From assembly GCA_002256985.1 (NCBI GenBank), contig NCGO01000017.1:1-57588 (forward strand): a stretch of 57,588 nt of DNA, read 5' to 3'. The position numbers and the translations under genes were made by a program. The notes under the pieces are model-generated. The model ran no database searches, was not told where the DNA came from, and was given only the letters and a program-made list of their open reading frames with translations. Of the stretch, positions 1 to 57,588 are shown piece after piece. Origin of the DNA: Novosphingobium sp. 28-62-57. Its GTDB lineage: Bacteria > Pseudomonadota > Alphaproteobacteria > Sphingomonadales > Sphingomonadaceae. Numbering within the stretch: position 1 is the first letter of the stretch; each line of letters begins with the position of its first letter.

Positions 1-47
1 CCGTTCAATCGTCAAATGACGGTTTGTCGGCGTTTTGAATGGCGATT

Positions 48-97
48 TCTCGTTTACACCGAGAGGGTCGGCGGTTCGAGCCCGTCAGCGCCCACCA
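48..97 (+). tRNA. 3' fragment of tRNA-Val (UAC), probable attachment-site remnant
   Basis: Positions 48-64 form a full anticodon arm: stem TCTCG/CGAGA with loop TTTACAC, so the anticodon is UAC. Positions 70-86 form the T arm (GGCGG, TTCGAGC, CCGTC). Positions 87-97 are the acceptor 3' strand AGCGCCC followed by A and CCA. The 5' acceptor strand (expected GGGCGCT) and the D arm are absent from 1-47. This is therefore a tRNA 3' piece and not a working gene. A truncated tRNA that begins at the anticodon stem is the usual right end of an element integrated by a tyrosine recombinase. Confidence 0.8.
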
Positions 98-228
98 TTG
101 CCCCGGCCCTTCCCTTTGCAAACAACAACGACAGGCAGCGCGTAGCCTTACGTGATTTGCGACGAAGCGTAGCTATTCGGGGTCGGCTGTTAACCCGCTG
201 ATAACCATGACCTGCGACATTTTGGCGC

Positions 229-894
229 ATGTCTCGGACCATGATCCTTGCTGCGGCTTTGGCTGCCTTGCTCTCAGGCTGCATTGGCGCGCCCGATCAA
301 GCCCCGCGCAAACCAGCCAGAGGCACAGGGGCAACCTTATCGCAAACGCCTCAGACGCGGGCTTGCCTCGCCAATCTGGGGTCGTCCGAGGCAAGGTTTA
401 CACCTCTGGCCGACCAGTATCATGGCGCCGGGTGCTCGACGCTGGGCACAGTCAGACTGGCCGCTTTACGGAGCGATGAGGGGCGGCTTGAGATCACCAA
501 TCTCGGGCCGGTCACCTGCCCGGTTGCCACGGCGCTGCAAGGCTGGGCACGGTTTGGCGTGGACCGCGCAGCCCGGCAAATTCTGGGCAGCCCGCTGGTG
601 CGGATCGAGACGATGGGCAGCTATTCCTGCCGCAATGTGGCGGGCACCACGCGGCTTTCCGCGCATGCCACAGCCAATGCCATAGACATTGCCGCGTTCC
701 GTCTGGCCGATGGGCGGCGGATCAGCGTGCTGTCTGACTGGAACAATTCGTCACCACAAGTGCGCGCGTTCCTGCGCACCGTGCGTGACAGCGCGTGCAA
801 GCGGTTCGGCACAGTGCTTTCGCCCGATTACAACGCGGCCCACCGCGATCATTTTCATCTTGAACCGGGCGGATTGAAGCCGTTCTGCCGTTGA
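229..894 (+). CDS. Extensin-like family lipoprotein
   Basis: The 221-residue product starts with a short signal peptide ending in the lipobox LLSGC, so it is probably a lipoprotein. The rest matches the extensin-like C-terminal domain family (DUF882/M15-like fold). Conserved cysteines (ACLANL, TCPVA, YSCRN, FCR) and two His/Asp motifs, SAHATANAIDIAAF and NAAHRDHFHLE, resemble the zinc-binding H..D..H arrangement of LAS peptidases. A cell-wall peptidase role is plausible but unproven for this family. The ATG at 229 is preferred to the one at 241 because it supplies the Arg before the hydrophobic core; no clear ribosome site is seen. A strong hairpin terminator follows directly. Confidence 0.8.
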   Translation: MSRTMILAAALAALLSGCIGAPDQAPRKPARGTGATLSQTPQTRACLANLGSSEARFTPLADQYHGAGCSTLGTVRLAALRSDEGRLEITNLGPVTCPVATALQGWARFGVDRAARQILGSPLVRIETMGSYSCRNVAGTTRLSAHATANAIDIAAFRLADGRRISVLSDWNNSSPQVRAFLRTVRDSACKRFGTVLSPDYNAAHRDHFHLEPGGLKPFCR

Positions 895-932
895 GATGAA
901 AAAAGGGCGGGATGGTGCCCGCCCTTTTCATC
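895..932. terminator. Bidirectional rho-independent terminator
   Basis: A GC-rich stem (AAGGGCGGG / CCCGCCCTT, loop ATGGTG) is flanked by A-rich sequence on the left and T-rich sequence on the right. It can end transcription on both strands. It lies between the convergent extensin-like gene and the LuxR-type regulator. Confidence 0.9.
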
Positions 933-957
933 GATATTCGCTGGCAGTTGGGGGAAC

Positions 958-1578
958 TCAGGCGGCAACCTCGTCAAGCCCGGACGCTTCGATGCGCAGG
1001 CGCACCGCTTCTGCCGCATGGCGCGCGCCCAGTTTGCCCATCATCTTCATCCGGTGAATTTCCACGGTGCGCGGGCTGATATCCAGATCGCGGGCAATGG
1101 CTTTATTGCTGCAGCCATCAGCAAGACGATCGAGCACTTCGCGTTCGCGCAGCGACAGCCGTGAAATCCGCTGCCGCGCTTCGGCAGCACGGGCGCGCTG
1201 GGCACGAAAAGCGTCAGCTTCTTTGGCTGCGCGGGTGATGGCATCGTTCAGCGGCGCAATTTGCGAAGGCATCGCCAGATAATCGAGCGCGCCAGACTTG
1301 ATCGCGCGGACAACGGCGCCCGTCTCGGGCGTTTCGGCGATGGCAATGACGGGCAGCCAATGCCCGGCCCGCATCATGCTGGCGATGAGGAGTGGTATAC
1401 CCTCCCCCACCGGCTCGTCCTGCGCCAGGACCAGACCACCGGAAGGGGCATGGGTCAGCAGCTCGTCAGCCGAGGCATAGATTTCAGCATGATGGCCTGC
1501 TGCAAAGGCAAGACGCGCCAATTGCGCCCTGCGGGCAGTATCACCATCGAGGATGTGGAGTGTGACGCGTTCAACCAT
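958..1578 (-). CDS. FixJ/LuxR-type regulator with degenerate receiver domain
   Basis: The 206-residue protein has an N-terminal receiver-like domain (about 5-120) and a C-terminal LuxR helix-turn-helix (about 138-198, LSLREREVLDRLADG, KAIARDLDISPRTVEIH). The DNA-binding half is canonical. The receiver is not: where FixJ-type proteins have the phosphorylated Asp (D-x-x-M-P), this protein has A52 in LAQDEP. The conserved Lys before Pro is M103 (AMPSQ), and the switch Thr is Ala (VIAIAE). Phosphorylation at the usual site is thus not possible, and it may act as a phosphorylation-independent regulator. A perfect inverted repeat at 1622-1643 lies 44 bp upstream of the start. Confidence 0.85.
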   Translation of the reverse strand: MVERVTLHILDGDTARRAQLARLAFAAGHHAEIYASADELLTHAPSGGLVLAQDEPVGEGIPLLIASMMRAGHWLPVIAIAETPETGAVVRAIKSGALDYLAMPSQIAPLNDAITRAAKEADAFRAQRARAAEARQRISRLSLREREVLDRLADGCSNKAIARDLDISPRTVEIHRMKMMGKLGARHAAEAVRLRIEASGLDEVAA

Positions 1579-1840
1579 GTAGATTGGTATGCGCCTGTCG
1601 AAATATTTGGCCAGAAAGGTTAGTTTCGGAATGAACCGAAACTGAACGCTCTTGGCCGCTCTTAGCCGTTTTTCCTTAGGAACATAGCGTCCGGAACGGA
1701 CATATCCCTGCTCAATCGTTAAGCATCCGAGGCCCCGTTTTGGCCTCTGGGCCGGGAATCGGCAAAATTCTCATGATTATGGCAGGATAGCACGGGCTAA
1801 TCGGGCATTGCCGAATCTGCTGGCGGAGCCTCAATCGGGT
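1579..1840. promoter_or_regulatory. Intergenic region with AGTTTCGG-N6-CCGAAACT palindrome
   Basis: This 262-bp gap separates the start of the LuxR-type gene from the end of the Anbu operon. At 1622-1643 there is a perfect 8-bp inverted repeat with a 6-nt spacer, the size of a dimeric regulator site. GTCCG-GAA-CGGAC follows near 1689-1701, and a GAGGCC/GGCCTC hairpin near 1730-1748 may end the Anbu operon. No confident promoter hexamers were found. Confidence 0.5.
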
Positions 1841-2605
1841 TCACGCTGTGCCGGTCTGTTCACCATCTTGTGCGAAGGAATAGTCAGGCAGCGAATGGAA
1901 CGCCTGACGCAGTGCTTCGCTCCAGCTGGACGAGATCGACTTGAAATAGGGGTCGGTGGCCAGAATGCGGCGCTGGTGCAGAGGCTCGAACCGGTCACGC
2001 TCCAGCACCATCAGATCCAGCGGCAGGCCGACCGAAAGATTGGCGGCGAGCGTTGAATCGAACGAGACCATCATCAGCTTGACCGCATCTTCAAAGGCCA
2101 TCGTCTTGTCATAGCCGCGCAACAGGATCGGGCGGCCATACTTGGTCTCCCCGATCTGGAAAAACGGCGTGTCAAAGCTCGCCTCGATGAAATTGCCCTC
2201 GGGGTAGATCATGAACAGGCGCGGTTCCATGTCCTTGATCTGGCCAGCGACGATCATCGATGCGGTAAAGCGCGGGCCTTCGCTTTGCATGCCGCCTTCC
2301 TGCCGCCCTTCGATTACGCTGCGCAACAGATTGCCGACCAGCGTGGCGACCTGGAACATCGTCGGCGCTTCCATGATCGAAGGCTTGCGTTCGCCCGGTG
2401 CCTTGTTGCGCTCTTCCAGTTGCGAGATCACCGCCTGCGTGGTGGCCAGATTGCCCGCAGTCATGATCGTGATCTGGCGTTCACCGGGCACGGACCAGTG
2501 AAACATCTTGCGGAACACGGAAATGTTGTCGACGCCGGAGTTCGTGCGCGTGTCGCTCATCAACACGAGGCCCTTGTCGAGCATCATTCCCACACAATAC
2601 GTCAT
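1841..2605 (-). CDS. Anbu proteasome-type peptidase
   Basis: This 254-residue protein belongs to the Anbu (ancestral beta subunit) branch of the Ntn-hydrolase/proteasome beta fold. After the initiator Met comes Thr2, the expected N-terminal nucleophile. D18 (SDTRTN) and K33 (FRKMF) sit where proteasome subunits carry the catalytic Asp17 and Lys33 when Thr is numbered 1. It is the last gene of a tight four-gene unit with ATP-grasp, alpha-E and transglutaminase genes, the classic Anbu neighbourhood. Its natural substrate is not known. One idea for the family is that the neighbours make or attach a peptide that Anbu removes; that is inference. Confidence 0.9.
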   Translation of the reverse strand: MTYCVGMMLDKGLVLMSDTRTNSGVDNISVFRKMFHWSVPGERQITIMTAGNLATTQAVISQLEERNKAPGERKPSIMEAPTMFQVATLVGNLLRSVIEGRQEGGMQSEGPRFTASMIVAGQIKDMEPRLFMIYPEGNFIEASFDTPFFQIGETKYGRPILLRGYDKTMAFEDAVKLMMVSFDSTLAANLSVGLPLDLMVLERDRFEPLHQRRILATDPYFKSISSSWSEALRQAFHSLPDYSFAQDGEQTGTA

Positions 2606-2688
2606 TGTCCTGCCCCGATTTTTTCCTGCTGACGCGACCTCACCCGGCGCGCGCGCCGAATCTCCCCACCCAAGGCCGTTTGACCGGT

Positions 2689-3501
2689 TTATTGTTCCAC
2701 ACGCTGTTGCTGCACGGCAAGCTTCACGTGCATCGCCTCGTCCCGCTCGCCATACCTTATCCCCGTTACCGGGGCGGCATCGCGATAGTCACGGCCCGTG
2801 GCCACGCGCACATAGCGCGCATCGGGGCTGATGCCATTGGAAATATCAAAGCCAACCCAGCCCAGCCCTTCGACAAAGGCCTCGGCCCAGGCATGGCCCG
2901 CTTCCTGATCTATCCGGTCGTCCATCATCAGATAGCCGCTGACATAGCGCGCAGGTGTGCCCAGCGCGCGGGCCGCAGCGATGAACACATGGGCATGGTC
3001 CTGACACACCCCGCGCCCGGTCTGCAGCACGGCTTCTGCGGTCGTCGCCGAATCCGTGTGACCGGCGGCATATTCCACACGCTCCCGGATCAGGCGCGAC
3101 AGCGCGTGCAGCGTGGCCAGCGGATTCGCCTCAGCCCCCAGCGCATTGAGAAGGCTGCGCACGCGAGTTCCGGTCCGGGTCAGGTCAGTCTGTTCGACAA
3201 ACTGCCACATCGGCATGAACCCGGCATGGCGGCCGATGATGCCGTTTTCATCGTTGGTATCGACCAGCCCTTCGCACCGGATCGTAACCTCATGCACGCC
3301 CGGATTGAACGAGATCAGCGCCACGTGATTGCAATGCGGATCTTCATATTCCACCTGCAACTGCGCGCCTTCGAAATGCATTTTCCATTCCAGCACACGC
3401 TGGCCCGATGATGTCTTGGGCATCAGCCGCAGCCGCTGCATCCCGCGGTTGACGGGCCCGGAAAAGACATAGTGCGTGGTATGATCAATGGCGAGGCGCA
3501 T
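2689..3501 (-). CDS. Transglutaminase-like cysteine peptidase-fold protein of the Anbu operon
   Basis: The 270-residue product starts at MRLAIDHTTHY (ATG at 3501). The open frame runs further upstream only through the preceding gene. An N-terminal beta domain (1-80) typical of bacterial transglutaminase-like proteins precedes the papain-fold core. The catalytic triad is visible: C166 in GRGVCQDHA, H203 in AGHAWAEAF and D219 in WVGFDISNG. It follows the alpha-E gene by only 11 bp, so it is co-transcribed. The family could hydrolyse or cross-link peptide amides; its partner proteins suggest action on a product of the ATP-grasp enzyme. Confidence 0.92.
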   Translation of the reverse strand: MRLAIDHTTHYVFSGPVNRGMQRLRLMPKTSSGQRVLEWKMHFEGAQLQVEYEDPHCNHVALISFNPGVHEVTIRCEGLVDTNDENGIIGRHAGFMPMWQFVEQTDLTRTGTRVRSLLNALGAEANPLATLHALSRLIRERVEYAAGHTDSATTAEAVLQTGRGVCQDHAHVFIAAARALGTPARYVSGYLMMDDRIDQEAGHAWAEAFVEGLGWVGFDISNGISPDARYVRVATGRDYRDAAPVTGIRYGERDEAMHVKLAVQQQRVEQ

Positions 3502-3512
3502 GAAGCTGTGGC

Positions 3513-4460
3513 CTAATCGATGAAACGGTAATCGCGCTGAATCTGCAGCGCCAGCGCGGTATTGTTGCGGATGAACGTGCCGATGAATTCGTGCAGGCCC
3601 TGCTCGAAAATCGCATCGATCGTGGCGTGGTGGAATTGGCAATCGGCATCGCGCAGGATTTCATGGGCGTGCATTTCGCCGCCATATTCGCGCGCCAGAC
3701 TGGCCAGATTGGACCGCAGCTTGGAATAGCAGAACGCCAGACTGCGCGGGAACCGCCCGTCAAGGATCAGGAACTCGGCAATGCCGCGCGGGTCCATCCG
3801 CCCGGCATTGAGCCAGCGATAGGCCCGCTCCCCGGCCACCGAGCGCAGCACGTTTTCCCACTGTACGTTGTCGAGGCTCGACCCGACATAGGAAACCGAG
3901 GGCAGCAGCACGTAATACTTCACGTCCAGAATGCGCGCGGTGTTGTCTGCCCGTTCGATGAAGCTGCCCAGCCGCGCGAAGTTGTAAATCTCGTTGCGCA
4001 GCATCGTGCCTTCCATCGCCCCGCGCACTTGCGTGGATTGGCGGCGGACCAGATCAAGCACATCGCCAAGGCGCGTTTCGGTGACCGGGCGGGCCAGCGC
4101 ATCGCGCAGCCGCATCCAGCCATCATTGACCGATTCCCACACCTCACGCGTGATTCCGGCGCGGACCATGCGCGCATTGGTGCGGGCCATTTCGGTCATC
4201 ATCAACACGCTGCCGGGATTATCGCGATCACGCAGGATATAGTTGAACACGTGCGGGCCGGTATATTCGCGGCCATGGCGCGCCTCAAACCCCGGCTGCA
4301 GGCCGAGCGTGACGATCAGGGAACGCCATTCGTCCGAGGCATCGGACGCATCGCGGGTCAGCGCCATGCGGAAACCCGCCTCGATCAGGCGCGAGATATT
4401 CTCCGCCCGTTCAAGATAGCGGAACAGCCAGAAGATGCCGTTTGCAGAGCGTCCTAACAT
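3513..4460 (-). CDS. Alpha-E domain protein
   Basis: The 315-residue, mostly helical protein starts MLGRSANGIFWLFRYLERAE, the family hallmark with the conserved R-x-x-E near the N-terminus. It belongs to the alpha-E (DUF403) family, which in many bacteria is encoded next to or fused with circularly permuted ATP-grasp enzymes. It has no recognised catalytic motif and is presumed to be an accessory or scaffolding partner. A ribosome site (AGGGAA) lies just ahead of the ATG, and the ATP-grasp stop is 31 bp upstream, consistent with one operon. Confidence 0.92.
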   Translation of the reverse strand: MLGRSANGIFWLFRYLERAENISRLIEAGFRMALTRDASDASDEWRSLIVTLGLQPGFEARHGREYTGPHVFNYILRDRDNPGSVLMMTEMARTNARMVRAGITREVWESVNDGWMRLRDALARPVTETRLGDVLDLVRRQSTQVRGAMEGTMLRNEIYNFARLGSFIERADNTARILDVKYYVLLPSVSYVGSSLDNVQWENVLRSVAGERAYRWLNAGRMDPRGIAEFLILDGRFPRSLAFCYSKLRSNLASLAREYGGEMHAHEILRDADCQFHHATIDAIFEQGLHEFIGTFIRNNTALALQIQRDYRFID

Positions 4461-4491
4461 TCAAATTCCCTGAGGTTCCGGTCGTTTTGCA

Positions 4492-5925
4492 TCAGTCGTC
4501 CAGTACCCAGCTGTCCTTGGTCCCGCCGCCTTGCGATGAATTCACCACAAGCGACCCCTTCTTGAGCGCCACCCGCGTTAACCCGCCCGGCGTGATGTCG
4601 ATGCCATTGGGGCTGACCAGCACGAAGGGGCGCAAATCCACGTGGCGCGGCGCGAGCCCCGCCTTGGTCAGGATCGGCACAGTCGAAAGCGACAGCGTGG
4701 GCTGCGCGATATAGTTTTCCGGCCGCGCGCGCAGCTTCACTTCAAACGCCGCCAGTTCCTTTTTCGACGAGGTCGGCCCGATCAGCATGCCATAACCGCC
4801 CGATCCGTGGACTTCCTTCACAACCAGATCAGCCAGATTATCAAGCACATAGGCCAGCGCATCCGGCTCTGCACAGCGCCAGGTCGGCACATTCTGCAGG
4901 ATCGGTTTTTCACCGGTATAGAACTCCACGATCTCGGGCATGAACGAGTAGATCGCCTTGTCATCGCAAATGCCCGTGCCCGGCGCGTTGGCGATGGTGA
5001 TCCCGCCCGCACGGTAGACGTCCATGATGCCCGAGACGCCCAGCACCGAGCTGGAATTGAAGGTCAGCGGATCGAGGAATTCATCATCAACCCGGCGATA
5101 AAGCACATCGATCGGGAGATAGCCGCGCGTGGTGCGCATCGCGATGCGGCCATTCTCCACCCGCAAATCGCTGCCTTCAACCAGTTCGGCCCCCATCTGA
5201 TCGGCCAGAAAGGCGTGTTCGAAATAGGCCGAATTGTAGATCCCCGGCGTCAACACTGCGACCACCGGCTTTTTGCCGCTGAAGGCCGGAGGCGCACAGG
5301 CGGCAAGGCTGCGGGCCAGACGGCGCGGATAGTCCGAAACTTCGCGCACCCGCACGCGGGTGAACAGTTCCGGGAACATCGCCATCATCGTTTCGCGGTT
5401 CTCCAGCATATAGGAGACGCCGCTGGGGGTGCGGGCATTGTCTTCCAGCACCATGAAATCATCCTCGCCTGTGCGGACAAGGTCGATCCCGACGATATGC
5501 GTGTAAACTCCGCCCGGCGGCGTGAAGCCGACCATTTCGGGCAGAAAGGCATCGTTGTTTTTCAGCAGACGTGCCGGCAGGCGGCCAGACCGCACGATTT
5601 CCTGCCGGTGATAGAGATCATGCAAAAAGGCATTCAGCGCCCGCACCCGCTGTTCAATCCCGCGCTGCAGCTTGCGCCACTGCTGTGCGGTAATGATCCG
5701 GGGCACCATGTCGAACGGGATCAGCCGCTCTTCGGCATCCTCGCTACCATAGACATTGAAGGTGATACCGGTGCGGCGGAAGAAGGCCTCGGCCTCGCTG
5801 CCCTTGCGCCTTAACAGATCGGGTGGCTGTTCATCATACCATTTGCAATATCCTGCATAAGCAGGCCGCACCGAGCCATCGGCGTTGAGCATCTCGTCAT
5901 ACAACGAGGGCGAGGTTTTTGTCAT
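4492..5925 (-). CDS. Circularly permuted type 2 ATP-grasp protein
   Basis: The 477-residue protein from ATG 5925 (MTKTSPSLYDEML) is first in the four-gene operon; a 19-codon upstream extension lacks a better start. Typical signatures include the TPPGGVYTHIVGIDLVR region, LEDNARTPSGVSYMLENR with acidic metal ligands, and VVKEVHGSGGYGMLIGP, a glycine-rich ATP-grasp segment. ATP-grasp enzymes activate carboxylates as acyl phosphates to form amide or ester bonds. This class is predicted to be a peptide or amide ligase, with no proven substrate. The alpha-E, transglutaminase and Anbu genes follow, so the four products probably act in one pathway of peptide attachment and removal. Confidence 0.92.
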   Translation of the reverse strand: MTKTSPSLYDEMLNADGSVRPAYAGYCKWYDEQPPDLLRRKGSEAEAFFRRTGITFNVYGSEDAEERLIPFDMVPRIITAQQWRKLQRGIEQRVRALNAFLHDLYHRQEIVRSGRLPARLLKNNDAFLPEMVGFTPPGGVYTHIVGIDLVRTGEDDFMVLEDNARTPSGVSYMLENRETMMAMFPELFTRVRVREVSDYPRRLARSLAACAPPAFSGKKPVVAVLTPGIYNSAYFEHAFLADQMGAELVEGSDLRVENGRIAMRTTRGYLPIDVLYRRVDDEFLDPLTFNSSSVLGVSGIMDVYRAGGITIANAPGTGICDDKAIYSFMPEIVEFYTGEKPILQNVPTWRCAEPDALAYVLDNLADLVVKEVHGSGGYGMLIGPTSSKKELAAFEVKLRARPENYIAQPTLSLSTVPILTKAGLAPRHVDLRPFVLVSPNGIDITPGGLTRVALKKGSLVVNSSQGGGTKDSWVLDD

Positions 5926-6031
5926 AGGCACATCCCGTTCACGCGCAACGCTTGCACACCGGATCGGGTTTGCCAAGCGCACGAATGTTGCACGTGCGAA
6001 TTAAGGTGGCGCGCTGTGCGCCCGATTTCGA

Positions 6032-6832
6032 TCAGTACGCCGCTACCAGCCGCTTCAGCATGGCCGCTACATCAGGATGGGCCGCAAAGCCCAGATGCGT
6101 GCAGCGCATCGGGATCGCCAGATCGCGTTCGCCCTTGCGTCCGCACGATGATCGCGGCGATACGATGCCGTCGCGCGCGCTCCACAGCGCCACAGTGGGG
6201 ACCGGGGGCTTGCCCGCCATGTCGTGCCCGATGGGCGGTTCATCCACCGAATGCCCGGCGATGAGCTGATAGGCCCGCCAGGCATTGTTGGCCCGGCGAT
6301 CACCGGAAAAGGGCGTGCCCATCGTCACCACCAGCCGCACCGCCTCTGGGTGTGCTTTGGCGACTTCGCGCGCGAAAATGCCGCCAAGGCTCCAGCCAAC
6401 CAGCACCAGCGGCTCGCCTTCCTTGCGCGCCATGGTGACGACACGTTCGCACAGCCGCTCGAAACGGTCTTCGGACGGTCCGAAATTGAAGCCCAAGCCC
6501 CAGTCGCTGACCCTGTGTCCTGCCGCCTCCAGCGCGCGGCCAAGGGGCTTCATCCGCGCCGGGTGCGTGCCAAAACCGGGCAACAGCATGACCGGGCGCG
6601 AGGCGACTTGCGGTTCATCCACGATCAGGGGCTGGCGCCGCGCCTGCCAATGCTCCACCGGAGTGCGCAATTCGCCCAGCAGGGCCTGCCACTTCGGCCC
6701 GCGCACACCTTCCGGGCGCGGTTGCAGCGCCAGCGCACCGCGCCGCGCCAGTTCCGCGCGCAGCAGAGCGATTCGCGCAGAAACTTGCGCGATTCCGCTC
6801 ACTTGCTCGGGTTGGTTCAAGATCATTGCCAT
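6032..6832 (-). CDS. Alpha/beta-hydrolase (lipase-like)
   Basis: The 266-residue protein has the alpha/beta-hydrolase core from about residue 75. RPVMLLPGFGTH is the oxyanion-hole strand, GWSLGG holds the nucleophilic Ser, SARDGIVSP holds the likely acid, and CTHLGFAAH holds the likely catalytic His. No signal peptide is seen, so it is probably cytoplasmic. The N-terminal 70 residues (RIALLRAELARRGALAL) are helical and may form a cap or a separate helix. It may start at either of two nearby Met codons (6832 or 6826). It lies upstream of the Anbu operon on the same strand, about 100 bp away; whether they are co-transcribed is unclear. Confidence 0.85.
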   Translation of the reverse strand: MAMILNQPEQVSGIAQVSARIALLRAELARRGALALQPRPEGVRGPKWQALLGELRTPVEHWQARRQPLIVDEPQVASRPVMLLPGFGTHPARMKPLGRALEAAGHRVSDWGLGFNFGPSEDRFERLCERVVTMARKEGEPLVLVGWSLGGIFAREVAKAHPEAVRLVVTMGTPFSGDRRANNAWRAYQLIAGHSVDEPPIGHDMAGKPPVPTVALWSARDGIVSPRSSCGRKGERDLAIPMRCTHLGFAAHPDVAAMLKRLVAAY

Positions 6833-6921
6833 TGCCTGCGCTCTATCGGCCTAACGCCCGATGAACGCCAGCATTGCATAATTGTTTCAAATTTGCGTCA
6901 AGAACCGTCTTATTTGCCCGA

Positions 6922-7470
6922 TCAGGAGGTTTCGTCGCCTTTGCATTCGCCGGCATGCTTGGATGAGAGCGCCATCTGCATGGCCATGGCCTTGCCGTTG
7001 GGGGCAGTACCATTCATGTCCATCGTCATGTCATAGGCCTCGGCGCTGTAGGTCCCGGCCATCTTCATCTTGGCCCCGGCACCCGCATCACCGCCGGTTC
7101 CTTTGCAGGTCATCGTCGCGTCAATCTTGCCGTCGCCCATGGTGAAGCTGTCATAGCGGCATTCTTCGCCTTGCTGCCCGAAGAAGCCGCCATCGGGCTT
7201 GTCCGCTTCTTCCTTGGTCAAGCAGGAATTGAAGGTGCGGCTTTGCGCCATCATCTGCTGCATCGCCTGCTTGGCTTCGGGCGGCATGCCTTCGATGTCG
7301 AGCTTCTTGAAATTCATCGTCATTTCCCAACGCCCGGGCTTCAGCTTCATTCCGGCGTCAGCCACCGATTTTGCCACCTCGGCAGTGCTGGCGTTTTTCT
7401 TGTCGACCGTGGGGTCAGACCCACAGGCGGCCAAAAGGATCAAAGGGATCAGGGCAATCTTGGCACGCAT
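6922..7470 (-). CDS. DUF3617 family lipoprotein
   Basis: The 182-residue product has a signal peptide with lipobox LLAACG, so it is predicted to be lipid-anchored in the periplasm. The body matches the DUF3617 family, common in sphingomonads, with the typical start of the domain ([19 protein letters not shown]) and two conserved cysteine positions ([17 protein letters not shown]). No function is known for the family. The ATG at 7470 has a GGAGAGA ribosome site. It is divergent from uvrB across about 120 bp. Confidence 0.85.
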
Positions 7471-7591
7471 CGGTCTCTCCGTTATCTGTTCCGTCGCAGG
7501 CTATCACCATTTGCGCCACACACCAGTGTCGCCCGTCACCTTGCACCTTTGCAGTGTTGCGCGGACGCGGTTTGTTCCCCATATCCGCGCG

Positions 7592-9781
<2,190 letters not shown>

Positions 9782-9864
9782 GGCTAAGCAGCCGTGCGAC
9801 GACTGTGCGACGTTAAAAATGACGTTGATAACTTCTCTCAAATTATCATGATCTTGCGCGCATC

Positions 9865-9889
9865 GTCGTCTAATCTACCATTAGACGAC
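9865..9889. promoter_or_regulatory. Perfect 10-bp inverted repeat upstream of higBA (probable operator)
   Basis: GTCGTCTAAT, spacer CTACC, ATTAGACGAC. It sits 60 bp before the toxin start, where HigA-type antitoxins usually bind to repress their own operon. An AT-rich stretch (9890-9930) downstream could hold the promoter, for example TTGTAT and CTATTC with a 17-bp spacing. Confidence 0.7.
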
Positions 9890-9949
9890 CTGTTGTATTT
9901 CCCAAATTTGTAGTCCTATTCGCGTGCTGCTAGTTCAGGAACCGCAGCC

Positions 9950-10234
9950 ATGATCGTCAGCTTCGCCGACAAAGAAACTGAAGCCATCTGGTTCGGCAAG
10001 CGCAGCCGCAAGCTGCCTGCCGATATTCAGAGCCGCGCCCTTGCCAAGCTTGCATTGCTTGATGCGGCCGCAGAACTGGATGACCTGAAAAACCCGCCCA
10101 GCAATCGCCTTCACGATCTGAAGAAGGATCGCGCAGGCCAACATTCCATTTCCATTAACAAGCAATGGCGCATATGTTTCGTCTGGAAGGACGGAAATAC
10201 CCACAATGTCGAAATCACCGATTACCACCGATGA
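9950..10234 (+). CDS. higB: HigB/RelE-family toxin
   Basis: This 94-residue protein is a type II mRNA-interferase-like toxin of the HigB branch of the RelE/ParE fold. Conserved segments are NRLHDLKKDRAGQHSISIN, KQWRICFVWKDG and the C-terminal VEITDYHR, including the basic residues and terminal His-Arg that act in ribosome-dependent mRNA cleavage in relatives. The toxin gene precedes the antitoxin gene, as is normal for HigBA, and overlaps it by 29 bp. A palindromic operator candidate lies 60 bp upstream. It is flanked by housekeeping genes and has no adjacent mobile element. Confidence 0.93.
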   Translation: MIVSFADKETEAIWFGKRSRKLPADIQSRALAKLALLDAAAELDDLKNPPSNRLHDLKKDRAGQHSISINKQWRICFVWKDGNTHNVEITDYHR

Positions 10235-10523
10235 CGAATGGCTGCACAATCCCCACGCGGGTGAACTGCTCGTTTCTGAATTTATGGAGCCGCTGGAACT
10301 CGATTGCGCCGCACTCGCAGCAGCAATTGGCGTAGATTCTGCACGTCTATCAACGGTGATCGGCGGGGCAGCGCGCATCGACGGGGAACTTGATCTGCGC
10401 CTCGCCCGCTATTTCCGTATGTCCGAGGGCTTCTTCCTCCGCCTTCAGGACCAGTTCGAACTGCGTGAAGCCAAACGTGCACTCAATGGCGATCTTGAAC
10501 GAATAGTGCCGCGCGCCGCCTGA
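10206..10523 (+). CDS. higA: HigA-family antitoxin
   Basis: This 105-residue XRE-type helix-turn-helix protein is the antitoxin partner of the upstream HigB. Typical features are HNPHAGELLVSEFMEPL at the N-terminus, the HTH (CAALAAAIGVDSARLSTVIGG) and LARYFRMSEGFFLRLQDQFEL. It should bind and block the toxin and repress the operon through the inverted repeat at 9865-9889. It overlaps the toxin reading frame by 29 bp, so the two are translationally coupled. Confidence 0.93.
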   Translation: MSKSPITTDDEWLHNPHAGELLVSEFMEPLELDCAALAAAIGVDSARLSTVIGGAARIDGELDLRLARYFRMSEGFFLRLQDQFELREAKRALNGDLERIVPRAA

Positions 10524-10529
10524 TTTGCC

Positions 10530-11087
10530 GTGAAATTTACCACCCCCACCCTCCTCGCCCTGACCCTCGCCGCCTGTTCGCAATCACCCGCCGCATCGGT
10601 GCGCGATGGCGCGCCTGAGCGGGCGGTGCGGATGGTCATGCCTGAGGGGGAGGCCTTGCCGGGCGTGCCGCAGGCCTTGTCCGAACCCGCGTGGGCCGCC
10701 GCGCCCGATGCGCAATCGGCGCGGTTTGGGCATCCGGGAGAGGTGCCGCTGGTGTCTGTCACGTGCCGCGACGGCGTTCTGACAGTCACCCGCCATGCCG
10801 CTGCACCTGTGGGCGCACAGGCCCTGTTCGCGTTGGTGGGCCGTGAAGGGATCATGCGGCTGCCGGTTGACGCCACTTCCATCCCCGGCCAGCGCGGTTA
10901 CTTGTGGCAGGGCACGATGGCCGCCACCGATCCACGGGCCGCTGTGCTGCGTGGGGCCTTTACCGGAACCCTGCCGGGTGCCGGGATGATCAAGGTATCG
11001 GCAGGCAGTGCCATCAGCGATGTCATCAGCCGCTGCCAAAGCGCCGCGCCGGTTGCTGCGCCTGAGCCGACAACAACCGCCGAGTAA
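10530..11087 (+). CDS. Hypothetical lipoprotein
   Basis: The 185-residue product from GTG 10530 has a signal peptide and lipobox LTLAAC, so it is probably lipid-anchored. The mature part is Ala/Pro-rich at both ends with a folded middle (about 70-170) and two cysteines (VTCRDG, SRCQSA) that could pair. I do not recognise a family. It starts 6 bp after higA, but lipoproteins of this type are chromosomal and unrelated to toxin-antitoxin function, so any co-transcription may be incidental. A 28-bp perfect inverted repeat follows immediately and may serve as its 3' end. Confidence 0.65.
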   Translation: MKFTTPTLLALTLAACSQSPAASVRDGAPERAVRMVMPEGEALPGVPQALSEPAWAAAPDAQSARFGHPGEVPLVSVTCRDGVLTVTRHAAAPVGAQALFALVGREGIMRLPVDATSIPGQRGYLWQGTMAATDPRAAVLRGAFTGTLPGAGMIKVSAGSAISDVISRCQSAAPVAAPEPTTTAE

Positions 11088-11088
11088 C

Positions 11089-11158
11089 CCCGTTCGTGTC
11101 GAGCGAAGTCGAGACACACCAGCGCCAACATGTCTCGACTTCGCTCGACACGAACGGG
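11089..11158. repeat. 28-bp perfect inverted repeat (REP-like hairpin)
   Basis: Two 28-bp arms (11089-11116 and 11131-11158) are perfect reverse complements with a 14-nt loop. The core is GTCGAGCGAAGTCGAGAC, itself palindromic and of a type widely dispersed in sphingomonad genomes. It lies between two convergent genes and may end or stabilise both transcripts, but there is no T-tract. Confidence 0.85.
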
Positions 11159-11172
11159 AGAGGGTGGCTGTT

Positions 11173-11736
11173 TCAGACCTTCCCGAACTTCGCCTCGTAA
11201 GCCGCCTTGTCGCCGCTCGCCAACAGCTTGGCCTGCTCTACCCAATTATCGCGCTTAGCCCGGCCTGCGAAAGTGCCTAGCTGAGCATCAAGCTTGGCAA
11301 TATCCTCGTCGGTCCACGCGGCGATCTGGGCATAGCTGGTCACGCCCAACGAGGTCAGCAAAGCCTTCAGCTTTGGCCCCACACCCTTGATCCGCCCCAG
11401 ATCATCGCCTGCCGAGATGGAAGCCTCAGCCGCAGCATCAGCAATCTCTGCCGTGGCCGCCGCAGCCACCACTTCACCCACGCCCGCCATCGTCCCAGCC
11501 CCGGGCGAAGGGATGACCACCGGCGGCGGTGTTACCAAAGCTGCCGCGCTTGGCGCATCGATCAGCGCCGTATTGCGCGCTGCCTTTTCCGCGCCTTCAG
11601 ACAGGACATCGGTGTATTCCCGCTTCTTGGGCGCAGGCTTTGACCGGCCCCATACCCACCAGACAACGAACACGACCAACAGCACAATGCCAGCCAGCAG
11701 GGCCTGATTGGCTTCGAACAGTTCCATCATCCGCAA
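11173..11736 (-). CDS. Membrane-anchored helix-hairpin-helix protein
   Basis: The 187-residue protein has one N-terminal membrane helix (ALLAGIVLLVVFVVWWVWG), an Ala-rich linker (45-105), then a helix-hairpin-helix domain (LGRIKGVGPKLKALLTSLG, SYAQIAAWTDEDI) of the kind labelled flap-endonuclease-like 5' DNA nuclease. The HhH would bind nucleic acid or protein. No nuclease active site is visible in the protein. It follows the flippase gene by 36 bp on the same strand. Its role is unknown. Confidence 0.75.
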   Translation of the reverse strand: MRMMELFEANQALLAGIVLLVVFVVWWVWGRSKPAPKKREYTDVLSEGAEKAARNTALIDAPSAAALVTPPPVVIPSPGAGTMAGVGEVVAAAATAEIADAAAEASISAGDDLGRIKGVGPKLKALLTSLGVTSYAQIAAWTDEDIAKLDAQLGTFAGRAKRDNWVEQAKLLASGDKAAYEAKFGKV

Positions 11737-11771
11737 TCCCCCGACAACCCGTTACGCTCAGCGCCCGCCAA

Positions 11772-13253
11772 TCAGGCAGGCTGCTGTTTGCGGAACAGCA
11801 CACGATCTTCCGGTCCGAACGCGCGGACCCACAACAGGTAACAGTAAATACCCAGAATCATGGGAATTCCAAGGCTGAGTTCGGCCCATTCGGGCAGCCA
11901 CTTGGTGGCAATGCCCACGGCCAACGCCGGCACAATCGCCCAAGCCAAGCCCCAGCGCCAGTTGCTGATGCTCTGCCCCAGAATGCCTGAAAGCACACGT
12001 GATTTCACCGCCGAGGACAACCCCAGCGACAGCGCCAGCGCCAGTGAAGCGGCCGCCGCCACATACATCGGGCCCCAGCCCGCATCCCTTGCCACCAGAA
12101 TCAGCGCCACGGTCAGCACCGCCTGAAACGCGATGGTGCCAAGGCTGATCCACAAGTTGCGCATGCGGGCAAGATAGACCAGCGCGGCCTCGCTCACCAC
12201 CGCTTTGGATGCCACCACTTCGGCAATCAGCAGGAAGATCAGCGCTGCGGTTCCCGAAACGAAAGCAGGGCCGCCAAGGCCCATCAGCCCCTCGCCCGGA
12301 ATGCCCAGCGCCATCGCTATGCCGATCTGCGCCGCGCCGATCCAGAAGCCGACCTGACAGACCTGCTTGGCAATCGCGGGATAGTCCTTGTCCTTCACAC
12401 TGCGGGTGATGACAGGCCCCAGCACCGGTTCGAAGCTGGTTTTCAGCTTCTGCGGCAGCGAAGCAATCTGCTGTGCGAAGTAGTAGATACCCACCGGCGC
12501 TTCGCCCACAAAGAAGCGCAGGATGAACACGTCGAGCTTGCGTGTGCCCCACTCTACCGCATCGGCGCCTGCCAGCGGAATGTTGCGCCGCGCAATCTGC
12601 CACAACAGCGCCGGGCGCGGCTTCCACGCTTGCGGCAGGCCATAAGTGCGCAGCAGCACGAACAGCGCCACGCCCGTGGCGGCCCAGACCGACGCCAGAT
12701 AGGCAAGGATAAGCCCTGATTCGGGCAGGACAAAGTACAGCGCACCCGCCGCGATAGAGATCGTCCACGGCTCCACCACCGATCGCGCGCGCACCGTGGT
12801 TGCCACATCAAACCGATAGGCCAAGGCCGCCAGCGCCAGATCGCCCAGCGCAATGCCGGGGATGGCAAGCACCAGCAGCGTGTCGGCCAGCGTGAAGTTC
12901 CCACTGGGATACATCGACTGCGGAAAGAAATAGATCAGCGCGCCCATGCCCAGCGCCATCGACATCGCCAGCAGCACCGCATCGCCCACCACATTGGCGG
13001 GATGCTCGTCATTCTCGGCCAGCCGCTGCGCCAATCCGCGCTTTTGCCCGAGCGTGGACAGCATGCCCGCAAACTCGACCATGACCAGCGCCGAGGCAAA
13101 GCGGCCCATGGCCGGCGCGCCATAGAGGCGGCTGGCGATGAACAGAAACGGCATGCGCGCCATAAGCCGCAGCAGAAAGCCGAGGAAATTGGTGCGCCCG
13201 CCCTTGGCCAGCGCGGCGATATCCTGCTGCGGGGGTTTGGGCGCGTCAGACAA
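11772..13253 (-). CDS. Lipopolysaccharide/polysaccharide flippase-like membrane protein
   Basis: The product of about 493 residues is highly hydrophobic with about 12-14 membrane helices and fits the Wzx/MOP polysaccharide export family. Examples are the N-terminal LGFLLRLMARMPFLFIASRL and AALIFLLIAEVVASKAVV helices. Such proteins move lipid-linked saccharides across the inner membrane. The best start is a TTG at 13253 (reads SDAPKPPQQ after the initiator), which overlaps the gpsA stop by 8 bp and implies coupling. The longer frame up to 13313 lies inside gpsA. It is the third gene of tsaD-gpsA-flippase. Confidence 0.8.
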   Translation of the reverse strand: MSDAPKPPQQDIAALAKGGRTNFLGFLLRLMARMPFLFIASRLYGAPAMGRFASALVMVEFAGMLSTLGQKRGLAQRLAENDEHPANVVGDAVLLAMSMALGMGALIYFFPQSMYPSGNFTLADTLLVLAIPGIALGDLALAALAYRFDVATTVRARSVVEPWTISIAAGALYFVLPESGLILAYLASVWAATGVALFVLLRTYGLPQAWKPRPALLWQIARRNIPLAGADAVEWGTRKLDVFILRFFVGEAPVGIYYFAQQIASLPQKLKTSFEPVLGPVITRSVKDKDYPAIAKQVCQVGFWIGAAQIGIAMALGIPGEGLMGLGGPAFVSGTAALIFLLIAEVVASKAVVSEAALVYLARMRNLWISLGTIAFQAVLTVALILVARDAGWGPMYVAAAASLALALSLGLSSAVKSRVLSGILGQSISNWRWGLAWAIVPALAVGIATKWLPEWAELSLGIPMILGIYCYLLWVRAFGPEDRVLFRKQQPA

Positions 13254-14253
13254 GCGGGTTTTCCGCCCGCGCTTCAGCCCGCAACGGCCGCGACAGCAAC
13301 CCGGCCACCACATCGCGCGCCGGAGCCGTGCCTTCCAGCAAGGCCACTACCGCATCGACAATCGGCATCGATATGCCGCGATTGCGCGCGATTTCAGCGA
13401 GAACTGGAGCGGTAAACGCGCCCTCGGCCACCGAATTCTTCGCCCCCAGCGCTTCGCTCGCCCGCACACCTTCGCCCAGCGCCTTGCCGAGCGAGAAGTT
13501 GCGGCTGGACGTGGACGAACAGGTCAGCACCAGATCGCCAAGCCCCGAAAGGCCCGAAAGCGTCTCTGCCCGCGCACCCAGCGCAAGGCCGAAACGCTGC
13601 ATTTCAGCAAAGCCCCGGCTGATCAGCGCCGCGCGCGCATTCTGGCCAAGGCCCAAGCCGTCGACCACGCCGCAGGCGATGGCCAGCACGTTCTTCACCG
13701 CGCCGCCAATCTCTGCGCCGGTCACATCGTCCGAGTAATAGGGCCGGAACGTGGGCCGCGCGATGGCCGCAGACAACCGCTGCCACTGCGCCTCGCCCCC
13801 TTCACAGGCCAGCGTCACTGCCGTGGGCAAGCCCGCTGCCACTTCATGGGCAAACGTCGGGCCGGACAGCACGGCAAGGCTTGCCCCCGGCGCTGCGGCG
13901 CGTGCCACATCGGCCATCAACCGTCCGGTGCCCGCCTCGATCCCCTTGGAACACAAAACCACATCGCCGCTGTCCCGCCCAATGCCGGACAGCACACTGG
14001 CGAGAAACTGCGCAGGCGTCACCAGCAGCAGCACCGGCAGCGCAGCCATATCGGCAAGGTCGGTGGTCGCACGGATCGTCGGGGCCAATCTGGCCGATGG
14101 CAGGAACAGGCTGTTGGTGCGTGCGGTGTTGATTGCCGCCACCAGTTCAGGCTCGCGCGCCCAGAGCACCACATCGCGCCCATCGCTTGCCAACATCTGC
14201 GCCAGAGCCGTGCCCCAAGCGCCTGCGCCAACAACGCCTACCTGAGCGGTCAT
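13246..14253 (-). CDS. gpsA: NAD(P)-dependent glycerol-3-phosphate dehydrogenase
   Basis: This 335-residue cytoplasmic enzyme reduces dihydroxyacetone phosphate to sn-glycerol-3-phosphate for phospholipid synthesis. Visible motifs are the N-terminal dinucleotide fold ([15 protein letters not shown]), [23 protein letters not shown], the catalytic-Lys region [15 protein letters not shown], and [19 protein letters not shown]. The ATG at 14253 overlaps the tsaD stop in an ATGA, so the two are translationally coupled. Confidence 0.97.
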
Positions 14254-15464
14254 CCCTTCACCCCCGCACCGCGCACCGGCGCGGCATTGGCATCCAGCGG
14301 CCAGCGCGGGCGCGCCGCCACATCGAGCGCATCGACATATCCCAAAGCGAATCGCTCCGCGCCAGCCCAGCCGATCATTGCCGCATTGTCTGTGCACAGC
14401 TTTGGCGGCGGCGCAATCAACGGCAAGCCATGCTGCGCTGCCAACGCCTCCAGCGCCCCGCGGAGCGCAGCATTGGCGGCTACCCCACCTGCAACGACCA
14501 GCGCGGTCATCCCCGGCGTCGCAGCCCCAAGCGCAATCCGCGTGCGGTCCACCACGCAATCGAGCGCGGCCTGCTGAAACGAGGCGGCAATATCGGCATC
14601 GGCGTAGCGCTGGCGGCCTTCGACAGGCTCAGGCCGAGCGGGTTCTTGATCTAGGTGGCCTCCAGACATCCGCTCATCCTGAGCCAACCCCCGCTCATCC
14701 TGAGCCAACCCCCGCTCATCCTGAGCCAACCCCCGCTCATCCTGAGCCTGTCGAAGGATGTCCCCCACAACCCGCGCCTCCTTGGCCCGCATCACCGCGC
14801 TTTTCAGTCCGGCAAACGAGAAATGCACTTCCCCGCTCCCTACCAGCGGGCGCGGCAAAGGCACGGCCTTCGGATCGCCTTCGCGCGCCAGTCGCTCCAC
14901 GGCAGGCCCGCCGGGATAGCCCAGCCCCAATATCTTGGCAGTCTTGTCAAACGCCTCGCCCAGCGCATCGTCAATCGTGGTGGCAAGACGGCGATATTGC
15001 CCCACCCCTGCCACTTCCAGAATCTGGCAATGCCCGCCCGAAACCAGCAGCAGCAGATAGGGATAGTGCAGCGCAGGATCAGCCAGCCTTGGCGAAAGCG
15101 CGTGGCCTTCCAGATGGTTGACTGCCACCAGTGGCTTGTCTGCCGCCATGGCCAGCGCCTTGGCCGTGACCAGCCCGACCATCACGCCGCCGATCAGCCC
15201 CGGCCCTGCCGTGGCCGCAATCGCGTCCATATCGTCGAGCGTCAGCCCCGCATCGGCCAGCACCGCACCCACCATGGGGCCAAGCACTTCGACATGGGCG
15301 CGCGCCGCAATTTCGGGCACCACGCCGCCATAGGGGCGGTGCGCATCGTCTTGCGAGGCAATGCGTTGCGCCACGATCCGCGCGGCCAGCGTCGTGCCAT
15401 TGCTGTCGATCACCGCAGCAGCGGTTTCATCACAGCTGGATTCTATGCCAAGGATCAGCGCCAT
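14250..15464 (-). CDS. tsaD: tRNA t6A37 threonylcarbamoyltransferase, with in-frame REP insertion
   Basis: TsaD, with TsaB/TsaE, transfers the threonylcarbamoyl group to A37 of ANN-decoding tRNAs. Family motifs are intact: [24 protein letters not shown], the metal-binding [34 protein letters not shown] and [12 protein letters not shown]. The start at 15464 ([10 protein letters not shown]) is standard. Between the FAGLKSAV region and DIAASFQ, 47 extra codons (14617-14757) encode [17 protein letters not shown] repeats and ARPEPVEGR. They derive from two inverted REP-type palindromes and three 21-bp repeats, but the frame is kept. Since tsaD is usually essential, the insert is presumably tolerated as a surface loop. 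Confidence 0.95.
14617..14757. repeat. Inverted REP pair with 21-bp tandem repeats inside tsaD
   Basis: The ends are perfect 17-bp inverted repeats: CCTTCGACAGGCTCAGG at 14617-14633 and its complement at 14741-14757. Between them, 14671-14733 holds three identical 21-bp units, followed by a partial fourth. The total is 141 bp, exactly 47 codons. The same palindrome (one base different) occurs alone at 23167-23183. Confidence 0.93.
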
Positions 15465-15509
15465 CTGGCGCTTCCCTCTAGTGATAATCCCGGTTACGGC
15501 AAGCACAGC

Positions 15510-16445
15510 ATGACCACGAACCAGCTTGATCGGCCGCTAAGGCTTGGAACCCGCGCCTCCCCGCTTGCCATGGCGCAAGCCTATGAAACCCGCACGCGCC
15601 TCTGCGCCGCGCATGGCTGGCCCGAAGAGATGGTCGAAATCGTCTCCGTCACGGCCAGTGGTGACAAGATCCTTGACCGACCGCTCGCCGATATCGGCGG
15701 CAAGGCGCTGTGGACCAAGGAACTCGACGCTTGGCTGTTTGAAGGCGAAATCGACTTCTCGGTCCATTCGATGAAGGATGTCGAAACTCTTCGCCCTGAA
15801 CAATTCTGCATCGCCGCCGTTCTTCCACGGGCCGACGTGCGTGACGTGCTGGTAGGTTCGCCCTCTATCGATGCCATCCCGCCCGGCGCGCGCGTCGGCA
15901 CCAGCGCGCCGCGCCGCGCCGCGCAAATGCTCCATGCGCGCCCAGACCTGACGATTGTCGGCTTTCGCGGCAATGTCGCCACTCGTCTGGCGAAGTTGCA
16001 GGCGGGTGAAGCCGATGTCACCCTGCTGGCCGCTGCCGGGCTGCAACGCCTTGATCAGTTAAGTGTCGGCACCGCCCTGTCCGAACACGATTGGCTGCCC
16101 GCGCCTGCACAAGGTGCGATCGGCATTGAAAGCCTTGTCGCCAACACTGCCGTGCGCGCATGGCTTTCCGCCATCGATGATCGCCCCACGCACGATGCCG
16201 TGATGGCCGAACGCGCGTTGCTGGCCGCGCTCGGCGGCAATTGCCACAGTCCGATTGCGGTGCTGACCACGCATCACGACACCTCGCTCACCTTGCGCGC
16301 GGCGATTTACAGCCCGGACGGGGCAGAGCGGATCGAGGCGCACGAAACGTTTGCAGCCGGGGATCTGGCTGGCCCCACGCGGCTGGCACAGCGTCTGCTG
16401 GAGCAAGCGCCGGAATCGGTTACCGTCCATTTTTCAGGCGCATGA
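15510..16445 (+). CDS. hemC: Hydroxymethylbilane synthase (porphobilinogen deaminase)
   Basis: This 311-residue enzyme polymerises four porphobilinogens into hydroxymethylbilane for haem and other tetrapyrroles. D90 in HSMKD is the catalytic Asp. C245 in [10 protein letters not shown] carries the dipyrromethane cofactor. [14 protein letters not shown] and [10 protein letters not shown] are family signatures. The ATG at 15510 ([13 protein letters not shown]) is preferred because the long upstream frame is antisense to tsaD. It is divergent from tsaD across 45 bp, and its stop overlaps the hemD start in ATGA. Confidence 0.97.
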
Positions 16446-17134
16446 CCGCACAGCCAAAGCCGTTGCCCCTGATCGTGATCCGGCCCGAACCGGGCAATGC
16501 GGCCACCTGCGCCGCCGCGCACGACCTTGGCATCGCAGCGCACAGCTTCCCGCTGTTTAGCATCGCACCACTGCCGTGGCATCCGCCAGCGGGCCAGTTT
16601 GACGCGATCCTTGCAGGAAGCGCCAACGTGTTCCGCCATGGCGGCCCTGCGCTAGAAGCGTTCAAGCAGGTCCCCGTCATCGCGGTTGGTGAAACCACCG
16701 CAGCCAGCGCGCGGGCCCATGGCTTTGCAGTCAGCGCCATTGGCGAAGGGGGGCTGCAACCGGTCGTCGCCAGCCTTCCGGCCGGAAACTACATCCGAAT
16801 CGCTGGGCAAGACCGGGTCGATCTGGACCCGCCAACGGGCGTGCGAATCGAGACTGTGGTGGCCTATGCTGCGTGTCGATGCCCCATTCCCAGTGCGCTG
16901 GCGCACATTCTTAAGGGCGGGGCGACCGTGCTCCTGCACTCGGGCGAGGCTGCCCGACACTTTGCTGACGAATGCGAAAGACTTGAAATTCCGAAGAACT
17001 CTATCCAGATCGCCTGCCTCGCACCGCGAATAGCAGACCTTGCAGGCCCCGGCTGGGCGCGCGTTGCGATTGCGCCCCAAAGGACCGACGCCATGTTGCT
17101 GGAACTTGGCTCGCAAATGTGCAAGGAAGTGTGA
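16442..17134 (+). CDS. hemD: Uroporphyrinogen-III synthase
   Basis: The 230-residue protein is placed next to hemC and has the expected two-domain layout of this poorly conserved family. Recognisable parts are IVIRPEPGNA at the N-terminus, FDAILAGSANVFRHGG, QVPVIAVGETTAASARAHGF and ATVLLHSGEAARHFAD. It closes and inverts hydroxymethylbilane to uroporphyrinogen III. The ATG at 16442 overlaps the hemC stop (ATGA). The frame upstream of it is a hemC shadow. Confidence 0.9.
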   Translation: MTAQPKPLPLIVIRPEPGNAATCAAAHDLGIAAHSFPLFSIAPLPWHPPAGQFDAILAGSANVFRHGGPALEAFKQVPVIAVGETTAASARAHGFAVSAIGEGGLQPVVASLPAGNYIRIAGQDRVDLDPPTGVRIETVVAYAACRCPIPSALAHILKGGATVLLHSGEAARHFADECERLEIPKNSIQIACLAPRIADLAGPGWARVAIAPQRTDAMLLELGSQMCKEV

Positions 17135-17163
17135 CATCGGGGCGACAGGACAAGCGAAAACGC

Positions 17164-18084
17164 ATGCAGGAATCAGTTTACAGCCCGCAAGCGGCACCAC
17201 AGCGAAGCGGCCTTCGCGGACGCACTATTGCGGCACTGGTGGCGGGATGCCTGTTGGCAGGTGCAGCGGGCGCAGCGTGGATCGGCTGGAGCAATGGCCT
17301 GATCGGCGTGAAGATGGACGGATCGGGCATCCCGCAACTCATCACCTCCCCCGCATCGCCCCCCTCGCCCAGCTCGTCAGCGGCTGAGGCTGTGGCCGTG
17401 GCCAACCGCGCCCAAGTCGAAGCCCAGATCGATAGCGCCGGGGCCAAGCTGGCGGCGCTGGAACAGCGCCTTGCCGAATTGAACCAGCAGGCCATCGCCG
17501 CCTCGGGCAATGCCAGCCACGCCGAATCGCTGCTGCTGGCTTTTGCCGCCCGCCGCGCCATCGAACGCGGACAGCCGCTGGGCTGGATCGAAGCCCAATT
17601 GCGCGCCCGCTTTGGCCAGACCCAAGGCGCCGCGGTTGACCGTATCATCGCCGCCAGCGCCACTCCGGTCACGCTCTCGCAACTTGGCGAAGAGTTCGAA
17701 CTGTTCAGTGCAGAACTGGCAAGCGGTGCCAAGAACGAAGGCACATGGGACTGGCTGAGCCGTCAGGTCTCCGACCTTTTCGTCATCCGCCACGATGATT
17801 CGCCCTCGCCCGCACCCGAACTCCGGCTTGAGCGCATGCGCGCCTTTCTGGCAGGCGGCAAAGTCGAAGCCGCCGTCGCCGAGGTCGAGAAAATGCCGGG
17901 CCGCGCTGCCGCGAACGACTGGATCATCCGCGCTCGCGATTACATGGCAGCGCAACGCGCGCTCGATCAGCTTGAAGCGGCTGCACTGAACGGGACGCAG
18001 CCGGTGGTTGCACCTACTGTCGTGCCACCACCGCCGATGATCGAAGCTCCCGCAGCGCAGGAACCCGCCTCGGCCACGTTCTGA
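17164..18084 (+). CDS. Mitofilin/Mic60-like inner-membrane protein
   Basis: The product of about 306 residues has one N-terminal membrane helix (TIAALVAGCLLAGAAGAAWIG), a Pro/Ser-rich stretch, a short coiled coil (AKLAALEQRLAELNQQAIA), and a helical C-terminal domain. This layout, and the position right after hemC-hemD, match the alphaproteobacterial homologues of mitochondrial Mic60, which shape intracytoplasmic membranes. Identity in this family is low, so the assignment relies on architecture and context. A GTG at 17119 inside hemD is an alternative start; the ATG at 17164 gives a better N-terminus. The gene ends 4 bp from the convergent ubiH gene. Confidence 0.72.
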   Translation: MQESVYSPQAAPQRSGLRGRTIAALVAGCLLAGAAGAAWIGWSNGLIGVKMDGSGIPQLITSPASPPSPSSSAAEAVAVANRAQVEAQIDSAGAKLAALEQRLAELNQQAIAASGNASHAESLLLAFAARRAIERGQPLGWIEAQLRARFGQTQGAAVDRIIAASATPVTLSQLGEEFELFSAELASGAKNEGTWDWLSRQVSDLFVIRHDDSPSPAPELRLERMRAFLAGGKVEAAVAEVEKMPGRAAANDWIIRARDYMAAQRALDQLEAAALNGTQPVVAPTVVPPPPMIEAPAAQEPASATF

Positions 18085-18088
18085 TATG

Positions 18089-19309
18089 TCAGGCCGCGCG
18101 CAGCAGCTTGGGCAGATCGCCACTCATCCCGCGCGCTTCATCCATGAACCAGCGCTTCAATGGTGCCGCGCGCTGCACGCCTGCCATGCCCAAGCGGCGC
18201 ACCGCCGATGGCAGCTTGCCCGGAATACCGAACAGCCGCGTCAGCACATCCGTTGCCGTGGCCACCATGAAGGTATCGGCTGCGCGCCAGCGTTCATAGC
18301 GGGCGAGCAGTTGCGCATCGCCCACGTCCATGCCCAGCCGCACGCCATCGGCCAGCACCTCAACCAGCGCCGCCACATCGCGTAGGCCAAGGTTCAGGCC
18401 CTGCCCAGCGATCGGATGCATGCCATGCGCCGCATCGCCCACCAGCGCCAGCCGGTCTTCCACCACCCGCACCGTGTGATGGAAATTCAGCGGATAGGAC
18501 GAGCGCGGGCTGGCCAGTTCGATCTTGCCAAAGATGCCGTGCATCCGGCTCATCACTTCGCCCACGAACATCGCATCGGGCATGGCCAGCACAGCCGCTG
18601 CGTCCTTTTCAGCCACGGTCCACACCAGCGACGAACGATGCACGCCATCTTCGCGGTCCAGCAATGGCAGCAGTGCAAACGGGCCTGCCGGATAGAACAC
18701 TTCCCACGCCACATTGTCGTGCGGCTTTTCGTGCGTCAGCCCGGCAATGATTGCGCGGTGGCCATAGTCCCATTTGGCGGGTGTGAACCCGGCTTCATCG
18801 CGCGTCGGGCTCTTGCGCCCCTCAGCCGCCACCAGCAGCCGCCCTTTCAACACGCGCCCATCGGCCAGCGTCACCGCCACGCCGTGCTCACCCCGTTCGC
18901 GCGAAACGACGTGGCTGTTGGGATAAAACGTGATCGCCTCTTCGCGCGCGGCCACGCCATACATCGCGATGCGCAGATCGCGGTTGGCATACATCCGGCC
19001 CAGCGCGCCATCTTCGCCGCCCGGCTGAAAATCGATCCGCCCCGGCTTCATCCCGTCGGTCACGGCAATCGAGGCAATCGGACAGCCCTTGGGCGCCAGA
19101 TCATCGGCCATGCCAAGGTTGGTGTAGAGGTTCCAGCTCGCCGTCGAAATCGCCGAAGCGCGTCCGTCAAAGCCATCCGCGGTCTGCGCGGCGGGATCGG
19201 AATTGTCGACCACGCTGGAGGTGATCCCGGCTTTGGCAAGGCCGATGGCCAGCGTCATGCCGACCAGCCCGCCACCAAGGATCACCACATCCGAATGCGA
19301 TTCGCTCAC
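18089..19309 (-). CDS. UbiH/UbiF/COQ6-family ubiquinone biosynthesis hydroxylase
   Basis: This FAD-dependent aromatic-ring hydroxylase has about 406 residues. Motifs are the ADP-binding VVILGGGLVGMTLAIGLAKA, DGRASAIS, and the FAD/substrate segment LVGDAAHGMHPIAGQGLNLG with LRDVAAL. It should hydroxylate a ubiquinone precursor at the inner membrane. Which ring position cannot be told from sequence alone. A GTG at 19309 overlaps the stop of the phosphatase gene (GTGA); a GTG at 19324 is an alternative. It is co-transcribed with the upstream phosphatase. Confidence 0.9.
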   Translation of the reverse strand: MSESHSDVVILGGGLVGMTLAIGLAKAGITSSVVDNSDPAAQTADGFDGRASAISTASWNLYTNLGMADDLAPKGCPIASIAVTDGMKPGRIDFQPGGEDGALGRMYANRDLRIAMYGVAAREEAITFYPNSHVVSRERGEHGVAVTLADGRVLKGRLLVAAEGRKSPTRDEAGFTPAKWDYGHRAIIAGLTHEKPHDNVAWEVFYPAGPFALLPLLDREDGVHRSSLVWTVAEKDAAAVLAMPDAMFVGEVMSRMHGIFGKIELASPRSSYPLNFHHTVRVVEDRLALVGDAAHGMHPIAGQGLNLGLRDVAALVEVLADGVRLGMDVGDAQLLARYERWRAADTFMVATATDVLTRLFGIPGKLPSAVRRLGMAGVQRAAPLKRWFMDEARGMSGDLPKLLRAA

Positions 19310-20985
19310 CTGTTCACTCCACACGTGTTTACAGGGCCACCATCCAGATCAAGGCAGCGTCCGTCAAATGCGCCTTCGGGAATCTTCAGGCCGATCAGCG
19401 CGGCAAGGCTGGGCGCGATGTCCACCACTTCCACTGCGCTGGGCTGTTCAAACCCGGTCAAGCCCTTGCGCCAGAACAGGATCGGCACGCGCCGGTCATA
19501 GTCCCAGGGGCTGCCGTGCGTGGCGACATAGCCCAGCCCCGGATTGGGAATGGGCACCACGCCGCGCTTCAGAAACACCACAAAATCGCCAGAATGCAGC
19601 GGGTTGTAGGATGCCCGCGCCCGCTCAGCCAGCGTCCACGTATCGGCAGAGGTGGTTGGCATCGGCGTTGCCGCGATTTCGGCGGCAGAGAGCACGACCT
19701 CGACTTGCGGGTCGGCCTCCAGCAGGGCCTTGGCATCATCGATCAACTTGCCCTTGATCCCAGACGGCAAATCACTGCGCAGCCAGTAATCGCCCGAAGG
19801 ACCATCGGCCAGCACCAGATCTTTCTCGGCGAGGCCATAGCGCTTGGCCAAAGTGGCAGAAAGCGCCTTGGCCGAAACCGCTTCGCTGACGCGCGATGAA
19901 GTTTCCAGCGCCTGTTCGTGCAAACGCTCGGGCAGGTCAAACCCGCCATGGTCGGCGGTCAGCACAACCGCATAATCGATCCCGCGCTTGTCGAGGCTGG
20001 CGAAGAATTCCCCCAGCGCCGTGTCAACCTGCGTCATCTGGATGCACATTTCTGCGCCTTCGGTGCCGGTCGCGTGGCCGATATAGTCGGTGGCCGAAAG
20101 GCTGACCGACAACACATCGGGCACCGCGCCTTTGCCCAGCTTCTGTTCGTCCACCAGCTTCAGTGCCAGATCAAGCGTGGCCCGGTCCAGCCGCGGCGAT
20201 GTGCGGAACCCGTTGGCATCGCCTGCTTTGAGCGCAAAGTGGCCATTGCCGATGGTTACGCTGCCCGCCTTGATCGCGCGGTCGGCGCGGCGGCAATGGT
20301 CGGGCAGCGGGAATTCGGCTGCGCCTTTGGCGAGGACTTGGGCAATCTGCGCATTCTGCGCCACGGCCGCCGGGCCGATGGCGCGTCCGTTCAGCGTGGC
20401 AAACTCCTTGCCCTTCCACCAATAGACCTGATCGATATCGTGCCCGCCCATCATCAGCGCGCCACGATCCTTGCCCGAAACGGCAATGTTGCGCGCTGCC
20501 GGATTGGCCTGTTTCATCCATTCGCCCAGCGTCGGCACCAGCAGATGTTTGACCGAGGCGACATAATCGCGCGATCCTGCGCTGCGCTGCGCCACATCTT
20601 CGGCGCAATAGACAACGTTCGGCCCGACCGTGACCGATTGATCAATCCACGAATTGGCAATGACCCCGGTATGGGCGGGGCGGTTTCCGGTAAGGATCGT
20701 GGAATGGCCGGGGCAAGTTTCGGTCGCCGCGTGGCTCTGATAGCCCGCCGGGAACACCGCACCTTGCGTCAACCGCGCGAGGCCGCCGGTAAAGCGCTGA
20801 CGATATTGCGCAAATACGTCCGAAGAGAATTGATCGATGGCAATCGCCACGATCAGTTTGGGCGCTCCAGCAGGAACCTGCTGAGTGACCGCAGGAGGCG
20901 CTTCCTGCGCCGCTGCAGAAACGACCGGCAGGGTGGAAGCCAACAAACAGGCCACAAACTTGGAAAGGGTCTTCACGAAGGACAT
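19306..20985 (-). CDS. Secreted PafA/SPAP-type alkaline phosphatase
   Basis: The 559-residue protein has a signal peptide ending near VVSAAAQ and belongs to the alkaline phosphatase superfamily, the branch with a Thr nucleophile. The nucleophile is probably T90 in ATETCPGHSTILTG. Zinc ligands are suggested by VAIAIDQFSSD, LSATDYIGHATG, VLTADHGGFD and YVATHGSPWDYD. It would release phosphate from phosphomonoesters in the periplasm or outside. The next gene, ubiH, overlaps its stop by 4 bp, an unexpected pairing that may only reflect compact spacing. Confidence 0.93.
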   Translation of the reverse strand: MSFVKTLSKFVACLLASTLPVVSAAAQEAPPAVTQQVPAGAPKLIVAIAIDQFSSDVFAQYRQRFTGGLARLTQGAVFPAGYQSHAATETCPGHSTILTGNRPAHTGVIANSWIDQSVTVGPNVVYCAEDVAQRSAGSRDYVASVKHLLVPTLGEWMKQANPAARNIAVSGKDRGALMMGGHDIDQVYWWKGKEFATLNGRAIGPAAVAQNAQIAQVLAKGAAEFPLPDHCRRADRAIKAGSVTIGNGHFALKAGDANGFRTSPRLDRATLDLALKLVDEQKLGKGAVPDVLSVSLSATDYIGHATGTEGAEMCIQMTQVDTALGEFFASLDKRGIDYAVVLTADHGGFDLPERLHEQALETSSRVSEAVSAKALSATLAKRYGLAEKDLVLADGPSGDYWLRSDLPSGIKGKLIDDAKALLEADPQVEVVLSAAEIAATPMPTTSADTWTLAERARASYNPLHSGDFVVFLKRGVVPIPNPGLGYVATHGSPWDYDRRVPILFWRKGLTGFEQPSAVEVVDIAPSLAALIGLKIPEGAFDGRCLDLDGGPVNTCGVNR

Positions 20986-21105
20986 ACTCCTAGGGGCAAG
21001 CTTACTGGACTCAAGGCAAGGCCAGCCGTAGGACGCCCCAGAGCGTCACGCATGGCCCCGCTTGCGCTCTCGTTCAAGGGGCCTTTTTGGACCTTTGCCC
21101 CCGAT

Positions 21106-23145
21106 ATGCCGATCAGCGAAGCGGTGCGGATCAACATTTTGCGCACCATAGCGATGTTTGTGACCGCGCTGTTGCTGCTGGCCTTCACCCCGGCGCGCGC
21201 TGCCCCCAATCACGTGCAAGCCACACTCCTGGCCGAAGGTCCGGTGGAGCCGGGCGGCACGGTTACGCTGGCGCTGCTGATGCAGCCGGAAAAGGGCTGG
21301 CACGGCTATTGGTCCAACCCCGGCGATGCGGGCTATGGCCTGACGCTCGACTGGACCCTGCCGCAGGGGGCCAGCACCGGCGCGATGCAGTTTCCGGTGC
21401 CGCAGACCTTGGTCATCCAAGGCCTGATGAACCACGTTTATGAACACGATTATGCCGTCTTGGTGCCGTTTACCGTGCCAGTAGGTGCCGTTCAGGGCAC
21501 CACCCTGCCGATCAGCGTCAAGGCGCAATGGCTGGCCTGCACCGATGCGATCTGTGTGCCCGAACGCGCTGAATTGCAGGGCACGGTCACCATCGGCAGC
21601 GGCGCAAAGGACGCCCGCTTCGAAGGCTGGCGCGCCGCACTGCCTGCTCCACTTGACCGCGCAGGCACCTTCGCGCTTGGCCCCAAGGCGCTGCGCATCG
21701 CGTTGCCCTTTCCCGCCTCGGCCCCGCTGGACGCGCCGCATCTGTTCCTGTCGACCGAAGGCTTGGCCAACTACGGCGCGGCGCAGCGCTTCTTCCGTGA
21801 TGGCGATACGCTAATCGTGGAAGTGCCCTTGGCTACCTCCACAACCCCTGCGCAAAAGGTTGAAGGCCTGCTCGCCATGGGCAAGGACGCAGGCGGCATT
21901 GCCTTTACCGCCGCGCCCGGCACTGTGCCCAGCGGTGGCGAGGAAGTGGGCGGAACGGCGGCCTTTTCCGCTTCTACACTGGGCTTGGCGCTGCTCGGCG
22001 CGTTCTTCGGCGGGCTGATCCTCAACATCATGCCTTGCGTTTTCCCGATCCTCAGCCTCAAGGCGCTGGCCTTGGCGCGGGGCAACTCGCACAACGCCCG
22101 GTCTGAGGGCCTTGCCTACACCGCAGGCGTGGTGCTCGCCTGCCTGCTGCTCGGCGGCGTGATGCTGGCCTTGCGCGCGGGTGGCGAACAAGTGGGCTGG
22201 GCGTTCCAGTTGCAGGAACCCGGCGTCGTTGCCGTGCTGCTGCTGCTGGCCGTGGCGATCACCGCCAATCTGCTCGGCCTTTATGAACTGCCCGGTCTCT
22301 CAGTAGAGCGCGGCGCAGGCAGCTCCGGCGCATTTGGCACAGGCTTGCTGGCCGCTTTCGTGGCCACCCCCTGCACCGGCCCGTTCATGGCCGCCGCGAT
22401 GGGTGCAGCGCTGGTCCTGCCGATCTGGGCCGCGCTTGGCGTGTTTGCGGCTCTAGGCCTTGGCCTTGCACTCCCCTTCCTCCTGCTCGGCTTCGTGCCA
22501 GCGCTGCGCCGACTGCTGCCCAAGCCCGGCAGCTGGATGGAGCGCGTCCGCCGCTGGATGGCGTTGCCGATGGGCCTAACCGCGCTGGCGCTGGGCTGGT
22601 TGGCGTGGCGTGTTGGCGGCGGCACATTTCTCGCATTTCTAGTCGCCACTGCCATCGTGCTGATTGGGGCGCTGGCCGCCATTGGCGTAACCCAGCGCAA
22701 GGGACAGCCGGTTACCCTGCTGATGGGCGTGGCCGCTCTCATCATGGCAGGCGGCGTGTTCGGCCTTCCCCCAGCACAGCCGACGGCTGCCGCGCACTCC
22801 GGCTTGCTGGCCTCAAAGCCCTTTTCCGAAGCCGCCCTTACGCAGGCGCGCAAGGACGGAAAGCCCGTCTTCGCCTATTTCACCGCCGACTGGTGCTTGT
22901 CCTGCAAAGTCAACGAAGGCACCTCGATCGAGCGCGAAAGCACCAAAGCGGCGTTTGAAAAGGCAGGTGTCGTCGTGCTGGTGGGCGACTGGACCCGCCG
23001 CGATCCGGCGATCACCAAGTTCCTGACCACGCAGAGCGCAGCGGGCGTGCCTCTCTACCTGTGGTATCCCGCAGGCGGTGGTGAGCCGCGCCAGCTTCCA
23101 CAAGTGCTGACGCCCGATCTGCTGGCTGAATTACCCCAAGGCTGA
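21106..23145 (+). CDS. Thiol:disulfide interchange protein, DsbD family
   Basis: The product of about 679 residues carries electrons from cytoplasmic thioredoxin to periplasmic proteins. The order is signal peptide (LLLLAFTPARA), an N-terminal periplasmic domain with a Cys pair (LACTDAICVPE), an eight-helix membrane domain with redox cysteines (NIMPCVFPILS and VATPCTGPFM), and a C-terminal thioredoxin-like domain (TADWCLSCKVNE). The N-terminal domain resembles the ScsB-type more than E. coli DsbD. Starts at 21052, 21106 and 21153 are possible; the preceding 1.1 kb of open frame is antisense to the phosphatase gene. Confidence 0.92.
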   Translation: MPISEAVRINILRTIAMFVTALLLLAFTPARAAPNHVQATLLAEGPVEPGGTVTLALLMQPEKGWHGYWSNPGDAGYGLTLDWTLPQGASTGAMQFPVPQTLVIQGLMNHVYEHDYAVLVPFTVPVGAVQGTTLPISVKAQWLACTDAICVPERAELQGTVTIGSGAKDARFEGWRAALPAPLDRAGTFALGPKALRIALPFPASAPLDAPHLFLSTEGLANYGAAQRFFRDGDTLIVEVPLATSTTPAQKVEGLLAMGKDAGGIAFTAAPGTVPSGGEEVGGTAAFSASTLGLALLGAFFGGLILNIMPCVFPILSLKALALARGNSHNARSEGLAYTAGVVLACLLLGGVMLALRAGGEQVGWAFQLQEPGVVAVLLLLAVAITANLLGLYELPGLSVERGAGSSGAFGTGLLAAFVATPCTGPFMAAAMGAALVLPIWAALGVFAALGLGLALPFLLLGFVPALRRLLPKPGSWMERVRRWMALPMGLTALALGWLAWRVGGGTFLAFLVATAIVLIGALAAIGVTQRKGQPVTLLMGVAALIMAGGVFGLPPAQPTAAAHSGLLASKPFSEAALTQARKDGKPVFAYFTADWCLSCKVNEGTSIERESTKAAFEKAGVVVLVGDWTRRDPAITKFLTTQSAAGVPLYLWYPAGGGEPRQLPQVLTPDLLAELPQG

Positions 23146-23289
23146 TCTCAAGACATGCTCCCCCGCCCTTCGACAAGCTCAGGATAAACTTCCGGCTTTG
23201 CCGGAAGGCGGGGGCCTCAGGCCTGTTACGGAACATCAGCGTAAAACGCCTGAGGTCCCCGCCTTCGCGGGGACGCCGAAGGCCTCAAC
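23146..23289. repeat. REP-type palindromes and inverted repeat between convergent genes
   Basis: 23167-23183 is CCTTCGACAAGCTCAGG, the same element type as in tsaD. 23204-23222 and 23248-23266 are 19-bp inverted arms with one mismatch (core GGCGGGG...CCTCAGGC). TCCGGC/GCCGGA sits between them and the REP. The set lies between dsbD and the convergent SDR gene and may end both transcripts. Confidence 0.8.
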
Positions 23290-24063
23290 TCAAAGCGATT
23301 GCCCGTCATCCACCGAAATAAACGTCCCCGTCACCTGCCGCGAGGCGTCAGACGCAAAGAACAGCATCATGTCATCCAGAGCTGAAATCTCGGTCAGCCG
23401 CCTCCTGGGCCATGACGCGACCTGCGCCTTGCCGCCTTCGCTGTCGAACCACTCGCCGTCGATCTCGGTGCGGATATAGCCCGGCTGGATCACGTTGACG
23501 TTTATCCCCAGCCGCGCCCACTCGCGCGCGAACTGTCGCCCCAGATGCTGCACCGCCAGCTTGGTTGCGGCATAGGCCGGATCGCCAATGCCGGTCATCT
23601 GCGCGGTGATCGATCCGGTCAGGATGATCCGCCCCCTTTCCGATTGCTTTGATCCCGCCGCAATCATCCGCCGCGCCCCTTCGCGCGCGGTCAGGTACAC
23701 GCCGTTGAAATTGGTATCGACGAGGCGGCGCATCGCCTCTGCTGGCAGATCAATCGACCGCCCCGGCTCGACGATCCCGGCATTGGCCACCACCACGTCG
23801 GGCACGCCGAGGCTGGCCTGCGCCGCATCGAACGCCGCGATGATCGAGGCCTCGTCGGTCACATCCAGCGCCACGGCCAAAGCCTTGCCGCCGCCCGCCA
23901 CAATCTCGTCCGCCAGAGCCGCCACCCGCTCCACCCGCCGCGCGCCGAGGACAACCGCCGCGCCTGCCGCTGCGTAGATACGCCCAAACCGCGCGCCCAA
24001 GCCGGACGACGCTCCGGTAATCAGCGCAACGCGGCCTTCGAGCGAATAGCGTGGGGCATCCAT
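23290..24063 (-). CDS. Short-chain dehydrogenase/reductase
   Basis: The 257-residue classical SDR has the cofactor motif TGASSGLGARFG, NAG in VVANAGIVEPG, catalytic Ser in LTGSITAQMTG, and Tyr/Lys in YAATKLAVQH. LGARRVERV after beta-2 favours NADP(H). The substrate is not apparent. The ATG at 24063 has a strong AAGGAG ribosome site; the frame continues upstream without support. It ends next to the REP cluster. Confidence 0.92.
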   Translation of the reverse strand: MDAPRYSLEGRVALITGASSGLGARFGRIYAAAGAAVVLGARRVERVAALADEIVAGGGKALAVALDVTDEASIIAAFDAAQASLGVPDVVVANAGIVEPGRSIDLPAEAMRRLVDTNFNGVYLTAREGARRMIAAGSKQSERGRIILTGSITAQMTGIGDPAYAATKLAVQHLGRQFAREWARLGINVNVIQPGYIRTEIDGEWFDSEGGKAQVASWPRRRLTEISALDDMMLFFASDASRQVTGTFISVDDGQSL

Positions 24064-24420
24064 GAACGTCTCCTTTTGAAGCACTGCGTTTAGCGAACTT
24101 TCCGACAATTCCGGATGATCGTGCCAGTCTGAAACATTGTGGCCGTGCAGATCATGGTCTTTGCGAGGAAAAGCTTGCGGACAAGGCGCGGCGCGTAACA
24201 GGGGCTCTCCGCCCTCGCAAGCGACGCTGTGCTGCGCGGCGCAAAGAAGCTGGCCGGGTTGGCTGGTGTGGCTATCTGCGTCATTCATGCAAAATCGGGA
24301 GGAACGGACCGCCTGTTCTGGCAGAACAAATTGTGCTTGATTCCCATGCCAGAATGGCTTGGGTGGAACTCCCACGGTTTGGCGCAGCTTCCTTGCCCAG
24401 TGGGCTTTGGCAAAGGGACG
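24064..24420. promoter_or_regulatory. Intergenic region upstream of the DUF4402 locus, with a 15-bp palindrome
   Basis: This 357-bp stretch lies between the divergent SDR and the first fimbrial-type gene and has no convincing gene. At 24314-24328 there is a perfect palindrome TGTTCTG-G-CAGAACA, about 95 bp before the start of the first DUF4402-like gene, which could be an operator. No strong promoter hexamers were identified. Confidence 0.5.
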
Positions 24421-25050
24421 ATGAACGCAGAAGCTTGGCATATGAGTTGCGTGAAGGTCGGCGATGGCACTATCGTCAGGCTTTGCCGCACCTTGCTGGT
24501 CCAGCGCTCCAAAGTTGCCCAGCCCATCTATGCGATCGGCGCGCTCTGCGCTCTGCTCGTCGGTGCGCCCCATATTGAGGCGAAGGTCCCGCAGGTCCTG
24601 GTGCGCGCCGATCAACCGTTGCGGTTCGGGACGCTGCTGGTCCCGCTTTCCGGATCACGGACCGTGTCTCCGCAAGGCCAGATTACCGACATTGGTCTGT
24701 TCGAGATAAGGAATGATCCGGTCGGGCCCGCACAATTTACCGTTACATATGATCGTGGTAACGAGAGTCGTCGGTCTATCGACATTGAGATTCAGATATT
24801 CCTGTCCGGCAGTCAGAGGATCAGGGTCGGCGGCGTGGAAGGACAGGTTTCGCAGCTAACGAGTGACATCAGCGGGTCAGGAGGCCTGATGACCGACGGA
24901 AGTGTGCGCCTGACGATCCGGAACTGCCGAGAGCGGCAGTGCAGCGTGTCGTTCAGGGTTGGCGCGCGGATCGATCTGACGCGCAGCGCTGGAGGCGCCA
25001 GTCTGGTCCTGCCGTTGAGCGCTACTGCCACCGTGCTGTCGGCCCGCTGA
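24421..25050 (+). CDS. DUF4402-like secreted fimbrial-type subunit
   Basis: The 209-residue product from ATG 24421 (ribosome site AAAGGG) has a signal sequence (PIYAIGALCALLVGAPHIEA) and a beta-rich mature part. The segment VRADQPLRFGTLLVPLSGS resembles the first strands of DUF4402 pilin-like proteins, which share a FG motif after a hydrophobic strand. One Cys pair (NCRERQC) is present near the C-terminus. It is more divergent than the next three subunits, so it may be a minor, tip or anchor subunit. An ATG at 24442 is possible. It is first of six genes ending with the usher. Confidence 0.6.
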   Translation: MNAEAWHMSCVKVGDGTIVRLCRTLLVQRSKVAQPIYAIGALCALLVGAPHIEAKVPQVLVRADQPLRFGTLLVPLSGSRTVSPQGQITDIGLFEIRNDPVGPAQFTVTYDRGNESRRSIDIEIQIFLSGSQRIRVGGVEGQVSQLTSDISGSGGLMTDGSVRLTIRNCRERQCSVSFRVGARIDLTRSAGGASLVLPLSATATVLSAR

Positions 25051-25054
25051 TATC

Positions 25055-25618
25055 ATGCGGCGGCATTCCTTTTGGGCGATAATCGCTGCGGGCATGGCAG
25101 GCTGTGCCCACCCTGCCTTTGCCCGTGCAGATCAGGCTGTCGCTGCAGGAAGCGCTCAGGCCGAAGTCGTGCGGCCTCTGCTGGTAACGCGTGAGCGGGA
25201 TCTGGCCTTTGGCGGGCTTTTTGCCGGCAACCTGCCCGGACGCGTGACGGTGACCGCGCAGGCGCAGACGATCTATGAAGGCGGCGTGGCGGCGGCATGC
25301 GCGGTGGATGACTGCACCCGCCCGCATCCGGCCTCGTTCCTCGTCTCGGGCGAGCCGGGCCGCAGTTATCAGGTCAGTGTCCCAACCGCTGTTGAAGCCA
25401 ACGGCCATCTGATTGGTGCCGGCGGAGGGGTCGCGGCCGCACTCAGGGTTGAAGGCTTGACGACCGATACGCTCAGCCGCCCCGGCAGCGGCGGCAACGG
25501 GCGGCTGAGTGAGACAGGCCAGGACCGCTTCACGATCGGTGGCACCTTGAGAATCCCGGCGCGGCTGCCTGCGGCAAGTTATCGCGCCCGAATCCCTGTC
25601 ATCGTAACTTATGGCTAA
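25055..25618 (+). CDS. DUF4402 fimbrial-type subunit
   Basis: The 187-residue secreted protein (signal peptide ending HPAFARA) has DUF4402 features: VVRPLLVTRERDLAFGGLFAG at the start and DRFTIGGTLRIP, RIPVIVTYG at the end. The hydrophobic N-terminal strand would suit donor-strand pairing by a chaperone or neighbouring subunit, as inferred from chaperone-usher pilins. A Cys pair (AACAVDDC) may form a disulfide, unlike the next two subunits. It starts 4 bp after the preceding gene. Confidence 0.8.
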   Translation: MRRHSFWAIIAAGMAGCAHPAFARADQAVAAGSAQAEVVRPLLVTRERDLAFGGLFAGNLPGRVTVTAQAQTIYEGGVAAACAVDDCTRPHPASFLVSGEPGRSYQVSVPTAVEANGHLIGAGGGVAAALRVEGLTTDTLSRPGSGGNGRLSETGQDRFTIGGTLRIPARLPAASYRARIPVIVTYG

Positions 25619-25924
25619 GGCATCCTGGCCTCGCGAAACCTACAACTTTTTTCCGAAAATAACTGACAAAGCAGTTTGGCGAGTAAGTCAAAGTATTCTG
25701 ACACGCCCAAATACAAGTAATTGAAATTGCGAATATAAGTACTTTTTCAGGTGGGCTTTTCCCATTTATTAACCATCACAAACCGCCGTTTCAACGGTAA
25801 GAGTCTCTTAAGGCCTTGTAGGTATTAACCGCAATGCGAACGGGGCACGGCCTTGGCCACCCCCGGTCCTCGTACTGAATGGAAGCTACCCGCGGGGGCG
25901 GGTTTTCAAAGGATGGGACTAGAG
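25619..25924. promoter_or_regulatory. Long AT-rich leader of the probable major pilin gene
   Basis: This 306-bp region is visibly more AT-rich than its surroundings and probably holds the main promoter for the next gene. TTAACCAT, a CtrA-type half site, is at 25769-25776, with another TTAACC near 25829. Next to the start, 25888-25906 forms ACCCGC-GGGG-GCGGGT-TTTT, a small terminator-like hairpin in the 5' leader. Exact promoter elements are not resolved. Confidence 0.5.
25888..25906 (+). promoter_or_regulatory. Terminator-like hairpin in 5' leader
   Basis: A perfect 6-bp GC stem with a GGGG loop is followed by four T. It ends 18 bp before the ATG of the pilin gene and could attenuate transcription or affect ribosome access. 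Confidence 0.45.
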
Positions 25925-26422
25925 ATGAAGAAGATTCTTTTGGCAGCCGCAGTGGCCGCAGCAATTCCGGGCAGCGCCTTTGCCTCATCGGGCAACACCT
26001 CAACCGCCAACGGCACGGCAACGGCTACGATCGTAGCACCGATCGTGCTGACCCACACTTCGGGTGCAGCGCTCAACTTCGGCCGCTTCACGACCGGCAC
26101 CGGCGGTACCGTGACCGTGAGCGCTGGTGGCGTTGGTTCGGTGGGTGGCGACGTGGCATTCGTGCCCGGTTCCTCCAGCACCTCGGACGGCTTCACCGTG
26201 GCAGGCGACAGCGGGCGCTCGTTCTCGATCGTGACCACCGGTGGCACGGTTTCGTCGGGTTCGGCCAACATGACCTTCACCACGACGCCTTCGGCAGCCA
26301 GCGCCGCACTCAGCTCGGCAGGTACGGCCAGCTTCACCGTTGGCGGCACGCTGACTGTTCCGGGCACCGCCGCAGCAGGCTCCTACTCGGGCAGCTACAG
26401 CGCGACTGTCACCTACAACTGA
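25925..26422 (+). CDS. DUF4402 subunit, probable major pilin
   Basis: The 165-residue protein has a signal peptide (MKKILLAAAVAAAIPGSAFA) and a Gly/Ser/Thr-rich beta mature part without cysteines. DUF4402 hallmarks are ATIVAPIVLTHTSGAALNFGRFTTG near the N-terminus (quoted in part: LNFGRFTTG), then FTVGGTLTVPG, and the C-terminal YSATVTYN. It has its own long AT-rich upstream region and is followed by a strong hairpin terminator, an arrangement often used for a highly expressed major subunit. The start at 25925 is chosen over the in-frame ATG at 25853 because the signal peptide begins there. Confidence 0.85.
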   Translation: MKKILLAAAVAAAIPGSAFASSGNTSTANGTATATIVAPIVLTHTSGAALNFGRFTTGTGGTVTVSAGGVGSVGGDVAFVPGSSSTSDGFTVAGDSGRSFSIVTTGGTVSSGSANMTFTTTPSAASAALSSAGTASFTVGGTLTVPGTAAAGSYSGSYSATVTYN

Positions 26423-26430
26423 TTTGAATA

Positions 26431-26486
26431 GCTGCGCCTGCCGGTGATCGTGAAAGCACGCCCACCGGCAGGTAACGCAGCCTTTT
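26431..26486 (+). terminator. Rho-independent terminator after the major pilin gene
   Basis: The arms GCTGCG-CCTGCCGGTG and CACCGGCAGG-TAACGCAGC pair around a 16-nt loop and are followed by CTTTT. Partial read-through would give the downstream subunit, chaperone and usher at lower levels than the major subunit. Confidence 0.82.
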
Positions 26487-26590
26487 CAAAGGGCTCATGG
26501 CACATACGACGCCGGGGCTTTCACTGCGGCCTGCCGCAATACGCTCATTTCGAATCCCACAGGGATCAGCAGGCACGAGGAGGGCTTGCC

Positions 26591-27091
26591 ATGCGAAGCT
26601 ATCTTTTCGCAGCTGCTGTCATGTCGCTGTTTGCGACACCTGCTCTTGCCCAATCGGGCAATGTCGAAACCCGCACCGGCACGATCAGAGCCCAAGTGGT
26701 TCGGCCCTTGGTGCTCAGCCACTGGTCAGGTTTTGCGCTGCGGTTCGGTCGGTTTACGGCTGGTACGACCCCAGGGACCGTGGTGATCACGGCAAGCGGA
26801 GGCGCCACGGCCACTGGCGGCACGACCTTTGTTTCGGGATCGACCACAGCAACGGACCGCCTGATCGCGCGCGGTGAACCGAACCGTCTTATCTCCATTA
26901 CCACCGGGCCGGGCTCGGTATCGAATGGCAGCGCGACGATGAGCTTTACGACGGTGCCTTCACTGCCGGCAGGCTTTATCCCGGCCGCGGGCGCAGGCTT
27001 CTTTACGGTCGGCGGGACGCTAAGCGTCCCCTCCGGACAGGCACCGGGCAATTACACCGGGACATATCCCGTTACCGTGTCCTACAACTGA
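26591..27091 (+). CDS. DUF4402 fimbrial-type subunit
   Basis: The 166-residue secreted protein (signal peptide MRSYLFAAAVMSLFATPALA) is closely similar in layout to the preceding subunit: VVRPLVLSHWSGFALRFGRF, FTVGGTLSVPSG, YPVTVSYN at the C-terminus. It has no cysteine in the mature part. The ATG at 26591 has an AGGAGG ribosome site; the longer upstream frame crosses the terminator. It may be an alternative or minor subunit assembled with the same chaperone. Confidence 0.85.
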   Translation: MRSYLFAAAVMSLFATPALAQSGNVETRTGTIRAQVVRPLVLSHWSGFALRFGRFTAGTTPGTVVITASGGATATGGTTFVSGSTTATDRLIARGEPNRLISITTGPGSVSNGSATMSFTTVPSLPAGFIPAAGAGFFTVGGTLSVPSGQAPGNYTGTYPVTVSYN

Positions 27092-27223
27092 ACTAGAGTT
27101 CAGGCACCGGGATGCTGCATCTGCGGCCAAGAAATTCCCTCGGTGCGGGCCGAAACCTTGTGCAAATCTAGGCTCTGCCAGTAGAACACGCACGTAGTAT
27201 TGCGTATTCACCGCCGCGTTAAC

Positions 27224-27247
27224 CCTCTTCCCGTGTCTGGGAAGAGG
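27224..27247 (+). promoter_or_regulatory. Hairpin before the chaperone gene
   Basis: CCTCTTCCC, loop GTGTCT, GGGAAGAGG is a perfect 9-bp stem ending 16 bp before the GTG start. There is no T-tract, so an effect on translation or mRNA stability is more likely than termination. Confidence 0.5.
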
Positions 27248-27263
27248 CTACTCGGGGGATCTG

Positions 27264-28295
27264 GTGCAGCGTTCCAGCAAAAGACCGCATGCCGCGGCCA
27301 GTTTAGCGAACGGGTTCGCATGGCTTGGCCTCATGGCAAGCCGCCTTGCCGCCTGCGCTGCTGTGCTGTTCACAGCCAGCACCGCGTCCGTCATGGCACA
27401 GTCCGCCATGCAACCTGCTGGCGATGTTCCACAATCATCGAGTGCTGACGCGACCGAGGCGGATGCCGCCATTCCCGCAGCCGCCCCGGGAGAAGCGCCG
27501 ACCGGTGCTGTCGGCGGGATGGGGGATGTCAATCTCTATCCGCGCCGTGTGGTCATTTCCGGTCGCGAACGCTCGGCAACAGTCGGGCTTTACAACCGGG
27601 CGGCCGCATCGGGTGAATATGACATTTCGATCAGCGACATGATGATGACCCCCGATGGCCGCGTGGTTGATCTGGGCTCGGTTGCCGATCCGGCCGCGGT
27701 CAGCCGCGTCAAGGTGGCCAGCCCATACCTGCGCTGGTCACCGCGCAAAGTGGTGCTGCCTGCCAGCGAGGCCCAGCTTGTCCGCATCATGGTTCGGGTA
27801 CCGCCTGACCTTCCGGCAGGCGAATACCGCTCGCACTTCTCGGCCGTTTCTGTCCCGCCGCTGGACGATGGCCTGTCGATTGAGCAGGCCGCCGGAGGGC
27901 AGAACGGGGGCGTGGGTGTGCAGATCGTGCCGCGCTTCGGCATTTCGATCCCGGTGATCGTAAGGGTAGGAGAAACCACGGCTCAGGCCAGCCTTGCCAA
28001 CCTTGCGCTTCAGCGCGGGCCGCAAACAGTGATCAAGGTGACCATTGCCCGGCAGGGCACCCGCTCGGTGTTCGGGGACCTCACCGTCACAGCACCGGGA
28101 AGCAAAGCGCCAGTCGGGCAGCTCAAGGGGATCGGTGTCTACACCGAGATTGACGAGCGAACTGTGCAGGTGCCAGTCGACCCGGCGCTGGATCCTGCGC
28201 TCTATGCCAACGGCGCAAAACTCACCGTCACGTATACCGATGACGATTATGCGCCGGGTCAGGTCCTTGCAAAAGCCGACTTCGTTGTGAAGTGA
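27264..28295 (+). CDS. Periplasmic PapD-like fimbrial chaperone
   Basis: The 343-residue protein starts at GTG 27264 (ribosome site GGGGGA) with an N-terminal membrane/signal segment (LAACAAVLFTASTASVMAQ), an Ala/Pro-rich stretch, then a two-lobe immunoglobulin fold from about residue 88. VNLYPRRVVISGRERSATVGL is the first strand and VPPDLPAGEYRSHFSAV matches the conserved PapD-type segment. It would hold DUF4402 subunits in the periplasm and deliver them to the usher. It is longer than usual (about 230-250 residues). Its stop overlaps the usher start (GTGA). Confidence 0.85.
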   Translation: MQRSSKRPHAAASLANGFAWLGLMASRLAACAAVLFTASTASVMAQSAMQPAGDVPQSSSADATEADAAIPAAAPGEAPTGAVGGMGDVNLYPRRVVISGRERSATVGLYNRAAASGEYDISISDMMMTPDGRVVDLGSVADPAAVSRVKVASPYLRWSPRKVVLPASEAQLVRIMVRVPPDLPAGEYRSHFSAVSVPPLDDGLSIEQAAGGQNGGVGVQIVPRFGISIPVIVRVGETTAQASLANLALQRGPQTVIKVTIARQGTRSVFGDLTVTAPGSKAPVGQLKGIGVYTEIDERTVQVPVDPALDPALYANGAKLTVTYTDDDYAPGQVLAKADFVVK

Positions 28296-31200
28296 GGTCC
28301 GACGGGCTGAAGCCTTCGAGGAGCCATCAGCCCCTGACTGCCTTTGCGGGCGGGATTCTTGGCGTCGGGATTGCAGGCAATAGCTTTGCTGCCGAATTTC
28401 ACGCACCAGATGACGAGACCATATTGCAGGCTGCGCCAGCAGGCAGGGTGCAGCAACTGCCCCTGCCCACCTTCGCCGCGCCGTTTGGCCATTGCGCGGA
28501 CACGACGGCAGAGGCAGGCCTGCCAGTCCCGGGATTTCCTGACCCGACATCTGCTGTCGCCCCAGATGCGGCAGAAACCGATCACAACTGCGCGGCAAAG
28601 GCTGCCGACGACACGTCAGCCCAGCTGGCACGCCTTGCGAGTCTGCCTGCAGCAAGCATTGTCGCTATCCACGGCGCGAGCCCAGAACAGGGCATAGTGC
28701 AAACTGCGTTCGCAGACCCGCCTCAGACCCCGAATTTTCAGAAGCCATCGGCTCTGGCTGAGAACCGAACACGTTTGTCTGTGCCGTGCGGGCAGGCCGT
28801 AACAGCCCGGTTTCCAGGGGCTATGCTTGCCCCGGCCTCTGCGCCAGCATCCTTTCGCAAACCGTCCCGCTTGCTTAGCGGCGCCTATGAACCGGCGGGC
28901 AGGAGCACGGGATTGGCCCTGATTACCGGGCTGGGAAAGCCCGCAGCTTTCGGCCTTGGCGGGGGCCGGGGCGGGAACGGGGGCAGTGGCCGTAGCGGGG
29001 GCGGGCGGGAGTTAGGCGCGCCGCTTTATGGCATCAGGGCCATGGCGGATCAGCGCCCCGGCACGGCTGCAGCATGGCGCGCGCACATCCCGTCACGCGC
29101 TGGCGAGATCAGCAGTAAAAACCGCCACCTCTGGCCCGGCAATCCGGCACTGGCCGTTGCGAGCCAAGGTCTCCCACAGAACGTTGAGGCGGAGCATAAG
29201 AGCGTCAATCGCCCGGCTTTGCCACCGTTGCCCAGCCCTTTTGCGGCCTATCGTGCACGATCTTCGGACCTTGCCCGGGCAATTGCGCAAACCAGCGCCG
29301 CAGTGAAGGCCAACGCCCTTGGCAAAGCCAAGCCCGGCGCAAATGCTGCAGCCCGCCCCCGCAAACCATTGCCCAAACCGGCATTCGGCATGATGCGGGA
29401 TGACGTCCTGACGACGGAAGCGGCCAGCCTGTCTTTGCCCGGCACTGGCCCTGATGTGGCACGGCTGGCTGCCGCCGAAAGTCCCAATGACAGTGCCGCC
29501 CTATCCAATCTCCCCGGCGCAGGCGCGAGCGCGCCGTTTTCCGTCGATGATGAGCTGATCATCGAATTCCGCACGGCGCAGGGCGAGATTTCCGAGACCA
29601 TCACCGCTTACGGCAACCGGGCCGAAACCTATCTGCCACTGGGCGAGATTGCGCGCCTGCTCGATGTGGCGATCATCGTCAGCGATGAAGGCCGATATGC
29701 ATCTGGCTGGGTGCTGGACGACAAGCAGATCATCACGCTCAACCTGCGCGCCGGAATGATGACGGTCGGCGGAATCGAAACACCCCTGAAGCGCGGTGAT
29801 GCGCACGCGATGGATGGGGAAATGTTCGTGCGCAGCGGCCTGTTTTCAGGGTTGATGCCGCTGGAGCTCAAGATTGACCTTCGGGCACAAACGGTGACGG
29901 CGCAGACCAAGCGGCCGTTCCCCTTCGAGGAGCGGGCTGCACGCGAGGCGGCGCGCGAAGGACTTGCTGCCAGAGGGGCACGGCAAGGTCCGACCCCCTA
30001 TCCGCCCGAGGCAACGCCCTACCGCGCGCTCGATGTGCCGATGGGAGAGCTTGAGGTGCGCGGTGTTTCCGATGTGGCTCGGGGCACACGCACCGAGGCC
30101 GATCTCAGGCTGGCGGGCGATTTTGCGTGGATGACCGGTCAACTCTATGTCTCTGCCAGCTCCCGCGACGGCGCAACGGCGGCGCGGGCCACGCTGGGGC
30201 GGCGTGATCCAGATGGCGGCTTGCTGGGTCCCTTGAAGGCCAGCGTCTTTGAAGTGGGCGATGTGACCACTGATGCCCTGGCCATCGGTCTGCGCGGTAT
30301 TGCCGGGCGCGGGCTGACAGTATCGAATCTGCCGATTGAACGCGCATCGGTATTTGACCGGATCGATTTGCGCGGGGAATTGCTGGCCGGTTGGGAAGCG
30401 GAACTCTATCGCAACAACACTCTGATCGGTTCGACCAGCGTTGCGGTCAACGGGCGCTACGAATTCCTGCAGATACCGGTCGAATTCGGCCTGAACGTGT
30501 TCAGAATCGCGCTCTATGGCCCGCAGGGTCAGCGCCGGGAAGTTGTGCAGCATTTCAGCGTGGGCGATGGCCGCCTGTCTGCAGGCGAATTGCGGTATAG
30601 CGTGTCGCTTGCCCAAAGGGACGTGAACCTGTTTGGCCTGACCGGCCCTGATTTCATCCCCAGTCTCGATTTCGGTCGGTGGCGCTCAACCGGACAAGTC
30701 TCTTATGGCGTGAACTCGGCGGTGACCGCGAACTTCGGGGCGGGCTGGCAGCAGGGCGATGATGGGACGCGCTGGCTGGCCACGGCCGGTTTGCGCGCAG
30801 GGCTTGGCAGGCTGGCCGGCCAGGTCAACATCGCCACCAACGATGCCAAAGGCATGGCGTTTGACGCGCGACTGGCGGCAAAGACGTTTGGCGTTTCGTG
30901 GACAGCCCTCCATGCCGAATACAAAGGGCGCTTTGCCGATGAATTGCGCACTTTCTCGGTTGAACCGGTGCGGCGGGCAAGCGAGGCCGATCTTACGGCA
31001 AACCTGCGGTTGGGAAGTGGCGATAAGGCCCTGTCCGTGCCGCTTGCAGCACGGTTTCGCCGGATCGAGTTTGCTGACCGCCGCATCCAGACAGATGCCT
31101 CGCTGCGAGCCTCGACCGTGTACAAGCAGATGTTGTTTTCCAACACGCTGACGCTGTTCCGCACCGACACGCCCGGGTTCGGCAAGGATAGCCAAGTGAC

Positions 31201-32122
31201 GGGTTCGTTCGATCTGTCCACGCTTTCAAGTGGACGCACACGCTATCGGGCCGCGATTGACTATAGGTTGACTCCCGGCCGCAAAGTGACCCGGGCCGCT
31301 GCCGAAATCGACCGGACGTTTGGCCCGGACACACTGGTCAAGGCATCGGTCGGCAGGCTCTTCGAGACCGGTGAGACCGCTTTGGGGGCATCGGCCGTAC
31401 ACAGGCTGGGGCCGCTGGCATTGGCGCTGGATGCCAATATGATCTTGCCCCGCAAGGAACACTCGGTCGTGCTGCGGGTCGGGTTCAGTTTTGGGCGCAA
31501 CCCGGTTTCGCGCGGATTTTTCCTTGCACAGCCCGGGCTTACCGCAGGCGGAGCGGTGGCGGTAAAGGCCTTTGCTGACGGCAACGGCAACCGAGTGCAT
31601 GACCCGGATGAGGCCCTGATCGAAGGGGTGGAGATCGATACCGGCGCGCAGGTTGCGCGCACAGGGCCAGGCGGTGTTGCCCTGCTTGGGCAGTTGGGCA
31701 ATGCCACGCGGTCCTTCGTGCGCATGAATGCCGAGACTTTGCCCGATATCGCCATGGCGCCGGATCGCGCGGGCTTTGCGATCAAGCCAAGGCCGGGCCG
31801 GATTCACGTAAGCCAGTTTGCCGTGGACATGCTGGGCGAGATTGAAGGGACCGCCGCGTTTGGGCAGGATCGGCGCGGCGTCTCCGGGCTCGCTCTGGTC
31901 CTGCTCAATGCCGAGGGCACACAGGTGGCCCGAGCACGCACGGGCGCAGGCGGGACATTTCTGTTCGAACAGGTCCGCCCCGGACGCTACCGGCTGGAGA
32001 TCGAAGCGAACCAGGCCAAGCGGCTGGGCCTTGCCGCAGGCAAGATCGAGCCGATCGTCATCGATGCAGCGCACCCGATCGTGCGCGTGACTTTGCCGGT
32101 ATCAAAGCTGCAAAATCCGTGA
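28292..32122 (+). CDS. Usher-like outer-membrane protein with long N-terminal extension
   Basis: At 1276 residues this is about 1.5 times a normal usher. After a signal peptide (ILGVGIAGNSFAAE), residues 30 to about 415 are low-complexity, Ala/Pro-rich, with a Gly run near 230-240 (GGGRGGNGGSGRSGGG). From about 415 (DDELIIEFRTAQGEI) a folded domain begins, followed by a beta-strand-rich usher body including YGPQGQRREVVQHFSVGDG near residue 740. The C-terminal part has a Ca-loop-like DGNGNRVHDPDEA (near 1094) and a carboxypeptidase-regulatory-like beta domain. It should secrete and assemble the DUF4402 subunits. Translation is coupled to the chaperone through GTGA. Confidence 0.8.
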   Translation: MRSDGLKPSRSHQPLTAFAGGILGVGIAGNSFAAEFHAPDDETILQAAPAGRVQQLPLPTFAAPFGHCADTTAEAGLPVPGFPDPTSAVAPDAAETDHNCAAKAADDTSAQLARLASLPAASIVAIHGASPEQGIVQTAFADPPQTPNFQKPSALAENRTRLSVPCGQAVTARFPGAMLAPASAPASFRKPSRLLSGAYEPAGRSTGLALITGLGKPAAFGLGGGRGGNGGSGRSGGGRELGAPLYGIRAMADQRPGTAAAWRAHIPSRAGEISSKNRHLWPGNPALAVASQGLPQNVEAEHKSVNRPALPPLPSPFAAYRARSSDLARAIAQTSAAVKANALGKAKPGANAAARPRKPLPKPAFGMMRDDVLTTEAASLSLPGTGPDVARLAAAESPNDSAALSNLPGAGASAPFSVDDELIIEFRTAQGEISETITAYGNRAETYLPLGEIARLLDVAIIVSDEGRYASGWVLDDKQIITLNLRAGMMTVGGIETPLKRGDAHAMDGEMFVRSGLFSGLMPLELKIDLRAQTVTAQTKRPFPFEERAAREAAREGLAARGARQGPTPYPPEATPYRALDVPMGELEVRGVSDVARGTRTEADLRLAGDFAWMTGQLYVSASSRDGATAARATLGRRDPDGGLLGPLKASVFEVGDVTTDALAIGLRGIAGRGLTVSNLPIERASVFDRIDLRGELLAGWEAELYRNNTLIGSTSVAVNGRYEFLQIPVEFGLNVFRIALYGPQGQRREVVQHFSVGDGRLSAGELRYSVSLAQRDVNLFGLTGPDFIPSLDFGRWRSTGQVSYGVNSAVTANFGAGWQQGDDGTRWLATAGLRAGLGRLAGQVNIATNDAKGMAFDARLAAKTFGVSWTALHAEYKGRFADELRTFSVEPVRRASEADLTANLRLGSGDKALSVPLAARFRRIEFADRRIQTDASLRASTVYKQMLFSNTLTLFRTDTPGFGKDSQVTGSFDLSTLSSGRTRYRAAIDYRLTPGRKVTRAAAEIDRTFGPDTLVKASVGRLFETGETALGASAVHRLGPLALALDANMILPRKEHSVVLRVGFSFGRNPVSRGFFLAQPGLTAGGAVAVKAFADGNGNRVHDPDEALIEGVEIDTGAQVARTGPGGVALLGQLGNATRSFVRMNAETLPDIAMAPDRAGFAIKPRPGRIHVSQFAVDMLGEIEGTAAFGQDRRGVSGLALVLLNAEGTQVARARTGAGGTFLFEQVRPGRYRLEIEANQAKRLGLAAGKIEPIVIDAAHPIVRVTLPVSKLQNP

Positions 32123-32197
32123 GCCATGCCATATCAGGCAGTATGGGCGGTGTTATCTTGCTCTGGGCAGATCGACGATACGAAAGAGGAATAGGTC

Positions 32198-32884
32198 ATG
32201 ACCGACGTTGCATTGTTTTATGCACCCGGCAGCTGCGCGCGCGTGCCATTGATCGCGCTGGAGGAAGCAGGCTGCCCATATGACCTGCGGCTGATCGCGT
32301 TTGCCGCAGGGGAACACAAGGCGCCCGGTTTCCTTGCCATCAACCCCAAGGGCAAGGTGCCTGCTCTGGTATTCGGCGATACCGTAGTGACCGAAAACGT
32401 GGCGATACTGACGTTTCTTGGCCGCAAATTCCCCGAAGCAGGCCTGTTTCCCGATCCTGCAGGCGGCGTTTCGGACATTGAATGCCTGTCCGACCTCAGC
32501 TTTGTCGCCTCAACCCTGCACCCGATCGTCACGCGAATCCGCATGGCCCCCTTCTTTGCCGGGCCTGCTGCAGCGCAAGCGGTGTGGGATGCCGGAGCCA
32601 CGGCCATGGACCCGTTCTTTGCCCTGATCGACAATCGTCTGGCCGAGCGCCGGTGGTGGTATGGCGATCAATGGGCAGTCATCGATGGCTATCTGAACTG
32701 GGTGTTCTTCCGGGTGGCAGGGGCGGGGTACGATACGTCACGCTTTCCAGCATTTGCGGCCCATGCGCAGGCCTGCGCACAACGGCCCTCAATTCAGCGC
32801 GCGCTTGGCATAGAACGCGCGCAAGAGGAGGTTCTTGCCGCGCGCGGCCTGCTGTTCGTGCCCCCTTCCCCGCCCTTTGCCTGA
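32198..32884 (+). CDS. Glutathione S-transferase family protein
   Basis: The 228-residue cytosolic GST has a thioredoxin-fold N-terminal domain (LFYAPGSCARVPLIALEEAG, INPKGKVPALVFGD with the cis-Pro, VTENVAILTFLG with the Glu that binds glutathione) and a helical C-terminal domain. The PGSCAR loop resembles beta-class bacterial GSTs. The substrate is unknown. A ribosome site AGAGGAA precedes the ATG. It follows the usher gene by 75 bp and is probably a separate unit. Confidence 0.9.
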   Translation: MTDVALFYAPGSCARVPLIALEEAGCPYDLRLIAFAAGEHKAPGFLAINPKGKVPALVFGDTVVTENVAILTFLGRKFPEAGLFPDPAGGVSDIECLSDLSFVASTLHPIVTRIRMAPFFAGPAAAQAVWDAGATAMDPFFALIDNRLAERRWWYGDQWAVIDGYLNWVFFRVAGAGYDTSRFPAFAAHAQACAQRPSIQRALGIERAQEEVLAARGLLFVPPSPPFA

Positions 32885-32972
32885 TCGCCACACAGCCATT
32901 GCGGCGATCCTGTTTGATGGCAAAGAGTTCTGCATATTCGATCACCTGTTTGCCGATAGGAGCCGCTTGGCC

Positions 32973-33797
32973 ATGTCCGAAATGCCCCCCGCCAATCCCG
33001 CACCGTTTCTACAGGTCGAACGTGATGGCGCGATCATCATCGCCACGCTGAACCGGCCCGATGACCGCAACGCCATTTCCGAGACCGCGCATAGCGAGGA
33101 AATTGCCGCGCTCTGCGCACAGATCACGCGCGACCATACTGTGCGTGCGCTGGTGCTGACCGGTGCGGGCAAGGCTTTTTGTGCGGGCGGGAACATCAAG
33201 CACATGCTGGAAAAGAGCGGCATGTTCGGTGGATCGCCATTTGCCATCCGCAACCAGTATCGCACCGGCATCCAGCTGATCCCGACCGCGCTCTATGATC
33301 TCGAAGTGCCCGTGGTGGCCGCCATCAATGGCCCGGCCATCGGCGCAGGGCTCGACCTTGCCTGCATGGCCGACATCCGCGTCGCGTCTGAAAAGGCGCT
33401 CTTTGCCGAGAGTTTCGTCAAGCTGGGTCTGGTGCCCGGTGATGGCGGCGCATGGCTGCTGCCGCGCGTGATCGGCATGGCCCGCGCCAGCCTGATGACG
33501 CTGACCGGCGATACCATCGATGCTGCCAAGGCGCTGGAATATGGGCTGGTCAGCGAAGTTTTGCCGCCAGAGCAAGTGCTGCCCCGCGCGATAGCAATCG
33601 CGCGTTCAATCGCCGCCAATCCCGGCCACGCCACCCGCATGGCCAAGCGGCTGCTGCGCGAAGGGCAGGACATGAAGCTTGCCCCGCTGCTGGAACTTTC
33701 AGCCGCCTATCAGGCACTGGCGCACCACACGCACGATCATCACGAGGCGGTGAGCGCCTTCTTTGAAAAGCGCGCTGCGGATTTGCACGACCAATGA
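32973..33797 (+). CDS. Enoyl-CoA hydratase/isomerase (crotonase family)
   Basis: The 274-residue crotonase-fold protein has the oxyanion-hole segments AFCAGGNIKHML and NGPAIGAGLDLACMADIR, and FVKLGLVPGDGGAWLLPR. The second catalytic Glu of hydratases appears to be Asp here (GLVPGDGG), so the exact reaction (hydration, isomerisation, hydrolysis) is open. The ATG at 32973 has a TAGGAG ribosome site. An earlier frame overlaps the GST gene. It probably acts in fatty acid or CoA-ester catabolism. Confidence 0.9.
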   Translation: MSEMPPANPAPFLQVERDGAIIIATLNRPDDRNAISETAHSEEIAALCAQITRDHTVRALVLTGAGKAFCAGGNIKHMLEKSGMFGGSPFAIRNQYRTGIQLIPTALYDLEVPVVAAINGPAIGAGLDLACMADIRVASEKALFAESFVKLGLVPGDGGAWLLPRVIGMARASLMTLTGDTIDAAKALEYGLVSEVLPPEQVLPRAIAIARSIAANPGHATRMAKRLLREGQDMKLAPLLELSAAYQALAHHTHDHHEAVSAFFEKRAADLHDQ

Positions 33798-33886
33798 CGC
33801 GATCCCGGTCTGTGCGACAACGGTAACTGCAATGCGCGCTTAATGTGAGGCGGGGCTCTGCCCTTGTAGCACCGGGAGAAAGACGG

Positions 33887-34915
33887 TCAGCCCTGGTTGC
33901 ACTTGGCCAGAAGCGTATCGGTCAATGTTTCCAGCGGCAGTCCGGCATCGGCTGCCCCTGCCGTCAACGCGGCCGAGGGCGCTTCCCCTACCGTGGCAGT
34001 GGAGGGATCCTGCACAAGCGTTTGGCAGCCGGCATCGCGCATCAGTTTCAGCCCGCGCGCGCCATCGCTGCCGGTGCCAGACAGCACCGCCCCGACGGCG
34101 GGGACTGCAGCGCGCGCCAGAGTGGCGAACAGCAACGTGGCCGAGGGGCGTGCGCCTTCTACCGGATCACGCTCAACCAGCCGTAGCCGGTGCGGATCAC
34201 CCGCTTCGAAACAGACATGTCGTTCAGGGTCATAGGCAATGTGAATGGTGCCCTGCACCAGCGTTGCACCATCCTTGGCCGCAACCACCTTGCATTCCAG
34301 ATCGCGGTCAAGCTTGGCAATAAAGCTCTCCACCAGCGCCGGTTCTGCCTGCAAGGCGACGACAGTGGGCGGGCAATTGGCAGGATAGGCTGAAAACAGT
34401 TCAGTCAGCGCATCAATCCCGCCCATCGAGGCGCTCAACGCAACAACATGGCCATTCCAAGCAAAGGTGGCGACGGTTTCCTTTTGCACGACCTTGCGGC
34501 GGCTATCGCGGACGTTGGAATTGGCGGCGGCCAGCACGATCTTGCCCAGTTTGCCCACGGTCTTGGCGAATTGCTCGGGCGTTGCCTTCAGCGGCTTGGG
34601 AAAACATTCCACCGCACCAAGCTCAAAGGCCTTGAGCGAGGTTTCAGCCCCGCTCTGCGTCAAGCTGGAGAGCATGACCACCGGCATCGGGCGCTCTTCC
34701 ATGATCTCGGCCAGGAATTCGATGCCGCTCATGCCCGGCATTTCCACATCGAGGGTCAGCACGTTGGGCCGCAACTGGGTGATCAGGTCGCGGGCATCGG
34801 CGGCATCGCGTGCCGTGCCGACCACCGTCACGCCCTTGGACTGATCGAGAATGTCGGAAAACAGCGCGCGCATAGCGGCGGAATCATCGACTACAAGAAC
34901 GCGGGCATCATGCAT
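33887..34915 (-). CDS. CheB-like protein lacking the catalytic histidine
   Basis: The 342-residue protein has an intact receiver (VVDDSAAMR, D56 in TLDVEMPG, K107 in FPKPL) joined to a methylesterase-like domain. Active CheB uses Ser-His-Asp. Here S163 (LSASMGG) and D284 (SGTGSDGA) are present, but the QHM/QHV motif is LQAEP, with A190 in place of His. Other conserved patches are altered as well (STATVGEAPSAA instead of ASCxVFGMPxAA). It is probably not a normal methylesterase and may be a regulator or decoy. It is divergent from the chemotaxis operon, across 370 bp that hold a palindrome. Confidence 0.85.
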   Translation of the reverse strand: MHDARVLVVDDSAAMRALFSDILDQSKGVTVVGTARDAADARDLITQLRPNVLTLDVEMPGMSGIEFLAEIMEERPMPVVMLSSLTQSGAETSLKAFELGAVECFPKPLKATPEQFAKTVGKLGKIVLAAANSNVRDSRRKVVQKETVATFAWNGHVVALSASMGGIDALTELFSAYPANCPPTVVALQAEPALVESFIAKLDRDLECKVVAAKDGATLVQGTIHIAYDPERHVCFEAGDPHRLRLVERDPVEGARPSATLLFATLARAAVPAVGAVLSGTGSDGARGLKLMRDAGCQTLVQDPSTATVGEAPSAALTAGAADAGLPLETLTDTLLAKCNQG

Positions 34916-34953
34916 GGCTGGATACTCATTTGGTGAAACGACCGTTTCCCAAC

Positions 34954-34968
34954 CAGTAACGGTTACTG
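34954..34968. promoter_or_regulatory. 15-bp palindrome CAGTAACGGTTACTG
   Basis: Perfect dyad with a central G, 39-53 bp upstream of the CheB-like gene and about 320 bp upstream of mcp. Its size and position suit a dimeric transcription factor. Confidence 0.55.
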
Positions 34969-35193
34969 TTCAAGCAGGCCCTGCCTTCCCCCTCCGTGTG
35001 TTCCCCTAGTGCCGCCTTAGCCGCCTGTTTCCCGAGCTGGGCTAACTAAGGCTCAAGACACACGCCAATTCGGGCCGGAACGGGGAAATCATGAAAAAAT
35101 TCTGTCGCTCGCAATTCGGCGCCACCGGGGCTTTTCCAAGCTCCAGCACGGTCGCGCTGACACAGGCGTGTGAAGCAAACAGGATCGTGGCCC

Positions 35194-35241
35194 GAAATTC
35201 TGGCTGAAATCCTGCCTGAAATTCTGCCTGAGATTCTGGCC
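35194..35241 (+). repeat. Four 12-bp tandem repeats
   Basis: Units are GAAATTCTGGCT, GAAATCCTGCCT, GAAATTCTGCCT and GAGATTCTGGCC. In the frame of the downstream mcp gene they read EILA-EILP-EILP-EILA. They fall between the alternative starts GTG 35170 and ATG 35287. Confidence 0.9.
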
Positions 35242-35286
35242 GCCCAGGCCGCATTCAAAATTCGTGCACAAATAAAGGTGCTGGTG

Positions 35287-36729
35287 ATGCTGACATGGTT
35301 TGAGAAGGTTGCCCCCATTCGCCTGAAGTTCAAGGTGTTGCTGGGTGTACACGGCGTGCTTGCCGGAATTGGTGTGATTACCACTCTGGCAGCCGGGGCG
35401 GGTCCGGTTTTGACAGGCTTGGCCGTGCTGGCATGGGTGGCGACCTTGCTCACCGTGGTCGAAGCTTCGCGGCGCATCTGCAACCCCTATGTGACCACAA
35501 TAGCCCAAATGGAAGCGCTGGCGGCGGGCGACACGTCCACTCCCTTTGCCCATGCCGAGCACCGCGATTGCGTGGGCCGGATGATCGCGGCCATGGCAAC
35601 CGTCCGCGATGCTGCGCTGGCAGCGGAGCAGGCCCGCGACGGGCAGAATGTGATCACGAGCAAGCTCGGCGCTGCACTGGCCAAGCTGGCCAATGGTGAT
35701 CTGAATTGCGGCATCAACGAGCCCTTCCACACCCATGATGAGCTGCGGCAAAGCTTCAACAATGCGGTCAATGCGCTGCGCGAGACGATGACCGCCATCG
35801 GCGAGGCTGCGGCCAGTGTCTCGACCGGCGCAAATGAAATCCGTTCCGCCTCAGATGATCTGGCAGTGCGCAACGAACAGCAGGCGGCAAACCTTGAAGA
35901 AACCGCAGCTGCCATGAATCAGGTGACCACCAGCGTGAAGAACACTGCCGCCAATGCCGGCGAAGTGCGCCAGGCGATGGATGACGCGCACCGGCAGGCC
36001 AGCGAAGGCGGGCTGGTGGTCAAGCAAGCGACCGAGGCCATGGCCGCGATCGAGCAATCCGCCCAGCAGATTTCACAGATCATCAGCGTGATCGACGGGA
36101 TTGCCTTCCAGACGAACCTGCTCGCGCTCAACGCCGGGGTTGAAGCTGCGCGCGCAGGCGATGCGGGCAAGGGCTTTGCCGTGGTTGCCAATGAGGTGCG
36201 CGCGCTGGCGCAGCGCAGCGCAGATGCGGCGCGCGATATCAAGGATCTGATCACCACCAGCACCACGCAAGTGGCCAGCGGAGTAGAACTGGTGGGCCAG
36301 ACCGGCAACTTGCTGGAACGGATCGTGGGCAGTGTGGGCGAAATCAACGAACTGGTCCGCGGCATTGCCGATTCAGCCGCTGCGCAGGCCGAAAACCTCC
36401 AGCAGGTTAACGCCGCTGTGGGCGAAATGGACCGGATGACCCAGCAGAACGCGGCAATGGTCGAACAGTCCACTGCGGCGGCGCGCGGGCTGGCCAATGA
36501 GGCTGGCACCGTTTCGCGGCTGGTCACGCAGTTTGAGGTTGGCAAAGCGGGTTCGCTGAAGGCTCCGGCGCGTCCAGAGCCGATTATCAAGAAGGCGAGC
36601 CTGCCCAGCGCACCGCGCGCAATGCCCCCGCTCAAAGCAGCGCCGATGCCGCAAGTGCAGAGCAATCTGGCGGTCCAGGGCAATCTGGCGGTCAAAACAG
36701 ACGTTGCGGAAGACTGGAGCGAGTTCTGA
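35287..36729 (+). CDS. Methyl-accepting chemotaxis protein with C-terminal CheR/CheB tether
   Basis: The product of about 480 residues has two membrane helices near the N-terminus (VLLGVHGVLAGIGVITTLA and LAVLAWVATLLTVV) separated by only about nine residues, so there is no periplasmic ligand-binding domain. A HAMP-like region and a long coiled coil follow, with the signalling tip VIDGIAFQTNLLALNAGVEA. The C-terminus DWSEF resembles the NWETF-type pentapeptide that recruits CheR/CheB. The ATG at 35287 has an AAAGGTG ribosome site; a GTG at 35170 would add 39 residues including EILP repeats. It is first of nine genes. Confidence 0.93.
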   Translation: MLTWFEKVAPIRLKFKVLLGVHGVLAGIGVITTLAAGAGPVLTGLAVLAWVATLLTVVEASRRICNPYVTTIAQMEALAAGDTSTPFAHAEHRDCVGRMIAAMATVRDAALAAEQARDGQNVITSKLGAALAKLANGDLNCGINEPFHTHDELRQSFNNAVNALRETMTAIGEAAASVSTGANEIRSASDDLAVRNEQQAANLEETAAAMNQVTTSVKNTAANAGEVRQAMDDAHRQASEGGLVVKQATEAMAAIEQSAQQISQIISVIDGIAFQTNLLALNAGVEAARAGDAGKGFAVVANEVRALAQRSADAARDIKDLITTSTTQVASGVELVGQTGNLLERIVGSVGEINELVRGIADSAAAQAENLQQVNAAVGEMDRMTQQNAAMVEQSTAAARGLANEAGTVSRLVTQFEVGKAGSLKAPARPEPIIKKASLPSAPRAMPPLKAAPMPQVQSNLAVQGNLAVKTDVAEDWSEF

Positions 36730-36752
36730 CTCGCGTGATGGAGACCAAGACC

Positions 36753-37010
36753 ATGCCCACTATCACCCTGCCAGCCCGATGCGACCGCGCTGCTACCACC
36801 GCTTTGCTGCCCGAATTTGTGGCCGCCATGGGCAACGAGGACCTGGAGATTGACGCCAGCCAGACCACGCTGGTGGGCTATGCCATGCTGCAATTGCTGG
36901 CGAGCGCGAAGAACAGCTTTGCGCGGCTGCGCATCACCCCATCCGAAGCCTTGCGCGATGCCGCGCAGCTGACGGGCCTGGAAATTCACCTGTTTGATGA
37001 GGTGGCATGA
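36753..37010 (+). CDS. STAS-domain protein of the chemotaxis operon
   Basis: The 85-residue single-domain STAS protein resembles MlaB/anti-sigma-antagonist folds (LEIDASQTTLVGYAMLQLL). In phospho-regulated SpoIIAA types a Ser follows Asp in the DSSG loop; here that loop is VGYAM, so phosphorylation at this point is unlikely. The start at 36753 (MPTITLPARC) has a GGAG ribosome site; an in-frame GTG/ATG lies 15-18 bp upstream. It overlaps cheA in ATGA. STAS genes in this place are common in alphaproteobacterial che clusters, but the role is unclear. Confidence 0.85.
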   Translation: MPTITLPARCDRAATTALLPEFVAAMGNEDLEIDASQTTLVGYAMLQLLASAKNSFARLRITPSEALRDAAQLTGLEIHLFDEVA

Positions 37011-39214
37011 TGACTCCCGAGGAAATCCAGCAGATCTTCTTTGTTGAATGCGAAGAATCGCTGGCCGCCGCCGAAGCGGGTCTGGCCGCGTGCCGCGATG
37101 GCACGCAGGATGATGACACGGTCAACAGCGTGTTCCGCGCGGTTCATTCGATCAAGGGCGGAGCGGGCGCTTTCGGCTATGCCGGATTGCAGGCCTATAC
37201 CCATACTTTTGAAACACTGCTTTCGGATGTCCGCGATGGCAGTGTGCCTTTGAGCGAGACCTTGTGCAGCCTGCTGCTGCGCGCGCTCGATACGCTGAGC
37301 GACCATGTGACCGCAGCGCAGGAAGGCACGGCCCTGCCCGATGATGCGGCTTTGCTGGCCGAACTGTCTGCAGCGCAGGCCAATGGCGCTCCGGCTGAAA
37401 AGACCCCGGCCCCAGTGGAGGCCAAGACCGAGGCACCAGCTGCACCGGCTGCACCGGCTGTGGCTGATGACGATGATGATGATCTGGCTGGTGCCGAGAT
37501 CGATCTTGACGCCCTGCTTGACGATCTGGTCGGCCCTGCGCCCACAGCCGAGCCAGCAACAGCTGCCGCCGCTCCTGCCCCCGGTTGGCAATTGCACCTG
37601 CATCCCCACGCCGGTGCGATGCGCAATGGCGCTGAGCCGATGACCCTGCTGCGCGAACTGGCGAGCATGGGTGCGCGCTGCGTGTCCTGCAATCTGTCGC
37701 ATCTGCCCGGGCTGGACATGCTCGATTGCGAGCAGGGCTATCTTGGCTTCACTTACGAGCTGCCGGCCTCTGTTGCCGAATCCGACGCCACCGATGTGTT
37801 TGATTTCGTGCGCGATGACTGGGGAATTGCTGTCGGCAATGATGCCGCAATGCCGCCAGTGGAGATTACGGCCAAACAGCCTGCCTCCGAAGCTGCGGCC
37901 GTGGCGGTGGTGCCCCCTGTTGCCCCGGTGCAGGCAGATGCTCCTGACGCCGTCCCGGCAGCGGCGGCTCCAGCAACAACGGCGACTGCAGCCGCAGCAG
38001 CCGCGGCCTCTTCTGCGCCAGTAGCCCCTGCTGCGGGCCAATCCATCCGTATCGACCTGGCCAAGCTTGACCGGCTGATCGACACGGTCGGCGAAATGGT
38101 GATCGCGCAAGCAATGCTGGCCCAGCGGCTGGAAGGCGATACGGCCGCCAAGGAAGAACTGCAGATGCTCGAAGGGCTGACGCGCGACATTCAGGAAAGC
38201 GCCATGTCGATCCGGGCCCAGCCGATCAGTTCGGTATTCAGCCGCGTGCCGCGCATCCTGCGCGAACTGGCGGTCTCCACCGGCAAGCATGTGCGGCTGG
38301 AAGTGCTTGGCGAGACGACTGAACTCGACAAGACCGTGCTCGAACGGCTGGGCGAGCCGCTCACCCATCTGATCCGCAATGCCGTGGACCATGGCATTGA
38401 AAGCGCCGATCAGCGCCTCGCCGCGGGCAAGCCTGCCGAAGGCACGCTGACGCTATCGGCCGAGCAGCGTTCGGGCCGCATCCTGATCAAGGTGGCTGAT
38501 GACGGCAAGGGCATCGACCGGGCGCGGGTGCTGGAAAAGGCCATTGCGCAGGGCATTGTCGCTGCGGAAAACCAGCTGACCCCGGAAGATATCGATCATC
38601 TGATCTTCGCGCCGGGCTTTTCGACAGCGCAAACCGTCACCAGCGTGTCTGGCCGTGGCGTGGGCATGGATGTGGTGCGCCAGAATGTGAAAAATCTGGG
38701 TGGCCGCATTACCATTGAATCCGAAGCCGGGGTCGGCACGACCTTTACTTTGGCTCTGCCGCTGACGCTGGCGATTTCGGATGGCATGATCGTCAATGTT
38801 GGCGATCAGACTTTGGTGGTACCGCTGACCCATGTGGTCGAAAGCCTGCGCCCCACCGCGCAGGACGTGCAGGGCCTGGGCACCGCGCGGCAGATGCTCA
38901 ATGTGCGCGGACGGTTTGTGCCGATTATCTCGGTCGCGCAGCAGACCGGCTATCACGGCAAACAGGTGCAGGCCAATGAAGGCGTGCTGATCATCGTCGA
39001 TACGCAAGTGGCCGGACAAGCGGCGCTGCTGGTGGATACCATCAGCGACCAGCGGCAATTTGTGATCAAGAGCCTTGAGGCCAATTATCGCGCCGTGGAA
39101 GGCGTGGCCGGGGCAACCATTCTGGGTGATGGCAGGGTAGCGCTGATCCTTGACGTCGACAGTCTGGTCGGTGGTGCGCTGGGGCATTCCTCGGCCATTC
39201 GCGAGGCGGCATGA
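37007..39214 (+). CDS. cheA: Chemotaxis histidine kinase
   Basis: The 735-residue kinase has the order Hpt (phospho-His H47 in RAVHSIKGGAGAFG), a Pro/Ala-rich linker, a CheA P2-like domain (about 188-280, WQLHLHPHAGAMRNG), another Ala-rich linker, dimerisation helices (about 345-400), HATPase with N-box HLIRNAVDHGIE and GRGVGMDVV, and a C-terminal CheW-like domain. It phosphorylates CheY and CheB in response to receptors. ATG 37007 overlaps the STAS stop, and its own stop overlaps cheR (ATGA in both cases). Confidence 0.97.
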   Translation: MMTPEEIQQIFFVECEESLAAAEAGLAACRDGTQDDDTVNSVFRAVHSIKGGAGAFGYAGLQAYTHTFETLLSDVRDGSVPLSETLCSLLLRALDTLSDHVTAAQEGTALPDDAALLAELSAAQANGAPAEKTPAPVEAKTEAPAAPAAPAVADDDDDDLAGAEIDLDALLDDLVGPAPTAEPATAAAAPAPGWQLHLHPHAGAMRNGAEPMTLLRELASMGARCVSCNLSHLPGLDMLDCEQGYLGFTYELPASVAESDATDVFDFVRDDWGIAVGNDAAMPPVEITAKQPASEAAAVAVVPPVAPVQADAPDAVPAAAAPATTATAAAAAAASSAPVAPAAGQSIRIDLAKLDRLIDTVGEMVIAQAMLAQRLEGDTAAKEELQMLEGLTRDIQESAMSIRAQPISSVFSRVPRILRELAVSTGKHVRLEVLGETTELDKTVLERLGEPLTHLIRNAVDHGIESADQRLAAGKPAEGTLTLSAEQRSGRILIKVADDGKGIDRARVLEKAIAQGIVAAENQLTPEDIDHLIFAPGFSTAQTVTSVSGRGVGMDVVRQNVKNLGGRITIESEAGVGTTFTLALPLTLAISDGMIVNVGDQTLVVPLTHVVESLRPTAQDVQGLGTARQMLNVRGRFVPIISVAQQTGYHGKQVQANEGVLIIVDTQVAGQAALLVDTISDQRQFVIKSLEANYRAVEGVAGATILGDGRVALILDVDSLVGGALGHSSAIREAA

Positions 39215-40083
39215 ACCTGACCGCTGCCTTTGCTGACGGCTGCTTGCCGGGAGTCAGTCCGGATGTCTATTCGGACGCCGACTTTCGCGCAATTGCGGAC
39301 ATGATCTATGCCGAATCGGGCAATGTCCTGCCGCAGGGCAAGGCGATGCTTGTCTATTCGCGGATCGCTCCGCTGGTGCGCAAATCCGGCAAGCAGAGCT
39401 TTGCCGATTACATCGAATTGATTCGCAACGATCCCGATCTGCGCAAGAGCGCGGTGGATGCGCTGACCACCAATCACACCTTCTTCTTCCGCGAAGGGCA
39501 CCACTTCCGCCATTTTGCCGACCATGTCCGTCCGCACCTGGTGGAGCAACTGGAAGCCGGCGGGCGCGCGCGGCTGTGGTCGGCGGGCTGTTCCAGCGGG
39601 GAAGAAACATGGTCGCTGGTATTGACGCTGCTGGGCGAGGATCGCCCGCAAGGCCTGCGCCTGTTGAAACGCGATGTGGTGCTGCTGGCCAGCGATCTGG
39701 CCGCGCATGTGCTGCGCAAGGCCGAAGCTGCCGCTTATGCCGCATCTGAAATCCGGGATTTGCCGCCCAAGCTCCAAGCCAACTGGCTGAAAACGGCCGG
39801 TGACAGCTTGGTGGTGAACGATGAAGCGCGCGCCATCGTGCGCTTTCGCGAACTCAATCTGCTGGGCCCATGGCCGATGCGCCAGCAGTTCGATGTGATC
39901 TTCTGCCGCAATGTGATGATCTATTTCGACCTTGAGACCAAGGAACGCCTGGTGGAGCGCTTTGTCGAGCAACTCAAGCCGGGCGGCTATCTTTACATCG
40001 GGCACAGCGAGCGAGTTTCCGGGCCAGCGGTCGACCGGATTCAATGCGTCGGGCCAACAATTTACCGGAAGAGGGCGGCATGA
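39211..40083 (+). CDS. cheR: Chemotaxis receptor methyltransferase
   Basis: The 290-residue CheR has a helical N-terminal domain and a SAM-binding domain (ARLWSAGCSSGEETWSL, FDVIFCRNVMIYFD, GYLYIGHSE). It methylates glutamates of the receptor; the receptor encoded here ends in a probable tether for it. Its start and stop overlap neighbours in ATGA motifs. Confidence 0.97.
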   Translation: MNLTAAFADGCLPGVSPDVYSDADFRAIADMIYAESGNVLPQGKAMLVYSRIAPLVRKSGKQSFADYIELIRNDPDLRKSAVDALTTNHTFFFREGHHFRHFADHVRPHLVEQLEAGGRARLWSAGCSSGEETWSLVLTLLGEDRPQGLRLLKRDVVLLASDLAAHVLRKAEAAAYAASEIRDLPPKLQANWLKTAGDSLVVNDEARAIVRFRELNLLGPWPMRQQFDVIFCRNVMIYFDLETKERLVERFVEQLKPGGYLYIGHSERVSGPAVDRIQCVGPTIYRKRAA

Positions 40084-41105
40084 CGATACGGGTACTCATC
40101 ATCGACGATTCCGCCACCATGCGCGCCATCCTGATCTCGCGGCTGGCAACCGAGCCTGACATCACTGTTGTCGGCGCGGCGGGCAATGCTGCTGAAGGGC
40201 GGGCGATGATCAAGGAGCTCAATCCCGATGTGGTCACGCTCGACATCGAGATGCCGGGCATGAACGGGCTCGATTTCCTTGAGAAGATCATGACCTTGCG
40301 GCCCACGCCAGTGATCATCGTTTCAGGCGCAACGCAGCAGGGCAACGAGATGACCGCGCGTGCGCTCGCCCTGGGAGCCGTGGATTGCTATTCCAAGAGC
40401 GATCGCGCAGGTGGCTTGCCGCTGGATGACAATGGCAAACTGGCCAGCCTCGTTCGCCATGCCGCCAGAATGGGCTTTAGCGGCGGGCTGCCGCAGCCCA
40501 CGGTCACAGCGCATCGGGCGGCCGATACCGTGCCGTTTGATGTGCGGGCGATTGCGATTGGGTCATCGACCGGCGGGGTTGAGGCCTTGCAGATCCTGTT
40601 GCAGGATTTTCCGCGCGATTGCCCGCCCACGCTGATCGTCCAGCACGTCAACGCCCGCTTTGCTCCGGCCATTGCCCAAACGCTTGACCGGGTGTGCCCG
40701 GCCAAAGTGGTGATGGCTGACACCGACGTGCAATTGCAGCGCGGCACGGTCTACTTCGCCCCCGGCGGAGACCGGCACCTGATCGTGCGCGGCAATAGCC
40801 CTGCCTTCACCAAATTGCGGCAGGGTGATCCAGTGTCTGGCCACGTCCCCAGTGTGGACGTGCTGTTTCAATCGATGGCCGAAGCCTTTGCCGATCGCGC
40901 CGTAGGCATTCTGCTGACCGGCATGGGCAGCGATGGTGCCAATGGCCTGCTGGCCATGGCCGAACGCGGCGCTTTCACGATCGCGCAGGACGAGGCCAGT
41001 TGCGCCGTGTTCGGCATGCCGCGCGCCGCCATTGCACTGGGCGCGGCCCGCTTGGTTGCTCCGATCGAGCAGATCACCCGCCACGCATTTAGCAAGGCAG
41101 CCTGA
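40080..41105 (+). CDS. cheB: Chemotaxis response regulator methylesterase
   Basis: The 341-residue CheB has a receiver (D55 in TLDIEMPG) and a methylesterase domain with the full triad S163 (IGSSTGG), H189 (IVQHVNAR) and D285 (TGMGSDGA). It demethylates or deamidates the receptor. The contrast with the divergent paralogue at 33887-34915, which lacks the His, suggests the two differ in function. Its start overlaps the cheR stop in ATGA. Confidence 0.97.
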   Translation: MTIRVLIIDDSATMRAILISRLATEPDITVVGAAGNAAEGRAMIKELNPDVVTLDIEMPGMNGLDFLEKIMTLRPTPVIIVSGATQQGNEMTARALALGAVDCYSKSDRAGGLPLDDNGKLASLVRHAARMGFSGGLPQPTVTAHRAADTVPFDVRAIAIGSSTGGVEALQILLQDFPRDCPPTLIVQHVNARFAPAIAQTLDRVCPAKVVMADTDVQLQRGTVYFAPGGDRHLIVRGNSPAFTKLRQGDPVSGHVPSVDVLFQSMAEAFADRAVGILLTGMGSDGANGLLAMAERGAFTIAQDEASCAVFGMPRAAIALGAARLVAPIEQITRHAFSKAA

Positions 41106-41110
41106 CCGTC

Positions 41111-41665
41111 ATGGCTACGAACCTCATCCTTCCGGAAAAACCGATCAACCGCATCACCGTGATGCAAGGGCAAGCGCGGGTCAGCGCTGGTCCTCAGGTG
41201 GAATTCAACACCGTGCTGGGCAGCTGCGTGGCCACGTGCCTGTTCGATCCCGAAGTGGAGACAGGCGGCATGAACCATTTTCTGCTGGCTGAACCCCCAA
41301 AAAGCCACGGCCAGGTGAATGTTGATGAACATTACGGGGTCTATCTGATGGAAGTGCTGATCAACGAAATGCTGGCCAATGGTGCAGCCAAGCATCGCAT
41401 GCGCGCGCATCTTTATGGCGGGGCCAACATGCGCGCTGGCATGGCCAGGATCGGCACCATGAACGCCGATTTCGCTCGCCGCTTTCTGGAGCGTGAGCGG
41501 ATTCCGCTGGTCCGCGAGGATCTTGGCGGAAGCTCTGCCCGCCGCATCGAATTTCGCCCTGCCCACGGACAGGTCCGCTGCCGCACGGTGGCCAATACGA
41601 TGGTGCAGGAAACCCCGCCAACCCCGCACGTGCCACGCGGCGCGGGCGACGTTGAACTATTCTGA
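41111..41665 (+). CDS. cheD: Chemoreceptor glutamine deamidase
   Basis: The 184-residue CheD has the catalytic Cys in LGSCVATCLFDP (C39) and the His in GGMNHFLLAEP (H56), then LYGGANM. It deamidates receptor glutamines. It begins 5 bp after cheB and is typical of alphaproteobacterial che operons. Confidence 0.96.
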   Translation: MATNLILPEKPINRITVMQGQARVSAGPQVEFNTVLGSCVATCLFDPEVETGGMNHFLLAEPPKSHGQVNVDEHYGVYLMEVLINEMLANGAAKHRMRAHLYGGANMRAGMARIGTMNADFARRFLERERIPLVREDLGGSSARRIEFRPAHGQVRCRTVANTMVQETPPTPHVPRGAGDVELF

Positions 41666-41682
41666 AGAAAGTGAGCCGACCC

Positions 41683-42054
41683 ATGAGCAATGCTTTGCGA
41701 ATTCTGACAGTTGATGACAGCGCCAGCATGCGCGCGCTGCTGTTGCACGCCCTGAGCAGCCGGGGTTTTGATGTGGTACAGGCCGATGATGGCCAGGCCG
41801 CACTGCAATGGCTGGTGACCAACGATGTTGATGTCATCATCACCGACATCAACATGCCGCGGCTGGATGGCTTCGGCCTGATCGAACGCCTGCGATCGGG
41901 CGAGCGCCACTGCGACCGGCCGATTCTGGTGCTCTCGACCGAAAGTTCGGACGAGAAAAAGGCCCGCGCCCGCGCCGCAGGCGCCACCGGCTGGATCGTC
42001 AAACCATTTGATGCCGACAAACTGGTCGCCGCCGTGCGCCGCGTCGCTCACTGA
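41683..42054 (+). CDS. cheY: CheY-type response regulator
   Basis: The 123-residue single receiver domain has the acidic pair in TVDDSAS, phosphoryl Asp in IITDINMPRLDG, switch Thr/Ser in VLSTESS and Lys in IVKPFD. As the only stand-alone receiver in the operon it is the likely CheA output or phosphate sink. The ATG at 41683 is preferred; a GTG at 41671 is 12 bp upstream. Confidence 0.93.
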   Translation: MSNALRILTVDDSASMRALLLHALSSRGFDVVQADDGQAALQWLVTNDVDVIITDINMPRLDGFGLIERLRSGERHCDRPILVLSTESSDEKKARARAAGATGWIVKPFDADKLVAAVRRVAH

Positions 42055-42075
42055 TCGCCCGAAAAGGAACTGGAA

Positions 42076-42516
42076 ATGAAAGTGGAACTGATCGCTTTCG
42101 AAGCTGGCGGACAATTGTTCGGGCTCGACATCATGGCCGTGCGGGAAATCCGGGCATGGACCCCGGTCACACCGCTGCCGCAAGTGCCGCATTATGTGGC
42201 CGGCGTGGTCAATCTGCGCGGCGCAGTGCTGCCCGTGATCGATCTGGCTGCCCGGCTCGGCTGGCCTCCCACGCAAACCACACCGCGCCATGCGATCATC
42301 GTCATTCAGCTTGGCACGCAGACGATGGGGCTGATCGTCGATTCGGTCAGCGACATCGTGGCCCTGCCCGCTGATGCGCTGCAGCCCCCACCCAGTACCG
42401 GGCAGGATGATGTTGTGCAGTTCCTGCAAGGACTTGCTGCGCTGAGCGACCGCATGGTGATGGTGCTCGATCTGTCGCGCTTGGAAGCCACTGAAACCAT
42501 GGCGAATGCAGCGTGA
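42076..42516 (+). CDS. cheW: Chemotaxis coupling protein
   Basis: The 146-residue CheW-like protein links receptor and CheA. Signatures are FEAGGQLFGLDIMAVREI, VAGVVNLRGAVLPVIDLA and GLIVDSVSDIV. An AAAAGGAA ribosome site precedes it. Its stop overlaps the next gene (GTGA). Confidence 0.96.
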   Translation: MKVELIAFEAGGQLFGLDIMAVREIRAWTPVTPLPQVPHYVAGVVNLRGAVLPVIDLAARLGWPPTQTTPRHAIIVIQLGTQTMGLIVDSVSDIVALPADALQPPPSTGQDDVVQFLQGLAALSDRMVMVLDLSRLEATETMANAA

Positions 42517-42776
42517 GCGCGCCGATGGTGCCGATTGATCTGGCACGCGTGGCAGAAGTGCTGGATATGCTCGGCGAAGAGGTCGAAGCGCTGGGGCGGC
42601 AACTGTGCACCGACCCTGCGCTGGTCGCTACCTTTATGAACGAGCTGCAGGCGATTGACCGGATTGCCCAGCATCAGCATGCGCTGGCCTCGTTGCTGCG
42701 GGCAGATTGCATGACCAGTGCGGTCAATTCGCTGGGGCTTGAGGAACTGGCCCAGCGGCTACGGGCGCATTGCTGA
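42513..42776 (+). CDS. Unknown small helical protein, last gene of the che operon
   Basis: The 87-residue product starts at GTG 42513, which overlaps the cheW stop as GTGA, strong evidence that it is real and coupled. It appears all-helical and acidic (DLARVAEVLDMLGEEVEALG, FMNELQAIDRIAQHQHALA). I do not recognise a family. It is not CheZ by length or by motif. It may be a small chemotaxis accessory protein, for example a phosphatase or binding partner, but that is only inferred from position. Confidence 0.6.
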   Translation: MSAPMVPIDLARVAEVLDMLGEEVEALGRQLCTDPALVATFMNELQAIDRIAQHQHALASLLRADCMTSAVNSLGLEELAQRLRAHC

Positions 42777-42795
42777 TCCTTGGGGAAAATCACGC

Positions 42796-43776
42796 TCAGT
42801 CGGGTATTGTCACCACCAGCTTTCCCAGGCGGCCACGTTGTTGCAAGCTTTCAAACGCATCCTTTGCGCATGTGAGGCTGTGCTGAATGACCGCAGGAGG
42901 CGCAATTTCCCCACGGATGATGCAGCCGAACAGCCATCGCAGCCGCTCCTGAAAGCCTTGCGGATCGTGTGCGCAAAAGTCGCGTATATCAATGCCCACA
43001 AGGTCTGCGTTCTTCAGAAGCGCAAGGTTGACCGGCAGCGATGGAATACCTTGGGCTGCAAAGCCTATGACCAGATGCCGCCCACGTTTGGCCAGACTGC
43101 GAAAGGCAGGTTCGGTAAAGGGACCACCAAGAGGATCGACGACGATATCCGGAGCCCCGGCACCCACAATCGCGCGCAATTCGTCACGCCACGCAGCTGA
43201 CGACAGGTCGACTGTCGCTCCTGCGCCCTTGCGCAAGGCCGCCTCGCGCCGGTCATTGCACGAGACTCCGGCGATAACGGTTGCTCCTGCGGCTTTGGCA
43301 AGCTGCATGGCCGCATGGCCAATACCGCCGTTTGCGCCAAGCACGAACACGGTTTCGCCCGGCTGCAACCGGCCCCGGACATGCAAGGCATAATCCGCCG
43401 TGGCATAATCGAGCAGGACCGCCGCCGCTGTTTCAAGGTCAAGCCCTGCAGGCAGGCCCACAAGCGAACTGGCTGGAACAACGCAGTATTCGGCAAGGCC
43501 CCCGCCCATCTGCCACGTCGCCACTTGCTGGCCAACCGCCCAACCGGCAACGCCTGGTCCGGTTGCATCAATCACTCCGGCAATTTCCCCGCCCGGCACA
43601 TAGGGCAAGGGCGGCTTCCATTGATACTTGCCTGCAATCAGCAGCCCATCGACAAAGCCCAGCCCCACTGCGCCCACGCGCAGGCGCACCTCCCCCGGCT
43701 CCGGCTCGGGCAGCGGTGCATGTTCGATGGTCAGCGCTTCAATGCCATCAAGGGCATGAACAGCAATCCGCTTCAT
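42796..43776 (-). CDS. Quinone-oxidoreductase-like MDR protein
   Basis: The 326-residue medium-chain reductase is of the zinc-free NADPH:quinone oxidoreductase type. The N-terminal catalytic fold includes LPYVPGGEIAGVI and GQQVATWQMGGGLAEY, and the Rossmann motif is VFVLGANGGIGHAAMQLAKAAG. Zinc-ligand cysteines are absent. It follows the BVMO gene by 31 bp on the same strand and is probably in its operon, so it may reduce an unsaturated intermediate of that pathway. An upstream ATG at 43791 is possible. Confidence 0.88.
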   Translation of the reverse strand: MKRIAVHALDGIEALTIEHAPLPEPEPGEVRLRVGAVGLGFVDGLLIAGKYQWKPPLPYVPGGEIAGVIDATGPGVAGWAVGQQVATWQMGGGLAEYCVVPASSLVGLPAGLDLETAAAVLLDYATADYALHVRGRLQPGETVFVLGANGGIGHAAMQLAKAAGATVIAGVSCNDRREAALRKGAGATVDLSSAAWRDELRAIVGAGAPDIVVDPLGGPFTEPAFRSLAKRGRHLVIGFAAQGIPSLPVNLALLKNADLVGIDIRDFCAHDPQGFQERLRWLFGCIIRGEIAPPAVIQHSLTCAKDAFESLQQRGRLGKLVVTIPD

Positions 43777-43807
43777 CTGCGCTTGTCCCATCGCGTGGCC
43801 CTGAAAG

Positions 43808-45760
43808 TCAGGCGGCTTGTTCTGCGGTTTCCTTTGGCCTTGCGGTAAAGGTCAGGTCTTCGCGCTTTGCCTCGCGCGTCATCCGCCAGAACGCATCGTT
43901 GCGCCATGGCGTGATCGCCACCACGCGCCCGCGCGAATTGCGATACCAGTTGGTTGCGCCCGGATGTGTCCAGACCAGCTTTTCGTGCGCGGCATCGATC
44001 TTCGCCTTGTAATCAGCATAGACCTCCTCGCGCACTTCCACCGCATCCGCACCAGACTTCACCAATGCCTCGATCACCCGCACCGCATAGTTGGCCTGAT
44101 TTTCGATATTGCGGATCATGCTGCCACCGTGGCCGGAGCCGACATTGGGGCCAAGCAGGATGAAGAAGTTGGGAAAGCCCGGCACCAGCGTGCCGAGATA
44201 GGCGGCGGCATTGTCGCCCTCCCAGAACGCATGCAAATCGCGGCCATCACGCCCGACGACTTCGTAGGAGCCCAGCACATTTGCGGCCTGAAAGCCCGTG
44301 GCCAGAATCAGCACGTCGGCCTCGATTTCCTGCCCATCGCCTGCCACCAGAGTGTGATCGCGCACTTCGGACAGGCGCTGGGGCACCAGTTGCACATGGG
44401 GTTTACGCAAAGTGCGATACCAGCCGTTGTCCAGCAGCATGCGCTTGGCAAAAGGTGGGTAATCCGGCAGCACCAGTGGCAACAGATCCTGCCGCTCGCC
44501 CAGTTCCTCGCGCACATATTGCGTGAAAAACTCGCGGTGCCCGTCGTTGATCGCGTTTACCGCGCGCGCCGGTTCGGCCCACTCAGGATCGCGGAACAGG
44601 GTGCCATGCACCCGGTCGTTGAAGGTCCACGAAAGGCGCTGTTCCACCCATGCGCGATAGAGCGGCACGACCTGCATCAGATACCTGACGCCTGCTGGGA
44701 CCGGCTTTCTGAACTGCGGAAACGGCGCGGCCCACTGTTTGGAACGGGCGAACAGCGTCAACTCGGCCACATCGTCGGCAATCGCCGGGACCACCTGCAT
44801 CGCCGAAGCACCATTGCCAACCACGGCCACGCGCTTGCCTTTCAGGTCAAGGCCCTGCGGCCAGTCGCTGGTGTGCACAATCTGCCCGGCAAACCCGGAA
44901 AGCCCTTTGATATCAGGCACGACCGGCATGTTGAGAATGCCCACAGCGCTCATCACGATATCCGCGTGATGGACTTGCTGCGTGCCATCGGGCGCCTGCG
45001 CGGTCACTTCCCACTGGTTGCGGTCTGCCAGCCATTGGGCGCGTTCTACTTTGGTGCCAAAGCGCACGCGGTCATAAAGTCCGCTCGCCCGCGCGGTATC
45101 GAGCAGGTAATTCTCGATCTCGTCCCGCAGCGGGAAGAAGGCCGACCAATCGTTGGGGCGGAACGAGAAGGTGTAAGTCAGGTTCGGCGTATCGACCCCG
45201 CAACCCGGATAGCGGTTTTCCCACCATGTGCCGCCAAACTCGGTGTTCTTTTCAAAGATCACATGTTCGATGCCCATTTCGCGCAAACGCACGGCGGCCA
45301 CCATGCCGGAAATGCCCGCGCCAATGATGATCGCCCGCAAAGGCTTTGCCGGGCGCGCCGGTTCAACCACGGGATCAAGATGCATCGTGGCGGCAACGAT
45401 ATCGCCATATTCGGGCGGCACAGCCTCGGTCATGGCAACAGCCAGCATGGCGGCCAGATCCGCATTGGCCGGGCGTGGCAGGGCCGGTTCGCGGCCATCG
45501 ACCCAGGCAACGATCGCATCCCAAGCGGCGTTGCGGATCAGCGCCTGCACGTCCTCGGGCAGGCCACCGCTGTCATTGTCATCCAGTCCCTTGCCCCGGC
45601 TCGGCGCGAAAGGGGGCTCAAGATAGCGACGGTCTCCGGTCAGCTGGACCAGCACCATCAGCAGCGCAGGAATGTTCGCCTCGTCAACGCCCTGCCGCAA
45701 CAAGGCGCGATCAACGGCCTGTGGTGCAATCGGGCGGTCGGTAATCTTCAGAGCGTTCAT
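43808..45760 (-). CDS. Baeyer-Villiger monooxygenase with N-terminal extension
   Basis: The 650-residue flavoprotein has two Rossmann motifs, GAGISG (147-152) and GNGASA (315-320), around the BVMO fingerprint FAGQIVHTSDWP (290-301), which fits FxGxxxHxxxWP exactly. The roughly 140-residue N-terminal extension and total length resemble 4-hydroxyacetophenone-type BVMOs (about 640 residues). It would insert oxygen next to a ketone, giving an ester or lactone. The upstream esterase gene, TonB receptor and P450 suggest the breakdown of an aromatic or alicyclic ketone. The promoter has the shared palindrome at 45819-45838. Confidence 0.93.
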   Translation of the reverse strand: MNALKITDRPIAPQAVDRALLRQGVDEANIPALLMVLVQLTGDRRYLEPPFAPSRGKGLDDNDSGGLPEDVQALIRNAAWDAIVAWVDGREPALPRPANADLAAMLAVAMTEAVPPEYGDIVAATMHLDPVVEPARPAKPLRAIIIGAGISGMVAAVRLREMGIEHVIFEKNTEFGGTWWENRYPGCGVDTPNLTYTFSFRPNDWSAFFPLRDEIENYLLDTARASGLYDRVRFGTKVERAQWLADRNQWEVTAQAPDGTQQVHHADIVMSAVGILNMPVVPDIKGLSGFAGQIVHTSDWPQGLDLKGKRVAVVGNGASAMQVVPAIADDVAELTLFARSKQWAAPFPQFRKPVPAGVRYLMQVVPLYRAWVEQRLSWTFNDRVHGTLFRDPEWAEPARAVNAINDGHREFFTQYVREELGERQDLLPLVLPDYPPFAKRMLLDNGWYRTLRKPHVQLVPQRLSEVRDHTLVAGDGQEIEADVLILATGFQAANVLGSYEVVGRDGRDLHAFWEGDNAAAYLGTLVPGFPNFFILLGPNVGSGHGGSMIRNIENQANYAVRVIEALVKSGADAVEVREEVYADYKAKIDAAHEKLVWTHPGATNWYRNSRGRVVAITPWRNDAFWRMTREAKREDLTFTARPKETAEQAA

Positions 45761-45818
45761 GTCATTCCTTGTTGGCCCGGATCAGGCGTAACTGCCGGAT
45801 TATACCTGAAATAAGAAA

Positions 45819-45838
45819 TATCTACCCGATAGTATATC
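45819..45838 (-). promoter_or_regulatory. Operator/promoter of the BVMO gene (site 1 of shared palindrome)
   Basis: On the minus strand GATATAC-TATCGG-GTAGATA follows a -35 TTGACG (45845-45840) by 1 bp. The right arm contains TAGATA, a -10 candidate (15-bp spacing), with GATATT as the 17-bp alternative. It matches the sites at 47306-47325 and 54379-54398. A second TATAAT appears nearer the start. Confidence 0.7.
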
Positions 45839-45916
45839 ACGTCAACCGCCGACCGCAATCACCCTGTAACAGTCCGCGGCGGTGCCTGTTCCGGCGGGGC
45901 ATGGAAGCACTTCACC

Positions 45917-47137
45917 CTATCGCCAGGCGCCGCTCGCATCCGATGTCAGCCCGATTGCACGATAGGCCGCATCAATCAGCGTCTGGCCGCGCGCATTAAG
46001 CAGGATGCCCGCGCCCATGCGGTTCATCGTATAGCCAAAGCTCAGGCCTTGGGCCGGATCGGCAAAGCCGATGCTGCCGCCCATGCCGACATGGCCAAAG
46101 GCCGTCTCGCCCAAAATCAGGCTGTCCCCGCCCAAGGCACGATTGTCGGTGCTCATCATGAAACCCATGGCAAAGCGCATCGGCTGACACAGCACGGCAT
46201 CGCTATGCGTCGCCGCGCTAACCCTGCTCATGCGGTGAAAGGTATCGGCCGAAACCAGCCCGCCACCCTCGCCGTGGGCCAGTGGTGCGTACATTCCGGC
46301 GAGGCCGCGCGCGTTGGTAATGCCGTTGGCGCTGCCAATTTCTGCTGCATGAATCTCGCGCGAATTGAAGTCTGCCCCGCCAAGGTTCGTCAGGAACAAG
46401 TTGGGCAGGCTGCCGGGCTGCGTCGTTGCGGCGCGGAAGAAGGCCGAGGCGAAATTGACCTCCGCCGGATCGGGCGCGATCATCGGCGCAACGCGCGACT
46501 CCTCGCTCTCGGGCAGGCCAATATGGAAATCCAGCCCGAGCGGATCGGCCACGTGCTGCCGGAAGAACACGCCGAGCGGCATGCCGGAGATCAGCCGGAC
46601 CAACTGCCCCACCGTCCACGCATACGTCACGCCGTGATAGCCCTGCCGCGTCCCCGGCACCCAGTGCGCAGGCTCTGCCGCAACGCGCGCGGTCATATAG
46701 TCCCAGTCCGCCAATCCCCCACGTTTGATTGGCCCTGCCACATGCGGGACCGGCGATGTGTGGGCGAGCATCATGCCAACGGTCGTCGCTTCCTTGCCGC
46801 CCGCCGCAAATTCCGGCCAGATATCGGCAACCCGCGTTTCATATGTCACCCGCCCCTGATCAACCAGCATGTGCAGGCACAACGCGGTCGCTGCCTTGGT
46901 GCAGGAATAGACGATCGAGACGGTATCCTGCGTCCACGGCTGTGCTGTTTGCGGATCGGCAAGCCCGCCCCACAGGTCCACCACGGTGCGGCCCTGATGG
47001 GTGATACACAGGCTTGCGCCCACTTCCTTGCGCTCGGCAAAGTTGGCGCGAAAAGCCTCCAGCACCGTGGTGAATTCGGGCTCACAATGGCCGGAAATGG
47101 TCTGTTCACCCGGCAATTCAACCGAAATAGCGCTCAT
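45917..47137 (-). CDS. Serine hydrolase of the class C beta-lactamase family (esterase-like)
   Basis: The 406-residue protein has no signal peptide. Motifs are the SxxK nucleophile/base in IVYSCTKAATAL, the Tyr in GVTYAWTVGQL (YAW instead of YxN), and GHVGMGGS near the C-terminus in place of KTG. This pattern fits EstB-like esterases rather than true beta-lactamases. Next to a BVMO, it is a strong candidate for the hydrolase that opens the ester or lactone product. It is divergent from the TonB receptor gene across 230 bp. Confidence 0.9.
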   Translation of the reverse strand: MSAISVELPGEQTISGHCEPEFTTVLEAFRANFAERKEVGASLCITHQGRTVVDLWGGLADPQTAQPWTQDTVSIVYSCTKAATALCLHMLVDQGRVTYETRVADIWPEFAAGGKEATTVGMMLAHTSPVPHVAGPIKRGGLADWDYMTARVAAEPAHWVPGTRQGYHGVTYAWTVGQLVRLISGMPLGVFFRQHVADPLGLDFHIGLPESEESRVAPMIAPDPAEVNFASAFFRAATTQPGSLPNLFLTNLGGADFNSREIHAAEIGSANGITNARGLAGMYAPLAHGEGGGLVSADTFHRMSRVSAATHSDAVLCQPMRFAMGFMMSTDNRALGGDSLILGETAFGHVGMGGSIGFADPAQGLSFGYTMNRMGAGILLNARGQTLIDAAYRAIGLTSDASGAWR

Positions 47138-47305
47138 ATCAGGGGCATATCCTCTGCTTGGATGGTCTTGCCATCATTCTCTTTTCAACCACCCGACAGG
47201 GCAGAAGTGCGCAATCAAGCAGCACCACACCGCATGGGTCCAGATCAAACTGGGTCCCAACTGCTCCCCCCTGATTACCGCTTGCAATCTACTTAGCTTG
47301 TCAGG

Positions 47306-47325
47306 TATCTACGCACCAGTAGATA
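47306..47325 (+). promoter_or_regulatory. Operator/promoter of the TonB-receptor/P450 operon (site 2)
   Basis: TATCTAC-GCACCA-GTAGATA is a perfect 7-bp inverted repeat. It lies 2 bp after TTGTCA (47298-47303), a -35 box, and includes TAGATA (47320-47325) as the -10 with 16-bp spacing. Bound protein would block the promoter. Confidence 0.75.
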
Positions 47326-47367
47326 AAAATGCACGCAGTTTACACAGCGGCAAATAGGGGAGAGAAC

Positions 47368-49629
47368 ATGGTGCGCACGCAGTTTTCCGCGTTCGGGGCA
47401 ATCCGCATGAATTCGCTTGGGGCCACCCAGCACGTCACACGCTCCGCCGTGTTGGGCGTGCTGCTGTCCGGGGCTGCGCTCTTTGCATCTCCGGCAGCGG
47501 CGCAAGAAGCCGCGCCCCCGGCCGAGGGCCTCACCGATATCGTTGTCACCGCCACGCGTAGCTCGGAATCGCTCTCCAAAGTCGCCGCATCGGTTTCTGC
47601 CGTGTCCGAAGCTGCACTTGGCGTTGGCGGGGTAAAGGACGTTGCTTCGCTGGCCACGGCCATCCCCAACCTTTCGGTGGGTGACCAGTTCGGCGTAAAC
47701 CGCATCTTCATCCGCGGCATCGGCCTTACCAGCATCGACCTTGGCGCAGATGGCGGCGTGGCATTTTTGCAGGACGGCGCGCAGATTGCCCGTCCAGCGG
47801 CACAGCTTTCAGGCTTCTACGATCTGGAGCGTGTCGAAGTGCTGCGCGGACCGCAAGGCACCCTCTATGGCCGCAGCGCCACCGCTGGCGCAATCAACCT
47901 CATCACCAAGCGCCCGACCGAGGAACTGGAAGGCTACGTCCGCGCCAGCTATGGCAATTACAATGCCGTCGCGCTCGAAGGGGCTGTTGGCGGGGCGTTG
48001 AGCGGCGACCAGTTGATGGTCCGCATCGCCGGCAAGTATGACCGGCGCGATGGCTATGGCATCAACGAATTCACCGGCCAGGATATCGACGACCGCAATG
48101 CCTATGCATTACGTGGCAGCATTCTGGCCAAGCCCGCCGATGACCTCGAAATCCTCGTCTCTGGCGAGTATTTCAAGGAAGACGACAGCAACTATGCGTT
48201 CCACTATTTCGGCCCGACCGTGCAGCCGGAGAACGCACTGGGTTCGCTGATCGGCGGCCAATCGCTCTTCACCGTGGCCGCCGCCGCTGGCCGCCAGCCC
48301 AATTTGCGCAACATCTATTCCGATCAGGAAGCACTCAACCAGCGTGACGGTTACAGCGTTACCGGCACCATCGCATGGACGCCGGGCGATTGGGACATCA
48401 AATCGATCACCTCGTATCGCAACTTCGAACGCTTCAACCGCAACGACCTCGATGGCTCGAACGCCAACATGTTCGGCCAGAACAACTACAACGAAACGAG
48501 CAAGACCTTCAGCCAGGAATTCGTCGCCACCTACCGCAGCGAAAAGTTCGATGCACTGCTGGGTGCGATGTATTTCAACGAAGAGCTGTTCGGCAGTGTG
48601 CGCGTACCGCTGACCAATCTTGGCATCCTGTTCGGCGTGCCAGCCAACACGTTTGACGGTGCCAACTATCTGCAGTTCGGCACGGTCAACATCGATGCCA
48701 TCGGCGTCTATGCGCAAGGCAGCTACGCGGTCACCGACAAGCTGAAAATCACCGCTGGTGGCCGCTTCAGCTATGAAAAGCGTAAAGGCGTGGGCACCTT
48801 TGATTTCCTTGGCAGCGTCAACACCGACAAGGCCAAGAGCTGGAATGCCTTCACCCCCACCGTCACGCTCAACTATCAGGCCAGCGACTCCACGCTGGTC
48901 TATGCCTCGGTCACGCGCGGGTTCAAATCGGGCGTGATCAACGTTGGATCGCGCAACGATGTGATCAACCCGGAATACGTCTGGAGCTACGAAGTCGGCC
49001 TGAAGACCACAACCGCCGACCGCAAGCTGCAGGCCAATATCGCCGGGTTCTATATGGACTACACCGATCTTCAGGTCGGCTTCGTGGATGCCACCAGCGT
49101 TGTCACCACGGTCAACGCCGCCTCGGCGCGCAACTATGGCATCGAAGCGGAACTGCGCGCAAAGCCGGTGCCAGGCCTCACGCTGGAGCTGTTCGGCACG
49201 TACCTCAACGCCAAGTACAGCCAGTTCACGACCGGCGATTATCGGCGCGCGTTTCAGCAAATCAGCGTCGCAGGCAACCGCCTGTCAAACGCGCCGGAAT
49301 TCTCGTTCCGTGCTGGCGCCAATTACGACATTCCGGTCGGCTCGGCAGGTACACTGAATGCGCGCGCCGAAGTGAATTGGCAGGACCGCGTGTTCTTCAC
49401 CGAGTTCAACAACGCTGATGCCACGCAGGCACCCTATGCGCTGATCAATGCAGGGCTGCGCTTCACCACGGCGGACGAGAAGTTCACCGTCGATGTCTGG
49501 GGCCGCAACCTCGCCAACAAGCTGGTGATCACCAACAACATCATCACCGCACCGCTGTTCAACAGCGTGCGCGTCGGCTCGCTCGCCCCGCCGCGCACCT
49601 TTGGCGTGACCGTCGGGGTCAACTTCTAA
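47368..49629 (+). CDS. TonB-dependent outer-membrane receptor
   Basis: The 753-residue protein has a signal peptide (AALFASPAAAQ), TonB box (DIVVTATR), plug (SVSAVSEAAL, VEVLRGPQGTLYGRSATAGAIN) and a 22-strand barrel ending in VTVGVNF. Receptors of this sphingomonad type take up hydrophobic or bulky carbon sources as well as iron complexes. Co-location with the P450/BVMO genes favours uptake of the pathway substrate. The ATG at 47368 has a GGGGAGAG ribosome site. It is followed 17 bp later by the P450 gene. Confidence 0.95.
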   Translation: MVRTQFSAFGAIRMNSLGATQHVTRSAVLGVLLSGAALFASPAAAQEAAPPAEGLTDIVVTATRSSESLSKVAASVSAVSEAALGVGGVKDVASLATAIPNLSVGDQFGVNRIFIRGIGLTSIDLGADGGVAFLQDGAQIARPAAQLSGFYDLERVEVLRGPQGTLYGRSATAGAINLITKRPTEELEGYVRASYGNYNAVALEGAVGGALSGDQLMVRIAGKYDRRDGYGINEFTGQDIDDRNAYALRGSILAKPADDLEILVSGEYFKEDDSNYAFHYFGPTVQPENALGSLIGGQSLFTVAAAAGRQPNLRNIYSDQEALNQRDGYSVTGTIAWTPGDWDIKSITSYRNFERFNRNDLDGSNANMFGQNNYNETSKTFSQEFVATYRSEKFDALLGAMYFNEELFGSVRVPLTNLGILFGVPANTFDGANYLQFGTVNIDAIGVYAQGSYAVTDKLKITAGGRFSYEKRKGVGTFDFLGSVNTDKAKSWNAFTPTVTLNYQASDSTLVYASVTRGFKSGVINVGSRNDVINPEYVWSYEVGLKTTTADRKLQANIAGFYMDYTDLQVGFVDATSVVTTVNAASARNYGIEAELRAKPVPGLTLELFGTYLNAKYSQFTTGDYRRAFQQISVAGNRLSNAPEFSFRAGANYDIPVGSAGTLNARAEVNWQDRVFFTEFNNADATQAPYALINAGLRFTTADEKFTVDVWGRNLANKLVITNNIITAPLFNSVRVGSLAPPRTFGVTVGVNF

Positions 49630-49646
49630 GGGAAGGAGCTTCGGAC

Positions 49647-50879
49647 ATGGCGCAAGGCCTGCTTTTCGATCTGACGGACCCGCGGCTCAAGCAGGATCCC
49701 TATCCGATCTTCAAGGCCCTGCGCGATGCCGAACCGATGCATTTCTCGCAGCTCGGGTTCTGGGTGGCAACCCGCTATGCCGATGTTCGTGCGGTCCTGA
49801 TGGATCGCACGAATTTCGGGCAGGGGGATTTCCTTTCGAACATCCGCCTGTTCTATGGGCCGGATTTCGATGTGCTGTCGCATTCGGCCTATCGCTGGCT
49901 GTCTGAAATCTTCCTCTATCAGGACCCGCCGCGCCATACCCGTGTGCGCGGCCTCGTCACGCAAGCGCTGACCGCGCGCCGCGTGATCGAAATGCGCCCG
50001 CGCGTGCAGGCCATTGCCGACCGGCTGCTCAATGCCGTGGCGGACGCGGGCCAGATGGAACTGATCCACCAGTTCGCCTACCGCTTCCCCACGCTGGTGA
50101 TGTGCGACATGCTAGGTCTCTCACCCGAGGAAGCCTCGGACGAGGTGCTCGCCGCGCTCAACCAGGCCATCTCGGATTCGTTTGTGGTGTTTGAAATGCG
50201 GGCCTTTTCCGATGCAGAACTGGGCCTTGCCAACCGGCAGATGGATTTCCTGATGGACTTCTTCGGCGCCGTCTTTGCTGAACGCCGCCGCGCCCCGCGC
50301 GATGATTTGGCCACCGCACTGTGCAATGCGCGCGATGAACACGGCCCGCTTAGCGATCACGAAATGGCGACCGTCGCCATCGGCCTGTTCGGCGCCGGGT
50401 TCGAGACGACCGCGCACATGATCGGCAACGGCCTGCTCAGCCTCGCCAAGTTTCCCGAGCAGTGGGCCAAGCTCGTCGCCAATCCAGACCTTGCTGAATC
50501 CGCGACCGAAGAAATCCTGCGCTATGAAAGCTCGCTCGTCGGCACCAACCGCACGGCCTTTAGCGATACCGAAGTGGGCGGCAAGATCGTGCGCGCGGGC
50601 GAACGCGTGCTGACGCTGGTGGCCGCGGGCAACCGCGATCCGGCGGTGTTCGATGCGCCTGACCGCTTCGATATCGAACGCAAAGGTCCCAAGCACCTCT
50701 CGTTTGGCGGCGGCATCCACTTCTGCGTAGGCGCAGAGCTGGCGCGGCTCGAAGGCGAAATCGCGCTCAAATCACTGATTACCCGCTTTCCGGCGCTGAC
50801 GGTCGATGTCGCCAGTGCGCAATGGCGGCAAGAAGGCTTCATGTTCCGCGGCCTGTCGAAGCTCGACGTCAGCTGGTAA
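49647..50879 (+). CDS. Cytochrome P450
   Basis: The 410-residue soluble bacterial P450 has the I-helix GAGFETT (249-255), the K-helix ExxR (EILR, 289-292) and the haem ligand C360 in FGGGIHFCVGAELA. It needs redox partners not found in this window. It would hydroxylate the substrate brought in by the adjacent TonB receptor. An AAGGAG site gives tight coupling to that gene. Its TAA abuts the stop codon of the opposing acyl-CoA ligase with no gap. Confidence 0.96.
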   Translation: MAQGLLFDLTDPRLKQDPYPIFKALRDAEPMHFSQLGFWVATRYADVRAVLMDRTNFGQGDFLSNIRLFYGPDFDVLSHSAYRWLSEIFLYQDPPRHTRVRGLVTQALTARRVIEMRPRVQAIADRLLNAVADAGQMELIHQFAYRFPTLVMCDMLGLSPEEASDEVLAALNQAISDSFVVFEMRAFSDAELGLANRQMDFLMDFFGAVFAERRRAPRDDLATALCNARDEHGPLSDHEMATVAIGLFGAGFETTAHMIGNGLLSLAKFPEQWAKLVANPDLAESATEEILRYESSLVGTNRTAFSDTEVGGKIVRAGERVLTLVAAGNRDPAVFDAPDRFDIERKGPKHLSFGGGIHFCVGAELARLEGEIALKSLITRFPALTVDVASAQWRQEGFMFRGLSKLDVSW

Positions 50880-52511
50880 TCACAGCTTTTCCTTCTTCAG
50901 CCGCATCCCGGCCTTCTCGCGGTCCCATGTATCGGGCGTGATCCCCTCGGCGCGCAGTTCTGCCTTCATCACTTTGGCGGTCGGCGTTTTGGGCAGTTCG
51001 GGCAGGATGCGGATATAGCGCGGCACCATGAAATAGGGCATCCGCGCCGCGAGGAACTCAGACAGTGAAACCGGATCGATGCTTGCCCCCGGAACCGGAG
51101 CGATCACCGCCATGACTTCGTCTTCGGAATACTCGCTCGGCACGCCGATCACCGCCGCCTCCCGCACGTCCGGGTGCGCGGTCACATCGCTTTCCACCTC
51201 GAACGACGAGATGTTTTCGCCCCGCCTGCGGATGGCATCCTTCACCCGGTCGACGAAGTAGAAATAGCCGTCCGCATCGCGGCGAAAGGCATCGCCAGTG
51301 TGGAACCAGCCATTGCGCCAGGCGCGCGCGGTGGCTTCGGGGTTCTTGTGATAGCCGTGGTTCATCGCCCAGGGCCGGTCGGTACGCACGATCATCTCGC
51401 CCACCATGCCCACCGGAACCTCGCAATCGTTGGCATCCACAAGCCGCACATCGGCTCCGCTGCGCACCTTACCGCAGGTGCCCAGCTTCACCGGATTGGG
51501 CTCGGAGACAATGGGCGAGGAAATCTCGGTCATGTTGAAGATGGTATAGACGTCGATCCCGAACCGCTCGTGAAACGGCCCCGCCGCCTCGGTCAGCGGC
51601 ACCATGAAGGCCTTGCGCACACCATGACCCCGGTCTTCCGGCCCCGGTGGACGCTTGATCAGGAACGTGGCCATCACGCCCAGCAGGAAGATCGTGGTGC
51701 ATCCGGTGCGCTTTACGAAGTCCCAGAACGTGTCGGTCGAGAAATTCTCCATCAACGCGATGGACCCACCGCGCGCCAGCATCACGAAGGGAATGCCAAG
51801 GCCGCCGATATGGAACACCGGCATGTTGACCAGAAACCGGTCCTCACCGCCCACAAAATGCCAGCTTTCCGGCCCGGCATTGGTGTAAAGGTGCAAGTAG
51901 GACGACAGCACACCCTTTGATGGCCCCGTGGTGCCCGAGGTATAGATGATCGATTGCGTGTCCCACGGCTCAATCGGGCTGGCAAGCGGGGCAAGCTCGG
52001 CCTCCTCACCGCTCACCGAATCAAAGGCATGCACCGCAAAGCGTGCAGGTGCCGAGCCTTCGCCCAGTGTGATGATGGTCTCCACCGCCGCCGTATCGAT
52101 CCCTTCCAACCGATCGAGCAGCCCGCCGTGCGCAACCAGCAATCGGGCATCCGAATTGGCCAGCACATGTTCCAGGATCGTGCCGCGATAGGCTGTGTTG
52201 AACGGCACGAACACGCCGCCAAGGTAATTGATCGCATAGAACGTGATCAGCGCCTCGCGCCCGTTGGGCAGCCACACCGCCACATGATCGCCGCGCTTTA
52301 CGCCCAGCTTTTGCAACCCTGCCGCCTTGCGCACCACCAGATCGCGCAAGGCCGCATAAGTCCACTGCCCGCCATCCTCGAACACGGCATAGATCGCGTT
52401 TGGCTGCGAGGCGGCAAAATCATCGATCAGATAGCGCAGCACGCATTTGCGCCGATCCAGCACGCGCGGGTCGGTATGCGCTGCAACCTCAGGCGTGGCA
52501 TTTTCAGGCAT
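50880..52511 (-). CDS. AMP-dependent acyl-CoA synthetase
   Basis: The 543-residue ANL-family ligase has the ATP-binding IIYTSGTTGPSKGVLSS, VYTIFNMTEISSPI and GWFHTGDAFRRDADGYFYFVDR, and the catalytic Lys near the C-terminus in KTPTAKVMKAEL. It most resembles CaiC/crotonobetaine-type CoA ligases. In this cluster it would activate the carboxylic acid released by the esterase. It overlaps the tetR stop by 8 bp, as part of an operon starting with the Fe-ADH gene. Confidence 0.92.
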   Translation of the reverse strand: MPENATPEVAAHTDPRVLDRRKCVLRYLIDDFAASQPNAIYAVFEDGGQWTYAALRDLVVRKAAGLQKLGVKRGDHVAVWLPNGREALITFYAINYLGGVFVPFNTAYRGTILEHVLANSDARLLVAHGGLLDRLEGIDTAAVETIITLGEGSAPARFAVHAFDSVSGEEAELAPLASPIEPWDTQSIIYTSGTTGPSKGVLSSYLHLYTNAGPESWHFVGGEDRFLVNMPVFHIGGLGIPFVMLARGGSIALMENFSTDTFWDFVKRTGCTTIFLLGVMATFLIKRPPGPEDRGHGVRKAFMVPLTEAAGPFHERFGIDVYTIFNMTEISSPIVSEPNPVKLGTCGKVRSGADVRLVDANDCEVPVGMVGEMIVRTDRPWAMNHGYHKNPEATARAWRNGWFHTGDAFRRDADGYFYFVDRVKDAIRRRGENISSFEVESDVTAHPDVREAAVIGVPSEYSEDEVMAVIAPVPGASIDPVSLSEFLAARMPYFMVPRYIRILPELPKTPTAKVMKAELRAEGITPDTWDREKAGMRLKKEKL

Positions 52512-53178
52512 TCGGGCCTCCTGCTGGCTGCACCATCTTCTGCACCATCGTGATCGCGTCCATCACCACTTCGGTGGCCGACCAGCGCCCGCCTTCATGA
52601 TACCACAGCGCAATCCAGCTCAGCAGGCCGCTCACCCAGATCGCTGTGCGCGAAGGTGCCGCCACATCAAATTCCCCGCTGCGCTTGCCCTTTTCCAGCA
52701 GCGCCGCCAGCTTGGTATCGAAGGTGTGGCGCAAATCGCGGATGCGGCGTGCGTCATCGGGCGTCAGGCTCTTTTCCTCGCGCAGATAGACCGTCACATA
52801 GCGCTGGTTTTCGATGATGATCCGCGCCACGCGCTCCACCACGATCTTCAGCTGCTCGGTCGCCGTGCCTTCCACGGCCAAGGCCTCTTCCAGCGCGGTC
52901 AGCGAAAGCTGAATGCCGGTCTGGCAGATCTCGTACAGCAGCTCACCCTTGTTCTTGTAGTACGAGTAGATGAACGGCTTGGTGACATTGAGCTGTTCGG
53001 CCACCGAATCCAGTGTGGTCGCCTCATAGCCATTGGCGAAGAAGAAGTGGCTTGCCTCCTCCAGAATGCGGCGGCGCTTGTAGGCCGTGATTTCACCCTT
53101 CAACTGCGCCGCAGCGCGCTTCTTCTTCGGCTTGTCTGTCATGTCTGCTGCATAGACGTTTTCGGCCAGTTTGTGCAT
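52504..53178 (-). CDS. TetR-family transcriptional regulator
   Basis: The product of about 224 residues has a canonical TetR HTH at the N-terminus (FANGYEATTLDSVAEQLNV, KPFIYSYYKNKGELLYEI) and a helical ligand-binding domain. It lies inside a catabolic operon and overlaps both neighbours, so its expression follows the pathway. The shared palindromes before the Fe-ADH, BVMO and TonB genes are likely its operators (inference). A GTG at 53181 and an ATG at 53139-53142 (MTDKPKKKR) are alternative starts. Confidence 0.93.
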   Translation of the reverse strand: MHKLAENVYAADMTDKPKKKRAAAQLKGEITAYKRRRILEEASHFFFANGYEATTLDSVAEQLNVTKPFIYSYYKNKGELLYEICQTGIQLSLTALEEALAVEGTATEQLKIVVERVARIIIENQRYVTVYLREEKSLTPDDARRIRDLRHTFDTKLAALLEKGKRSGEFDVAAPSRTAIWVSGLLSWIALWYHEGGRWSATEVVMDAITMVQKMVQPAGGPNA

Positions 53179-54356
53179 CACCCCATCGCGGTCCGCAGAA
53201 TTTCCATGACGTCGGCGGCCGTCTTGATCGTGCGGGGATTGGTGCGGCCCCAGATATCTTCCAGCGTATATTCCGAGATCAACTGCAGCTGGTCTTCACG
53301 CACGCCCACTTCGCGCAGTGAGCGCGGCATGCCGAGCCCCCGGATCAGCGCATCGAGCAGTTCCGAAGCCGGACGCGACGCATCGCCCAGACACGCGCTG
53401 ATGCGCTTCTGCCGCTCGGCATTCACCGAGAGGTTGAACGCCTGCACGAACGGCGACATTACGCAGCTGGTGTGGCCATGCGGCACGTCGCATGTGCCGC
53501 CCAGCACGTGGCCGATGGCGTGGCTGGCCCCCATCGGCACGCCGCCGATGATCGGGATCATCGATTGCCACGCACCAATCTGGCACTTCAACCGCGCATC
53601 AAGGTCGGTCGGGTCGGCCTTCACCGCCGGGAGCCCCGCTGCCAGCAAGCGCAGCGCGCTGTCGGCAATGCCATCACAAAAATCGTTGGACAGGAACGAG
53701 GCCAGCGTTTCAGTCGCGTGATCGACCGAACGCACGCCGGTGGAAAGCCACAGCCATTCGGGCGTATGCACCGTGATTGCAGGATCGAGCACAACGCAAA
53801 CCGGCACCATCTCGCGCTGCGTATAGGCCTGCTTGAGCTTGATTGCCTCGTCCGTCGCGCCCGAAAGCGGATTGAACTCGCCGCCTGAAAGCGTGGTGGG
53901 CACGCAAATTGCGCGCACATCCGGCCCGGCGAATTCTGGGATCACCATGTTGCCATCACCGTCCACCTGCACGCGATAGCTGTCGAACTGCTCGATGGTG
54001 GTGATGTTATGCTTCAGGCAGATCAGCACGATCTTGCCCGCATCGGTCACCGATCCACCGCCAACGGTCACCACCAGATCCGCACCCGCAGCACGGGCAG
54101 CGTTCGCCGCTGCCAACACATCACTGCGCGGGGCATGAGGCTGAATGCCATCATGCGTGGCGGCATGGCGCGCGCCCAGTGCCGCCTCGATCCGGCGAAT
54201 CTCGTCAGTCTGGCGGTTGAGGAAGCTGCTTGCCAGAATAAACACCCGGCTCGCCCCGCGCGCCGCCGCTTCTTGCGCCACCGCTTCGGCTGCTGGAATG
54301 CCAAGCGTTACCCGCTCGGTTGCCGTGAGGATGACCTGTGAGGCCGTTACCATCAT
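53178..54356 (-). CDS. Iron-containing alcohol dehydrogenase family protein
   Basis: The product of about 392 residues belongs to the group III metal-dependent ADH/maleylacetate reductase family. The dinucleotide site is VVTVGGGSVTDAGK. Metal ligands are suggested by HATETLASF, ASHAIGHVLGGTCDVPHGHTS. It may oxidise the alcohol released by ester cleavage or act on a ring-cleavage product; the sequence does not decide. ATGs at 54356 and 54353 follow a GGGAGA site. It opens the operon ADH-tetR-CoA ligase, with palindrome site 3 just upstream. Confidence 0.9.
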   Translation of the reverse strand: MMVTASQVILTATERVTLGIPAAEAVAQEAAARGASRVFILASSFLNRQTDEIRRIEAALGARHAATHDGIQPHAPRSDVLAAANAARAAGADLVVTVGGGSVTDAGKIVLICLKHNITTIEQFDSYRVQVDGDGNMVIPEFAGPDVRAICVPTTLSGGEFNPLSGATDEAIKLKQAYTQREMVPVCVVLDPAITVHTPEWLWLSTGVRSVDHATETLASFLSNDFCDGIADSALRLLAAGLPAVKADPTDLDARLKCQIGAWQSMIPIIGGVPMGASHAIGHVLGGTCDVPHGHTSCVMSPFVQAFNLSVNAERQKRISACLGDASRPASELLDALIRGLGMPRSLREVGVREDQLQLISEYTLEDIWGRTNPRTIKTAADVMEILRTAMG

Positions 54357-54378
54357 CGCTCTCCCATTGTTTGATTTG

Positions 54379-54398
54379 GTTATACTGATAAGTAGCAT
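54379..54398 (-). promoter_or_regulatory. Operator/promoter of the ADH-tetR-ligase operon (site 3)
   Basis: On the plus strand GTTATAC-TGATAA-GTAGCAT, matching sites 1 and 2 in 7-6-7 layout. On the minus strand TTGACC (54416-54411) is the -35, and ACTTAT (54393-54388) is a -10 at 17-bp spacing, inside the palindrome. This site would let the TetR protein control its own operon. Confidence 0.68.
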
Positions 54399-54416
54399 TT
54401 TTGGAACAGCGGTCAA

Positions 54417-54687
54417 CTAAAGGCTCATTGCCCCGCGCGGAACAACAGCGGTCTGGGCGGTCCCGAAGATTGGCTACGCACCGCCAGTGCGGCGTGCTTC
54501 GCGTAGGGGGTTGGTCGTAAGCGATCTGGCACCGGCTCAGTCGGGATCGCTTGCTTGTCTTGCCGCCCGGTTTGCGTTTATCGAACCCATACCGGGGCAA
54601 AAGCAACCTCCCGGTCAGGCCTTATGGCCCAAGCCCTTATCGGCCAAGTGTTGCCTTGTTGGTCCGCTTTGTTGCGGATGGTAAGGC
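54417..54687. other. Intergenic region without recognised features
   Basis: About 270 bp between the divergent ADH operon and chrA. Apart from the -35 box at its left edge and an imperfect CTACGC/GCGTAG dyad near 54472-54508, nothing is evident. A TAAGG ribosome site for chrA lies at the right edge. Confidence 0.6.
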
Positions 54688-56010
54688 ATGGGGCGAATGG
54701 CGATTTCCAGCACACCTCCTAATTTTCGCACGATGGTCCGCGTATTCGCGCGCATCGGATTTCTCAGTTTTGGCGGCCCGGCAGGCCAGATCGCCCTGAT
54801 GCACAGCGAACTGGTGGACGAACGGCAATGGGTGGACGAGGAGCAATACCTCCACGCGCTCAACTTCTGCCACCTTCTCCCCGGCCCAGAGGCGCAGCAA
54901 CTTGCCACGTGGATTGGCTGGAAACTGCACGGCCTTCGCGGTGGCCTGGCTGCCGGGCTCCTGTTCGTACTGCCCGGTGCGCTGGTGATCCTTGCGCTGA
55001 CCGCGCTTTATGCCGTTGCGGCCGACCTTGATTGGTTTGCAGCGGTGTTTCTTGGTATCAAGGCCGCCGTGCTGGCCATCGTGGTGCAGGCCTTGCTGCG
55101 CATTGCAGGGCGCGCGCTCAACACCGGGTTCAAGCGCGGACTATCGGTGGCAGCGTTCTTCGCGCTGTTTGCGTTCAACGCCCCCTTTCCGCTGGTCGTG
55201 CTCGGCGCGGGCGCAATCGGCATGGTCGTTGCCGCCGCGCGCCCGGATTGGCTTGCGCTGAAACCCGGCAACGACGTGCCTTTGTCAACGCCGCGCCCTT
55301 GGGGCCAGTCGATCCGCACCGTGCTGATCTGGGGCGCGATCTGGGCCGCACCCATGGCGCTGGTCCTCGCAACGCTGGGCCGCGACCATGTGCTGTGGGA
55401 TATCGGCAGCTTCTTCTCGCAGCTCGCCGTCGTCACGTTCGGGGGAGCCTATGCCGTGCTGGCCTATATGGCGCAGGAATCGGTGCAGCACTATGGCTGG
55501 TTGAGCGCGGGCGAAATGGCCGATGGCCTTGGCCTTGCCGAAACGACGCCCGGTCCCCTCATCATGGTCACACAGTTTGTGGGCTATCTGGCCGCTTTCC
55601 GCGCACCCGAACCGTTTTCGCCGCTGGTCGCGGGCCTGCTCGGCGCGTTGCTGACCACATGGGTCACCTTCGCCCCTTGCTTCCTGTGGATTTTCACATT
55701 CGCACCGTGGATCGAGCGAATGGAGAACTCCCCGCGCCTCAAAGGCGGGCTGGCAGCCGTCACTGCCGCGGTAGTGGGCGTAATCGCAAACCTGACCGCG
55801 TGGTTTTTCATCCACGTGCTGTTTTCCGCCGTCATCGCCACGCAGATCGGACCGATGCACCTTAACATCCCGGTCTGGACCAGCTTCGATTGGCGCGCGG
55901 CTATGTTGGCCGCAATGGCCGCCATGCTGCTGTTTAAGGTCAAATGGTCCATCATCGGCGTGCTGGCCGCAGCCGCAGCGGGCGGACTTATTCTCGGCCT
56001 TTCCACCTGA
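54688..56010 (+). CDS. chrA: Chromate efflux transporter, CHR family
   Basis: The 440-residue protein with about 10-12 membrane helices has two homologous CHR halves. Signatures are IGFLSFGGPAGQIALMH and LPGPEAQQLATWIGWKLHGL in the first half, and VVTFGGAYAVLAYMAQE and GLAETTPGPLIMVTQFVGY in the second. The family exports chromate. A second ATG lies three codons on. No chrB regulator is adjacent. Confidence 0.95.
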   Translation: MGRMAISSTPPNFRTMVRVFARIGFLSFGGPAGQIALMHSELVDERQWVDEEQYLHALNFCHLLPGPEAQQLATWIGWKLHGLRGGLAAGLLFVLPGALVILALTALYAVAADLDWFAAVFLGIKAAVLAIVVQALLRIAGRALNTGFKRGLSVAAFFALFAFNAPFPLVVLGAGAIGMVVAAARPDWLALKPGNDVPLSTPRPWGQSIRTVLIWGAIWAAPMALVLATLGRDHVLWDIGSFFSQLAVVTFGGAYAVLAYMAQESVQHYGWLSAGEMADGLGLAETTPGPLIMVTQFVGYLAAFRAPEPFSPLVAGLLGALLTTWVTFAPCFLWIFTFAPWIERMENSPRLKGGLAAVTAAVVGVIANLTAWFFIHVLFSAVIATQIGPMHLNIPVWTSFDWRAAMLAAMAAMLLFKVKWSIIGVLAAAAAGGLILGLST

Positions 56011-56238
56011 CAGGGCCACATGACTGCAAACGGTGCCACGAACCCGTTCTCACGCCATGATCCGATAGGCAACCATCCCTGTAACACCTGAACTGCCGAA
56101 GCTGTGGTTCTGCTGCTGATTGCCCGGGCCACAGGGGATCGTGTTGCTGCACATGCACTTTCGGGCGAAAATGCCGATGCCGAGTCATACTCTTGTCATG
56201 CCGGAACAGCCCGGTCATTCAATCCGGAGGCCATCATC

Positions 56239-56991
56239 GTGCGCAGGATTTCTCCCTATATTTCAGCTGCCATAGCAGCAGTAACCATCGCCACTGCGGT
56301 TGCTTCATCCTCGGCCAGCGCCCATGCGATCTGGTTTGCGCAGCGCGGCAAGCAGTTGGCCATGGTCTATGGCGTGGGCGCCGACGATCTTGACGCGGTA
56401 AAGCGCATGCCGCTGATCACCTCGGTCACCGGTTTTGATGCAGACGGCCTGCCCGCCACCGCCACGCTCCGCGCCGCAGGGGCCATCCCCGTGGTAGACA
56501 GCGATGAGCCGCTGGCGGTTGTGGCTGCCGTGATGGATTACGGCATCTGGTCCAAGGACGCCGCCGGAACGTGGCACAACAAGGGCCATGACGATATCAA
56601 GGACGCCGTAGTCAGCGAGCATAACTACAAATATGCCGTGCACATCAACCAGATGCCGTCAAAGCCCATACCGCTGATCCCCGGTCACAAACTGCAACTG
56701 GTGCCTGCCGTTTCGGCCATTCCGGAAGCGATGGGCCAACCGATCAAACTGCGCGCGATGTATGATGGAAAGCCAATGCCCGGCGTTTCGATCATGCATG
56801 ATTATGTTAATGATCCCGATCAGAAGCCGATGATGACCGATGCGGAGGGCTATGTCTCCTTGCCGATCCGCAATCAGGGACTGAATGTGGTGGTGGGCAT
56901 CTATGTTGGCGAGACCGACAACCCCGCCAAGTACAAGCAGATGGAGCATCGCGCGTCGCTCACGTTCGTGTTGCCGCACCTGCCGGAATAA
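56239..56991 (+). CDS. DUF4198 periplasmic protein, predicted metal-related
   Basis: The 250-residue product starts at GTG 56239 with a CGGAGG ribosome site. Its signal peptide ends SSASA, so the mature protein should begin HAIWF. It matches DUF4198, a family linked to nickel/cobalt uptake (NikK-like) and TonB systems. A beta-rich body and a C-terminal carboxypeptidase-regulatory-like part (GKPMPGVSIMHDYVND, TDAEGYVSLPI) are visible. The metal is not known. It is probably co-transcribed with the next gene, 24 bp away. Confidence 0.8.
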   Translation: MRRISPYISAAIAAVTIATAVASSSASAHAIWFAQRGKQLAMVYGVGADDLDAVKRMPLITSVTGFDADGLPATATLRAAGAIPVVDSDEPLAVVAAVMDYGIWSKDAAGTWHNKGHDDIKDAVVSEHNYKYAVHINQMPSKPIPLIPGHKLQLVPAVSAIPEAMGQPIKLRAMYDGKPMPGVSIMHDYVNDPDQKPMMTDAEGYVSLPIRNQGLNVVVGIYVGETDNPAKYKQMEHRASLTFVLPHLPE

Positions 56992-57015
56992 CTCCAGCTA
57001 CGGAAGAGAACTCTC

Positions 57016-57399
57016 ATGAACGCAAAACACATCGTGGCCGCACTGGCCGGCCTATCACTTGCCGCGCTTCCGGTGGTTGCCGGAGCCCATGGTTCAACCA
57101 AGCCGGTCCACGGCGGAATCGTCGTCATGTCCGGGGAAACCGTGATCGAAATGGTCCGCGCGCCCAAGGGTGTGGAGATCTACCTCACCGAAGAGGACGA
57201 GCCGCTGGCAGCCTCGGGCTTTGCCGGAAAGCTGATCGTCACAGCAGGGGGCGCGAAGCAGGAAACAGCACTTGTGCCCCAAGCGGGCAACAAGCTGACC
57301 GCGCCGGGCCTTAAAATCCCGGCAGGCACCAAGGTGGTTGTTTCCCTGACCGCGAAGGGCAGTGGCGCCAAGACCCTCGCCTCGTTCGCGGTCAAATGA
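57016..57399 (+). CDS. Small secreted His-containing protein
   Basis: The 127-residue product has a signal peptide ending VVAGA, giving a mature N-terminus HGSTKPVHGGIVV with two histidines. The rest is beta-rich (GVEIYLTEEDEPLAASGF, TKVVVSLTAKG). I do not recognise a named family; HGG-type sequences occur in metal-handling periplasmic proteins. It follows the DUF4198 gene, so a shared metal role is likely but not shown. Confidence 0.7.
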   Translation: MNAKHIVAALAGLSLAALPVVAGAHGSTKPVHGGIVVMSGETVIEMVRAPKGVEIYLTEEDEPLAASGFAGKLIVTAGGAKQETALVPQAGNKLTAPGLKIPAGTKVVVSLTAKGSGAKTLASFAVK

Positions 57400-57489
57400 G
57401 GCACTGATGGCCCCGCCAAACCGCCTGAGGCCCACATCGCAATTGCAACGTCCTGTGCATCGCGGCGACATATTTGCGTGAGTTCTGGG

Positions 57490-57566
<77 letters not shown>

Positions 57567-57588
57567 TCACCATGTTGGGCTGCGTTTG

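What the first reader, a model, noticed from the sequence alone, without database searches (positions are those of the whole stretch)
45819..54398. Three promoters of a P450/BVMO catabolic island share a 20-bp palindrome, defining a probable TetR regulon
Sites at 45819-45838, 47306-47325 and 54379-54398 all have 7-bp arms and a 6-bp spacer. In one orientation they read GATATAC-N6-GTAGATA, TATCTAC-N6-GTAGATA and GTTATAC-N6-GTAGCAT, consensus TAC-N6-GTAGATA. Each begins within 1-13 bp of a TTGACG/TTGTCA/TTGACC -35 box and overlaps the -10. They precede the BVMO gene, the TonB-receptor/P450 operon, and the ADH-tetR-ligase operon. The only TetR gene in the window lies inside the last, so it is the natural candidate to bind them and respond to a pathway metabolite.
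Basis: partly seen in the sequence, partly recalled or inferred. Interest (0 to 1): 0.8.

Follow-up and report, generated by a model that had tools for sequence, protein, structure and literature searches.

The report
TetR operator regulon of catabolic cluster
Three promoters of a bacterial gene cluster that looks built to take up and break down some organic compound share one small DNA switch, conserved together with its likely repressor protein in dozens of related bacteria, so the cluster is very probably turned on as one unit.

Summary
The finding holds and is now better supported. The sites are at the stated coordinates; their common core is TAC-N6-GTA, and only the 47306 site is a perfect 7-bp repeat (7, 5 and 4 of 7 pairs). 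TAC-N6-GTA is the only one of 960 3-bp dyads present in all three intergenic regions. A weight matrix from relatives alone scores the sites 20.7-23.3; the next place in the window scores 7.4, and 100 simulated windows reach at most 12.7. The refined pattern occurs at five places in the genome, three of them here. In alphaproteobacterial relatives the core is in 36 of 37 ADH promoters (next dyad 16); in other proteobacterial relatives only 5 of 31. In the family, 21 of 21 genomes with both genes carry the site at the ADH gene, 0 of 2 without the TetR orthologue. Corrections: the -35 box proposed at 47306 is poorly conserved (3 of 24); conserved boxes put the operator over the -10 at two promoters and between -35 and -10 at the third. 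Binding, inducer and substrate are untested; an acyl-CoA from the operon's own ligase is my best guess. An ordinary kind of system; this cluster turned up in none of my paper searches.

The parts
45819..45838 (-). Operator 1 (GATATAC-TATCGG-GTAGATA in gene orientation), between -35 TTGACG and the -10 of the BVMO-ZnADH operon
   Evidence: (matrix score 23.3), 50, 52: TTGAC at the same offset in L073 (2 of 16 promoters, window counted in)
45799..45818 (-). Degenerate second copy abutting operator 1 (TTA-N6-GTA, 20 bp away); possible second dimer site
   Evidence: (score 4.65), 52: GTA at +20 in 15 of 16 BVMO promoters, many of them divergent BVMO/TBDR regions
47306..47325 (+). Operator 2 (perfect inverted repeat TATCTAC-N6-GTAGATA) over the -10 of the TBDR-P450 operon
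   Evidence: (score 20.7)
47282..47287 (+). Conserved -35-like TTGCAA of the TBDR promoter, 18 bp before TATCTA
   Evidence: TTG at this offset in 20 of 24
47286..47305 (+). Stretch abutting operator 2 with a half-site TAC (47290-47292) exactly 20 bp upstream of the operator's TAC
   Evidence: TAC at -20 in 16 of 24 TBDR promoters
54379..54398 (-). Operator 3 (ATGCTAC-TTATCA-GTATAAC in gene orientation) over the -10/start of the FeADH-TetR-ligase operon
   Evidence: (score 23.0), 34, 47, 50, 52: TTGAC at -22 in 32 of 37
52504..53142 (-). TetR-type regulator (TetR_N + TetR_C_24), the candidate repressor; may start at GTG 53181
53178..54356 (-). Iron-containing alcohol dehydrogenase (FeADH), first gene of the operon
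50880..52511 (-). Acyl-CoA ligase (AMP-binding), last gene of the operon
47329..49629 (+). TonB-dependent receptor (ORF as listed; the true start may be the ATG at 47368)
49647..50879 (+). Cytochrome P450
43808..45760 (-). Baeyer-Villiger-type flavin monooxygenase, 650 aa
42796..43791 (-). Zinc-type/quinone-reductase-like dehydrogenase, probably cotranscribed with the BVMO (16-bp gap)
45917..47137 (-). Beta-lactamase-fold esterase (LipL-like), divergent from TBDR; no operator of its own, membership of the regulon open

Best explanation
The 20-bp sites are operators of the TetR-type protein encoded at 52504-53142. A dimer bound at each site covers the -10 region (TBDR-P450 and FeADH-TetR-ligase promoters) or lies between -35 and -10 (BVMO-ZnADH promoter), so RNA polymerase is kept off and uptake, oxidation and CoA activation stay off together; the TetR gene represses itself through operator 3. 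A pathway metabolite releases the protein. Most likely this is an acyl-CoA formed by the ligase in the same operon, because the fold is near PfmR, AibR (isovaleryl-CoA) and KstR2 (CoA esters). Shown here: a conserved shared operator, its place at operon starts, and that it goes with the TetR gene. Inferred: binding, dimer, repression rather than activation, and the inducer.
For: Only shared dyad of 960 in the three intergenic regions. Matrix from 57 sites of relatives, window left out: 23.3, 23.0, 20.7 against 7.4 for the next place and 12.7 for the best of 100 simulated windows. Dyad enumeration in 20 related loci: TAC-N6-GTA first of 960 in TBDR (17 of 18) and FeADH promoters (14 of 17), third in BVMO (10 of 17), 0 of 18 LIG, 0 of 12 P450. 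In 42 loci taken as alphaproteobacterial: FeADH 36 of 37, TBDR 22 of 31, BVMO 17 of 25, LIG 0 of 39. Same layout and three sites in L074, Novosphingobium sp. AAP83. Own genome: 5 places, control 24. 21 of 21 FeADH genes in genomes with a TetR orthologue have the site, 0 of 2 without. L053 (38% TetR relative, no cluster) has one TAC-N6-GTA, in no called promoter. Structure model pLDDT 93.5; Foldseek ranks PfmR 3vpr first, AibR 5k7h 10th, KstR2 4w97 13th.
Against: No binding or expression data. Loci were fetched by the TetR protein, so its presence beside the motif is by construction; the independent FeADH search gives only two genomes without the TetR orthologue, and there FeADH follows closely on an upstream reading frame, so it may have no promoter of its own. 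Non-alphaproteobacterial relatives with FeADH-TetR-LIG mostly lack TAC-N6-GTA (FeADH 5 of 31); I drew that split after seeing the sites, and over both sets together it is 41 of 68. Nine of 31 TBDR and 8 of 25 BVMO promoters in the alphaproteobacterial set had no site in my stretch. One good match (C12:39106, score 19.2) lies near an IS66 remnant and a YgjV gene, not a catabolic gene. DarR, which binds c-di-AMP, ranks above AibR and KstR2 in the fold search. Many relatives are close kin, so counts are not independent events.
Confidence: 0.87

Rival explanations
1. The sites are real operators but bound by another regulator encoded elsewhere; the TetR gene in the cluster has another role.
For: 18 other TetR-type genes score above cut-off in the genome; no binding data.
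Against: The local TetR gene is kept with the motif in many genera, itself often behind or beside a site; the two FeADH loci of genomes without it lack the motif. Other regulators of those genomes were not surveyed.
Confidence: 0.08
2. The TetR protein binds the sites but activates, or only modulates, some promoters (for example by bending or by two abutting dimers), so the three units are not simply co-repressed.
For: Operator position differs: between -35 and -10 at BVMO, over the -10 at the others; a degenerate second copy or half-site lies exactly 20 bp away at two promoters.
Against: All positions overlap the polymerase footprint, the usual repressor geometry (general knowledge); named structural kin such as KstR2 are repressors.
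Confidence: 0.1
3. The shared pattern is a promoter feature (variant -10 TATCTA/TATAC) or a chance likeness of A+T-rich promoters, not an operator.
For: The arms overlap the -10; the intergenic regions are A+T-richer than the window (51-57% GC against 62.6%).
Against: Core and symmetry are kept while the distance to the -35 changes (-11, -22, -28); LIG and P450 upstream regions lack it; 5 places in 4.1 Mb.
Confidence: 0.02

Closest known systems
EdcR of Caenibius tardaugens (oestradiol cluster repressor), PMC8700777, passages seen
   Same: TetR-type local repressor of a sphingomonad cluster with a P450 gene (the edcT gene as a TonB receptor is recalled); proposed palindrome TnnCnnTACnAnTnGTAnnGnnA has TAC and GTA half-cores and overlaps the -10; released by a pathway compound (oestradiol, oestrone)
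   Different: Half-cores 5 bp apart instead of 6; C-terminal domain TetR_C_11 (PF16859) there, TetR_C_24 (PF17932) here; different enzymes; inducer there is not a CoA ester
PfmR (TTHB023) of Thermus thermophilus, PMC7022988, passages seen
   Same: Best sequence and fold match in the PDB (3vpr, about 30% identity); named for phenylacetic and fatty acid metabolism; palindromic operator, also before its own gene
   Different: Other operator consensus; no P450/BVMO/TonB cluster described in the passages; low identity
KstR2 of mycobacteria (repressor of late cholesterol genes)
   Same: Foldseek match 4w97; similar helix motif (KstR2-2 consensus AVAIYQREMHHL in PMC13176608, passages; VYLREEKSL here, VYQREMKxL in relatives); effector HIP-CoA (PMC8700777, passages); pairing with a CoA ligase gene is recalled
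   Different: 18% identity; its operator was not compared here; different pathway genes
AibR (isovaleryl-CoA), PDB 5k7h/5k7z
   Same: Fold; structure title names a CoA-ester effector and operator DNA
   Different: 22% identity; its pathway was not compared

Membership tests
TetR family of regulators | N-terminal TetR_N helix-turn-helix | tested here: met
   PF00440, E 1.5e-10, 41.1 bits over cut-off 24
TetR family of regulators | All-helical C-terminal ligand/dimer domain | tested here: met
   PF17932 TetR_C_24 E 8.1e-28; model of nine helices, pLDDT 93.5
TetR family of regulators | Binds a palindromic operator as dimer, released by ligand | not testable with these tools
   Operator inferred from conservation only
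Local catabolic TetR regulon | Shared operator at the operon starts of one cluster including the regulator's own operon | tested here: met
Local catabolic TetR regulon | Operator conserved with the regulator across genomes | tested here: met
   36 of 37 FeADH promoters in alphaproteobacterial loci, 5 of 31 in other loci; 21 of 21 against 0 of 2
EdcR orthologues | TAC-N5-GTA operator and TetR_C_11 domain | tested here: not met
   TAC-N6-GTA and TetR_C_24
KstR orthologues | NCBIfam equivalog score | tested here: not met
   NF033703 KstR 34.9 bits against cut-off 280; none of the 16 models listed for this protein reached its cut-off
Acyl-CoA-responsive TetR regulators | Binds a CoA ester | not testable with these tools
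   Fold neighbours only

The most novel reading that the evidence does not exclude
An undescribed alphaproteobacterial regulon in which a PfmR/KstR2-like TetR protein senses the CoA ester made by the ligase of its own operon, represses import, P450, Baeyer-Villiger oxidation, alcohol oxidation and CoA activation together through TAC-N6-GTA operators (sometimes paired 20 or about 65 bp apart), and lets operator-carrying modules such as two different BVMO types be swapped into the same circuit.
Probability: 0.45. Interest if true: 0.55.

Novelty: new member of a known kind. Interest (0 to 1): 0.4.

Why it matters
It gives a concrete, testable regulon for a widespread catabolic cluster whose substrate I could not assign: the operator lets one look for co-regulated genes in related genomes, and the TetR protein is a ready sensor for finding the substrate. 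It also adds a 6-bp-spaced relative to the 5-bp EdcR-type operator in sphingomonads.

Tried and rejected
Palindromy alone as evidence was rejected: 11 perfect 7-bp repeats with 6-bp spacer occur in the window, 10 of them elsewhere. The TTGTCA -35 at site 2 was set aside in favour of TTGCAA. Chance or plain promoter likeness was rejected. Pathway identity led nowhere: family searches, PDB searches and paper searches gave no described cluster of this make-up that I recognised in the listings. PheR (PMC13273656, passages) is an IclR-type protein with another motif. PMC5343134 was seen only in a search listing. Orthology with EdcR was considered and rejected (domain and spacer differ). A tree of 51 TetR proteins clusters the motif label (5 changes; shuffled mean 15.9), but three 'none' rows (L136, L138, L139) are artefacts of my promoter rule: one search shows sites there; clustering of near kin is expected anyway.
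Full report
What is in the sequence. The three 20-bp sites are at the coordinates given. In gene orientation they are GATATAC-TATCGG-GTAGATA before the BVMO gene, TATCTAC-GCACCA-GTAGATA before the TonB receptor gene (TBDR), and ATGCTAC-TTATCA-GTATAAC before the FeADH gene. Only the second is a perfect 7-bp inverted repeat; the others pair at 5 and 4 of 7 positions. What they share is TAC-N6-GTA, which occurs three times in the 57,588-base window, each time here. In the three intergenic regions (156, 191 and 331 bp) it is the only one of 960 dyads (64 triplets, spacers 0-14) found in all three; in 300 first-order simulations a spacer-6 dyad of any sequence was shared in 1%.

Genes. Pfam and NCBIfam searches give a Baeyer-Villiger-type flavin monooxygenase with a zinc-type dehydrogenase behind it, a beta-lactamase-fold esterase, a TonB-dependent receptor with a P450 behind it, and a run of iron-type alcohol dehydrogenase, TetR regulator (TetR_N, TetR_C_24) and acyl-CoA ligase. 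Each of the three runs starts at one site. The esterase (start 47137) has no site of its own and is divergent from the TonB receptor; whether it is in the regulon is open.

Relatives, first set. The TetR protein was searched in 397 genomes of the family: 48 have a match at E <= 1e-20. Stretches around 20 of the best other loci (19.9-20 kb each, 9.2 kb for one) were fetched; 18 of the 20 carry most of the same genes in shuffled order, L051 has a different set and L053 lacks the cluster. Promoter stretches were taken around genes above an identity floor. TAC-N6-GTA ranks first of 960 dyads before TBDR (17 of 18) and FeADH (14 of 17), third before BVMO (10 of 17), 21st before TetR (7 of 17); esterase 1 of 2; ligase 0 of 18, P450 0 of 12, zinc dehydrogenase 0 of 7. 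Of 77 copies in these loci 58 fall in the promoter stretches, which make up 38,353 of 387,420 bases.

A symmetrised weight matrix was made from 57 such sites, without the window. It scores the window sites 23.3, 23.0 and 20.7; the next place scores 7.4; 100 second-order simulated windows reached 12.7 at most.

Relatives, second set. After seeing the sites I split them by title and TetR similarity into 42 loci taken as alphaproteobacterial, 32 other, mostly gammaproteobacterial ones, and 6 without FeADH that I left out (L125, L129, L130, L131, L133, L134). In the first group: FeADH 36 of 37, TBDR 22 of 31, BVMO 17 of 25, TetR 6 of 42, ligase 0 of 39; next best dyad for FeADH 16 of 37. In the second: FeADH 5 of 31, TBDR 3 of 17. 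L074 (Novosphingobium sp. AAP83) has the window's layout and all three sites.

Link to the TetR gene. Searching the same 397 genomes with FeADH instead gives 23 at E <= 1e-100. In 21 of them one search shows a TetR match at E <= 1.4e-42 (in G277 on another contig), and all 21 have the site before FeADH; the two others (G114, L152, 67% FeADH; G093, L163, 51%) have none. In both, FeADH follows closely on an upstream reading frame, so the contrast is weak. Two further genomes have such a TetR match without FeADH: G253 (L051), where the motif stands before another BVMO and receptor, and G299 (L053), where no called promoter has it. BVMO relatives (19 of 397 genomes): 11 have a site upstream, one (L182) is cut off at its start, and the 7 without are those where BVMO follows FeADH-LIG. 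Sites thus mark operon starts. The genome has 19 TetR genes above cut-off, one in this window, and nothing closer than 26% to this TetR.

Whole genome. The pattern WNHTACBNNNNVGTADNW occurs at five places, the reversed control at 24. Three are the window sites. C2:29109 scores 4.8 and lies between genes that read by eye as sugar-nucleotide genes; C12:39106 scores 19.2 and lies about 100 bp before a YgjV-type gene next to IS66 pieces. So few other hits, but not near related genes.

Promoter geometry. Counting the window in, TTGAC stands 22 bp before the core in 32 of 37 FeADH promoters, so the operator covers the -10 and start. At the BVMO, TTGAC 11 bp before the core is shared with L073 only (2 of 16), so the operator lies between -35 and -10 there. 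A half-site exactly 20 bp away recurs: TAC at -20 in 16 of 24 TBDR promoters, GTA at +20 in 15 of 16 BVMO promoters; many of these are one divergent region seen from both sides, but the window has one at each of two separate promoters.

Mechanism. Most likely the TetR dimer sits on the three operators, blocks polymerase, represses its own operon as well, and leaves on binding a metabolite. An alignment of 51 sequences gave a model with mean pLDDT 93.5. Foldseek puts PfmR first, DarR (c-di-AMP) 9th, AibR with isovaleryl-CoA 10th and KstR2 13th, so fold kinship alone does not settle the ligand. With a CoA ligase in the same operon, a CoA ester is my first guess; this is inference.

Known relatives. 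EdcR of Caenibius tardaugens is the nearest in kind: TetR repressor of a sphingomonad P450 cluster with a proposed TAC-N5-GTA palindrome over the -10 (PMC8700777, passages). Spacer and C-terminal domain differ. PfmR's consensus (PMC7022988, passages) differs. Paper searches did not bring up this cluster or regulon in what I saw of their listings; the library holds only open-licence papers.

Verdict. Observation confirmed with small corrections; interpretation supported; a new member of a known kind.

Noticed in passing
upstream of FeADH in L096-L102, L109, L111 (GTAA-N7-TTAC); L095, L105, L112, L115-L117, L121, L123, L124, L126, L128, L135 (TAC-N7-GTA): Non-alphaproteobacterial relatives with FeADH-TetR-ligase mostly lack TAC-N6-GTA but have other dyads before FeADH: GTAA-N7-TTAC in 9 of 31 and TAC-N7-GTA in 12 of 31, as if the operator had changed spacing or order with the TetR lineage.
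   Followed up: partly
L039, L048, L049, L050, L052, L054, L153, L162: FeADH promoters with two operators about 61-67 bp apart; the window has one.
   Followed up: no
L051:9737-19901: A 44% TetR relative with a different gene set (42% BVMO, 28% TonB receptor, an ORF with flavin monooxygenase and hydrolase domains) carries the same motif before the receptor and the BVMO.
   Followed up: no
43808-45760; L055, L073, L074; L062, L063, L065, L067, L070-L072: Two BVMO types occupy the regulon: the window's type (89-91% in L055, L073, L074) and one only about 40-42% alike beside the TonB receptor in loci whose TetR is closest to the window's.
   Followed up: partly
own genome C12:39106-39123 (L057:1501-1520): A good operator match (score 19.2) about 100 bp before a YgjV-type membrane protein gene, next to IS66 transposase pieces; chance or an odd fourth target.
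   Followed up: partly
37007-42516: A run of genes that reads by eye as a chemotaxis operon (CheA, CheR, CheB, CheD, CheY, CheW-like; not tested) lies directly beside the catabolic cluster.
   Followed up: no
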